The notes under the pieces: model-generated
Database searches by the model: none
Told to the model about the DNA's origin: nothing
Seen by the model: the letters and a program-made list of their open reading frames with translations, nothing else
Origin: Tubulanus polymorphus
Taxonomy: Eukaryota > Nemertea > Palaeonemertea > Tubulaniformes > Tubulanidae
Direction: 5' to 3'
Assembly: GCF_964204645.1 (NCBI RefSeq)
Contig: NC_134031.1
Coordinates: 7,226,001 to 7,290,000, forward strand
DNA length: 64,000 bases
Position numbers and translations under genes: made by a program
Part shown: piece after piece, positions 1 through 64,000 of the stretch
Layout: the number at the start of each line of letters is the position of its first letter
Numbering within the stretch: position 1 is the first letter of the stretch

Positions 1-740
1 AATCATCATGCGTTAGTTCCCATTGCATTATGGATATGTTGTATCTAGGGTCAATAGCTAAATATTTTCAAGACAAATTTTTGAATTTCAACCCGGTTCC
101 TCAGTTATGAGGTCATCTTCAAGGTCATGTCGGTTAGTTTTTAGTGCCTAGTTCTGCTGCTAGGTGGCGCACTTGGTCCACTCTTTGCACTGCATCACTA
201 GACCTCCTTATTAACATAACACCCAAGTTTCATCAACCGACTCCTAATGAAGCTAAGTATAGCTGAAAGACAGCCACACATATAGGCAAACAGTACAAGA
301 ATAAGGGTTTCACGGAAGCCCGAGAAACAATATCATTCCCTGGTCTTACGTCAATGGTTAGGTTTACGATCATTCCGATGGGTTTGGGATTATTGGTGAT
401 ACATCAAAAACAGAAAATAATTACTACAACATCACAAGAAAAGTAGTCCAAAGACTTGACAGTTTAGCCATAGAACACTTTTCAATCCCTCATACTTACC
501 AAGCTCCAATCACAGATTCCACTATGAGCAAACGATTTCAACTTTCGCGCCGACATGTAAGACTGACAAGCCACTGATACCGGCTGCGAATGAATCACTT
601 TGTTCATCCAAAATTCCAATAAATCCAAATTCTCCGAAGCTTCCTGCAAATCAAGATGACGATGAAAGAAACTTCAAGGAAATACGAGATATGCTTTTTT
701 ACAGTGGATATTACGTCGGATAAAAAACTGAATAAACTAG
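1..740. other. Unassigned non-coding sequence at left edge
   Basis: AT-rich sequence with no open frame that looks like a real exon. The BTBD8-like gene is cut at its 3' side in this direction, so this stretch is probably intronic to it or holds decayed repeats. Nothing in it can be named. Confidence 0.4.
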
Positions 741-1400
741 GAGTCCAGGGACACCATGCCCACTTGGGAAGTGGTTTCAAATGCTCAACAATCTAACAAT
801 TTCAATATTCAACGCCCTCTGGTGACCATATACAAAAACCAATGACCTTGAAACTCAATACAATCATAAAACATGTCAGCAGCTACGATTTTGTAATTGA
901 TTGTGATAACAAAAAATGCCTCGTTACTAATTTAATATGGAAATACTAAGTTAATCTACTATTCAACGCCCCCTGGTGACCATATTAAAACCCCCAATAA
1001 CCTTGTAACTCACCATATTCATAGAACATGTCATGAACTACAACTTTGCAATTGATCATGGTAACAAAATATGCCTAGGTACCAATATAATAAGGAAATA
1101 CCAGGTTATTCTACTATTCAACGCCCCCTGGTGACCATACAGAATAACTAATTTCCTTAAAACTCACCACAATCATAGATGATGTCATGAGCTACAACTT
1201 TGCAATTGATTGTGGTAACAAAATATGTATTGGTACAAATATAATATAGAAATACTAAGATATTGTATTATTCAACGCCCCCTGGTGGCCATATACAAAA
1301 AACAATGAACTTGAAACTCACCCCAATCATAGAACACGTTATACGCTACAACTTTCTAATTCATTGTTGTAACAAAATATGCTTAACAATATAATGTCGA
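741..1400. repeat. About 155-bp tandem repeat, four degenerate units
   Basis: The words ATTCAACGCCCCCTGGTG and AATGACCTTGAAACTCACCA recur with unit starts near 806, 961, 1116 and 1269, a period of 153-155 bp. Each unit runs through GTAACAAAATATGCCTAGG and ends with GAAATACTAAGTTATTCTA. The first unit is preceded by a leader (GTCCAGGGACACCATGCCCA) that also precedes the second array at 23.8 kb. The unit is therefore part of a dispersed element and not a private satellite. A degenerate relative of the CCCCCTGGTGGCCA segment occurs near 14640. Confidence 0.85.
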
Positions 1401-1957
1401 AAAACTTTTTCCCACCTACGAATGAGAACTAATGACACCAAGATGGCCGCCAATTGCGTCATAATTGGCGGATCAAAAATACCTATCTCAGGTATAAAAC
1501 ATCCCTTTACAAAGAATACCCATCACAAATTGCAATGAGAAATGGCAAACCAGTAGGAAGCTACAGGACCTAGAATTCTGGCCAAAATTGACATTTTTGG
1601 GCACTAAAAAGGTCATAGGACGGCCATCTTGAGTCAGATGGACCCAATTTTTCTTATGCTGATGGGCCCTTGGTAGATTCAAATATATTCGAAAGATCAA
1701 GGTAATTGATCATATCGCATTCAAAATTTCCCTCGTAAACTTAAAAAATGTGTAAAAAGTGCTGATTTTGGCGAACAACAATGGCTGCCAGTCGGCCATC
1801 TTGATTCTGATAGGGCCAGTTTTTGGGCTGAAGATGTGTCTAGGGTAGATACATGTATAAACCAAATATCAAGACATTACCTTGAAGCGTCTTCAAAACC
1901 TCCCAAAATAACTGGATTCTGTCTACGGACGGACGACGGACGAAAAGTGAACGCAAT

Positions 1958-1988
1958 AGCCCGCTGGGACTAAAGTCCCAAGTGGGCT
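1958..1988. repeat. Short hairpin at the end of a dispersed repeat
   Basis: AGCCCGCTGGGACT is followed by its near-complement AGTCCCAAGTGGGCT, giving a stem of about 14 bp. It directly follows a GACGGACG repeat (1926-1941). A terminal hairpin after a short simple repeat is a common shape for the 3' end of non-autonomous elements in marine invertebrates. The class cannot be assigned from this copy. Confidence 0.5.
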
Positions 1989-2484
1989 AAAAATGTACTG
2001 ATTTCATTTAAAGATTTCCCGAACATGCATTTCGGTACAGTCTTTTGGAAAACAACAACAAGATATCTCAAACATTTCGAACAGTTTTTTTTAAATGTGT
2101 TCCACAGTTCATGTCTGATTTTTTACTCCCGAGTTCTAACATTGGAATAAGAGTCGAACTTAACCAAGAACTGTTAAACTGGGTCATGCGGAATCTCGAT
2201 TTCAATCTATCCTGGTAAATCAAACAAAAATATTATCAACAGTTAGCTCTTTACATTAACGATCTTAAATCCAGATTGCTCAATAAAAAACATATATCTC
2301 AGATCTAGGAAATTTTTTTTTGTACCAGGTAGAGTAAACCTTGCCTAACTCTGACAGACTGGGACTGATTAAGTCAGAAAGAAATTAATATTTTTCCAAG
2401 TTACTGGTAGTCACAAGTCCCAAGTTGGCCGTGTCCTCTGTATTAGGTGACGTTTTTCTGAAGTAAAAGCAGTGACCAACATAC

Positions 2485-5400
2485 TAAATATTCTTTTAGA
2501 AACGTCTGCGACTGGAGAACGGCGGAGAAATTCTGCTGTATGAAGGCGATACATTTTGTAGTGATGACAGTCAATAGATCAACTACAGTATCGGCCCATT
2601 TAACTAACGGTAGAATCGATTTCACTCTGTCACAACCGCAAAGTACGGATAACACCGTATCAACAGTCTGAAATATTAATAACATCAAATTGTCAATTTC
2701 AAAACATTTCTATCGAGGCCGTTTTTTGAGTACGCATGTGCCATCCGGGAATCTGCCAAAAAAATCATACGGAAAACGTTACTCTGTCTGTCCAGTTTTT
2801 ATCATGAATATTCAACAAAATTTTTCTTCATATTTCCGTCTTAATTTTCAATTTCTAATGATTTGAAAAAAGTAAGTTTTCTTTGTCTTTCCCATCATTT
2901 CAATTCAATTCAACATGAATTTCACTTGTTATTTATTTTTTGGCACAGGCCTTCTCAAGATTTTATGTGGCAAATACTGGAATAATAAAAAAAAGAAGTT
3001 TTTTCATTTGATGGATAAAAAGCAAAAAATCCTTCAAGAGCATTGTCCGTTTAGAAGGGGTTTCTAAGGAATGAAGGAGTTGTAGGGACCATGCTAATGG
3101 TTTATTCGTGTCTTCGTGATACTCACCAGATCTTCGACGAGTTTCTGACAGCAGCTCTTCAGTAAATCGGGAGGCATCGCGGCGAATTGTTTCGTCGGCC
3201 AAACCTTCGTGAAATGTTTCGTAACCCAAACTAAAGCTCGATCCAACACGTCGGTTAAACTGTAAAACGACGCCAGACTCATAGCTTCGATTACTCCGGC
3301 TATACACTCGTTACAAGGCTGCAAAACAATGAAGAAATCCACATCAAACACGGCGTAAATAACGGGACCACAAAAATCTCGATCATCATGACAGTATGGG
3401 GTACCAGCACTCAATAGATGGCGCTGGGGGATTCATAGTGAAAATCAGTTCATTTTCAATGAAATTTGAACTGGATATTTAGGGCCAAAAATTATCAAAC
3501 AAGTCAATGAATAGATATAAGATTCACTTTGTCAAGGAAATTGAAGCGTGAAAAGCGCCACTAGTGAACCTGGCAGAATCCTCGCTTGCCACAGTAGCAT
3601 TGCCAATACCCCATTTATGATGATAATATTTGAATTTTCAATGATGTGGATTATGGGAACTGGATTCATGTACAGCAGACCCCACTTGTCACGGAGGCAA
3701 ATGCATTGGAATATAACAAGCCCTTTTCAAAATCTTTCTACTGAAAATCCACGCAATATGAACAAGAGCAATTTGCACGTCAAACACTATCTAAAATGTT
3801 GATTCAAGGGCGACAATTGAGAAACCAGAATCATGGCATCCAGTAAAATTACAATCCTTCTCCGATTATTATTCTATAACAATTAGCTCTGGACAACTAC
3901 GAACCTTATGAAAGAAATGGCATTTTTTCTTGAGTAATATATATCCGGCTAAATCTTTAAGCCCTTCTATTCCGTACATGTCGGCAACTTGTATAATTTC
4001 AGGCAGACTGCATGACCCTTCGGTGTCAATAATAGCGCCGTACAGAAACTCCAGCGCAAGATAGGCACCGGCCTGACTAACTCTGTAAAAAGATAACAAG
4101 ACTAACTTGACCTCTTCACTACCACAGATAATGTAATGCCCTCGAGAAGATTAGTACCCAATGGCATCATTCTATTCAAATTAATTCAGCCCGACATTCA
4201 AATCTCGCTTGGCCATGTTTTGGTGGGAAGTATATTAATATATTGACAATCGTGGATGAATGGCCTTCTTAATTACCATTAGAATTCATGATTAAAATAC
4301 ATGAAAACTCATTAGATATAAAATAAATGTCAAAATTGACAACTATAATTGAAACGCCCGAATATTCATGAACTATTTTTGTAATTGCTTTTCAGCATCG
4401 AAAAATTTATGCTGTAAGAATTTTTCCATTCAAGTGAAAATCATAGCTGAAGGTTTTAATGTTGGAACTTATGGAAGTTGCTCACCCTTCTAAGGAGATC
4501 TCTTTCTGTATGCTTTCCTTCCATGTTCCGCTGAGCATTGCCTCAAAAAAACTACATCTAGCTGACAAAATAAATCTAAAAAATATATGTGAAAATACAG
4601 TAAAACCTATTTTAGTGAAAGGGTCTATATACATAAACACGTTTTTTCTCCCTAGGAACCAAAAGTTTCTAGTTCACTTCCAATTGAGTGAACCCTCTCT
4701 ACGGTGAGTAGTGAATGTTTGTTCAGGTTCCAAATAAGACATTTTACCTCTCTATAATGAAGATTGCTTACGTACGTATGTCCGGACAGTCAAAAAATTA
4801 TTAATCGATTGAGTTCAATATGAACCAGTTCATAATTACTAATCGCCCAACAACTAATTAATTTAATAGAGGTTTACATTACATAGATTAGTCGAGAGTT
4901 GTGTCGCATCTTGAATATACTGGTAACTTTATTGGATAGAATAAAGTTTTGACAATACAGTGGAACCGTATTTTAACGAGCTTAGATACACAATTTATCG
5001 GATATAACAAATATAGATTTTCGTCCTGAATAAGAAATTCTAATCAATTTCATACTGGATAAAATATATTTTCTGGTTCCGTGAAGTTCGCTGTAACGAG
5101 CTTCCACTGTAATGGGAAAATGTATCTGGTATTGTTGGTAATAAATTGTTGGTACTAATACTAACAGGTTACACCAATATCAGGGGTGAAAATGGTGGTC
5201 TTCAAATTTTCAAAGTCAGATATTTTGGAAAGGGGTCAAAAGCGTGCAGCCAGAATTCCCTATCAATATGCCAATATCAATATGGGTATGTGACTAACTA
5301 GAACCTCATATCTTGACCCTGGATATTGTTTGTTCGGTATACTTGTATTTCTAGCCGATTTCTAACTCACCGATGGGCTTTGTAAACTTGTTCGCCGATG

Positions 5401-6832
5401 CGAACGTCGATATCTGCGTTCGATTTATGAAGAAACATCTGCAACAGATCAGCACCGAGTTTCGACGCCGGCTGTCCATGGTCGGGACTACGCGGTGAGC
5501 TGTCCGTTCGGTCGTCGTTTTCCCCGGTAGCGTCGTCGATTTGGTTTATACAGACATTTGTACCGTCGTCGATCGAGTTATCCGAAAATATATCGGAATC
5601 ATTTCGTAATGTCAAATCGATCACTTTAACGTCATTCGAATTATCGCTATCGTCCAGCGCGAGAGGTAGTTTCGATTCGAGCTGTTTTATGCTTTGTGTG
5701 TCGACAATAACCGATGGTCGCGGAGTGCGAAGCAGTAGTTCTTTGGTTTCAGGCGGAATGACTTCGATGTTGTTGAGGTATGGGTCTAACAACTCGCGTG
5801 CAAGGCTTACGTCATCGCATGTGTAAATTTGTCTGAAATGCAATTTTGGCAATAATACTGATGAGGCTTATAAAGTGCAAAATTCAATAGGACTGCTCAG
5901 ATTGCCTTACATATATGCTTCCTTTCGATGGTATCACTACCCCTAGCCTATATCCCTAATAACTCAAATTCTGTAAATTCGACCGCTGATCATACAACTA
6001 TATCTGTACTTCGATCACTGATTTCAGGATCAAATCCTCTGGTTTCGCTCCCGGCAGGTGCGGTAGGTTTATAAGGGGCACCAAATCAATCAATCAAATA
6101 ATTAGTAAGGTCAATCCCTATATGGAGAAATATCATCCATGCAACTTAACTACTCAGTGCTCATGAGTAATTCATGAGATCAAATTCCCATTTGCTACTG
6201 GGTGGAAAGAGGCTTTCTGAGGATAAGTAGCATGTCCCAGGGGACTACAGTAATGCGCAGTTTGACGCTACAACCTTCCTTTACTTGGAGTCAAATGCCC
6301 TAACCACTACCATCCATTGGTCCTGACTGAATCAAATTAAAGAATCTCAGATGTCAAATGCCTGTCAAATGACTTTTTACCACATTTCGACACGCTTGGT
6401 TGTCAATACAATAGACCAAACAGTATTTAGCAGGGGAGCAACGTGGGGCATTTGCTCCCCCAGAAATTTTGGAAAAGTGCCCTTTTAGCGAATATTATTG
6501 TTATTTCCTTGCCCCCCCCTAAAATTCAAATGCTAGGTACGGCCCTGATTATATTAATAAACCAACCTCAAAATTTCTCTGGCTTCAGAGACTTTGGTTT
6601 CTTCAAGTTTTATGGTATCATCCTCATTCAATAGCGCCAACTCGGGCAATCTAGAATTGAAATAACACATTAAGATTAAGAAGGACTGAGACAAACTACG
6701 CACAAATAAACTGCGTAAACTCAATACTGAACATGGATTATTTACCTCACTTGTAAGATTTGCTGGTGTGCTTTGATCTCGCCATCTTCACATAAGATAG
6801 TCAAATCGGAAAATAAACTCTCGTCCAACAAC
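2485..6832 (-). CDS. BTBD8: BTBD8-like protein, two BTB domains plus BACK-like region (partial)
   Basis: Seven exons read right to left with matching splice phases: 6832-6746, 6650-6567, 5832-5371, 4575-4486, 4082-3905, 3318-3127 and 2667-2485 (about 425 codons). The first two exons give the front of a first BTB domain (SDLTILCEDGEIKAH). The 5.4-5.8 kb exon holds an acidic low-complexity linker, then ASKLGADLLQMFL and DIDVRIGEQVYKAHR, the start of a second BTB. The 90-bp exon supplies ILSARCSFFEAMLSG. The next carries QVADMYGIEGLKDLAGYIL, and the last two form a BACK-like helical region with ILPLVKW and CIAFIQQNFS. Domain order and these signatures match vertebrate BTBD8, whose longer form has been linked to clathrin/AP2 vesicle traffic. 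The initiator exon (above 6.83 kb) and the 3' exons (below 2.48 kb) were not found, so the gene probably leaves the window to the left. No internal stops occur in the exons. Confidence 0.88.
3340..3620 (+). repeat. Dispersed repeat, copy 1 (inverted partner at 55.3-55.9 kb)
   Basis: In the BTBD8-like intron, words such as AAAATCAGTTCATTTTCAAT, AATTATCAAACAA and ATCCTCGCTTGCCACAGTAG recur in reverse complement and the same order near 55490-55760. This is an interspersed repeat present in both orientations. No coding capacity was seen. Confidence 0.7.
6431..6545 (+). repeat. Dispersed repeat, copy 1 (partner at 54.4-54.6 kb)
   Basis: The copy runs from a GGGGCATTTGCTCCCCCAGA segment through TTTTGGAAAAGTGCCC and an AATATTATTGTTAT segment to a C-run and AAATTCAAATGCTAGGTAC. 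The same ordered blocks occur at 54440-54597, with a longer C-run there. It is a short non-coding interspersed element in an intron of the BTBD8-like gene. Confidence 0.7.
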
Positions 6833-6839
6833 CTATCAA

Positions 6840-9330
6840 CATAAATTAAGCTTCATTTTCACAATACTGTAGCTTTTCACAATACTATACCTGTAGACTA
6901 TGATAACCTTATGCCTTGGTCAGCTCAGGGCCCAGTTTCACAAGAAGGATTTTATAAACGCTGAAATCGATTTACGATAAATTGAATTACAGGTGAAGTT
7001 CAAGCCTTTTAATGGCAGATTTCTTTTAGGGATATCAATAGTTTCGGTGTGGACACTCGGTAGAGAAAAATATCTCAAGTCAGGCCTAGTGCCTCGTCTC
7101 TCCGATATTGGCAAATGTTAGCTATGCATCTAGGGTGGAGTCCTACCGAGTGTCAAAGTCGGCAATCTCTCGAGTTGTTGCACTGCATAAAACACTATCG
7201 AATGGTTCAATGTTTATTAAGTAAACCTTTGAGTGAAACTAAGCGCTCTAACTGCTATAATACAGAGGCATGAAGGATTATAACCTGGAACAATCTCAGG
7301 GTTGTCTCGTGCTGTCCATGTCACCAATCTCATTTCATGACTTTCAAGGTTGACTTTTTTGACTCCATGACTTATAATCGTCATGCTTAAGCCAGGAATC
7401 CTCAAATCTACATTTTCCAGGCAATTAGTTGATTTTTAGAGCTGTGATAGTGAACTTTGATTTGCAGATGATAACTAATGACTGATGCCATTTAAGGACT
7501 ATGACAATGATTAAAGGATTTTACAGCCCATTCCATGAAACTTACGGCCTTGAATTGACTCATTCCCATTTCTAAACTTTCAAGGACTGCTATGATTGAA
7601 CCTTGCAATCCAAAAGCGGCTCTCAGCAACTCAGAAGCATCCTATTTCCAATCTCGTATGGCAGCCATCCGTGCTTGGTGCAATGGTCTACCCGGTCATG
7701 GGAAGAAGAATAAGACATACCTTTTCAAATCATTTCTCAAACCATTCGCGAGTTTGTGACAAAGTTTCTCTCTTTCTTTCGCACACTTCTCCGTTAAAGT
7801 TAACCCTCCAGGTTTCTTGCCCTCTGGATTCTCCATCTCTCACCGACCAGTACCCTCCAACTGCCTGTCCTCCTGCTGTCTGTCCTCCTACAGTCTGGAT
7901 CGTTTTTGTTAAGTTACATCTGAAATGACATCCATAAATTGAGAACTACCGATAAGTTGCATATGCCGTTTATACGAGGTTTAATTCAGAATAAAAAACC
8001 CAGTTATGAAGAGAAACAAAGAGAGCATTTGTAATGACCGTATGACTGAATTCTTTGAGCCATTTTCGGACTGTTTTCAAATGACCCATAGAAAATCTCG
8101 CTATTATCTTAGTTTTTCTTCATAATTATTTATTGAATCGTAGACAGTCACTTTTCTTTGGACACCAATTTTATGTTCGGTCTCAGTCTGATGTACAGGA
8201 TTCCCTACAACGACCACTTGATATAAGATGACAGACCAGTCATTCCTATATAAGTATTAGTTATTGTAAGTTATATATTCCTATATAAGATATAAGTTTT
8301 CGAGGAGAAAATTTCAAATTTCGAGGAAACATCTACACCACTTTCATATTCTTATTACTGTTGACCCTTCCTAAATCGACGAAGCATATCTCGATACAAA
8401 CCTTTAATTGAGTGGTTTCATAAGCAAATTTTTATCCTTGACACTACACTCTACTGCTCGGTTTCTAATTCAGAAGCTGCCGATTAGGGTAACAATAAGA
8501 TCCTGGTTCCAACTGTACTGGTTTAGTCGTAATGTGCAACTTTTAAAGTATCTGATTGTCTAAAGTACCTGATTTCGAGCTCCTTCAAGCACCTTCGGTT
8601 TCCATTTAGTTTTTAATGAATCAAGTAGTCGTAGGGACCCCTTAAGTACTTACTCACTACAAGCGTTTAGACTACAGTACAACTACATGTATTTGAAAGT
8701 TTTTTCTTCATGAGGCCTAGGACTATATCGTTTTACCCTCAATAAAAAAGTAAACACTGAAATTATTGTAGCAGTTAATTTCAGGTTAAGATTGGATTAA
8801 TTGCCATGATAGAAATTAACTGTTACTGTCAGTAATCAGGCTTTTTTTGTAGAACACTATTTGGAGCATTGCCAATAGATACCCCATTACGAGCAGGCCT
8901 GGATAATGATCCACAACACAAAGACGGCTTGTTGATCGACTATATGAAAATAATGTACAAGAAAAAACAGCATGATTCAGCATGAAAAATCAAGCTGCAC
9001 AGCATAATGTTCAATCTCACCAGATAAATGTATAAACACTATGAGTCAGGAAAACAAACTAAACAACCGTATAGCAAAATTAGAAAGTGCAGAACAGCCA
9101 ATATAGAATAAAACTGGATATGTTTTTTGAGGCAATGTACCTACACCAGACTTGCATATCGACGATCAGATTGGCCGAATATTTTTGTGCATCGGTCTTA
9201 ACTAAAAACATAGGCCTATAGAGATAATACTGATGGGAGCAATTCAAAATTTCAAAAAAGATTAGGCTAAAATAAAATGATACCGGTTCCTTAGTTCTCC
9301 CATGAGGCGGGTCACTATTGTGAACTGCAA
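6840..9330. other. Gene-poor stretch; initiator exon of the BTBD8-like gene not located
   Basis: No exon could be supported on either strand. A fragment near 6930 (GGGCCCAGTTTCACAAG) resembles the end of the short palindromic element at 47475-47586. The BTBD8-like promoter and first exon should lie here or further right, possibly on the far side of the DIRS insertion. Confidence 0.4.
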
Positions 9331-9332
9331 TA

Positions 9333-9395
9333 CAATTTGTAAGCAGTTCATTTCTATAGCTGCCGGATATGTTATGGTTAGTTAGTTACCCAATT
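9333..9395 (+). repeat. 63-bp direct repeat, left copy flanking the DIRS fragment
   Basis: This block begins CAATTTGTAAGCAGTTC and ends GTTAGTTACCCAATT. It is identical base for base to 11595-11657. The two copies bracket the DIRS-derived ORFs. Outside the repeat the two flanks differ. Confidence 0.95.
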
Positions 9396-11594
9396 CTCCA
9401 GCATTACGTCATAATGCTCGGGATTCCATGAGAAGAGATCACTTCCGGAGTCACTGAGGTCCAACTTCCTTGTGGGTGACGGACGTATTTTGAGAGTGCT
9501 CTCATCAAAATTTTTTTTTTTCGTTCGTTATCGGTGGTCATCTACTGTTGTAAGGTGAAACATTTTATATGTTTATATTTATTTACTTTTTCTTTACCTA
9601 CTGTTGTAAGGTATTTTGAATTTGAATGTTTATGCCATGGCGGCTTATAATAAATTAGATTTACTGGACATTGGGTCTGAAATTACGGTCGCCAATGAGG
9701 ATGAGTCAGTTTGTTCGGCTGGTCTTGTGGCTGACGAAATGTCAGTTCAACAGGCTATTGATGAAGGACGGAGTCAGTCTTTTCTCCTTCTGTCCGATTG
9801 TTATGGGTCTTCGATTAAGAAGAACTCTCAGTCTGTAGCCGTAGGCCATAGTGTTGATAAAAAAGATAAGGACAAAGCCGTTAGACCGAAAGCAATTCCA
9901 AAAATTTCTCGTCGAATTGTTAGGTCAAAGAGCTCAGGTTCAGCTCAACCAGAGACTTTATCTGAAAGTCATGTCGATCCTGTCATGACAGAGTTTTTAG
10001 AGATGAAGAAAAGACTTGAGGCTTTAGAGTCTCAATATTTGCAAAGTGATAATGATCGGTTCGATCTTGGTCAGCAGGATCAATGTGATTTTGGTGATGA
10101 GCTTAATGCGTCTGACCAATTTGCGGCTATTTTTAACCAGGGTTTAGACCGTAATAATAATAACGTCCAGTTACATGAGGACAATGATTTTATGACCTGT
10201 ATTAGGTCAGAGATGGGGGTCTAAAAAATGTCAGACCCCCAATTAAAAATCAACAGTTAGCGCAAGCTGTTGATAAACTGATGACGGGGTTTAGTGGTGA
10301 AAATTCAGATATTAAAAAGGATTTATTTGAAAAATTAGAGAAATCCGTTAGGCAGTATGCTTGTCCTGAGAATATTCCTAGTTTGGCCGTAACTAAAGTG
10401 AATCAGCCAATTTGGTCGAAGTTAAATAAAGATTCGGCTGCTTTTGATTTAAAATGTCAAAAAATTCAGAATTATAACCTTAGAGGTATAACTGCAGTCA
10501 CACAAGCTATGGATCTTTTATCGGGTCCGGACCCTTTGGACAAAAAGACGTTAGGTATGACGTTGTATCACTCTTTGAGTCTTTTTGCGCAAAGCAATTA
10601 TGAGATGAATTTGAGACGTCGGGAACTATTGAAGCGTGGGTTCAACGACGTTTATAAGCCAATCTGGCTCCCCTCAAATCCGATTGGGAAAGAACTTTTC
10701 GGGGATCAACTTGATGACAAGTTACGAGACATAGAAAGGTCAAGTCGTATGGTTACGAAGATGGTAGATCGAGGTCGTGGGAACTATCGATCTAGAGGTT
10801 ATGGGAACAGGAGATTCCAGCCATATAGAAGGCCTGCTTGTTCTAATTTCCCAAAACAGGATTTTTGGAAAAGAGGTCAACATCAGAGGAAATAGTAAGT
10901 TCCCAATTATCTTCTGTTGCTGGCCGAATTAAACATTTTTTCTCTTTCTGGGAGACTTTAACTTCTGACAAATCAATTTTGAATTTGGTTTTGGGTTATA
11001 ACATTGAATGGAATTCGGTGCCTCCTGATCAAATTTTTCCACCGCGTTCTATTAGATTTAATGAAGTTGAAACTTCTGCTATTGACTCACTATTATCAGA
11101 TTTTTTGAGTCGTGGAATTATTGAACTGGCTTTTCGTCGTTCCGAAAAAAGATGGATCATTCAGACTTATTTTGAATTTGACTTGTTTAAACAAGCATGT
11201 CAAGTATTATCATTTTAAAATGAACTCTTTGAAATCAGTTCTTAGTCTTATGACTCCTGGTTGTTTCATGGCCTCTCTAGATTTGAAAGATGCCTATTAT
11301 TCTGCTTGTAGTGATCGGAAATATCTTCGATTTATTTGGAAGGGTCAACTTTTTCAGTATACCTGTCTTCCGAATGGAATTTCATCGGCTCCAAGAATTT
11401 TCACCAAGCTTCTGAAACCTGTTTTTACTCCTCTCCGAGAATTGGGGTATATTTCTGTAGATTATATTGATGATATTTATCTGCAAGGAGATGACGAGCC
11501 TTGTTGCGATGATAATGTAGGCCTTACAGAAAAACAATTGGTTAATTGTGGTTATGTTATACATTCGGTTAAATCGGAAAAGAAACCTAGTACT
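9396..11594 (+). mobile_element. Truncated DIRS-like tyrosine-recombinase retrotransposon (gag and part of RT)
   Basis: Only the 5' part of the element remains. A gag-like protein reads from 9616 to 10224, then, after a break in frame, from 10281 to 10895. It contains PENIPSLAVTKVNQPIW and ends in an Arg/Gly-rich basic tail, as in DIRS ORF1 proteins. The RT follows: VPKKDGSFRLILNLTCLN (frame-shifted start near 11112), SLDLKDAYYS, FQYTCLPNGISSAPR and the YIDD catalytic box near residue 118 of the 11112-11621 frame. Reading stops just after the catalytic palm, at the junction with the right 63-bp repeat. RNase H, methylase and the tyrosine recombinase are absent. The family call is strong; this copy is dead. 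Confidence 0.9.
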
Positions 11595-11657
11595 CAATTT
11601 GTAAGCAGTTCATTTCTATAGCTGCCGGATATGTTATGGTTAGTTAGTTACCCAATT
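11595..11657 (+). repeat. 63-bp direct repeat, right copy flanking the DIRS fragment
   Basis: Exact copy of 9333-9395. The RT reading frame runs into this block and stops inside it, so the block is not RT sequence. Confidence 0.95.
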
Positions 11658-12270
11658 ATTGGTGGTAAGCTTTTATAATCGCATGGATTTATTCTGGCAA
11701 CTATACAAACTGTGGGTTTGTGAAAATATGCGATTGTGAAACTAAACCACAGACAGGTTACTACTGACTGTGGTTAGCTATGACTATGGACAGGTTACTG
11801 GTTATGGTTAGCGTGATGATTTTCTAAACAATATTGTAAAGTGTAGATACGCAGGTGACCGGCCTTGTCAACTTTTAAGCACAACAGAAATGAGAAACTG
11901 GGTACCAGGTATCATTTTTAGCACTTAGAGCTATATAATGTGGACATGTGAATAGTGCCCATGTTAGCAAGAAGAATAAAAAGAATTGCCAGTGGGCAGT
12001 CAGCTAGTCATAGGTCAACTTAATTTTCAACAGTTGTATATGAATAGTCAATTCATGCTGTCCTGGGAACGCCTGTCAAAAACTTGATTTTGACTAACAA
12101 GTGGTTGCAGATAAGTAAATATCTTTGCTAGCAAACACCCTAGCCCAAATATTATGCCTGCCCCTCAGAAATTAACCAAGCCAATGATTAACTTATTACA
12201 TTATACATCGGACTCGACAGTCTTTTTAATAGGACAGCCTATCTATCTTAATAAATTGAATATTAACACA
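11658..12270. other. No gene seen
   Basis: AT-rich non-coding sequence. It includes GTGAAAATATGCGATTGTGAAACTAAACCA-like text also recognisable near 51390-51530, so part of it is a dispersed repeat. No exon or RNA gene can be supported. Confidence 0.4.
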
Positions 12271-12390
12271 GGGGTCAGATGCAAAACGTTTTTTTACCCC
12301 AGAGTATCCTAGGTACTAAATAAAAAATTGGTTTTTCAATTTTTTTCACTTCTTAGAATACTGGGGTAAAAACTTTTTGCGTCAGGCCCC
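12271..12390. repeat. 120-bp foldback MITE-like element
   Basis: The left end GGGGTCAGATGCAAAACGTT and right end TTTTTGCGTCAGGCCCC are inverted repeats of about 40 bp with a few mismatches; the arms also share ACCCCAGAGTATCCTA against TAGAATACTGGGGT. A related end (GGGGCCTGACAAAAAAGTTT then CCCCCAGTATCTTAGG) lies at 58146-58190. This fits a small non-autonomous DNA transposon family. Confidence 0.75.
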
Positions 12391-12943
12391 GTGGTGTATA
12401 TTGGAAAATTGGATTGAAATATGAAAGCCAGAAGATTAAAAACAACGAATTCCAACAAAAAATATGACAACCCCATATAACCTATTGTCTCCCTTTCTTT
12501 GGGTAAGGGAGCATCACAAAATTTCTATAGTTCCGTCAATTAGAATAACTGTCTAATTGGTTTTAACCCCACACCCCCCTTTGATTAGACATGTGCCGAA
12601 GTTGGAACTATTGATTTTCTAATGATATACCACAGACAAAGAAAAGACATCTCACGAATATATTTCGATCACAACTTTTAATCGTAAAAATTAAATTGCA
12701 AAATTACAAGTGGAAAACCTATCAAACTCTAATAGATTTTATAACCAAAGTCAAATATATCTAAAATACCAATAGCATCTAAAAGAGAGATGGTTAAATC
12801 AACTGCGTGTAATATATTTGAAACTGCAAATCAATTCAAAGTTATCTTGCACCATAATAAATCCATAGTTTGGCAGTCATGATGAACCCGCAGGAGGCCT
12901 TAAACCCCCCCACCCCCTTCCGCGAAGGTCCGCAACGGTCATA

Positions 12944-13483
12944 ATGGACCGTGAGGACTATATCCTCGAGGCCCGAACCCAGCTCAATAACCCGACTTAC
13001 TACAGGAAACTAGACGCGCCTATTTATCGCGAAACGAGACAAACAATTCACAACACAGTTGACGACATGAGAAGACGTAATGTAGTCACCCGTAAAACCG
13101 CAGACTTCCTTAAATACCCACCCGTACCCCGAAAGAGACTTTTTTACTTACTGCCAAAAATCCATAAAAATCCATAAAAATGGACTGTCCCGTACGAAAT
13201 CCCACCGGGCCGACCGATCGTGTCAGATTGTAGCAGTGAGTCATATCACGTAGCCGCCTGGATCGACCATTATTTACAACCTCTAGCCTCCAATCACCAC
13301 TCGTACCTTAAAGACACGACTCACTTTCTCGAGACCATTCAGCAGCAAACTCTAAGCCCAGACTCCCTCCTAGTTACTCTTGACATTAGCTCACTGTACA
13401 CCAACATTGGCCACGATGACGGACTCCGAGCAATACGCAACGCGTTCATAAGACACCCGGACCCGGACAGACCCGACAAATGA
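12944..13483 (+). mobile_element. Penelope-like retroelement, N-terminal RT fragment
   Basis: One frame encodes the fingers part of a Penelope-like RT: RLFYLLPKIHKNP, then PPGRPIVSDCSSES, SYLKDTTHFLE and LLVTLDISSLYTNI. These are the characteristic early blocks of the family. An in-frame stop lies at 13175-13177, inside a tandem repeat of TAAAAATCCA, and the frame ends soon after RNAFIRHPDPDRP, before the catalytic aspartates. The right boundary coincides with a block (13483-13580) that recurs at 33525-33650. No GIY-YIG domain is attached; one lies alone at 26.1-26.5 kb on the other strand. Confidence 0.9.
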
Positions 13484-13580
13484 ACTCGATTCAATACACC
13501 TTCCATGCAATAATTTGGATAAGCCAGGACGCTCATAAAATACACATGGATCTGCTTTATATATGATAACAATTACAGAG
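13483..13580 (+). repeat. Dispersed repeat shared with 33.5-33.65 kb
   Basis: ACTCGATTCAATACACCTTCC, CCAGGACGCTCATAAAATAC and GCTTTATATATGATAACAAT match the ordered blocks at 33525-33650 just upstream of the initiator tRNA gene, with a 30-40 bp insertion there. It is non-coding and of unknown class. Confidence 0.6.
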
Positions 13581-13857
13581 GTTTGCATCGAGCAGTGCCC
13601 CCCCCCCTTATGCCGCCTACATCAGTGCAAAATGATTTTGGCAGTATAGAGAGTATGGCGGTATATCGGGGGTGTTTTAATATGTATTTGTATAGAGATG
13701 TACAATGTGAAGACCTGGTGGTAGGCGGGGAGGCATTAAATGGGATGGCGGTATATCGGGAGTTGACTGTACAATGAATTCAGAGTCCTTTAACAATAAA
13801 TCGTATAGATTATGTTGCTTATCATGGATGTATTTCAATGATTTAAGTGTCGAGCAC

Positions 13858-14010
13858 AATGAGGCCAATACCGAAAACAAATTCAGCGAAAATGACTCCA
13901 CCAATGATGAATAGGCCCAAGCCGAAAATTATTCCACCAAGGAAGAATGAACCAAAAATGATTCCACCCGTAATGAATGAACCAAAAATTCCGCCCCTGG
14001 AGATCAATAA
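13858..14010. repeat. About 30-bp minisatellite open on both strands
   Basis: Units of about 30 bp built on AAAATTATTCCACC, then a variable part, then AATGAACC, repeat roughly four times. On the plus strand the frame 13847-14089 reads proline-rich decapeptides of the type KMIPPVMNEP. On the minus strand 13843-14046 reads a glycine/hydrophobic series of the GGIIFGSF type. Neither frame has a recognisable domain or clear splice context, so it is listed as a repeat. Confidence 0.55.
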
Positions 14011-14089
14011 ACGAAAGTCATCTAGTACCATTACATGCACGACCACTGAATGTTCTGGTGACGACTTCCTTCGAGCTGCTTCACTTTGA

Positions 14090-14870
14090 AGAGACTATCG
14101 GTAAGCTGTGACTAGATTTGTATATTAATTCATTGAAGAGATTTCTCTTGTAGAACCTTTTAGATAGTGACATGATATGCCTGTATTACTGATTCGGCAA
14201 AAACCGTATTTTGGTTAAAGAACTTTTTCTGAAATTCACGGGTGTAAACATCCACCATTTTGACCGAATAATCCGATTTAATTATCATTTCTATTTCTGC
14301 CCGCCGATTCTGATATAGTTATACATCCCTTACTATTACAATACGTCTTCTCATGATATTCAATGCAATATATCATTTCGACGTTCAAATAGTGCTCATT
14401 ATATAATCACAGGAAGCCATTCTACATCTTTGTCAATAATATTTTGCCAAGTAGCTTGTATGTGTACACATAGACCTGTGACGTTTTGCACATCGATTTA
14501 CAGTTGTCGTTTGTAAAATGACGCTGAATGTTTAACATTGTTTAGGTTTCATAATGGTAACGTTTTATAAGATGTCAAAAAATGTTTCATTTACAAGGTG
14601 ATCTTAAGTCGTCACTTTTTCATGAATTGGCTTCCCCCTGGTGGCCACATAGAAAATCATGAGACCTTGAAACTTTGCACAGGGGCTAAGCATTACACCA
14701 ATTACATATCTGCAACACATTTTCATTATCAAATCTGCTTCATTTAGAAGTCTATCCGACATCATCTATTCCATGTATTAAGCATCCATGAAAACAAATA
14801 TGACTGCCAGTCGGCCATCTTGGATCCAATTACAAAATAAAATGTACACGCACAACTACATATCCAGTCA
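14090..14870. other. No gene seen
   Basis: Non-coding AT-rich sequence. CCCCCTGGTGGCCACATAGA near 14636, followed by GAGACCTTGAAACT, is a degenerate relative of the 155-bp repeat unit. No exon is supported. Confidence 0.35.
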
Positions 14871-15545
14871 AACAAATGTATAAATCTACAAGGAGAGAGC
14901 CAGTAGTTAAGGAGTAGATCTCCGGACAAGATTGTGTCCACAAATGGACAACCTGACCCCAGTATACCACCCCTACACTTCATTGAGGGGTGTATAATGA
15001 AGTGAAATAAATTCATACGTGTTATGAAATACTCAATAATGTGTCGTTTAGGGGCACAATATTAGTAATTCTTACTCTCCTTTTGATTTTAGGCTCACAA
15101 AACACAACTTAGTGAGAACCAGCATGACAAGTAATCCTGCAGCTTGCGTCTAGGGATTACTCGAAGAATTTACCAGCTGGATGGAGGAAAGCGCTTCCAG
15201 AATACAATCAAGAGTGGATTGCAAATGCTCTTTTTCATGAAGAAAAGTCGCCAATGGATCCGAGTAAAGACATGCAGCTGTGGTGGTACTCGCAGCAACC
15301 AATGCCGTCAGCCACCAAGTTGCCTACCATGAAGCATTATTTTGGACATTGTTCATTCCGATGGATGCCTTGGCGTCTCTGGCGTGTGAAATTAGTCTGC
15401 CCATACAAAAGTTGTCCAGGAAGACATAGAGAGTTGATGGCTGCAGGAATATAACAGAAAATACGTCGAGTCTTGGATATAGACATGTTTTACTTAATTG
15501 CTTCTGAGAACTTGGAATGCTTCTGGTATGTTTCCTTCCTTAATA
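14870..15545 (+). mobile_element. DUF6729-type element, N-terminal segment (copy 1, broken)
   Basis: After an acceptor-like TTTGATTTTAG (about 15092), one frame from about 15169 reads NLPAGWRKALPEYNQEWIA, DMQLWWYSQQP, FRWMPWRLWRVKLVCPYKSC and RRVLDIDMFYLIASENLEC. The CPYKSC pair and the WMP-RLW block match what I know as the DUF6729 domain, found in multicopy proteins of fish and marine invertebrates. An in-frame TAA replaces the Tyr codon that the second copy at 19.4-19.7 kb keeps. The frame is interrupted at about 15545 by a non-LTR RT fragment. The element's function is unknown; the copy number and context suggest a transposon. Confidence 0.7.
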
Positions 15546-16095
15546 ACCAAAAATAGAGGGTTACTATCAACAGGGCCTCGTCGGACTGGGAAACTGTCAC
15601 CAGTGGTGTACCCCAAGGAAGTGTACTCAGCCCTACCTTATTCTTAATACATATATCAATGATTTACCAGAAAGTTTTACCTCCGATATGCTGATGTTTG
15701 CTGATGACTCAAGATTGTACAGGGGAATGAAAAACCATTACGATCATGACATTTTCCAGGAAGACATTAACATAACAACTGAATGGTCCGAGACTTGGCT
15801 AATGCCTTTCAACAACTCCAATTGAAAAACCTTACATCTCGGCAGCAAAAACATCAAACAACAGTAAGATGAGAAAATTAAACTTTGACAGTCACATCCA
15901 AAACTGTGTGAATAAAGCCAGATCTATGACTGGACTCATAAAAAAAACCATTCATTATAACCACTATCTTCATATTACCTATCCAAATCATTATTAGACC
16001 TCACGTTGAGTACACTTCAGTTGTTAGGAACCCTTCAACTATTAAAAACATCAAAATTTTGGAATCAGTACAAAGAAAAGCACCAAAATGGTCCC
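15545..16095 (+). mobile_element. Non-LTR retrotransposon RT fragment (CR1/L2/Jockey-like), copy 1
   Basis: Across several frames the plus strand encodes VTSGVPQGSVLSPTLF, a LINDLPESF-like stretch, then MLMFADDSRLYRGMKN with the FADD catalytic box, and near the end ILESVQRKAPK, the usual thumb motif. The copy has many frameshifts and stops. A second copy at 19.76-20.1 kb has the same flank on its left side. Confidence 0.85.
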
Positions 16096-17524
16096 TGAAC
16101 TAAAAGACGTACAGAGAGCATCTTAAAACTCTTTTTATCAACCCCAGGCTTCAAAAAAGTTATAAGCAGGGATCGATTCCTAGCAATATTGACTTTTCTA
16201 CACTGTGTAAATGAGGAAGGCCCACCCTCAACAAAGATGATAAAATCTATAAAACTAGACCAGTGCTGGATCATTTGTTGACTAAGTTCACGAATTTTTA
16301 TGTGCCTGGTGAAAATGTTTCCTTAGACGAGGGCATGATCCCAACGAAAAGTCGACTCTCAATAAAACAATACCTCAAAGACAAGCCCGTAAAATGGGGT
16401 ATAAAAACTTTTTTATTGTGTGACAGTGACAGTGGATATATTATAAACGCAGAAGTATATACAGGTGCACAAAATGATCCTGAGGATGTGGAAGTTCTCG
16501 ATGCAACCAGTAATTTAGTTCGACGTCTTTGTAAACCGTAGTACAGTAGTTTTCCTTAGCGAACATCTTCTGGACGATATGAACACTCGTATTGTTGGAA
16601 CTACAATGACAAACAGGAAGAGATTTCCTGTATGTATCAAAACAGTGAACGACTTAGCACGTGGTGAATATAAGCGCCGTTTCAACGCTCTTGTGTTGAT
16701 GGACAAAAAGCCAATCCACTTCCTCTCTACTGCTCATCTAAAATCTCCTGACACTGAAGTAAGGAGATACATAGCTGCAGAAGGAGGCAGGGTTCAAGTC
16801 CCTGCTCCTAGTATAGTAAAAAAATATAATATGCACACGGGAGGAGTTGATCTCAATGACCAACATACAAAGATGGTTAAGTCCAGACGTCATTACAGAT
16901 GGCCGCGTAGACTTATGGTTAAATTTATGATGTGGGCCATTTATAATGCATACATACTCAAAAGAAAGACCAATCCAAACCAATCCATCACCAGTAGCAT
17001 CCTATTGCTTCCATGATTTTGTTGATGAACTCGTCATGATCTTGTGAGTGATCATGTTGCAAATAGGGACGAACCTGTTCTCAGTCAACGTCGCAAGCAT
17101 GAACACGATCTACAAAGACTGAATGCTGGACAACATTTTCCTGAAAGGGGAGCAGAGGCTACTTCTAACAATCATTGTGTTGTTTGTGATGAACGATATA
17201 AACGTGCAAAAAGGAATGGGGATGTAAATCTACCTAAGAGACGCAAAACTGTATATAGGTGTATGTTATGTAACGTTCTTCTCTGTATCGGCACTGAAGC
17301 TGAAAACTGCTTCCGAAAGTGGCATTCACTTCAAAGATACTGGGAGTAGGGTGAGTGTTTGATATGTTTTTTGAGAAGCCTACTTCCTGTACTGTCTAAT
17401 AAACTTTATTTCATGTAGATATCTTCATTAGTTAAAATTTTACAGCTATTTGAATATAGCCTATTTTTGCCCCCGAAGCCGGGTATATAGTAAAAGGTAA
17501 TATTAAACGTCTGGGTTCATAGGG
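16096..17524 (+). mobile_element. piggyBac transposon, 5'-truncated and frame-broken
   Basis: Transposase pieces in order: ISRDRFLAILTFLHCVN (about 16155); then the frame 16263-16541 with FYVPGENVSLDEGMIP, KQYLKDKPVKWGIK and AEVYTGAQND; then 16579-17016 with GTTMTNRKRFP, YNMHTGGVDLNDQ and a WAIYNAYIL helix; then 17044-17349 with HCVVCDERYKRAKR and YRCMLCNVLLC, the C-terminal cysteine-rich zinc domain. The catalytic Asp of SLDEGM and the Asp of GGVDLNDQ are visible. The 3' end is preserved as GTTCATAGGG followed by target TTAA at 17525-17528. No matching 5' end with TTAACCC was found; the N-terminal region is replaced by the RT fragment. Confidence 0.92.
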
Positions 17525-19110
17525 TTAAGACAAGATGAAGTGAAGGCAATGATCACATCTCAATTCGGTCCGATCCTGAAAATCGATTCGATGCGAGAAC
17601 AAGGAAAGTTGCGAAGAAAATAGGCGGTGTGACTAGTGCTGTGAGCCATGAATGTTGGAAATGAACATGGCCAAGTAATGATCGGTCTGACAACGGGTGA
17701 AAATTATGCGTGGATCACGATGCTGAAAGGAATCGTTCAGCGATATGAAATGCTGGTGTCGTGGTCCCAGAGGTTCTGTATATTGATCGAGATTCTTGTA
17801 GGAACATGGTCATGGTGAAAGCGTAAGAGCCATGGACTTCTCGATATTTGGCATTTTATGCGAAGATTTGCCAGCGGTTGCACGACTGATGCACATCGGC
17901 TATATAGTACCTTTTTGAGAAATCTTAGTTGATGTATTTTCAAATGGGACCCGCTGGACTTTCAAAATTTGAAAAAAGCAAAATCCAAAATTCTCGCTAG
18001 CCAGGGAGTTTCTGGGCTTAGTGATAAACAGCTGATGCAGCGAATTACGAAGCAGGAGTAAGCTCTTCACTGTAAATGCACTACCCGCGGTACTGAAGAA
18101 ACTATCCGGCTCCGTCAATCAATCTCATCAGTGTCCGGAGATACTGGCAAAGATACCCTCGGAGAATTTGGGACAAGCAAAGATGATACATTACATGCAT
18201 TCAAGACCCACCTAGTGTTGAACTGTACGCAGACTGGCACATCCAAAAAAGGAAATAGTCTTTTACCTACATATCAATGTGCCCGAGGTACTACTTCACT
18301 GGAGTCTTTTCATCTTCACCTAAGTCGATTTATCCCAGGTAAATAGTTTGATAATCAGTCTGTACTACGAACGATAATTTTTTTTTCAGTGATGAAATTT
18401 AGCTAGGTCATATTTGTAAATTTGAGTTTTTGCTTGATTTATTTTCAGGAACTATAGCTAATGATGCAAGCTACCAGGCTTACCTGGTTGATGGACTGTT
18501 GCGCTGGAAGGAGGACCGAGCTGTTGATACCACTTCCGGAAATTGTGAGGTGTACTCATACAGTGGCTATCTCCGTCAACACATCGATGAGTTAAGCTCA
18601 AAAGTTCTCCACAAAGAATTGTTGCCATCATACCAAGCACCCCTCAAGTACACTGGAGAACTGATCGGGATCAAGTACCTGTATTATCTTACTGGAAAGA
18701 TCCCCAATGTCTATAGATCATTGCTTAATGAGGAGGCTGCTGAGGATCTGGATGACACCCCTGGGGAAGCTGGCGCTAATACAGTTGACGAAGGCATTGT
18801 ATTGGAGCAAACCTTTGATGAAATAATTCTATGCCAGGGGATGCAGATATAGAAGATGATTTATTAGGTAGGTTGCCATTTCAATGCAGAAATTTGATCT
18901 TGATACTTACTTATAGTTTAACAAATTAATTTGTTTCTTCTAAAGATCTGGCTTGATATCTAATATCAGTTATGCTATGCATAAGTCCATCATGCATGGT
19001 AGGAATTTTTTGTAATGTAGAAATTTAACTTATTTACAGTTTCATTCAATTCATCACAATCATCCAATGAAGCCGATAATCACCCTTCAACGATGGAACT
19101 TACTTCCAGA
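17525..19110 (+). mobile_element. DUF6729-type element, central segment (copy A, broken)
   Basis: From 17530 the plus strand encodes, with frameshifts, DEVKAMITSQFGPILKID, NVGNEHGQVMIGLTTGENY, a VDRD-like stretch, LDIWHFMRRFASG and CIFKWDPADLQNLKKAK. An exon at 18131-18340 ends in ARGTTSLESFHLHLSRFIPG with donor GTAAAT. The next exon (18450-18863) reads ANDASYQAYLVDGLLRW and YLYYLTGKIPNVYRSLLNEE. The centre resembles an RNase H-like (DDE) transposase core with acidic residues before the LDIWHFMRR block; this is inference. The copy begins at the piggyBac TTAA and ends near 19105, where another N-terminal segment starts. Intron sequences are shared with copy B at 28.5-29.9 kb. Confidence 0.72.
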
Positions 19111-19760
19111 CAAACATAGGCTTATGTGTAAATCTACAAGGAGAGAGCCAGTAGTAGGAGTAGATCTCCGGACTAGATTGTGTCCACAAATGGACGACCT
19201 GACTCCAGTATACCACCCCTACACTTAGTTGAGGGATATAATGAAGTGAAATAAATTCATAGGTGTTATGAAATACTCAATAATGTGTAGTGAAGGAGCA
19301 CAATATTAGTAATTCTTACTCTCCTTTTGATTTTAGGCTCTTAAAACACAACTTTGCGAGAACCAGCATCGAAAGTAATCCTGATGCTCACTTCTATGGA
19401 TAACTCAATGAATTTACCAGCTGGATGGAGGAAAGCGCTTCCAGAATACAATCAAAAGTGGATCGCAAATGCTCTTTTTATGATGGAAAGTCAATGCCGT
19501 CAGCCACCAAGTTGCCTACCATGGAGCCTTATTTTGGACACCATTTATTCCAATGGATGCCGCCTCGTCTCTGGTGTGTGGAATTAGCCTGCCCATACAA
19601 AAGTTGTCCAGGAAGACATAGAGAGTTGATGGCCGCAGGAATGTACCAGAAAAAAACGTTGAGTCTTCGATATCGACATGTTTTACTTTATGGCTTCTGA
19701 GAACTTGGAATGCTTCTGGTATATTTCCTTCTTTAACAACCAAAAATAGAGGGTAACTAT
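19110..19760 (+). mobile_element. DUF6729-type element, N-terminal segment (copy 2)
   Basis: Near-copy of 14870-15545, including the upstream AAATCTACAAGGAGAGAGCC text and the TTTGATTTTAG acceptor. The frame reads PSATKLPTMEPYFGH, FQWMPPRLWCVELACPYKSC and GRHRELMAAGMYQKK, keeping the Tyr codon that is a stop in copy 1. A stretch after the LPAGWRKALPEYNQ block is missing relative to copy 1. The copy is interrupted at the same base context by the second RT fragment. Confidence 0.72.
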
Positions 19761-20105
19761 CAACAGGGTCTCATCAGACTTATTATCAAACTATTTACCT
19801 GGGTGTACCCCAAGGAAGTGTACTCGGCCCTAACTTATTCTTAATACATATATTAACAATTTGCTAGATAGTTTTACCTCCGTTATTATTTGCCAATGAC
19901 AAAAGATTGTACAGGGGAATGAAGATCCATTACGATTATGACATTTTACAAGACGACATTAACAAAACAACTAGTGGTCCGAGACTTGGTTAATGTCTTT
20001 CAACAACTCTTAAGTGTAAAACCTACAGCAGTAAAAACATTAAACAACAGTACTACTTAGCTACTAAATCTGGAAACCTTCCCATATCACAGGTAGGGTC
20101 TGAGA
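19760..20105 (+). mobile_element. Non-LTR retrotransposon RT fragment, copy 2
   Basis: Matches 15560-15840: GGTGTACCCCAAGGAAGTGT (GVPQGS), then a decayed FADD region (TTTGCCAATGACAAAAG), then TTGTACAGGGGAATGAAG. It is more decayed than copy 1. It adjoins the same DUF6729 breakpoint, showing that the two were duplicated together. Confidence 0.8.
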
Positions 20106-20589
20106 AGGACCTTGGAATTGAAATATGTAGAATTTAATTGAATCATATTGCTCGACGCAACAAAGTACAACACAATCCAAAATATTCGCGCTTTCCTACT
20201 AATCTTATCATGTATACTGGTATACAAATCATGGATGCAATTCTTTCCGAGTTGAAACTTGATGAAGTTATAGAAACATTCCGGAGGGAAAATGTAAGGA
20301 TAACTATTCAATATAGGCCCAAGGACAATAATATGTAGGCCTGTTATGATATGCCGTGCCGGTGGATGATGGATGGATTGATGACGGATGTCGATATGGA
20401 AAAAATCCAGATTACGATCGACTCAAACTATACGTGGGAACTCCATACCATGGTCTGACTCCTGACACGACCGAGCTTATTGTAGCAGACGCCCCTACTA
20501 CTCGGAGGAGGAGTTCACGTGTTCATTTTTGTATCCGTAGGCTGGAACGGGAACCTGTTATATAACCAAACCAACCAAACCCCATTTGC

Positions 20590-21900
20590 TTTTCTTACAG
20601 GACAAGACAGAAGTGCCACGGTTGCCATGATTATTTTGCAGATTTATCGTCGCATCAGGAAAAATGTGTCTACATTCCCCTGGAGGGGGTGTCGTACAAG
20701 TGTACGACCTGTGGGCATACCGGCCCACGGGCAGATTCAATTCGGCGCCACGCTCATCGAGATCATAATACTAGACGGCGCCACACCACGGTGAAGGTCG
20801 TCGAGGTCCCAATTTGCAACCGAACGCCCGATAGACGTCAGAGTACCGGGGAGCCGTCGACGAAGAAGCGGAAGAGCGGAGATGAGAGTGAGAGAAAGAG
20901 GGAAAGCGAGAAGAGAGTAGAGAGAAAGTGAGCGTGAAGAGCAAGGAGAGTCAGGAGAAGTGTGAGGAGAAAGGAGAGAAAATAGTTGAAGAGCTGGAGA
21001 GCGTAGAAATGGAGCTGTTGGAAGAGAGAACAGAGGAGGAAGTAACCAATAGCGAAGATACAGAGAAAGAGGAAGTGAAGACTGGTGAGAGCGGGGAAGG
21101 AGCAGGTCCAGGAGTGTGTCGAAGTGGAGGGCGGTGTGAGTGAAGCATGGAAGATCATGGAAGAGATGGCGATAGTGAACGAGGAAGTGGTGGATGTGCG
21201 GAGGGTAGTCGAGAAGAAAACGGCAGAAGCGGAGACGAGGAAGAGAGAAAAAGAAACGTGGGGCCAGCGGGCTGCATGGATCGCGGCAGCCAGTCGTGAA
21301 TGGCATAACGCAGAATACGTGGACCACCGGAGGAAAGTAGTAGAGGAGAGGGGTAAGCTGCAGGAGCAAAGGGGAAAGCTGGAAGAAGAGGAGAGAGGCG
21401 TTAGTGCAATCAGCGAGGCGGGAGAAGGAGAGACGAAGGCGAGGTATCGGCGTATTCACCACAGAAGCTCGGGGAGTATTTCCAACAATGGTGGGGAAAC
21501 ACTACACCCACGTATGTACCAACTACTATTCATACAACTAAGCCTTCCCAAGTATGTCCGGTCGAGAGTGTGAACAACGCGACTGAAGAATTGGCGCCCA
21601 GCGGAGTGGCCTCAGCGCCACGGGCGAAAACGTTGCTACATAGTCATCCAACATGTTATGGGCGGCCTGCCACTTTCCGGGGAACGCACGGCACCCCTTG
21701 CGTCGTCCCTTTTGCGGGAAGATGGCTCGAGTGGCCGGTATAGAGTGGATCCCCCCTACGAGAACGTAAAGAACTAACTTCGGCGAGATTCACGCGCACC
21801 CGTTGCTGCACGGCGATTTAGTGTTATTCAGATTCGACGAGACACAATTCTATTGCAACGCCTGCAAGATAGAGGGACTAGACGAGTGAATCCGATCATC
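20590..21900 (+). mobile_element. Unclassified zinc-finger/coiled-coil ORF of a probable retroelement (copy 1)
   Basis: From 20614 the frame encodes a CCHC-type knuckle (C-x2-C-x9-H-x3-C, starting CHGCHDYF) and then a C2H2 finger (YKCTTCGHTGPRADSIRRH). A Lys/Glu-rich coiled-coil region follows, crossing two frame changes (20928-21143, 21085-21573). Its final frame has REWHNAEYVDHRRKVVEE. A downstream stretch reads HPLLHGDLVLFRFDETQFYC. The local base composition is much richer in G and C than its neighbours, which suggests a different origin. An N-terminal zinc finger before a charged coil fits ORF1 of some retroelements, but no RT is attached, so the class is open. Confidence 0.55.
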
Positions 21901-22430
21901 TAAAGTTTAAGAGCAGCTATGTAGTCGAGCCTCGTTAGTGCAATCCGGCTTTCAACGGAAGCCTCAGTAATACGATGGGTTAAGAGATTCGGGTTATCTT
22001 TCTGGTAGTAATTTTCTGTAGAAGTGTTGCTTATTACGATCACGTTAATACGGAGGTCGCTGGGTGTAGCAATTCCTTTTATTTCCTTTGCAATGTCTGG
22101 CACATAAGTCGGAGCGATATTCACAGCTCAATCCAGGACACCAGATGGCATTTCTGTGAATTTTAACTGGAAGGGAAGCTTGTGACCTGGAAGTTGTAAG
22201 ACTACTGCGTCAGAGAGGTTTAGGCACTAGTTTATCTCAACTCCATAAGAAGCTGCAGGAACAACAGGGCGCTGAAGTTTCAGAAGCATCAGGTCACCCA
22301 GGAGCTAACTGAGTGTGAGAGCTTTTAAATAGCCACAAAATCTGGTCTTTTGAGACCCCTTTCATTTGCAGAACGACCTCAAAAAATGACCCTACCATCA
22401 TTCAGCTGGCTTATGTATATCTATGTCAGG
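21901..22430. other. Short spacer with no gene supported
   Basis: Sequence between two transposon fragments. A 74-codon minus-strand frame (21900-22124) has no recognisable motif. Confidence 0.3.
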
Positions 22431-22431
22431 G

Positions 22432-22676
22432 ATGTTCATAAAGACCAGATGAAGTGAAGGCAATGACCACATCTCAGTTCGGTTGGATCCGGAAAATCGA
22501 TTCGACAAGGAAGGTTGCGAAGAAAGTAGGCGGTGAGACTGGTGGCACTGCTTTGTGAGCCACATATGTTGGCAATGTATAACCGTTCTGACAATGAGTG
22601 AAAATTATGCCTGGATCGCATTGTAGAAAGGAATGGTTCAGCAATACAAAAATGGTGGTGTTGTGGCTATACAGAT
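22432..22676 (+). mobile_element. DUF6729-type element, central fragment (copy D)
   Basis: Matches 17527-17770: GATGAAGTGAAGGCAATGAC, then GGTTGCGAAGAAAGTAGGCGG, then GAAAATTATGCCTGGATCGC. In this copy the sequence is not preceded by piggyBac but by CATAAAGACC, showing the uninterrupted site. It stops where the duplicated coiled-coil ORF begins. Confidence 0.75.
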
Positions 22677-22712
22677 CATTTTTGTATACAGATTGTGATA
22701 GCGTAGTAAGCT

Positions 22713-23160
22713 TTAGGAGAGTGTGTCTGTGTGGAGGGCGGTGTGAGTGAAGCGGGGAAGATCATGGCGGAGATGGTGATAGTGAACGAGGAGGTGGTGG
22801 ATGTGCGGACGGTAGTCGAGAAGAAAACGGCGGAAGCTGAGACGAGGAAGAGAGAAAAAGAAACGTGGGGCCAGCAGGCTGCATGGATCGCGGCGGCCAG
22901 TCGTGAATGGCATAACGCAGAATACGTGGAGCACCGGAGGAAAGTAGTAGAGGAGAGGGGTAAGCAGCAAGAGAGGAGGAGAAAGCTGGAAGAAGAGGAG
23001 AGAGGCATTAGTGCAATAAGCGAGGCGGGAGAAGGAAAGGAGAGACGGAGACGGAGGCAAGGTATCGGCGTATTCACCACAGAAGCTCGGGGTACTATTC
23101 ATACCACTACGCCTTCCCAAGTACGTCCGGTCGAGAGTAATGTCGACATCATGGTCTAAG
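22713..23160 (+). mobile_element. Zinc-finger/coiled-coil ORF, partial copy 2
   Basis: Near-identical to 21115-21560 at DNA level (for example GGGCGGTGTGAGTGAAGC), lacking about 60 bp near its end. The frame 22731-23159 encodes the charged coil with REWHNAEYVEHRRKVVEE. The zinc fingers are not included. It lies inside debris of the DUF6729-type element. Confidence 0.7.
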
Positions 23161-23469
23161 AATTTCAAAACAAATGGCAGGGCTACTGCGATTTATCCAT
23201 ACATACACGTGCCTTATACATTGCACATCTGTCCAACCCAAGTATTTTCCGCTCAAGAGTTACTAGCGACAATATCTTTATTTTACAGGGTTTGCATTTA
23301 TATATATTCTATTTCATAATTTATCAATTAGTGATTCATAAGCTGACAGTGTATATATAAATATAGTAGGCCTGCTCGAATGAAACCACTCCGTTTGGGT
23401 TTCATCACACAAGGGGGTTTCCTTTATATGCACAGTATAAATGAAGTCAAACGGATCTAACCAACCATC

Positions 23470-23800
23470 GGATATTACAAACTCTTTAGGATTTAACAAG
23501 CAACTCGGGTGGCTGGAGTGAAGCCTAACACTGACGAGGACCATCACCGAGCTATATCAGGAGAAATCATTCAGCAGAATGCTCCTGTGATAGCAACCAA
23601 TTTTTTGCCTTATCTTATCTTTCATTGTTTCACCTTCCTATGCACAGTCTATACCAGTTGTTGCTCTAGCACAGATACATGTCCCATATAAAACTCAGTG
23701 GAATAGAGCTAAACGTAAAAAGAAGAGGAAGTTGGTGTTAAACGCAGAAAGTATGTGCGAACAAAAGCCATAACCTACCTACCCACATGGAAACTAGGGG
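23470..23800 (+). mobile_element. DUF6729-type element, 3' tail fragment
   Basis: Contains HVPYKTQWNRAKRKKK in one frame, followed by AACGCAGAAAGTATGTGCGA and ACAAAAGCCATAACC, matching the tail of copy B at 31380-31480. The zinc-binding end is lost at the junction with the 155-bp repeats at 23806. Confidence 0.65.
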
Positions 23801-23805
23801 TCCAG

Positions 23806-24176
23806 GGACACCATGCCCACTTGGAGAGTGGTTCCAAATGCTCAACAATCTAACAATTTCAATATTCAACGCCCCCTGGTGACCATATACAGAAGCCAAT
23901 GACCTTGAAACTCACCACAATCATAGAACATGTCAGCAGCTACGATTTTGTAATTGATTGTGATAACAAAATATGCCTCGTTACCACTTTAATATGGAAA
24001 TACTGTTATTCTACTATTCAACGCCCCCTGTAGACCATATTCAAAACCCAATGACCTTGAAACTCACCACAATCATAGAACATGTCACGAACTATAACTT
24101 TGTAATTGATCATGGTAACAAAATATGCCTAGGTACCAATATGATAAGGAAATACTAAGTTATTCTACTATTCAAC
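23806..24176. repeat. About 155-bp tandem repeat, second array
   Basis: The same leader (GTCCAGGGACACCATGCCCA) and unit as at 741-1400, with unit starts near 23865 and 24016. A third unit is cut after ATTCAACGA at the BEL/Pao junction. Confidence 0.85.
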
Positions 24177-24842
24177 GACTTCAATTCCCCAGATGGCTGG
24201 GATTTGATACTAGTCAACCCATAGAACTGATTGTGTTCTTCGACGCAACACCCAAAGCGGCACTAGGGTGCGTAGCATATATGAAACAATCTGACTCAGT
24301 TCAACTGATAGGATTTAGAAACAAAGTCGTTTTGCCACACCAAGTCGGGATGGACGGTACCAAAACTTGAGTTAGAAGCAATGGTCATAGCGGCCAAATA
24401 CCCAAGTGCAAAAAGACCTTAAACAATTTGTCAGGCATAGAGTGACGACGATTAGATCGTTGTCTACAACCAATCAGTGGTCACATGTCGTGTCCAATGA
24501 GAATCCATCAGACATATTGTCCAGAGGGGCAACGTTCAACGAATTAGCAAAATCGATCTGGAATTCCGGCCCGCTGTGGCTCACGGACTCCCAAAGGGCA
24601 GCACCCCTCATGTTGAAGAATCGGATACTGCCACACTGTTGGCAGCCAGCGTTGAATTTGAAAATGTATTTCAACCTGCATTTCCTGATTGCCATCAAGG
24701 CATAGACAATGTCATTGACTTGAAAAGTTTCAATGATTATGATAAACTACTTCGAGTTACAGCTCGAGTGAAATGTGCCTTCACAGTAGGCCGAAGCCAT
24801 GCAATCTCAGCGGCGAAGCCGAGAGGTTATGGATACGTTTGA
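24177..24842 (+). mobile_element. BEL/Pao LTR retrotransposon pol fragment
   Basis: The plus strand encodes LQFPRWLGFDTSQPIEL and VFFDATPKAALGCVAYM (RNase H-like start), then after a frame change VPKLELEAMVIAAK. After an internal deletion it reads HVVSNENPSDILSRGATFNE, GPLWLTDSQR and YDKLLRVTARVKCAF. The order and the NPSDILSRG and LLRVTARV motifs are typical of BEL/Pao pol between RT and integrase. Frameshifts and the deletion show a dead copy. It is cut by the TIR element starting at 24843. Confidence 0.88.
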
Positions 24843-26056
24843 TCATGGACGTATAAACTAGAAGGACGGCACACCGGCTATAAGATCAAAGGCCCCGCTG
24901 ATAACAGCCGTTCGCACTGTATTTGCAAGTGCGAGCTGAACAGGTGCCCGTTCTTACGGGCAACTGGCTAGCGTCTCGTTTCCAGGAACAGAGTTACGGG
25001 AATGTGCAAGCGTAATAGATGCTATTTATATGCGTAATAGACATGCGCAGTCATTGCAATAATAAAGATGGCCATGTGCTTGGCATTTTAGTGAAAATTT
25101 CTCGAAAATACGTCAATTTTTAGCGAATCTACGGCACATCAAGTGACGGATGCACATCATAACATTTTTCAAAGTTAAGGTGAATATAAAGCCAAATTTC
25201 TCATAGTCACACTCTTTTCCTCCATTTTTGAATTATGTATTTAAATGAAGAAAGAGCTCATCTTTAAGCTAGTCCACATGGTTTGAACGCCAAATGATGC
25301 CAAATTGTCGAAATTCTGACTAGAAAATCGAAGTGTTTTAATAATTATGCCTTCCATTTGAACGGATTTTCAAGGAGTAACGTTCTGAAGTTTTCAGTCA
25401 TAAGAATAATCTGCACATACGTATAATATGTATACCAAGCTAAAAGACTATTTTATGAACAAACTTTAAAATCATAAATCATGGTTTTGTTTAATCATTT
25501 TATATTTTCAGATGAGCTTCCTGAAATTTCAAACAATTGTTGTTGACGGAGTGTCATTCTTAAAATTTATCAAGTAGTATCACATGTTATAACAAATTTA
25601 CAAATAACAAATTCATAGTCATTATATTCACATTACTGATTGTATTTCTTATTTTCATATTGTATAATTAATAAACGATGAAATAAAAAAAGAATATTTG
25701 TTCGTTCAGATACCTTTCTTGAGTGTGGATATTTTTGCGGTCTAAGTAAAGCTTAAAATTGGAGACAATGAAATTTAGAATTTAACACAAAATATCTTTT
25801 AAATCATATAATATTTGATTTTATAGATTGATTAAATTGTGGTTTCTTAGCTTGTTAAAAAAACTAACTTCTGTCGGAACTAGCCGAATATACCCGAATC
25901 ACAGCCAAAGCTGTCATATCATTGTTCCCCAGATGGAATTACGCAATAGGCAAGATGTGTGAAGTGTTAACTCAGCGCTGATAACAAGTGTCGGAAATAC
26001 AGTGGATTCCTTTGAACTAGGCTGGTGGGCTGTCCTTCTAGTTTATACGTCCATGG
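24843..26056. mobile_element. 1.2-kb non-autonomous DNA transposon with TIRs and TTTGA duplication
   Basis: The left end TCATGGACGTATAAACTAGA and the reverse complement of the right end, CCATGGACGTATAAACTAGA, match over more than 30 bp with few mismatches. The element is flanked by TTTGA on both sides (24838-24842 and 26057-26061), a likely 5-bp target-site duplication. The interior is AT-rich and has no transposase frame. A GCTGATAACA motif occurs near both ends. It sits at the truncated end of the BEL/Pao pol fragment. Confidence 0.85.
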
Positions 26057-26135
26057 TTTGACCCAGGAAACATATTATTCTGAGATCTTTGCATACATAC
26101 GAGCATCATGACTAAAACAACGATGAGATGTCCGA

Positions 26136-26560
26136 CTATTGTTCGACAGTTGGGCTTATACATTTACCGATTTGGGTATGTAAGTAGTGCTGGGAGACTG
26201 GATCAAGCTGATACACCTGATAGACAAAGATAAGCTGATTAAGGTTCCGCCCTGTTTCTCCTATATATACTTTGTCGCAAACTTTACAAGGTATTTTATA
26301 AATTCCACAGTTTAGGGATTCAGTTTTCGGTATGTTATTAATCAATATGTTACTAAGTTTATTATTGTATTTAAAGATAAGTTGTTTATTTAGTGACAGA
26401 AGAGAAACTTTAGAATTCTCGAGGAAAGGTACATACGGTACAATGATAGGCTGTTTATCGGTAGCCAAGGTTCTAAGGTTGTTATTTCTAAAATGCGTAG
26501 TACGAGCTTGTATTCACCATTGTTTTAATTTAAGTGCCCCCTAGTTTTTCTTTTTACTAC
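26136..26560 (-). mobile_element. Penelope-like element, GIY-YIG endonuclease fragment
   Basis: The minus frame 26468-26136 reads TDKQPIIVPYVPF, NNIPKTESLN, then CGIYKIPCKVC and KVYIGETGRNLNQ. GIY, YIG and the Cys pair between them identify the Penelope-type GIY-YIG domain. The frame is lost after NLNQ, and the Arg/Glu/Asn active-site region further on is not intact. No RT is attached. Confidence 0.9.
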
Positions 26561-26756
26561 TGATTTCAAGTTCTAATTTATATTTATACTCACTATTGTT
26601 GTTTATAATTACCCCTTAGTTTGCTTCCGTTTAATCTATTTTAGCGTGTAACTGTTTCTACGTTAATTTTCCTTTAGTTTGTATCATCTCTGATTACTTG
26701 AATTAGTCTCTGGATTGTATATATATCTCATAATTTTTGTATTTTCTCATTATTTC

Positions 26757-26795
26757 TGAAGATGACTATTAGGATATAGCCGAAACGTTGAAATA
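26757..26795 (+). ncRNA. Possible decayed hammerhead ribozyme-like motif
   Basis: CTGAAGA, a GACTAT / ATAGCC stem-like pair with one mismatch, and CGAAACG are arranged like the conserved core and stem II of a type I hammerhead. Penelope-like elements are known to carry such ribozymes. The strand is opposite to the nearby endonuclease fragment and the stem is imperfect, so this is a weak call. Confidence 0.25.
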
Positions 26796-27644
26796 AACTA
26801 CTATCTTGAAGTTTCATTTTCGGACTTTTTCGTTATAATTGTGGGATTCTCTCTACTTAGATTGGAATTTCCTGTTGTTGAAATTTAGTCAGGGAGAAGA
26901 GGAAGGTATCTCATGATCGAGAGAGGGCAGTAACTAATTGTCCTCTCTTTTATAAGTTAGTTCTTTATTAAAAACCAACTAGGTTTTTAATTTATGAAAG
27001 CTTTAGATCTCGCATTGGATCGGAAATAATTAGCAATTGCTCATTGCTGATTTATGAGTAATTAAGGAGTTACTGCTGATTGAACTTTTGTGGAATATCG
27101 AAGTGCTATTCGTTCGACCAGGAACAGAATTTTAACTATTTGTAAACTACAAATAAAACAGAGTACTGCAGCTTGCTGAACTTAGTATTAATTTTTTCTC
27201 TGCGAGAATATAAAATTTGTATCGAATGGCGCATTGATTTCAAATTGTTCACATTTGAGAATTGAAAGTATTTAAACGTATTGATTTACCAGAAATCATG
27301 GTGCCATTCCGGAATTGGATTTAAGCTACTTTTATTTTGGCGATGTATGTGGATTGGTGAGCGATGTGGTTTCGTTTGGTTTATTTCTTGTGTATTGGCT
27401 GTAGAGAATGATTTGGTAACTTTGTAATCGTGATGCATATGGAAAATTGGAAAGTGAATTTATTGTGTTAAGTGAAAAAACAAACTGACTGACATTATCG
27501 AATTTGGATGAAGTGGCTTGAAAGAAACTGTGTTAAATTAACCTTAATTGGACAATAGTTATCGATGATTGGTGTAAACGGACAACCAACAAGCAGGTCG
27601 TATGATAAAATCTTTTTAGGAAAACTATCTAATACATATCTATA

Positions 27645-28520
27645 CTATAAGCGGCTAGGCGTCTTAACTTTGTAACGCGTAATCTCCGTTCGTGTGGCTT
27701 CGATTACGCGTTGAGTGGTATGGATTGAAAGAGGGTGGTCTGATCTGTGTTTTAGAATCGATTTCGTGCCAATACGATAAAGTTTAGGTAAACTTTTGGA
27801 CCATTTAAGTTTGGACGCTCCGCATGACGTCACTGCGCGCGCTGATCAAAACAAACATTTGAGCGTCGGTTTTTGTATAGTGTGCTTGACTACAGAGACG
27901 CGGGTGACCTCAATTCATCTCTCTGCCTACAGAGACGCGAGTGCCCTCAATTCTGGGGATCTAATACTTGTAGTGGAGATTACTGCGATGCGGTGAGCAT
28001 CAGCTGTTGCTTGGCTTTTGACTACAGAGACGCCGGTGACCTCCTCTCTCTGCCTGGAATCTAATAGTGTATGTATTCGAGCTCACCACAGCGCAAAATT
28101 ATAATGAATCACTAAGGTGCAGATAAAAATAATATAATATATAATAATATGTAATTTAATATCATATATATTTATTTATCGATATGAAATCTACACTATA
28201 AGTCTGGCATTAGAAACAAATATCAAAGAAGAGAAAAAGTATTACAATATTTCACTGTAAACTATGTTTTTGGTTTGTTTGGGTGAGTACTGGGTACCTA
28301 CTCTGGAAAGGGAAACATAGTGCATGCCATGTGTGAATGGTGAATTCCGGAAGTTCAGTCCAATGTATCTGAATGTTTGGCCCTGTGCTTTGTGAACTGC
28401 ATGTCATAGCAAAACAGGGGCGTAACTGGAATTACTCTTTCATACCTTTCAATCCGAAAACAATAACAGGCTATTAAATCTCGGTGATTTTTAGAAGAAT
28501 GGATTGGCATGCTTTTCTTT
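27645..28520 (-). mobile_element. Helitron/Pif1-type helicase C-terminal fragment and flank
   Basis: On the minus strand, from about 28402 down to 28260, one frame reads HKAQGQTFRYIGLNF and SPFTHGMHYVSLSRVGT. These are the last two conserved helicase motifs of Helitron and PIF1 proteins. A more upstream piece, RIERYERVIPVTP, is in another frame, so the gene is broken. Below it (27880-28060) lies a small repeat of ACTACAGAGACGCGGGTGACC-type units, and near 27640 CTATACTATAAGCGG. The fragment abuts copy B of the DUF6729-type element at about 28520. Confidence 0.8.
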
Positions 28521-31500
28521 GGAAATGTGATTGTTGTAGCGACAACGTCATGGTGAAAGCTGTAGAGCCATGGACTCAATTGAATGTCAGACTCGATATT
28601 TGGCATTTTATGCGAAGATTCGCCAGCGGTTTGCACGACTGATGCACATCGGCTGTACAGTACCTTTTTAAGAAATGTAAGTCGATGTATTTTCAAGTGG
28701 GACCCCGTGGACCTTCAAAATTTGAAAAAAGCTAAGTCCGAAATGCTCGCTAGCCAGGGAGTTTCTGGGCTTAGTGAAAAACCGCTGATGCAGAGTATTT
28801 CCAAACAGGAGTTAGCTCTTCACTGTAAACATACTACCAGCGGTACTGAAGAAGCTCCTTCGTCAATTAATCGCGTCGATGTCCGGAGATGCTGGAAAAG
28901 ATACTCTCGGTGTTCCGCTGTTTAATCGTGAAAAGATGGCAGAGATCTGGGATAAACAAAGACGGCACATTGCGTGCATTCAAGACCCACCTGGTGTTGA
29001 ACTCTACACGCAGACTGGCACATCCAAAAAAGGGAATAGTCTGTTACCTACGTATCGATGTGCCCGAGGTACTACTTCACTTGAGTCGTTTCATATCCAC
29101 CTAAATCGATTTATCCCAGGTAAATAGTTTGATAATCAGTCTGTACTAAGAAAGATAATTTTTGTTAGGTGATGAAATTTAGCTAGGTCAAATTTGTAAA
29201 TATGGGTTTTTGCTTGATATATTTTCAGGAACTGTAGCTAACGATGCAAGCTACCAGGCTTACCCGGTTGATGGATTGTCACGCTGGAACGAGGACCGGG
29301 CTGTCGATGCCGTTTCCAGAAATCGTGAGGTGTATTCGTACAGTGGCTATCTCCGTCAACACATCAATGAGCTAAGCTCAAAAGTTCCCCATCATACCAA
29401 GCACCCCTCAAGTACACTGGAGAACTGATCGGGATTGAGTATCTGTATAATCTGACTAGAAAGGTCCCCAGTGACTATAGATCACTGCTTAATGAGGAGG
29501 CTGCTGAGGATCTGGACGACACCCCTGAGGAAGCTAGCACTGATACAGTTGACAAAGGCATTGTTTTGGAGCAAACCTTCGATGAAACTATTACTTTACC
29601 AGGGGATGGAGATATAGAAGATGATTTATTATGTAAGTTACCAATACAAAGTAGTAATTTGATCATAATACTAACTAATTTGTTTCTTCTGAAGATCTGG
29701 CTTGATATATCTATTATCAGTTATGCTTATAGCTATGCATGAGCCTGTCATTCATGGTATTTTTGGTGATGTAGAAATTTTACTTATTTACAGTTTCACT
29801 CAGTTCATCAAAATCGTCCAACGATGCCGATACTCGCCCTTCAACGATGGAAGTTACTGATATCAGCACTATGAATATCCATCCTGTAATTACAGATGAA
29901 CTCGGGGATACTTATGTGCCCAACCCTACAGTAACCGATAAATCTTGAGTGTTACCTCCGTTAACAAGTTGCTTGGATGAACAGGTAAGTTCTCACCAAC
30001 AAATTGATTTTAATTGATAAAATGACCCATAATAGTGTAATAGTTAGCAAAGCTATATTGGTGATTACAATTCTTGTTTAAAGTTATTTTATAGCAGTCT
30101 GCTGGACCAGATGGGACAACCAGTTTTGGTCACGTTGTTGCTCGTTTGATAATGGTCAGGCAATATGCAACCAAGGTGCAGACGATGTCATCCGACTATG
30201 GAATGAATTTCCCGATTTTGACAAGACACCGATTGTCTTCCCTAAGCGACATCGGGAGAGGCTTATTAAAGGAAGATTTAAAGCGAAAAAGGAAAGAAAT
30301 GTTGCTCCTGGTGTTGAGAGTTCCCAACGGTAAGTTTTTTTGTAGCAATGATCAATTTTAACCATGTGTGACCATAATAATTGATATTTCGTGTAAAGAT
30401 CTTTCTCCGTTACCAACACAAATTTGGCTACACTAATCTTAATAAAAATGCCTGCAAAATTCATTTACAGGCAAGTTTATTTTGCATGACAATTATGTAT
30501 GAATTTCATTTTGTACGGCATTTTTAGGACCCAATGGTGCGCCAGCTCAGTTTCCTGATTGTAAAAGATATGTGGAAGTTGTAAAGAAACTGGCTATGAT
30601 TCATCGCTCATCGAGGAGAAATGAGCATGGCGTGTCGATGAACCGCTGGTCGTGGATTGGTAGATCTTACCAAACGATGCGGACTACCGTTTTGAATTGT
30701 GATAGGGTGATGGCCAACACTAAACGGCAACTGCCTGCGTTGAACCAAACTACGATCTCTCAATGGTATGTTTTGTTTTATCTGTGATGATATTTCGCTC
30801 ATATTGCACAAAAAACTTAGACCATTGATGATTTCTAATTTTTCAGGTTTACAAAATACTCCAAAAAACAGGAAGGGAAAGTCTTGCTTCAGGGAATACG
30901 TTTGCCTGAACCCTTGTTAGCAAGCACAACTGAGCAAATTTCTGCACGACAAAGACCAGAATCGTTTGCCGTATCCGCAAGGGGTGAACGTCACGCATTC
31001 ACCTCTCCACCAAATACTGCTGGAACATCAAAGTTTAAGGGTCGTCGCTGTGCTACCGCAACTGTGACTTAACACGATTTAGCTGTAACTAGGACAAATA
31101 CGAGAATCGATTCTACAGCGGTGTCCGATAGTAGTTACACTATGTCAAATATTAGTGTCTTACAGTCAACTCAAACAGCTACTGTGAAGCCTGGCACTGC
31201 CGACGACCATTCACTGCCTTCAGCGTTCATAAGGCATGAAACAGGAGAAAACAGTCGACGCAATTTTGTGCCCATCTTACCTTTCGTTCTTCCACCTTCG
31301 TATGTACCGTCGATACGCGAACAGATACGCGTTCCGTACAAAACACAGTCGATACCGGTCGGTCAAGAACAAATACGCGTTCTGTACAAAACACAGTGGA
31401 ATAGAGCGAAGCGCAAAAAAAGAGGAGGAAGGCGGTGTAAAACATAGGAAGTATGTGCGAACGAAAGCCATACCAACCTGCCCTCATTGTAAAAGAAATC

Positions 31501-31650
31501 GGATTCCCCCTTCACACCAGCAGTTCCACAGCTATCAGTATTGTGGGGAAACAAATGAAAAGACATTTGACGATTGGAAAGATGAACTTAGGAGGAAAGG
31601 GGTACCGAAGAAAAAGTGCGACAACTAGCTGCTATATTTTTAAATATTGC
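28520..31650 (+). mobile_element. DUF6729-type element, copy B: central exons and the most complete 3' half
   Basis: Exon 1 (to 29119) encodes VRLDIWHFMRRFASG, IFKWDPVDLQNLKKAK, then with a frame change WDKQRRHIACIQDPPGVEL and ARGTTSLESFHIHLNRFIPG. Exon 2 (29229-29632) reads ANDASYQAYPVDGLSRW; a deletion near 29385 shifts its frame. Later exons are about 29793-29948; 30095-30330 (DDVIRLWNEFPDFDKTPIVF, then GVESSQR); 30528-30765 (RWSWIGRSYQTMRTTVLN, LNQTTISQW); and 30847-31620, whose end reads PTCPHCKRNRIPPSHQQF, YQYCGETNEKTFDDW, a zinc-ribbon-like C-x2-C...C arrangement. The same order is familiar from multicopy DUF6729-containing proteins of fish and marine invertebrates. The 5' end is missing at the Helitron junction. 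No terminal repeats were recognised. Confidence 0.7.
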
Positions 31651-32465
31651 TAAGTTGTTTGGATAATTTGGATCATTCTTATGGATATTGATTTTATTTA
31701 AGTCTCATCCTAATCGAGGACCGAATTGTTACCAAGTATTACCTCAGGTATTTAAGATTATTTTTAGGCTGCCTGTTACATTGAATATACCTGTTTATTT
31801 TCTTAAAGCTCCTTTCAGAATTGTTTGGTAAGTGTAATTAAAATTTTTGTGTATATCAATTTTGCAAGTATTAACATATTCAAGTATCAATATTGTCAAG
31901 TTACAAATAATTAACAAGTATTATCATTGTAAAGTTTAAGTAATCAGCAATAAGTATCAATATAACAAAGTTAAAATTTTTAAAGTAGGCCTACTATAAT
32001 ACTCACCTTTTAAAAAATATTGTTCATGTTGCCTGTTATATGTACCATATCTGTAAATATTTTTTTTTGAATTTTCAAAATTGTTCTACTTGTTGAATTA
32101 GTTTTTATATGTATAGGGCCTATTTTTGTAAAAAGTTTTGAGTTAATTTTTGAAAAAGGAACATTAAATGAGTATATTTTGATATTAAAACTTAACGTTT
32201 TGTGAAAATTAATTTTCTAATACAAAGGAGTCTCCAAAAAGGACAGGAATTTTAGTTAGAGAGGACAGAACTTAAGGAAGGAGTACATGTAGTAGAAAAA
32301 AGACAAAAATTGATATTGTATATTATTTTTTGTAATTGTTTTATGGGATTCGAACCTCTATGGTGGGTTTTCCCAAAGGGATTTCGGTGATTTCCTTCTC
32401 AGTATGGAGGCCTGTGATGTACATATTGTGGTCGCAAATTGTGGCACCGGACCTGAACCCCCGTG
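31651..32465. other. AT-rich stretch, no gene seen
   Basis: Low-complexity A/T-rich sequence with CAAGTATTA-type near repeats (31860-31980). No exon or RNA gene is supported. Confidence 0.4.
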
Positions 32466-32467
32466 CA

Positions 32468-32539
32468 GAACTTTTGGCGCAGTGGAAGCATGCTGGGCCC
32501 ATAACCCAGAGGTCCGTAGATCGAAACTACGCTCTGCTA
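32468..32539 (+). pseudogene. Decayed initiator tRNA-Met copy
   Basis: Matches the intact tRNA at 33660-33731 from GGCGCAGTGGAAGC onward, including the CCCATAA anticodon loop and the ATCGAAA T-loop. Its first seven bases no longer pair with the 3' CTCTGCT strand. One further change (GCATGC for GCGTGC) lies in the D-arm. The flank to about 32748 is also duplicated. Confidence 0.85.
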
Positions 32540-32748
32540 ATGCTTTTCTTTTTTTTCCAGAGACTGAGCATTTGTTCCAAAAATGCTTTAGCTCTTGTCT
32601 TATTCCTTCATTTTTTTTCATCAAAATCTAAATGTATATTAAGTGTACCGGTAACTCCATGAAATCATGCAATCTTGCCGTTAGTTCCACAGGGTGCTTT
32701 GGTCGAGTGCGACACGGTGATATGGCAAATTCTACTCACTCAGACACT
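32540..32748 (+). repeat. Duplicated 3' flank of the tRNA-iMet gene, copy 1
   Basis: Near-identical to 33732-33935 (CCAGAGACTGAGCATTTGTT, AAATGCTTTAGCTCTTGTCT, GGTCGAGTGCGACACGGTGA). Together with the tRNA portion this is a segment of about 270 bp duplicated 1.2 kb apart. Confidence 0.9.
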
Positions 32749-33659
32749 CATCTCCTGAGTCGGATATTGATAATTATAATTTGAATGTCGATTGATTTTG
32801 ATGTATATACACGCATATATTGTAGGCCCTATATTTTTACTTGCTGTATCATGTGTTTCTTCGACAGCATTCACCGTTTGTCGTTTTCTTAATCCAATAA
32901 AAATAATCATTTTTTTCTATTCTATTCCAAAAATGTCTTTTTTAAACTGTCTTTGGCGGTACCGGTAGACCGTAGGCTATAATCCGACTTTTACTGATTC
33001 CCAAGGTGGCGACCGTTTCCAGCACGTACGTAAGAACGAGAGGAGGAAAATTTTATAAAAAACCGAATTACATTTTCTGTTGGAGATATTGAAAAACCGA
33101 CTTCACCACTAGGTTCATCATACAAAAATACATCAGTCAGTGACATAAAGTTTGAAGGACGTAGACGGAGTGGAAGAGGAAGGAACATAGAGCGATGTGA
33201 AAGTAAAGCAATGCCGATTCAACCTGCCGCCATTCAGCAATTAACAAACCCGGCTTATAATCAAGGTATAATGATCCAATATATTATTGGTATCGACGCT
33301 CTTTTTAATCTTAAGAATTAGAAGGAAAATTCTAACCAACAAATTGGATTGAAATTTGTGAAAATGAAAAAAATTCCCTAAAAATGTTACGAATACAAAT
33401 ATCCACCTATCGCCTTTCTCTCTCTATCTCTCTCTGTCGGGAAGTGATGAGGCTTAAGAAGTGTTTCACATTTTTGGACCTGAAAAAAGTAAATCGCAAA
33501 ACTTACAATCAACTATTTCACCGACTCGATTCAATCCACCTTCCATCTTCCTCGGAATTACAGCATTGAATGCGAATAGATTGGACTTCGGCCAGGACGC
33601 TCATGCAATACGCACGAGAATTTGCTTCATATATAAAATCAATCATTATGGAATCAGCG

Positions 33660-33731
33660 AGCAGAGTGGCGCAGTGGAAGCGTGCTGGGCCCATAACCCA
33701 GAGGTCCGTAGATCGAAACTACGCTCTGCTA
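33660..33731 (+). tRNA. trnfM: Initiator tRNA-Met (CAT)
   Basis: A 72-base cloverleaf. The acceptor AGCAGAG pairs with CTCTGCT, so base pair 1-72 is A-U. The D-arm is GCGC...GCGT. The anticodon stem CTGGG/CCCAG encloses CCCATAA (anticodon CAT). The T-stem CGTAG/CTACG encloses ATCGAAA in place of the usual TTCGAAT. The A1-U72 pair and the ATCGAAA loop are hallmarks of eukaryotic initiator tRNA. A T-rich run (TTCTTTTCTTTTTTT) follows within 20 bases and should end pol III transcription. Confidence 0.95.
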
Positions 33732-33935
33732 ATTCTTTTCTTTTTTTCCAGAGACTGAGCATTTGTTCCAAAAATGCTTTAGCTCTTGTCTTATTCTTTC
33801 ATTTTTTTTCATCAAAATCTAAATGTATATTAAGTGTACCGGTAACTCCATCAAATGATGCAATCTTGCCGTTAGTTCCATGGGGTGCTTTGGTCGAGTG
33901 CGACACGGTGATACGGCACATTCTACCTCTCCAGA
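33732..33935 (+). repeat. Duplicated 3' flank of the tRNA-iMet gene, copy 2
   Basis: Partner of 32540-32748, with few substitutions. Similarity fades after ACGGTGATACGGCA. Confidence 0.9.
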
Positions 33936-35120
33936 CCGCTTTTGGACAATGTTTTCTATCATTAGGTTTAGAAATAAACTACCGTATGACAAATGTGGCA
34001 TTGCTAGGGAAGTCAGTATATGCCTACGCGTAAAGCGTGAAGCCGGATTTTTCTATGACTGGACGGGTTATCATTAAGTTTACGGGCCCCAATATTCAAC
34101 TTCTTCAGTGGGGAGTTTAACGTCATCCTTGAAAACATTGTTGCAAAAGGTAATTCGGTATATTGCACATTCAGGCAATACCTTATGCGTTACACGCCTA
34201 TAAACATTATGACTCCCAGAATCTCCCACCGAACGTTTTGAATTACGATGCTTGGTTTAATTGGTTTCAGAATTAACGACCAAACATTGAGCATTGTTTT
34301 CGGGAGTCCGCTGACTTTTGAGATTAGGTCTATTTTACCTTGAATATTATCCATCCCGTATACAGATAATTTTTTTTCTAATTCTTTGTTTTTGTGTGCT
34401 AAACCGATTTTTTATAAGAAAATTCGATGTTTTTCGTGGGCGTGGGCCATTCTTTGTTTTGGCGCGCCAAAATGGAATTTTGAAGGGAAATTCGACCTTT
34501 TGTTCTGGCGCTCTGGTGCCTTCATTTGCACATATGGGTCTGGTTTTATAGAATGGTATCATGACTTAAACCGGTGGGCTAACTCATTTGAAAATGATTT
34601 GAGTTTTTTAGCCCACGGGTTTAAGTTAAATAGACAGTTTATCTATAAAACTGGGCTCAGGAATCAACGTGGATGGCCCTTATCAGACACCACATGGGAT
34701 TTCAGACACGGATATTGTGCGGTATATTTTCACGTTTCACTATGGTCTTGCCCCATAATATGCCACACCCGCATCTCGATTGATACCTAGTACGGTAAGT
34801 AGTTTGTGTGTTAGGCCTAAATTATGCGGCCTCAGTCGAGTAATTCATAAATTTGATGGGGAGCACAAAATTCAAAAATTTTCATTTTATTCCATTCAGC
34901 TATTGAAAACCCTCAGGCCACGATTGATTGATATCTGTGTAATATTGAGTGCTCTTCTGGATGGACGGACTGCAAAAGTTGCTTCATCTTTATCAATGTA
35001 AAAAATGTCAACATTTTATAAACAGACAATAAAGTTTAAGTATCACATTGGAGGTGTGCATTTTGCATTATAAGTCGCATTATTTTATTGGCGGAAGTAA
35101 CCACGGTTCCCATCGTTGAC
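33936..35120. other. Intergenic stretch before ODAD3
   Basis: No exon supported on either strand. It contains a short inverted pair around 34570-34620 (CTTAAACCGGTGGGCTAA against TTAGCCCACGGGTTTAAG). Confidence 0.4.
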
Positions 35121-35124
35121 AATG

Positions 35125-35138
35125 GTTACTATGGAGAT
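35125..35138 (+). promoter_or_regulatory. Candidate RFX X-box upstream of ODAD3
   Basis: GTTACTATGGAGAT resembles the imperfect palindrome bound by RFX factors (two half-sites around AT). It lies 102 bp before the predicted ATG at 35240. Ciliary genes commonly carry such sites, so position and gene function agree; the two half-sites are each imperfect. Confidence 0.45.
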
Positions 35139-35239
35139 TGTTGCTGTTTTCTGTGAGCATTACGCACATCAGGAGCAAATCGAGCGATATCTACGTAACG
35201 TGTTACCATCAAGTTGGCAGAAGTAGACACGAAGGCAAA

Positions 35240-38200
35240 ATGTCGGATTCTTGGACAGTGTACGATCAGATCGAACAGTTACAAGGGAAATATAATCTCA
35301 GAGGTGAACCGTAACTCCGTAATCCAGTTTCCAGTTTCCAATTTGTTCACGAAAGAAACGGTAACAGTGTGTCGGCCCGGGGCTTAGTTTGTTCATTGAA
35401 GTTTTTGATACAATTTCAGCATGATTAATAGAACCTTTCGAAATACCCCTTTGAATTGATTAAACATACACTGAATTGATTAAACATACACGTATACTGA
35501 AGATAACTAAGTCTTGTAAGCTCTACAAACAACTCTCAAAAACTCCGGACTATCACCGGTTCAAAATCTGTCTAGAATTGCGAGCCATTTGCCATTAAAA
35601 CCTGGTATAGAGAGTTCTGAAAGTTGAAAATCATTAACAGCAAAACAAAAATCTCATTTTCTTATTTTCATTAATGAGTGACAAAATCGAATGACGGAAA
35701 AATGGGCGTTTTGATGATGTCGACATTTGCTAAATGATTATCTGGGCCTGGATGAAGTCTCGCTTTCAGATTCCTAGTGGAGCAAGACATTCTTCATTTG
35801 ACCAATTCGATCCTCTGTCAGGTTTAGACATTTTTGCGAATTCGATTTTATTCTATCTCGCTGAAACCCAAAGTGTCGTTTAAACAAGATTCAAAACACG
35901 GAAGTAAAACGGATGATTATTACCGGATGATTGTGACGAATATTTGTTACACTCCAAACATTTCCATGGTATACGGAGGAAAAAGCACTACTAAAAATCA
36001 ATTACATAAACGGTAATAAAAGCATTCAAAACTTTAAACTGGACTCACACTCTACCGCAGAGGTCGTGACATCTACCGCAGAGGTTCAGAATTACGATTT
36101 CGACCGGACCTGGTACCAGTTTCTGTCCACACACATAGATTAAGACCGGTCCAAAATTTGGACCGGACCTGGTTCGCTCTTTTAGACCGTGCCAAATTCG
36201 GTCTAATTTGGAAACGGTATTTTTGCTCGTGTGAACACTTGGTCCGGTCTAAATCGCGTTCACACCACCGGTCTAAATTTCGTCGGTAATTTAAAATTCT
36301 AAATTTCGGTAAAAATTAGACCGGTCTAAATTTCGTCGTGTCAACGCGCCTTTACATTAATGGATCGGCATTGTTGAACGGCGTTGAAGAACTTTTATAC
36401 GTTCCCAGCGAACTAATTTACCATAAACTAATTCAGGTATTGATCTAGTAATCTCAAAAAGTGACATGACAGATCTAAGCATTTAGTTTTTGTCGGAAAT
36501 AAATTGAATCGTAATTAATATTTTATTTGATTTCCTTGGTCATTTCTTCTTGGGTTATTTTTTCCATATGGCAATTTTTTCCAGTTAGTATTCCTTCTCT
36601 GGTCTCTCCCCAATTGGAAAAAGAAACATGGAACCAGTTGATAATCAACAATGCATAAAAGAGTTTCATGGTTGAAAAAAATCTTAATTGATTAATTGAT
36701 TTGCAGATCGCGACAGAAGAGCTTATTATGAATGGGCCGAGAATCATATCCGTCAAAATGAGGGCGTTCTCGTTAAATTGCGGCAAGAAAACCGCGGCAA
36801 ACGGATGGATCTATCGGACAGCATCAATGTAGGTATCATCGGGAAGTCTTCTCATTGGTTGAGGGAGTTACAGAGAATTTACTGGGTTCTATTTTTCGTA
36901 CGATATTAGGGCGATGCGAAAGTCATCAAACAAGTTTTCCAAAATCGGCCTACAGAAAAGTTAGCTCTTCAAAGGAAAAATGCTGTCGTAAGTATAAAGT
37001 TCTTATAATCAGGGGCCAGTTTTAAGACAGGTATTACCATTAACCCACAGACAGTAAATCTGGTCTTATTTTTAGAAGGGAATGAAAAATGTTGCCGTTT
37101 ACTTTCTGGCCTATTTCCCATACAGGATTCCATTTCATAACAATGACCAAGATTGAAAATGCCCTTTTAGACCACTGAATGCTGCATAAATCAGCACGCT
37201 ATAAGTGCTTTTTTGTAAGCAACAATGTCGTAGAAAAGTGCCCCGTTCAGCTGATATTATAGCACTATAGTGCTGCCCTGATTAACTGCCCAAAACTGCC
37301 TTTTTTTCTAGATCTGCAAGAACGTACACTAAAAATCATACCTCAAACATATATTCTAAAATGTATGCCTCATAATTACAGAGCATGAAATTTACCTGAC
37401 ACGTGTTAAGATTTTTTTTGAAAGGCAGATTTTTCAGAGTATGAGGGTCTTCCAGGACAGCCAAAAGCCCCCTGGATCCGCGCCTGATAATAAATACTCT
37501 GCCTATAGTTTTTCAGACTGGTATTTACGCACTTTGACCCACGGAGGTTAATTCAATCAATTTTCAATTGAGTTAACCCTCGGGTTTAAGTTGACACCGG
37601 TCAGCCCCAGGGGCCATTTGCACAGTCGTTGCTTAGATTTAAAGCCGGTCTAAGACCGTCAGTTCTATAGTCACTCTATCAGTTTAAGACCAGTCTGAAC
37701 ATTTAAGACTACTCAAATGAAACTGTTGGTAGAAGTAATATTGATAAACGAGGTTTTGGCTTTGATGAATGGTCTCTTCGAATGTTTGTTATACATACGC
37801 TATAGCTCTTTGATGTCTTCGTCGTGGTTTCAAGTCACGATTGTGCAACTGAGCGATGGGGATCACGAAACCATTTCAAAATTGGAAAGAGGTCTGAAGA
37901 AAATCTCAATTTATATCGAAAAAATCTTTTTTCTGGTAACCGTAATCATTTGACACATGGGTGATAGAACGCGATTGAGGTGATGGATTTCAAAACTTGC
38001 GAACTGGCAAAAACTTTGAACGGATTGCGACACGAACGGGCGACGCGGGAAGAAAAAATCAAGGAGTTGAAGTTTCAGCTGGACAAAATAACCGAAGCGC
38101 GCCGAAAACCGACACCGGAACAGTTGGAAAGCGAGCAGAGGATCAGACAATTAGAAAACTCGCTGGATAAAGCGACGATGAAGTTCCAAACGGCTACGAA

Positions 38201-41200
38201 TATCAAAGCGCATTACGAGGCGATTTTGCGCAAAATGAGACAGGTACGTTAACCGAGGCAATCCGTCAGTTTCCAAATTCTGAATTCGGTGGGAACGGTT
38301 AAGAAAAAAATGAAGAAAATAATGATGAAATATACATGAGAGGAATCAATAGAAAGTCCAACCCTTAGAATGAAAAATTGAGCACAAAATGTTTCCTTGA
38401 GCTACAGACCTTTTCAACTCAATATCCAAATTACAAATAGCTCAAGGAAACATGTTGGACTTATTTTTCAAGTGCGGTATTTGTATTATGTATCGTCACA
38501 ACTGAAGTGTTTCATCAGTAGTTACCAAAAAATCTTATGTATGTGTCCGAGGGCGGTGATCAAAATTCTTTCTAGATTAATATATATCTATATAATCGAT
38601 TATACTCGACTTTTTGTGCGGTAGGACATACATGTATATCATCACTAGAAGAAGATCCTAATTTTGATATTTGTTAAACGGGTCGCAAAATCCTGTTCAT
38701 AATTTATTGTTTAATCTACGCTTTCCTGCATGTACAGGAAAGCATGTCGTTCCCTGCTAAATTAGAGGCAACCGAAGGCGCTCTACGCGATCAAATCCAG
38801 GAATTGAAAGAACTACGAGTAATGGCAGCTGAAGCCAAAGAAGCGCGGGATAAAACCAAGGTATAGTCGCGTAAGAGAGGTTGTAAAGAGTCTTAATGAA
38901 ATGAAATGTCTCATTTTACGATATAGTTTGTTGGCTCTTTACGTGATTCCGTTATTGAATTTCCAAAAGCAATTTATTTCGTATTCAAAAAACTACGTAT
39001 ATGTAAATCGATTGGAACAGTGAAATGAAAATACAGTCAAAGTCCGTTATATCACCCGATGTCACTTCGTTTCATAGCCAAAAAACTTCCTTTAACAAAC
39101 CGGCTATATCTAAATGAAATCATCTCAGATCGTTATAATGCCATCCGTTCTCCACCAGCCACGATATATCTAGTAATCGTACTAATATGTATTACGGAAT
39201 CCGTTATACCGCAATCGATTATAATTGTAATCATTAAGTCCCCGTAAGCTACACTAATTAGCCTACATATAGGTTCATACATATAGATTCAACGAAATCA
39301 ACTTTCATTTCATTTATTTCATACAATTAAGTAGTTTTATTACATCTAAGACGTGCTTGATTCGTTTGTTCTTCCTTTTCGGATACGAATTTAGGCCTAC
39401 AACGACACATATCCCGTTATGATGCCCAGCTCGTCATAATGCCCAAATCACGTCGGCCCCGATGGCTTTCAACGCCATCTACACTACCGAAACGAAACAG
39501 ATACGTATTCTAAAAATGAAATGTGCTTTATCCTAAAATCGACGAAAACCTTTCGTAGGCTATGCTGACGACGACTGAACAGACTGTTTACGAATCCAGG
39601 AAGAAAAGAGATCAGAATTTGAATCGTACGCGGAAAGAAGTGGAACATCGAAAGGAAGAAGCTGAAAGAATACAAAAACAGGTATGTACTGTATACATTA
39701 ATATAACTGGACTGATAAATTGGAGTCTATACGTCTTTTGTAAAATCATCGAACAAAATTACGATTTGAATATCCCGCTGCGTGACAGGTTTCGAATAGC
39801 TTTATAACGAGAGAATACCATAATGTGCCTAACGCAGCACCGCTGGTGTAGTGGTATCATGTAAGATTCCCATTCTTACGACCCGGGTTCGATTCCCGGG
39901 CGGTGCACGCTTTTTTCCCGACAGGAAGCGTTATTCATTTTCGGTGTAATTTCTTTTTATAGGCCCAAAGAGCTACTTTAAATTTTGCCGACCCACTACA
40001 TGGTAAGCGGTACAGTCAAATGCTTCAGAACCCTTCAAACCCTTGTCCTTCAATCTAATGTAGATTTCGCGCGGAATTGTACAATTTAAATTTTTTTAAG
40101 AACAAAGATTGGCGCATGAAGCTCAACAAACATTTGATCGCCAGAGACGCATCTTAACCAAAGAACAAGCCATTGAAAGAATTAAAGAAGCGACCGGACT
40201 CAGTGATCCGCAAGTCAGTCAAAGGACCCTAAGGCCACACCAAAAGAAAACCCTGTTTCTCGGGCCCGACCGACCCGATATTTCGTCGTTTCAAATAATC
40301 ATTTTCAGAATTAAATATAATTGCCTACCGACCCTTTTTCAAAATTGTGGGTGAAAAAACTTTTTTCAAAAATATTTATATGGCCGACCGACTACCAAAC
40401 TCTATACTTTCTCTTTTTGGTAAATATTTTTTTCTTTTTAATCAAATTGTGATGTCGGCTCCGAGATCAACATCATAAAAACACTTTATTACATCGGATT
40501 TAACAATTTGATTCTGGAAATGGTGCAACCATGCTCAGACAACTTTCCTAATCGGACATTGATGGCGACCTTGGATTGTAAAATTCCAGGAATTCCGTGA
40601 AATATGTTCAAAATATAGTTTTTTATAGGTAATTCTACAAAGACCTGAATTTCCTTTTATTATTATGGTCTACTAGCTGTTAATCATATTCCTGACTAAA
40701 GATTTGGTCCAGTAAAAATTATTTACGGCGACCTACCCACTGTTAGAAGAATAACCGAAATTTATTTTTCCATAAAAAGAACAAAATATTCCCTACCTAC
40801 CTACCTACCTACCTACCTACCTACCTACCTACCTACCTACCTACCTACCTACCTACCTACCTACCTACCTACCCATTTTGGCGATTGCCCCACCCGAGAA
40901 ACAGGATTTTTATTTGTGTGGCCTAAGTTTTTTTAAATGTCATACAAGTTTTGCATTTCCTCAAGACCAAATTCAGTGTGATAAGAAATCAAAATACCGT
41001 GTAGAAAATATCCTATTGATTTTTATGAAATCATTAATATTCTATTGAGTTTTAGAAATTTGTACGAGTAGATATGTATACATAACTTAAATTTATAATC
41101 AAGTCATTTTTCCACGACTTTTTTCCGAACAAAAAATAATTACAGGATTTCGTGAGTCGTTTCGAGGGACAGGATTCGACACGGGAACACCTGACAAAAC

Positions 41201-44200
41201 AACAAAACGAATCGGAAATATTGAGAAATCGCCTACGAGAAACTAAACTGAGTCTGTTGGAAGAGTTTAATGAACTGAGATATTCAGGAGAAAAACGAGG
41301 AAGCAAGTAAGTTTTCAAAGCGCATTACACTGGATATGCATACAGCTGCCACGGGTAGATCCAAGGGGCCTAATATATTTTCGCCAGGATAACATTTTTT
41401 CACAACCTGGCTTAAGAAATTTGCACGTCGAGTGGCATGATATTGCCGGTCATTTGGGACCTAGTTACCTAGCGAACTTCACGAGACCTGGTAATGTTCG
41501 AACCGATAGTTCGTATCCAGTACGGAATAAATCAAATTATCTAACTTCGGAAAAAAAATTCTGTATCTGTTATCCGATTAATCGTAATATCCAAGTTCGT
41601 TGTAACGAGATTCCACTGTAGAATGCTCAGATAATGATCCAGATTTTCTTGGGGCTCCCAATATACCCTCTCAAGGACTTAGCGTCTATTCGGCGTTCGC
41701 GTACATAACAAGTACGTGTACAGGCATCGGCTTCCCCCGGCCCCTATTTAGAATTCCTGGATCCACCCATGGTTGCAGCTGTAAGGCATGGATCGTTGCA
41801 TCAACGCGCATTCCCGATCGTGCGGAAACTTAAACCGCACACGAGATCTAGAAACTCTGTATTCGCTTTTTTCCGATTTCAAAATCAAAACGTATTGTTC
41901 CGTTCCCGGTTAGTGTGGTGGGTGAGGGACACACCAATTCATTAAGATAAATCCAATGAAATCAGTCAAATAAATTAAAGGGAGAACCATCCCTAAAAGT
42001 ATTTCACGATATAAAAGCAGAGGCGGATCTATCCGATCACTGTTTGAGGGTAATGCGGCATAATCCTCGCTTGGGAAAATTTTGAAAATTAACTGCTTTT
42101 TGGTACAATTTCCAAGCAATAAATGAAGTCAAGATTCCAAGTGCTTTCTAGAAATTTACTGAGTTGAAATTTAGTTTCCTGGCGATAAAGATGAAATCCC
42201 AAGAATGGAGTGCGCCGTTTGTTGAAAATAATCTTCCTCGTACTGTAAAGATGTGCTTTTTTTACTCTTGGATCGATAGGGACGACTATAAGTGCTTACT
42301 TTGGGGATCGAAGAAAATGAAAAAAGGGCAAGAAATTTTCGCGACGGTAGAACGTGCCTACGGGTGCCGTCTGAATCCGCACCTGAAAAGAAATATATAC
42401 ATTTCGAAAACCTTCAATTTCCCTGTTATAAAATGCCACCTTTCCCTAAAAGTGATCGATCCCAATATACTGAAGTTCCCCACTTGGAAGTCGGTGCTGG
42501 TTTATTTTTTTCAATACAAATTGTCGTTCGTACGTTCTCTTCGCGTAGAACACGTCAGATGATCGAGGAAGCGACTACAAAGATGGAAGAACTCGAGATG
42601 AAATCAAACGAATGTTCCCAACAAGTCAGACAATCGGGCGAGTTACTGGTAGATGTGAAATCTGGTGTCGGGACATTGATGGACATGGTAAAACATGTTA
42701 GACTCCCACCGGTAAGTGACTGTCCTTTCACGTACGGCAGCAGTACTAAACATTAAGTCCAAGCTCAACCCTGCGAGTAAAAGTTTTTATTTCAATGGGT
42801 AACAAGTACGTAGTTTTGCAGACGTGGACAAAATCAAGCGATAAGAAACTCGTTATAAAAAAAACTATTTATCGCATACACTACAAATTTGAAATTTCAA
42901 CTCGTACGAGAGAAATGCCATAGCAATTAGAAAGATGTACAGAAAGATTCTCGACATATTTAAATTACAACGAACTTGATAAGAATCGAGCATTTTGTCG
43001 AATCCAGCATTTATGAAAGTGTAGACTACAATAATTCACCCAAAGATGTAGAATTATGGAGTAAAAGTTTTATATATTTGAGCAACATGTCGGCTATAGA
43101 CAATAGCCATCATTTTGCGTATTGAAACACATCATTGGCTATTAGTTTTAGCCGAAACGTTGCCCAAATACTATGAACCTTTTACTCGAGAATTCTGCAT
43201 CTTTGGTTGAATTATTGTAGCCATGACTTTCATCACACCTTGGAGTAATCAGACTGATAACACATACGAGATGTAGCGAACTGTTTATCCATGCCACTAC
43301 TCACAACGCCAACATTTTTTTTTAGAACAAATTTGCTCAATCCAACTCAAATTCAAAGAAAATATCATTTATCATAACACTACCAAATTCGTTTCAACGC
43401 CATGTTTTTCATTGGTCCAAACAGTGGTATTATAAAGGACTAACCGTATTCCATAACCGCCAAACCCAGATATCAGTCTCAAGTCGTACGAATTTCTAGC
43501 TTAAAATTCATTGCCGTTTGGAAAATCCGCCGCTTAAAAGTCTATACCTACTAAACATCATATCAACAAATATCGATGGAATCGAAAAAATGTCAACGAA
43601 ATATTTTTTATGTTTGATAAATGAGCAGCCCTCGATGAGTAAACCAAGCGGAGATATTCTAGAAGATCTCGGTTTAATGACGAAGAAACTGGAAACATTG
43701 AAGGCTAAAGCTCTGACTCCGAGTAAAGAAAACTTGAAACGTAGTTTATCAACGCAAGAGGTGAGAAAATTGATTACAATTATTACAGTTGGCTTAGCTT
43801 CGTCTATTATTAACATCATTGTGTCGATGCAGGGCGGATTTGGAGTAATCTAGGAGGTCCCGACCCCGGCCTTTCCCTTTTCGTCAAGACAGAGATCTTA
43901 AACCTGTAAATTTGACACTCATCCTCTCGCACATTGCAACCTTTTGAATGTATCTCTTCAAAATAGCTAAAACCGAGGATGAAACCACGCGTAGCCCCGA
44001 TAGAGGCTTTTGACTTTTCTTTTCTACCGGGCCCGGCCTTCCAATTTTGCGAGTGCCACCCCTGTGATGACTTATTTAAACAAACCAGGATTTATCCATC
44101 GTTTTTGCAGTTTTATGATTTCTTGGAGATGAATTTACCGGCTGATAATATTCGAATAAAAATATCAGACAGCACATCATCCATAGGTAAGTAGTTCGCC

Positions 44201-45014
44201 CTACCCAGAGCGTACTATAGCGCAGGAAAAATAGCAGTTGGCCCCAGCGGAAAAAGTTATCTGGGAGTTATCTGATGATATCTAGTGTAAGAGTTCGAAA
44301 CGTTGTGGCTTTTGATTTTAATTTTTGATGAATAAAACTCGCTTTTAGTCTTTTAAACAATGAACACAGTTGGTTACTTATCATCTATTCAACTATTACC
44401 TGGTGTTTGAATGGATTAGTTTAAACTTTAGAATATTTGAAATTTCTCAAGCTTAGACTTTATTGCAGACCACATTATAGGCAAATTTTATCGATCAAAC
44501 ATTTTGATCAAACTCTTTTTCATTCTAATAGTGGTGTGGAATTTTATACTATCTTAAACAACAGACTATTTCCAGTCTCGATGAAGAAACCCTCAATATC
44601 AATCTAAAAAAATGTTTCGGGCATATTTCCACCAATTTTCAGAATTCATTTCATAATATCAATTCAAACAACTGTGAAAACGGGTGGAAGGATTCTGGCT
44701 GAAAAGTAAGAAAAAAAAGCAGTAACAGTTGCTTGAACTGATATTGTGGGTTTCTTAATGACATGGACTATAATGCTTCATCTAAAGTTATTTTCTATAG
44801 ACCAGTTATAAATGAAACTCCTCACTGCTTTAACCCATCGGAATATTTGCGCATTCATATACTCTCTACATATCATTATTACTTTGCAGAATCATTTGAT
44901 TTCGAAGGGCAAGATGACGAAAACGTTTTCTCAAGAGACGACATCAAAAAACAAGGTCAACAACTTCTCGACTTCAAACTGAAACCCAAAAAACGTCGTC
45001 CGAAGAAAAAATAA
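35240..45014 (+). CDS. ODAD3: Outer dynein arm docking complex subunit 3 (CCDC151), 13 exons
   Basis: Exons: 35240-35303, 36707-36828, 36910-36987, 37968-38243, 38738-38860, 39559-39681, 39963-40002, 40101-40213, 41146-41306, 42549-42711, 43629-43760, 44111-44186, 44890-45014. All phases agree and the total is 1596 bp (531 residues plus stop). The protein is mostly coiled coil. Diagnostic blocks shared with vertebrate ODAD3 are DRRAYYEWAENHIRQNEG near the start, EEFNELRYSGEKRG, FLEMNLPADNIRIKI and a C-terminal acidic patch (FEGQDDENVFSRDD) followed by a Lys/Arg-rich end. ODAD3 helps anchor outer dynein arms to ciliary doublet microtubules, so the gene should be expressed in cells with motile cilia or sperm. 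The acceptor choices for exons 4, 11 and 12 are the least certain. An AATAAA lies at 45351. Confidence 0.95.
36095..36352. repeat. Short element rich in ACCGGTCTAAA motifs
   Basis: Within ODAD3 intron 1, the words GACCGGACCTGG, GACCGGTCCAAA, CCGGTCTAAATTTCG and TAGACCGGTCTAAATTTCG recur in both orientations, many around an ACCGGT core. A related fragment (AAAGCCGGTCTAAGACCG) lies at 37650. It looks like a non-autonomous DNA element with subterminal palindromes; boundaries are uncertain. Confidence 0.5.
39837..39907 (+). tRNA. tRNA-Gly (CCC)
   Basis: A 71-base cloverleaf. Acceptor GCACCGC pairs with GCGGTGC, discriminator A. The anticodon stem TAAGA/TCTTA encloses TTCCCAT (anticodon CCC). The T-arm is CCGGG-TTCGATT-CCCGG. 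Internal A box TGGTGTAGTGG and B box GGTTCGATTCC are intact, and TTTTTT follows at 39911. It lies in the same orientation inside ODAD3 intron 6 (39682-39962), just before the 40-bp exon 7. Confidence 0.95.
40791..40873. repeat. (CTAC)n microsatellite
   Basis: About 20 uninterrupted copies of the tetranucleotide CTAC in ODAD3 intron 8. Confidence 0.98.
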
Positions 45015-45350
45015 ATAGATATCTATTAGCAATTACGTAATAACCACATTTCCATATTCCCAACTTATACACATAATCTATACTTTTTTATACACATAAA
45101 TTGCATTTAATCATAATATCAAATTGTACGATTCACATACATTGCATTTTAACATTAAGTTTTGAATATTTTTCTCATGTGCTTAAAATCTTATTTACAT
45201 CGTGGTGTATAATATCACTAACATGTAATATAGGAAGTGTCATAAAAAAATGTCTTTGACTAGATTTTACTGTGCATATAGTAAACCGTATTCATTTTCA
45301 AGTGCGCCTGTATTACATAACCTCTCGCCCGGTATACATGCATGAAATGA

Positions 45351-45356
45351 AATAAA
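45351..45356 (+). terminator. Poly(A) signal of ODAD3
   Basis: Canonical AATAAA 337 bp after the ODAD3 stop codon, the first plausible signal on that strand. Confidence 0.5.
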
Positions 45357-45630
45357 ATATTTACACCTGTAAAAGGTTTGGTACAGTTTACGTTTTTCTC
45401 TAGTATAGTGTATTATTGAATTTTTCCTATCGTTAAAAACTCTCTAGTTTCGGAAATTTGCCATCTTTAACCATTGAAGAAATTTGACCGATCAATAATA
45501 ATGAATACTACAGTATTTTGATCCGGCTCCAACTAGCCTAGCGGTTTCAAGGTTTCATTTTTTTCCTATTAATAGGAGAGGCCAGCATACCACCCACCGG
45601 GGGAACATCTGTATTTCATCTTTCAACTAT

Positions 45631-46287
45631 ACTAGGGGAGCATTCAAAAGTACTTACCTCAAAATCTCTTGATTTCTGACCACCTCCACCATGTACCCCC
45701 TTTGTACCAAATTGCCTGACCCATCTTAGGCAGTGGCATTGAAAGTGCAGTGGCTGCAGCAGCAAAAATTTACTGAATGTCGTTTTTTTTCTTTGAATAT
45801 TACGTTTTTGACGAAATTGAAGTAAATTTGCTGCGGCAACATAATGAGAACCAGTCAATAATTGGCTGTGGCAATAAAAAACTGCTTCCAATGCCCCTAT
45901 TAGGTACATATGATGCGCATACCCCACACCTCCACCCAGCAAATGATGAATTCCTGGTACCACAAACGAATATATGTACCGAATAGCTATCATACCAATA
46001 AATACAAGGATTTGTAGGAGCTAACATATTGGTATAAACATATTATGTGGTATAAAGCAATGATCCAAAAATATTTTTGTTGTTAATTATCAATTTTCCA
46101 TTAATAGAATAACTAAAATAGGCTATTTCTATTGATTTGATTTGGTTCATTAAGTACATAAAGATTGATCAATACTATGTGGAGGTACATAACTGTTTTC
46201 TGCTACCCCTCCCCTTGTGCCATGTTCGTACTAAAATTCAACCCCCTTTCCCTAACCGAGATACGTACTTTTTGAATGCTCCCTAGT
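45631..46287. mobile_element. 657-bp non-autonomous TIR element between ODAD3 and the GH31 gene
   Basis: The left end ACTAGGGGAGCATTCAAAAG and the reverse complement of the right end, ACTAGGGAGCATTCAAAAAG, match over about 23 bp with one or two indels. A 125-codon minus frame overlapping the left end has no recognised domain. The element sits in the tail-to-tail intergenic space. A target duplication could not be defined with confidence. Confidence 0.65.
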
Positions 46288-46377
46288 CAAAATTAACCCC
46301 TGAAATACCTCCATATTCTTCGCCAAAATCCTAAATCCCTATGTGGTCGGTAAACCAGGGATCAATTTTGTGTTTGT

Positions 46378-49300
46378 TCATTTTATTCTTGAAAATGTCA
46401 GTATTTCATCAATCGCAACGCGGTATCTATACATGTACGTTTTAGGACCCCTGTATTTTCGGCCGTTGATATCGTGTTTCCACAGTCCATCCGGTATATA
46501 GAGATATCGCACGGTCGACTGCTCGTCTAAAACGGGAACCACCAGCAGGTCATTGCCGACGAGGTATTCGTGTTTAATATGATACGGAATGATGGTCGAT
46601 TTGCTGTTCCACCATACAGGACGTACCAGCGGTGATCCTACAATTACAACAAATCCATAAAACATCATTTTTTTTTGCGATTATTGGATCCAGAGAACCA
46701 CGCTCACAAGGTGGCCACTTCTATTTGACTAACAATCCAATCAATTAACACAGTCAAATATGTAAGACATAGATGGAAACTGTTTGATTTTATGTGCGAT
46801 CAACATCTCAACAAATTTCCCTGACTTTTCTCTGATTTTTAGCTTTTTTTGCAAACTTCCCTGACTTTTTAAAGAAAATAAAATTCTGACTTTTCCCCGA
46901 TTTCCAGGTAAGTGGCCACTTTGGCTCACCATTCATGTGGTAATCGAGAGGCTCAAATGTATTTACATGTACTTCTATCATATCTACATAATTTTTTCCA
47001 GCATGCTTAGTTTTACTTAGTTAGGCACGCCAAAGCAGAACAAATTCAAGACAAATCTAGATCTTGGAATGAAATATTCTATCACAGAATTATCAATTTA
47101 CATCTAGAACTAAAAATTTGCTTGTCATAAATTGTTTCCATTTTGGGTGTCATGCAGCTAGGTCATGAACACTCTCAAGTTGAGGATAGTGCAATTGATA
47201 GTCATTTAGCCATCAAATTTTACGCAATTTGAAAAAAAGTTTTCTGGGAAGGGCCCCTGGACCCCTTAAATCACTCATGGAGGTATCTGATTTCTAAAAA
47301 AATCGGGCCGGTTGCTCAAAAGTTGGTTGAGCAACTTTTGAGCAACTGGCCCCCAGATCTACCGGTAATAAAACTACAGGAACCGTATCCATAGTTAAGG
47401 TTGACCTCGAGCGAAATTTTAACCGACAATTATAAAACTTGGTTCAAACCTAATGAGTAGGAATATCTGAGATCTGGGCCCAGTTTCGCGAAAAAGTTTA
47501 AGCCTAAAAAGATTAAGTTTGAATTGTTGTCCTCATTGAAAACATGAGGTAAATTTGAGTTAACTTATTTTGTGAAACTGAGCCCAGAGGTGCATTTTCT
47601 TTATTCCAAATTGAGATTAACACATTTCGGCCTTAGGCTAAAGCTTTTATCAATTGAATGATTTTTGAAAAACAACTCGATCAACTTTTTCAAAAATCAA
47701 TGATCAGTTTTAGAAGATCTAAATACTCACCATCAATCACAGACTGCCGAGCGGCTTTCACTAACTCGGGATAAACTCTTTTCTCGTGAAGTTTTATATA
47801 TTTTCTAGCGAGTTCGACGACTTTATCGTCGTATTTCCACGGCGGTACCGAAAACTGCATTACGGGTAAATACGCCGATAGCTGCATCCATCTTATGTAC
47901 AGATCGCGTCTGGGTAACTGTTCCGATCGTCTCGTTCCGCCGATCGGACCAGAGATTATGAACGCGTATCCGAGCAATCCGTGCTTCAAAACCGACGCGG
48001 TTACGGACTTGATACCAGAATAATCCCAGTTCGACGACGGCTCGGGCGCGTGTACGTAAATCGGCTGCTTTTGATTTCGATAAACGACATCGGTAGAAGT
48101 AACCGACGACGCGTCAACGTCGGACACCGTCTCGACGAATTTCGTCCAATATAATCGATGATTTGATAGACGCTCGTGCATGCGGGAGTTCGGCGGCGGG
48201 TTCGCCTCGCCGACGCCGTGCGTAGCGGTCGCTTTAAAACCTTTTATTCCATATTTACGGGTCATCTCGATCAACGAACGACGGAACCATCGTCGAGCGC
48301 TGGGATTCGTGAAGTCCACGACGGCTAACCATTTATCATCTCTTCGAATCAATACGGGATCATCCGAAACGGTGGATCTAATAAGAAATCCGCCGGATTT
48401 TGCGATTTTATAAGACGCCGATTCGGTACTTACGAACGGCGATATCGCTACGGACACCGAACAAGTCTTGAATAACTCGCGACCGCCATCTTTCGGCGGA
48501 TATTTCACGGGATCGAATTCGAAATCTCCGATATTGCGAGCGTAGTCGATTTGGTCGACGATCAACTGACATTTCGCCCCTGCTAAATCGTGATCATTTA
48601 ACGATTTCAAAAACGCTTTCAGATTTCGTCCTCTGAATCCTTGAACGAGTTGAGACCCGGTTGTCCAAACCGGTGCCGACATCAGATCCAGCGACGGTAA
48701 TCGATCGGCTTTCATACGATATCTACTCAACATATACCGTTGAATATGATCGATATTCCGATTGCTATGACAAACGGTCAGATTCAAATGAATCGCCTCG
48801 CGAGCCGGCTTCGTATCGGTGCGAGACGAATCGATGAGATCGATTCTTTTTCGATTGTCGATTCGCGGCTTGAAACAGATTTTCTGACGAAACGAATCGA
48901 CGTCGACGAGCACGGACGCTTCCGCCGGTAGAAATATCGCCGAATTCGATGTTAACAAATAGTAATTTTCTTCGCGTATTTTCTCAGTGTCTCGATCGTC
49001 GCCCGGCGACATGAAAAGATCGTAATTCACCGGGAAACTACTGATGCCGTTGCCACGGTATCCAACTTTATTCATCGTGAAACAACTGATCGGCAATAAA
49101 TGTTCGAAAACCGGTTGATTTTTCACGGCGTCGAACTTCTGTTCGAAATCGTAGCAGATAACGTCGCGATCTTTCTGTTGGTCGTGGCGTTTCGTTATAA
49201 ACAAACGATAGAAACGGCTCCAATTCAGACACGTTCGTCCGAATCGATCGGTTTGCCGTTGACGACACGAGCGGATGAGCGGTAAATTTCCGCCGAGTCG

Positions 49301-49534
49301 CACGTCAGCGAATTCTCCCTCCAACACGACGCGATGGTCGTGTTTTTTGACGACGAATTTCAGCGAGCGTTTATCGACGAACAGGTCGACGTATTCCGAG
49401 CGTAACGTTACGAAATTGTTGGCAGCGCGTAGCTCCATCGTCAGTTGTTGCCGGTACAATATCCACATGAATATCCAGATACCGATCGCTACAAAGCCGT
49501 AAGCCCTCATCGTTTGTATTTGTGACATCGACAT
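46378..49534 (-). CDS. GH31 family type II membrane protein, MYORG-like, probable pseudoenzyme
   Basis: Two exons, 49534-47731 and 46637-46378, join in phase (G|GA) to encode 687 residues. Residues about 10-27 (YGFVAIGIWIFMWILY) form an uncleaved signal anchor, so the rest should be lumenal or extracellular. The GH31 barrel region shows LDLMSAPVWTTG, VDQIDYARNIGDFEFDP, YGIKGFKATATHG, KHGLLGYAFIISGPIGG and RWMQLSAYLPVMQFSVPPW; exon 2 carries VRPVWWNSK and LVGNDLLVVPVLD of the C-terminal sheet. This layout matches the metazoan myogenesis-regulating glycosidase group. In that group the nucleophile Asp lies in a GFKFDAGE-type motif; here the position is Thr (GFKATATHG). The WGYD-type acid/base site reads NWDYSG, and the usual PDM before GG reads SGP. 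The frame is intact, so a binding or regulatory role is possible. Its 3' end faces ODAD3. Confidence 0.88.
46709..46923. repeat. Short element with GGTGGCCACTT ends
   Basis: CAAGGTGGCCACTT at the left and AAGTGGCCACTTTGG at the right are inverted, enclosing a CCCTGACTTTTC-rich middle. It lies in the single intron of the GH31 gene and looks like a small foldback element. Confidence 0.55.
47305..47352. repeat. 21-bp stem hairpin
   Basis: GGGCCGGTTGCTCAAAAGTT(G) and its reverse complement, with one mismatch, flank a 6-base loop. It lies in the GH31 gene intron. Confidence 0.85.
47475..47586. repeat. 112-bp palindromic MITE-like element
   Basis: TGGGCCCAGTTTCGCGAAA at the left and TTTTGTGAAACTGAGCCCA at the right are inverted repeats. 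A related left end occurs near 6928. It lies in the GH31 gene intron. Confidence 0.75.
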
Positions 49535-49639
49535 GGCCGCAGGGAGGGAATAGGCCTACCACCAGATGATTTGAACGGTGTAGCGGTAAAAATAAAAGAC
49601 CACACTAGTTTCTAGTTAGATTTAAGTCGAACACGTCGT

Positions 49640-50460
49640 CATCATAGCAGCAGTATCCATGACTCGCCAAGCTCAGGAGAGCGAACTGAATTCATCAAAA
49701 GTGAAAAATTTGTGTTCTGCTTTTTACTTTTAGTGAACTGACAGAAGGAAGGGGCTCAAGGTGTGGGTTGGCCTCTAGAGAAGATTAAATTTATGCTGCT
49801 TTAAATGCAAAAATGAAATTCATCTCACCATTAGAAAACGCACATTTTGAACATAATTTGTGGAAAAAATGCAGCGGAAAAAATACGACATCGAACTGGC
49901 ATCGAACTGTCAAAATTTTTACTCCACCGTCCTTCAACTTTCGCACAATTCAAATAAAACTCAATATAGTTTTTTATACAAATATCATTGCATTCATCTG
50001 AAACGAAGTTTTTCAATTAAATTTGCCTTGCATTCTTTCAAGTGATTCTCCTCATTCTTATTGCTCTGCCGTTATATGAATTCACTTGATTGTTTGTTTT
50101 TCAACTTTCTGTCAATATAATGTAAATTGAATTGCATCATCATTCCTTTCGTCGGTTCGTACTCTCGAGTTTGGGAATTATCAGGACCCCGAATTGTCAA
50201 AATCCAGGTTCGACACCAAGAAATAGTTTCAGAATCAAAATATTATGGTATTTAACGTTATTTGATGATGAGTTTTTGATTTTCATGTTATTAGTTTGGA
50301 GGTCTTCGTGGATTTTAAGCAAACGTTTGTCATATGGTAGGGACAGGTAAAATATCGAGAATAATTCCAATCCAATTTCAATTCAATCAAACTTTCATGC
50401 GTCAGTAAATAAGCCTCTGCTATGATGAAGTTATAGTCTGTAGAATTATTTTATACGCCG
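49640..50460. other. Intergenic, no gene seen
   Basis: AT-rich sequence upstream of the GH31 gene; its promoter should lie in the first few hundred bases. No motif strong enough to call was found. Confidence 0.35.
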
Positions 50461-50467
50461 TGACTTG

Positions 50468-50724
50468 GTAACGGGAGTCAGTTAGTGCATGCGCGATACA
50501 CTAGAATTCTGACTTGCAATATTGGGATTTGAAACCAAAGCAAAAATGTCTATCAATAAATAATCCAGTCAGTGACAGTGCTTTACCCACTCAGCCACAC
50601 ACACAGCACATGACTGGAAGCCATGACGAAATTTAATCTATATAAAACCTCACCTTACCCAAACCCTTATCCTTCATGCATGCGCGTACGCAGATGTAGT
50701 ACTGTCGGTACAGACTCCCGTAAC
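50468..50724 (-). mobile_element. Short element with pol III-like boxes and inverted ends, copy 1
   Basis: On the minus strand it reads GTTACGGGAGTC at the start and GACTCCCGTTAC at the end (inverted, 11 of 12). Inside are TGGCTGAGTGGGTAAAGCAC, an A-box-like segment, and GGTTTCAAATCCC, a B-box-like segment. The second copy at 58371-58595 keeps the same order. The boxes suggest a tRNA-derived SINE; the inverted ends are unusual for one. Confidence 0.7.
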
Positions 50725-51768
50725 TAGACGGTTTATATTTTATAAGTAGTACATATTTAGATTGGCCAACAAAATCTCTACACATTTAAAAGGACTATGA
50801 AATTTCAGGAAAAAAGGCAATGGCCTTTCATGAACCTCATAGATTATTATCCCTAGAACAACACGTGACTGCAACTGCTATCAACTATTGATAGCTACTG
50901 CGAACGTCAACAAGCACAAAACGCCATTAGACTTTCACCATTAAAGTGGTCAATGGCATGATTGCTATGGATCTCCAAGGAGGACTCTCTCCTAGATCAT
51001 CGCACACAAGAAGCACAAATGCCAACCAGCTGTCAGTGTATCGCACATATACGGAGCCATTTCGTGATTCCTTCTTCCCAAGCATAGTAGTGGACTATAA
51101 CGCCTGTGGTACAGGGTGAAATTTAAGCAAGTAGTATCACTACCTCAAAGCCTGCGATCTAATCAATTAAGCCTTCCCCTGCATCACCAATACGCGTCAA
51201 TGCGGTTATAGAAGCATACCAAAACCATGTTCAATTAAACAATTTCTTACATGATTGCTATTTTTTGTACCTAGTACAGTGGAAAATCAGGATTGGTGGG
51301 CTCATATTGTTGACCTAGCTTATATTATCCTAGATTTTATGTGGTTTAGGTCCATAGGCCTACCACTTCATAAAGGTACTTGTTTGTGAAAATATGATTT
51401 CGTGAAACGTAACCACAGATAGGTTACATACTGACTTATAGGCTAGTTGACAAACTTCATTGTTGGCGGTTCATAATCGCAGAGGCTTAAGTGAAAATAT
51501 CCGATCATATAAGAAACTAAACCTCAATCAGATTGATTAGGCCTAAATTAACCTGACTTACAACATAATGTAAATCCTATTTTTTCTCTCAATGCACATT
51601 TGTCTCTTAGTTAGTCGGGTTTAAACATTGAAAGCAGACTTATTTTAACACAGTGGGTTTACTCCATATGCCTAGGTCAATGTTTCGTAATGTCAAATTA
51701 GCCTCATCATTTGCAAGAACCAATTGCTAAGTTTATTGAATGTATTTTTCATCCTATTTCAGATTTAG

Positions 51769-57132
<5,364 letters not shown>

Positions 57133-58370
57133 CCGTTAGACCCGTAGGTCTTGTTTGAGTTTCTTTGAATATTGTCGATTGTATGAAGATTGTGAATTAG
57201 TGCTATTGTAGTAGCTATATCTGCTGGTTCAGATGTGCTGTTTGATTATTTATTGTCCAGCTTTATTCCCTGAATGAAATGTGTCTTTTTAATCTGTGTT
57301 CAAATGTACAATCGAAGCCCGGTACGACGATTCTGCCGAGGTAACAATTTCTTCGCGTGGCAAACCATGAATTTACATGATTCAAATGCAGCTGTATCGT
57401 GGTACTGGGAATTGTATTATATCTGTGGTTGCTTTTTGCGGTTCATTTTATCACGTTACTATTATCAATTTGCAGTAGTTCAAGTTGCCGCGAAATAACC
57501 GCAAATAACCCTTCCCTTGCCCGGTTTGTCTAGAATTATGTTTAGAAAACTATCTCGCAACTGATTATGTAGGTATCGATCCGCATCCGGTACCCACCCT
57601 TTGGACAATCTTCCGATCTTTGTTCGTGCAGACTTCACGTCATTAAGACATGAAAGGACCGAATATTTTTTTAAATTAGAAATGAACTATATTACACTTG
57701 CTACTAATGCCAGATATTGTATCAAAAACGCCAATTGATACCTGCATAACGTTTATGTTTGTATTCTGCAGTGATTTAATGAAACTTTTTTATTCCTTCC
57801 ATATTACCGGTAGATTGTTATTGTTGATTTTTATATCATCATGTTGTTATGTATTGAACAAATCTTCTTTTCTTTTTGATAATGATCTCTTAGTTTGCTA
57901 CGAACGGCTTTTACTGCTTTTTAGCCTGAATATAAGGTTGTTATTAGTTATCATCGCTGCTTTATTCTCAGTCTAAAGATTTAAAATCGAAATATATTTT
58001 CTGATCATGTTACTGTGATACGTTTCAGTGCTGCTTTATCGTTGATCTAGATTTCGTTGAAGTGTATTATCTGATCATGAAAATGCAATTCATTTTTCAA
58101 TATATTCATGAATGTTGATCTCAATTACCGTTTCTATAACCACAGGGGCCTGACAAAAAAGTTTTTGACCCCCAGTATCTTAGGTCCTATATAAAAATGA
58201 TACATTGAATCTCGGGTATAGCGTCGTCAGATTTAACGTTGATTCTCAATATCGTATTACTTCTTTAGTCCCGATATTTCCCTTCTGTTAAACCTTTAAA
58301 AAACAACGAATAAACCGTATTTTTAACTCAGTTGCCACCTATCGGGAATATTTTAAACAAACTGGCGCCG
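57133..58370. other. 3' region of the coiled-coil gene and intergenic sequence
   Basis: Probable 3' untranslated region followed by AT-rich sequence. Near 58146-58190 is one end of the GGGGCCTGAC foldback family also seen at 12271. No further exon is supported. Confidence 0.4.
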
Positions 58371-58595
58371 GTTACGGGGAATCTGCACTATATCTATGTA
58401 CAACTGTATACGCATGCGTGAAGGAATAGGGTTAGGGTAAGGTGAGGCTATATGTGAATTAACTCAACCAGCTTCCAGTCGTGTGCTGTGGCTCAGTGGG
58501 TAAAGGACTCTAATATTTTTTCATTTGGTTTTGAATCCCAATATTGCAAGTCAGAATTCTACTGTATAGCGCATGTACTAACCGTACTCCGTAAC
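58371..58595 (+). mobile_element. Short element with pol III-like boxes and inverted ends, copy 2
   Basis: Starts GTTACGGGG and ends ACTCCGTAAC. Inside are TGGCTCAGTGGGTAAAGGAC (A-box-like) and GGTTTTGAATCCC (B-box-like), then AATATTGCAAGTCAGAATTC shared with copy 1. The outer CCGGTTACGG and CCGTAACCGG are exactly complementary here. Confidence 0.7.
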
Positions 58596-58939
58596 CGGAG
58601 CTAAATCCACTTGGTGAGAAAAAAAACAAATACTATTTATTATAAATAAAAAATCAAAGTTATTCGTTTCCACTTGATGAAATAATGCCTTATTAGATAA
58701 CAACTAATATTATGAAATTTCATAATTGATAAGGCAAAATTGAATATTGCTAATCTTGCAGTAAGCATTTTCTATTTTTACCAGATGGATATTCCCGTGT
58801 TAAAAGCACATATTCAGATACGACGAATTTTCTACGGTAGATCCGTAAATCGTATTTGGGATATAACGTTATATATATTCTGGTCCCAACTTCAATGTTA
58901 TACCCAACGTTTAGACGTTTACTAGAAAAAATGGTACTT

Positions 58940-59061
58940 TTTTTACAGGATACTGAGGTCAGGCCCTTTTGACTATGACGGTATGTTAGACCGTCCATCT
59001 GCTTGAGGATTACGCGGTAGATCGGCTCCACGATTAATTCAGACTTCTTGTGAGCTTCCAT
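58940..59061 (-). CDS. Candidate short first coding exon (weak)
   Basis: From ATG at 59061 the minus strand reads MEAHKKSELIVEPIYRVILK and continues about 20 more residues (QMDGLTYRHSQKGLTSVSC) before low-quality sequence. Its composition is more balanced than the surroundings. No donor is convincing and no downstream exon was found, so this may be chance or a remnant. Confidence 0.25.
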
Positions 59062-59731
59062 AAAGTATTAACACACGAAATGGGTCCTATCTACAGGTAG
59101 TATGCATTTTTTTGGCATAATTATTTCCCAAACATACCCCCTAGAAAATTGTACGTGAAAATTCTTGTTTGCTTGTGTAACTATGGGTTGAAATTCCAAC
59201 AGAAACGATAAAACGTCTTTTATTTATTCAGTTGTACTGTTATTATAGTTGCTAGATTTTTACGACGAAAATACTGTATGAAAAGGAGTTATGATTACTA
59301 ACTAAAGCTTGAAGTAGAATTACAATAATGTTTAACTGCTGTAGCTCCAAGGTGTTAGGAGGAGTATAATAAATGTATATATAAATTCTGTCATAAATTA
59401 TTGTTGTAAATATTTGAATAAACTCATGTGCTTTTTTATTGTAAAGCCTTTTCATTTGTTTTTAACATATCGCTGTTTCAACTTTGGCTGAGTTTTTATT
59501 ATAAGGGCAGATTCCTAGCCCAAGAAGCGAATTCGCCTATTAGGGCAGGTTCTGGAAATTCTGCAAAATGACTCATATGGTAGGCTATGCCTATTGCTCT
59601 CCCCAAAAGGGTCCTGTCCTTGGATATAGCAATGTTCTCGAAGTCACTTCTGTCGTTCTGCTTCTTTGCGCTCTTGATAACGTAACAGAATCTATCTGCT
59701 CTGCACTGTCAAGTGCTCCCTTCATAGGTCT

Positions 59732-59990
59732 CTAGGGGTCAGCGTTTTTTTTTTGCCCAACCGGACGCTTTTGTGAGCTTTGACTGTCTCTTTCACCTCC
59801 ATTCTGTCCTTGCAAAGTTGCCAAAGAAAACTTCATCATCCTTTCTACATGCTCTAGGTATTTTGAAGAGAATTGGATTTGCCGACGCCCCTCTGTCTCT
59901 TGTCTTTCATGTCTTGTGACCGCGAAGGTTACCTCACTTTTAGCTCCGTCCAATTTGGTGTCCTTTGCTGACTGATAGTGCGAGAGTTGG
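59732..59990 (-). pseudogene. Remnant of a charged coiled-coil (gag-like) protein
   Basis: A minus frame reads LEAKVNQLSHYQSAKDTKLD, then VTFAVTRHERQETEGRRQIQ and a basic/Gln-rich end with a stop at 59732. No start codon or splice context fits a host gene. It resembles the N-terminal coil of a retroelement gag, but the family cannot be named. Confidence 0.3.
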
Positions 59991-60494
59991 TTAACTTTTG
60001 CCTCAAGTGTCTACATTTCTCTCCACCTAGGATTTCGCACCTCCTATCTGTCAACATGCTCATCTTGCATTGAACTTATTGCATGAAACTTGTTTGGCTA
60101 TCTCGTCTTCGCGCGTAGGCAAATATATAAGAATATCTACCGCGAGAAGTTCTATAGTTGTTAGTAAATCTAATACGCTTCACCCATAGAAGCTATTTCA
60201 CCATGAATAGTCTGCCGTGTGCGAAAATTATATTCAATTTAGTTACATTCTTTATACCTACATATTGATAGAATTCCATTAATCTCAGTGAATGTGTAGA
60301 ATTTATACTGTAAATAAATTGTTTTCATTCGATCTCTGTTAACTGCGGATTTAATCGTACTAACAATATTGACAAATAATGACAAATGAAAAATAGCTTT
60401 GCCATAAATAAGGCAATATCTAAATATCTTTGTGCATATATTTCGTCTGATTTCATTAGCCGACTCTCAAACGTAAACAGTCATCCCGTGAATC

Positions 60495-61442
60495 ATGAAT
60501 TTTACTCTGCAAATTGGTCGAGCTTATAGCAGTAATATAGTCATCATGTCTGTGGCAAACAGGTCTGGTAGCTACCTTACGCTTACGTTGATCATTTTGC
60601 CTATCTTATTTCTGCTAGGGGCCTTCGGCAATTCAGCTACTTTCCTGATAATGATAGGTCGCAGATTCAAGAGTTTCTCTTACGCTAACTATCTTATCGT
60701 TTTATCGGTCAATGATGTTGTGTTCTGCCTCAGTCTATCTTTGATGCCTATTTTACAGTTTGCTCTCTTGCAAGTGCAAGTTGGTCAAATATATGTGATG
60801 AATTCACTGATCAGTTGTCAAATCTACGAATACGTAATAATTCTTGCAGGCTGGAATAGTTCTTGGTTAATCGTGGCTATATCTATAGAACGTGCGGCAG
60901 TTGTGCTCTTCCCGTTCACATCTCGTTTGATATGTACACCTAGATTCGCTAGATTTACAGCATTGATGATAAATGGAGTTAATTCACTGCTTCTATATCT
61001 TCTACCTACCTTAACGATACGTTTTTCAAACAAGTCTTTCGGATGTTACTATAGACTATCTGACCAATTAACATATTTTTCTATTGCTGCCATTCACGCT
61101 TACATTTTACCTTTAACGTTAGTTGTTACATCGAATTCTGTTATAATATTTCAGTTATTCAGAGGTTCAAAAATTGTTTCGTCGGATAGGAAAACGACAA
61201 AATCCATACGTACAACAATAATGCTTGTAACAGTTTCACTCGCTTTTGCAATATTTACACTTCCAACCACAGTTACTGTTTACCTGCCAATCTCTACGGA
61301 ACGGAAAGATTTTCTGTTTGATATCTTTACTCAATTCCAACAGTGTAACTATGCGGTGAATTTCTACATATATCTTTTACTGGGTCGAGAAATTCGTGAA
61401 TATTTCTGTACGGTAACTCGTTGCAGAAATTCAATCAAATGA
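60495..61442 (+). CDS. Class A (rhodopsin-like) GPCR, single exon, orphan
   Basis: 315 residues with seven hydrophobic segments, starting near residues 28, 64, 107, 150, 192, 240 and 275. Visible family features are FGNSATF in TM1, VLSVNDVVF in TM2, the conserved Cys after TM2 (ISCQIYEY) and SIERAAVVLFPF at the end of TM3, an altered DRY box with the Arg kept. TM7 reads AVNFYIYLLLGREIREYF, where NPxxY has become NFYIY. Potential N-glycosylation sites are N2 and N22. The short third loop and short tail resemble lineage-expanded neuropeptide or chemosensory-type receptors of marine invertebrates; no ligand can be proposed. Met18 is an alternative start. A decayed tandem copy follows 1.5 kb downstream. 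Confidence 0.9.
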   Translation: MNFTLQIGRAYSSNIVIMSVANRSGSYLTLTLIILPILFLLGAFGNSATFLIMIGRRFKSFSYANYLIVLSVNDVVFCLSLSLMPILQFALLQVQVGQIYVMNSLISCQIYEYVIILAGWNSSWLIVAISIERAAVVLFPFTSRLICTPRFARFTALMINGVNSLLLYLLPTLTIRFSNKSFGCYYRLSDQLTYFSIAAIHAYILPLTLVVTSNSVIIFQLFRGSKIVSSDRKTTKSIRTTIMLVTVSLAFAIFTLPTTVTVYLPISTERKDFLFDIFTQFQQCNYAVNFYIYLLLGREIREYFCTVTRCRNSIK

Positions 61443-61989
61443 AAACTATTGATTTCAACTGGTATTTGCACGGATCGTCAGAAAATTACACGTTTATTGT
61501 GCAACTATAAATGGATACATAGAACTCCGGACAATTAAAAGTACATTTCAATAAATCATTGGATTTTAACATTAGCTGCCAATCTTTTTACAACTCATAC
61601 ACACAAATGAGGGCGAGAATTCAATTTTCATATGTTTCGTACACTCAATTATTAACTTCTAATAAGCTCATTGGGATGCTCTTTTCGTTCTATTACGACG
61701 TATATATACATGTAGTTTTCGGTAAATTTATAGAAAATGACAAACTCTCCATCGTGTTCTCGAGTTATAACCAATTTTTATTCAGAAAATCTATCAATTG
61801 ATGTGTTCAGAAGCAGGACGTGTACTTAGATATGGAACCAACAATTTATAAAAGAAATGTTTATTTAGATCCAACATTTCAAATCAAAGGACGAATTGAC
61901 TAGGGAATTGATTTTCATTCACCCAGTTCTTACCAATCTCCATAGAAATCAGGACTTTTCAAGAATTTGTGCTATATCTTCCCAATTTC
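61443..61989. other. Spacer between the GPCR gene and the palindrome
   Basis: AT-rich, with an AATAAA at 61550 that could serve the GPCR gene. No other feature is supported. Confidence 0.4.
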
Positions 61990-62110
61990 ATTACCCCTGT
62001 GAAGCTGGCTCCCGGTTCCCGGTTCCCGATTCGGCTCCCGATTCAAAAGCATTTTGAATCGGGAGCCGAATAAGGAACCGGGAACCGGGAGCCAGCTTCA
62101 CAGGGGTAAT
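61990..62110. repeat. 121-bp near-perfect palindrome (foldback)
   Basis: Starts ATTACCCCTGTGAAGCTGG and ends with its reverse complement. The arms are about 58 bases, the loop is GCA, and there is a one- or two-base bulge in the middle. The arms contain direct CCCGGTTCC repeats. It is far more GC-rich than its surroundings. Confidence 0.95.
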
Positions 62111-62840
62111 TTCATTTGTGTAACTACCCTATGTAGTACATTTCTACACATACCTTTTGCTGGGGCGATAGATTTGTGAATATATTTCTATACAGAAATT
62201 AAAAACCAAGAACCATTTATTTGAAGCAATACTGTACAGCGATAATCCTTCCGACAGTTAACTCGCAATTGCAATGTTTTTACATTTCAATTCGGACACA
62301 TAATTCATTTGAAAAGTGAGTTGGTAAATGGCCATTTCAGGTCATTCAATTCAAAGCCCTTCTACCTGATATGCTTTGGGTGCCTGCCTATGGGATGCAT
62401 GTTCTGAATAAGCAAACACCCTGGTCATCATCCTGAAGTTTTTAAAAAGGAAATTTTATAACATGATTTATACAATTTATAAAGCTGATTAAACTTCTAC
62501 ATACTATCTTCTACTTTCGGTCTAATAAGTTCCATCAGGAACGACCTTCGGTTAAGCGAAAATGCGACATAACAAAGTGTTTATATAGATGTACTGATGG
62601 GAGTGGAAGTTCTGAACTCGTAACTTCCACTTTCTGAGATGGTGGGTGTGGCACCTTTAAGATAGTAGATATTTACCGGTACATATACCCGGTAGATATT
62701 TCATCATTGATATTGTCTTTACAAGACAAAACTAACAAATCCGAGTGTGTTATATTTCAAACAATTGATTTTTTATTCTCTGTCAACAATGAATGGCGGA
62801 AAAAGCGATAATTTCATTGTATCAAAACTAATTGAATGAC
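62111..62840. other. Spacer before the GPCR pseudogene
   Basis: A short stretch just after the palindrome (ACATTTCTACACATACCTTTTGCTGGGGCGATAGATTTGTGAATAT-like, about 62138-62185) resembles the TM7/tail end of the GPCR, suggesting a further relic. No open gene is present. Confidence 0.4.
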
Positions 62841-62929
62841 AAATGAATATTAGCTTCACAAATAAGACACACAGCATTGTGGATTTATTTAAATCTAAAT
62901 TCATTTTACAATACGTGACCGAGTACGCT

Positions 62930-63906
62930 CACACGTCGTCAACTCAGTCGCAAAGAGGTCTTCATCCGACGAATCATGAATCTTACTCGGATGCAAATTG
63001 CTCGTACTTATCACGGTTATTTAGTCATCATGTCTGTAGCAAACAGGTCTGATATCTATACCTTACGATGTCATTGTTCATTCTATCCATCTTAGTCCTG
63101 TTCGGAGCATTTGAAAATTCGGCCACTTTCCTGATGATGTTAATTCGCAGATTTAGAAGTGTATCTTACGGTAACTATCTCATCGTTTTATCTGTCAGTG
63201 ATTTCATGTTCTGCATCAATCCATCCCTGATGCCTATCTTACAGTACGTAAAAACCGGTCCAATATTTATTATGAATTCACTTATCAGTTGCCAGATCTA
63301 CGAACTCGAATGCTTTTCGCAGGCTTTTAATAGTTCCTATATCTATAGAACGTGCGGCAGTTGTGCTCTTCCCGTTCACATCTCGTTTGATATGTACTCC
63401 TAGTTTGGCAAGAATCGCTATATTGATAATTACCGGAGTGAATGTACTGATTCTTTATCTTCTACCTACTTTTTCGATGCATTTTTCTGACAAGTTTTTT
63501 GGAAGTTATTATGAATTAAACGAGCGATCAATGTTTTATATGACACTTGCCATCAATTTCTACCTTCTACCTTTGACGTTAATTATCACATCGAATTCTG
63601 TTATAATATTTCAGTTATCTAGAGGATAAAAAATGGTTTCGTCTGATAATAAAATTACAAAATCAAAACGTACAACAATAATGCGTAACAGTTTCACTCG
63701 CATTCGCAATTTTTACACTTCCAACCACTGTTACTGTTTACCAGCCAATCTCCACGGAACGGAAATATTTTTTATTTAATATTTTCACTCAGTTCCAACA
63801 GTGTAATTTATGCGGCAAATTTCTACATATATCTTTTACTGGGACGAGAAATTCGGGAACATTTCTGTACAAAAATCCATTGTCGAGGGTCATTCAAACA
63901 ACAATG
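62930..63906 (+). pseudogene. Tandem GPCR duplicate, multiply broken
   Basis: Aligns along the whole length of the intact receptor at 60495-61442. Recognisable parts are GAFENSATFLMMLIRRF, YLIVLSVSDFMF, NSLISCQIYE, VLFPFTSRLICTPSLAR and ITSNSVIIFQLSRG. Lesions seen by comparison: a small insertion near 63053 that removes the original start frame, a 14-bp deletion in the TM3 region (about 63334), a stop codon after the TM5 segment (63627-63629), a 2-bp deletion near 63684 and a 1-bp insertion near 63809. The Gly-Asn of TM1 is also Glu-Asn. It cannot make a seven-helix receptor. Confidence 0.88.
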
Positions 63907-64000
63907 ATTTCAAGTTGATGCTTTCACAAAACGTATGGTCTACATGGACATACTTGTTCATCACTTCAGTATCCTCAAGTCACAACTTAAGTAAACGCAC

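Follow-up and report, generated by a model that had tools for sequence, protein, structure and literature searches.

Decayed insertions of probable Dada-superfamily transposons in Tubulanus polymorphus and a predicted twister-P1-like ribozyme in their better-preserved relatives

Two decayed insertions in the window

The window, a stretch of 64,000 nucleotides of the T. polymorphus genome (contig NC_134031.1, positions 7,226,001 to 7,290,000), contains repeated fragments of one multi-exon gene family, all on the plus strand. Their similarity to a well-preserved relative from the same genome is above chance (tblastn, E 5e-5 to 4e-74). The N-terminal part was found at 15182-15520 and 19348-19685, and the Pfam profile of DUF6729 (PF20499) matches at 15182-15451 (E 6.5e-19). 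The transposase core was found at 17528-18343, 22109-22576 and 28529-29124, and the exons behind the third core continue to 31616. The initial annotation had listed the N-terminal domain twice, the core three times and the tail twice, and these positions and copy numbers are borne out by Pfam, by tblastn and by the identity to a sister copy on contig C9. The five or more fragments of one family that it proposed are present, but they are regrouped here as two decayed insertions, A (14.88-23.79 kb) and B (28.53-32.47 kb). Likewise, its interval of 14870 to 31650 holds the fragments, but insertion B goes on to 32474, where a tRNA gene follows. Both insertions have lost their left ends.

Insertion A (14876-23793) carries an internal tandem duplication and has a piggyBac relic amid its parts. 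Its first unit begins with the 5′ part of the gene including the DUF6729 domain (14876-15866, from the Pfam match, tblastn and a repeat comparison), followed by the piggyBac (DDE_Tnp_1_7) relic at 16215-17013 (PF13843, E 2.2e-27 and 3.1e-9), which is foreign to Dada, the superfamily to which we assign the insertions below. The core of this unit (17527-18343) retains the motifs LDIWHFMRR, with the DxxH, and TSLESFH in broken frames; the post-core exons lie at 18439-19104, where the likeness to insertion B stops. In the second unit 14876-15866 recurs at 19124-20052 (85-90% identical), and the core fragment at 22109-22666 includes a repeat of 17527-17764 at 22441-22666. A tail fragment (23599-23793) shows 80% DNA identity to the sister copy on C9.

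Insertion B (28529-32474) is a 5′-truncated copy that consists of a core fragment with LDIWHFMRR and ARGTTSLESFH (28529-29124), the remaining exons up to a C-terminal zinc ribbon (CPHC...H...C; 29219-31616) and the 3′ untranslated region with the right end (31617-32474, ending in AGAACTTT), which has no twister match. An intron follows the RFIPGK motif at approximately 18339-18448 in A and at 29120-29228 in B, and it occupies the identical place in the relative, in agreement with the introns first described as common to the copies.

The right end of insertion B lies inside a tRNA-Met gene, the 3′ part of which (nucleotide 8 onward) occupies 32475-32539. The first six bases of this part, TGGCGC, are the target-site sequence; the Rfam tRNA score of the interrupted gene is 26.6, slightly under the cut-off of 29. 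An intact tRNA-Met(CAT) gene at 33660-33731 is the uninterrupted counterpart of the target, and the 3′ flanks of the two genes are 96.5% identical over 226 bp. The sister of insertion B on C9 is 91-93% identical to it and shares the junction of AGAACTTT with TGGCGCAGTGG; beyond the tRNA gene the sequences diverge. Since the two tRNA-Met genes are different and yet each copy stops at an identical base, insertion B did not arise from its sister by segmental duplication.

Relatives elsewhere in the genome and assignment to Dada

A well-preserved relative is 8,253 bp long and is present in five full-length copies at four unrelated sites, which are 99.37-99.98% identical over approximately 8.26 kb and have common ends in unrelated flanks; these full-length copies moved recently, into genes transcribed by Pol III. 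Altogether, 10 left and 7 right ends were found genome-wide. The suggestion that the family is mobile and DNA-borne is upheld by these copies. Copies without common ends, explained by duplication alone, had been named as the finding that would speak against it; the shared end point of insertion B and its sister in different tRNA-Met genes points to mobility.

Among the insertion sites of the relative, one is a tRNA-Met gene, another is tRNA-Lys-like and a further one lies in a 5S rRNA array. For one copy the joined empty site was read as tRNA-Met by ARAGORN, which recognized no tRNA in two of the three joined empty sites, one of them the 5S site. For the copy in the 5S array, Rfam gives 19 matches to 5S within 20 kb, including one at the junction. 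The 13 bases ahead of the third copy agree fully with a tRNA-Lys(CTT) gene from another locus. At several other Dada ends in the genome no RNA gene was recognized in the flank. A reading of the C6 left flank as a U1 gene was dropped, as its agreement with U1 is limited to 11 bases and the right flank does not fit; the right flank of a deletion copy on C10, taken as a tRNA-Ser gene, is without Rfam support. Several fragments are clustered at C11:4.45-4.48 Mb. In a search for relatives beyond this genome, viral and genome contig sets gave pattern matches, among which tblastn found no relative.

Of the terminal repeats and target duplications that the initial annotation proposed to look for, only the latter were found, and not in every copy. 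Self-comparison of the 8.25-kb copy revealed no terminal inverted repeat at its termini; subterminal repeats are present. Seven copies have both ends: two show exact 6-bp duplications, one a duplication with a one-base mismatch, one is obscured by N and three have none.

The core of the relative contains D198, D266, a DxxH at residues 290-293 and E455, which supports the DDE type suspected at first and suggests a putative DDE catalytic core with DxxH. The spacing between the two aspartates is 68 residues, equal to that of Dada-U6_DR (published as D567/D635), and the D-E distance is 189 versus 176 residues. An RNase H-like fold of the core is predicted from the published assignment, from this motif spacing and from one weak match to MULE (PF10551), which was obtained for a single member (residues 83-145) with 15.2 bits, below the cut-off of 27.6 (E 0.029). 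A phmmer search of solved structures gave no match up to E 10. Inspection of the translations by eye showed an N-terminal finger, C-x4-C followed by C-x2-C, that spans an intron, and a C-terminal finger, C-x2-C-x8-H-x8-C, in the tail, which is also found in the window at 31480-31550.

Dada is a described superfamily of DDE transposons that insert into tRNA and similar genes; its members are reported to be 4.7-11 kb long, with introns and target-site duplications of 6-7 bp, which can be missing or replaced (PMC3706591, PMC8869645). The gene content found here, DUF6729 and then the downstream exons, follows the order published for Dada. By this published description we assign the window fragments, with high confidence, to the Dada superfamily of DNA transposons, as decayed copies from a lineage that inserts into tRNA-Met genes at nucleotides 8-13, in the Pol III A box. 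The initial annotation had considered the lineage undescribed, and a new superfamily would agree with the fact that Pfam labels the domain as DUF6729 alone and that a full-text literature search on this name returned no paper. The elements found here have, however, the size, the introns, the DDE spacing, the DxxH, the CCCC finger at the N-terminus and the CCHC finger at the C-terminus of published Dada elements and, like them, no terminal inverted repeats, and the A-box target TGGCGC/TAGCTC fits Dada as published; with all these features in agreement, the lineage is already described, and a new superfamily is very improbable. A host gene family dispersed via segmental and tandem duplication, which would account for the genuine internal tandem duplication of insertion A and the C11 cluster, is also very improbable. 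Both for the relative and for insertion B it is refuted, by the common ends of near-identical 8.26-kb copies in unrelated flanks and by a junction that is identical in a pair of distinct tRNA-Met genes whose outer flanks differ.

For the Dada lineage the following course seems plausible. After splicing, the transposase gene would yield a protein with a DDE catalytic core. This protein would recognize multicopy RNA genes at their A-box region, where the element would insert by cut-and-paste and leave a 6-bp duplication, not always; as the targets are multicopy, the damage caused by insertion would be tolerable. The assignment gives DUF6729, which is unnamed in the databases, a place in the transposase of a mobile element with site-specific insertion, and its many copies can therefore be annotated.

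A twister-P1-like block near the right end of the relatives

A genome-wide search with the twister-P1 covariance model (RF03160) scored 62 of 9,949 candidates, and 11 matches were reported, with E-values of 4e-13 to 1e-3 for the whole genome. Each of them falls in a Dada copy and has the same orientation as the transposase. The Rfam gathering cut-off of 67.2 bits is reached by one of them (C11:4461775); the other ten are under this curated cut-off (34.3-60.8 bits, E 3e-11 to 1e-3). In the 8.25-kb family, seven of seven right ends have the block 259-261 bp ahead of them. The copies at C4:8.97 Mb and C4:18.71 Mb have no twister, which says little because their 3′ ends seem truncated. No twister was found in the window family by Rfam up to E 3, and the best match of a purpose-built model there (12.6 bits, E 0.084) is unrelated in position and falls within a coding exon. 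Of two other twister types, RF02684 gave no match; the lack of a match to RF03154 carries no weight, as the search with it gave no hit in any control genome either.

The alignment of the block comprises seven distinct sequences, and 95.3% of its 149 cells are paired, compared with 44-60% in slid controls. Changes on both sides occur in 6 of 23 pairs (1-3 in slid controls), one of them in a pseudoknot, where C-G is replaced by U-A in step. Fifteen cells are changed on both sides versus a shuffled mean of 5.8, a value as high being seen in 0 of 500 shuffles. Two of the five covariation measures are within the shuffle range: the observed number of pairs changed on both sides was reached by 29 of 500 shuffles and that of further pair types by 112 of 500. 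Folding of single sequences gave the full twister pattern in two of four variants.

We lean, by a modest degree, towards a self-cleaving twister that is a built-in, ancestral part of Dada and cuts the transposase or read-through transcript approximately 260 nt before the right end. The block might otherwise be a conserved binding site for the transposase, or another DNA site, which we consider unlikely. Its fixed distance near the right end within the 8.25-kb family, the ten matches under the Rfam cut-off, the mixed covariation measures and the incomplete folding of two variants would all suit such a site, but the covariance-model E-values, the pairing and the excess of cells changed on both sides relative to the controls, and the coordinated exchange in the pseudoknot speak against it. 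Most likely, the predicted ribozyme would cut transposase or read-through transcripts at a point past the coding region but ahead of the RNA gene downstream, which would limit expression or trim read-through. The freed 3′ RNA, which would reach across the right end and through the adjoining target gene, may have its own role in target choice or regulation, by analogy with the right-end RNAs of some bacterial elements. If the ribozyme is active, a cut-and-paste DNA transposon would have a self-cleaving RNA among its regular components, and this would provide a concrete setting to test what twister does; its biological role has been described as largely speculative (PMC5408937).

Comparison with known systems

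The closest systems are the Dada lineages that target tRNA A boxes (Dada-tK, -tY, -tN, -tR and -tS; Kojima and Jurka, 2013, PMC3706591; Kojima, 2022, PMC8869645). As described there, they share with the elements found here a spliced DDE transposase, the DxxH, two zinc fingers, the lack of terminal inverted repeats and a 6-bp target, TGGCGC or TAGCTC, at tRNA nucleotides 8-13; tandem insertions, occasionally replaced or missing duplications and 5S rRNA and tRNA-Met targets are likewise common to both. One family here is less strict than most described Dada families, because it is located in tRNA-Met, tRNA-Lys-like and 5S sites. The twister-P1-like ribozyme near the right end of the better-preserved relatives sets them apart, as the available portions of PMC3706591 and PMC8869645 make no mention of one for Dada. 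As far as the literature searched shows, this predicted ribozyme is new in Dada.

The best copies keep the core residues, the four helices and both pseudoknots of the twister type P1 model (RF03160), although 10 of the 11 genome matches are under its curated cut-off. In mobile elements, twister has been mentioned for RTE retrotransposons, not for a DNA transposon, in the part of the literature available to us (PMC7761336). Self-cleaving ribozymes within mobile elements are likewise described for R2 and other retrotransposons (HDV-like ribozymes) and for retrozymes (hammerheads), and R2 also targets a multicopy RNA gene. All of these are retroelements that carry the ribozyme 5′-terminally or within LTRs, as far as these descriptions go, whereas the element found here is a DDE DNA transposon with the putative ribozyme on its 3′ side.

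Two decayed insertions in the window

The N-terminal, core and tail fragments reported in the initial annotation as parts of one gene family are real: tblastn searches by exon, using as query a well-preserved relative in the same genome, recovered them in place with E values from 5e-5 to 4e-74, and Pfam places DUF6729 at 15182-15451 (E 6.5e-19). The single family and the introns common to the copies were also confirmed, the intron after RFIPGK being present in both window copies and in the relative. The count of at least five fragments reduces to two insertions in DNA comparisons, A (14876-23793) and B (28529-32474), both decayed copies of Dada, a superfamily of DDE DNA transposons that insert in multicopy RNA genes. 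Insertion A contains an internal tandem duplication: 14876-15866 is repeated at 19124-20052 (85-90% identity) and 17527-17764 at 22441-22666 (76%). Its parts have a piggyBac relic (PF13843) between them, and 23599-23793 holds the tail. Where insertion B, which starts at 28529, overlaps with A, the two share 85-87% identity.

Each unit of insertion A also holds a fragment (15605-15780 and 19802-19972) with the motif FADDSRLY, which we take to be reverse transcriptase-like; it has no Pfam match. Its presence in both units indicates that it entered before the duplication. Matches of an open frame at 20566-20928 to C2H2/FCS zinc fingers are weak and stay below the cut-off (best E 5.8e-4), and 22719-23018 is a second copy (92%) of 21112-21411. 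Tandem units of 152-154 bp with similar consensus form two arrays, at 806-1382 and 23863-24177, and a perfect (CCTA)n array of 20.5 copies is located at 40792-40873.

The right end of insertion B lies in a tRNA-Met gene, presumably an initiator tRNA. A sister copy on contig C9 (6.33 Mb) aligns with B in two blocks of about 1.2 kb each, with 92.6% and 91.4% identity, and the similarity ends at 32539, the end of the tRNA gene. Both copies have the junction AGAACTTT|TGGCGCAGTGG, and their flanks beyond the tRNA gene are unlike, which indicates two separate insertions of the window family, at nucleotides 8-13 of two different tRNA-Met genes. An intact tRNA-Met(CAT) gene at 33660-33731 and its 3′ flank match the interrupted window gene and flank with 96.5% identity over 226 bp. 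With the Rfam tRNA model the interrupted genes score 26.6 bits (window) and 24.9 bits (C9), below the cut-off of 29, as expected because the first seven bases are missing. The left ends of both copies are lost; a window-wide search with the first 13 bases of the tRNA-Met gene (up to two mismatches) matched solely the intact gene.

Recent mobility, ends and target sites of the relatives

A genome search for DUF6729 gave at least 36 matches. Five full-length copies of one relative, an element of 8,253 bp, share 99.37-99.98% identity along about 8.26 kb (one each on C6, C11 and C8 at 14.09 Mb, and a head-to-tail pair on C8 at 13.36 Mb); C19 has a sixth, partial copy, and C10 carries two copies with an internal deletion. 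The element runs from TAGCGGGCGC to GTAGAAGTTT. End probes located 10 left and seven right ends genome-wide, and the common ends whose absence would speak against the mobile reading of the initial annotation exist among the relatives. A perfect 21-bp inverted repeat lies at element positions 29-49 and 74-94 (L009:7127-7192), and this palindrome is kept in all 10 left ends. The distance of TTCAGGAAA from the left end is 29 bp and from the right end 28 bp.

When the flanks of the C8:14.09 copy are joined, ARAGORN predicts a complete tRNA-Met; it called no tRNA at the C6 and C11 sites joined in this way. The surroundings of the C11 copy are a 5S array, with 19 Rfam 5S matches within 20 kb, one of them at the junction. 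The C8:13.36 pair is preceded by GCCCGGC+TAGCTC, the 13 bases with which a tRNA-Lys(CTT) gene on C12 begins; the second genome match of these 13 bases, on C37, is not called as tRNA. Target duplications, likewise proposed for inspection, were found in part. Among the seven copies with both ends, exact ones flank the C6 copy (TGGCGC) and the first copy of the C8:13.36 pair (TAGCTC), the C8:14.09 copy has TGGCGC/TAGCGC, the second copy of the pair has TAGCTC/TGGCG followed by N, and the C11 and both C10 copies have none.

A probable twister-P1-like ribozyme in the 3′ region

The Rfam model of the twister-P1 ribozyme (RF03160) matches the 8.25-kb element with 53.6 bits (E 1.1e-9) and two more divergent Dada copies with 60.8 and 54.4 bits. 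Genome-wide, at least 11 matches with E up to 0.01 were obtained (62 of 9,949 candidates scored), and one of the 11 listed reaches the model cut-off. By position, all 11 listed are inside Dada copies on the transposase strand. Since Dada copies make up roughly 0.15 of 268 Mb by estimate, this confinement is not due to chance. In the 8.25-kb family, which accounts for seven of the 11, the distance to the right end is 259-261 bp in all seven right ends; the other four follow coding fragments (C9:11.30, C11:4.46, 4.47 and 4.48 Mb). A further C9 match (38.9 bits) is outside the 11 listed. In one Dada 3′ region two such stretches occur (L022:6448-6503 and 6694-6755), separated by about 190 bp; the weaker of these twister-like sequences lacks part of the core.

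The 8.25-kb family and the C9 copy differ in 44% of 91 core residues, and the twister is the main conserved block between the 3′ regions of the families (blastn E 3e-8 to 7e-5), besides weak low-complexity matches. In seven distinct twister-like sequences 95.3% of cells are paired, compared with 44-60% in slid controls, and 15 cells have changes on both sides compared with 5.8 in shuffles (none of 500 as high); one pseudoknot pair changes from C-G to U-A. Two counts do not exceed those of shuffled data: pairs changed on both sides (matched by 29 of 500 shuffles) and further pair types (by 112 of 500). When four variants were folded singly, two clearly showed the expected helices.

No twister was found in the window family, which keeps two right ends. 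Over the 91 core residues this family is 73.6% identical to the 8.25-kb family and the C9 copy 56.0%; the window family being the nearer of the two, the simpler reading is that it probably lost the twister.

In the 8.25-kb element the last open frame ends at ~7051 and the sole AATAAA after it is at 8081; the twister lies between these two points and would thus sit in the 3′ UTR of the transposase. In two other copies AATAAA also precedes the twister, so that the poly(A) site may be upstream of it in these. Wherever this site is, cleavage would part the transposase RNA from the downstream sequence, and the freed right-end RNA might possibly have a role of its own. A minus-strand Pol III B box, GGGATTCGAACC, is present in four of five Dada 3′ tails examined when up to two mismatches are allowed; the window copy (32345-32356) matches it without mismatch, and C4b lacks it; the motif was picked after inspection, and 1-5% of shuffled tails reach its level in each case.

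Comparison with published Dada elements

Pfam gives no transposase match above cut-off for the core; one copy matches MULE weakly (E 0.029, below cut-off). A full-text literature search under the name DUF6729 matched no paper, and no published link to Dada was found. The literature searched, with few subscription papers and with PMC3706591, PMC8869645, PMC5408937 and PMC7761336 in part, yielded no report of a Dada element with a ribozyme or of a twister in a DNA transposon. Dada elements, as described in the available parts of PMC3706591 and PMC8869645, have a DDE transposase with DxxH, zinc fingers and introns, and their tRNA lineages target nucleotides 8-13. The elements described here agree with these descriptions in the DDE with DxxH (first two aspartates 68 residues apart), the N- and C-terminal zinc fingers, introns, size, the lack of terminal inverted repeats and the targets at tRNA nucleotides 8-13 (TGGCGC or TAGCTC); the exception is that exact target duplications flank a minority of copies. 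Apart from this, the published features available for comparison are present, and the suggestion of an undescribed lineage is not upheld by this comparison with descriptions rather than Repbase sequences. In eight of 10 left ends TGGCGC is found at most 16 bases from the terminus, resembling the carried-over flank described for Dada in the same parts of these two papers.
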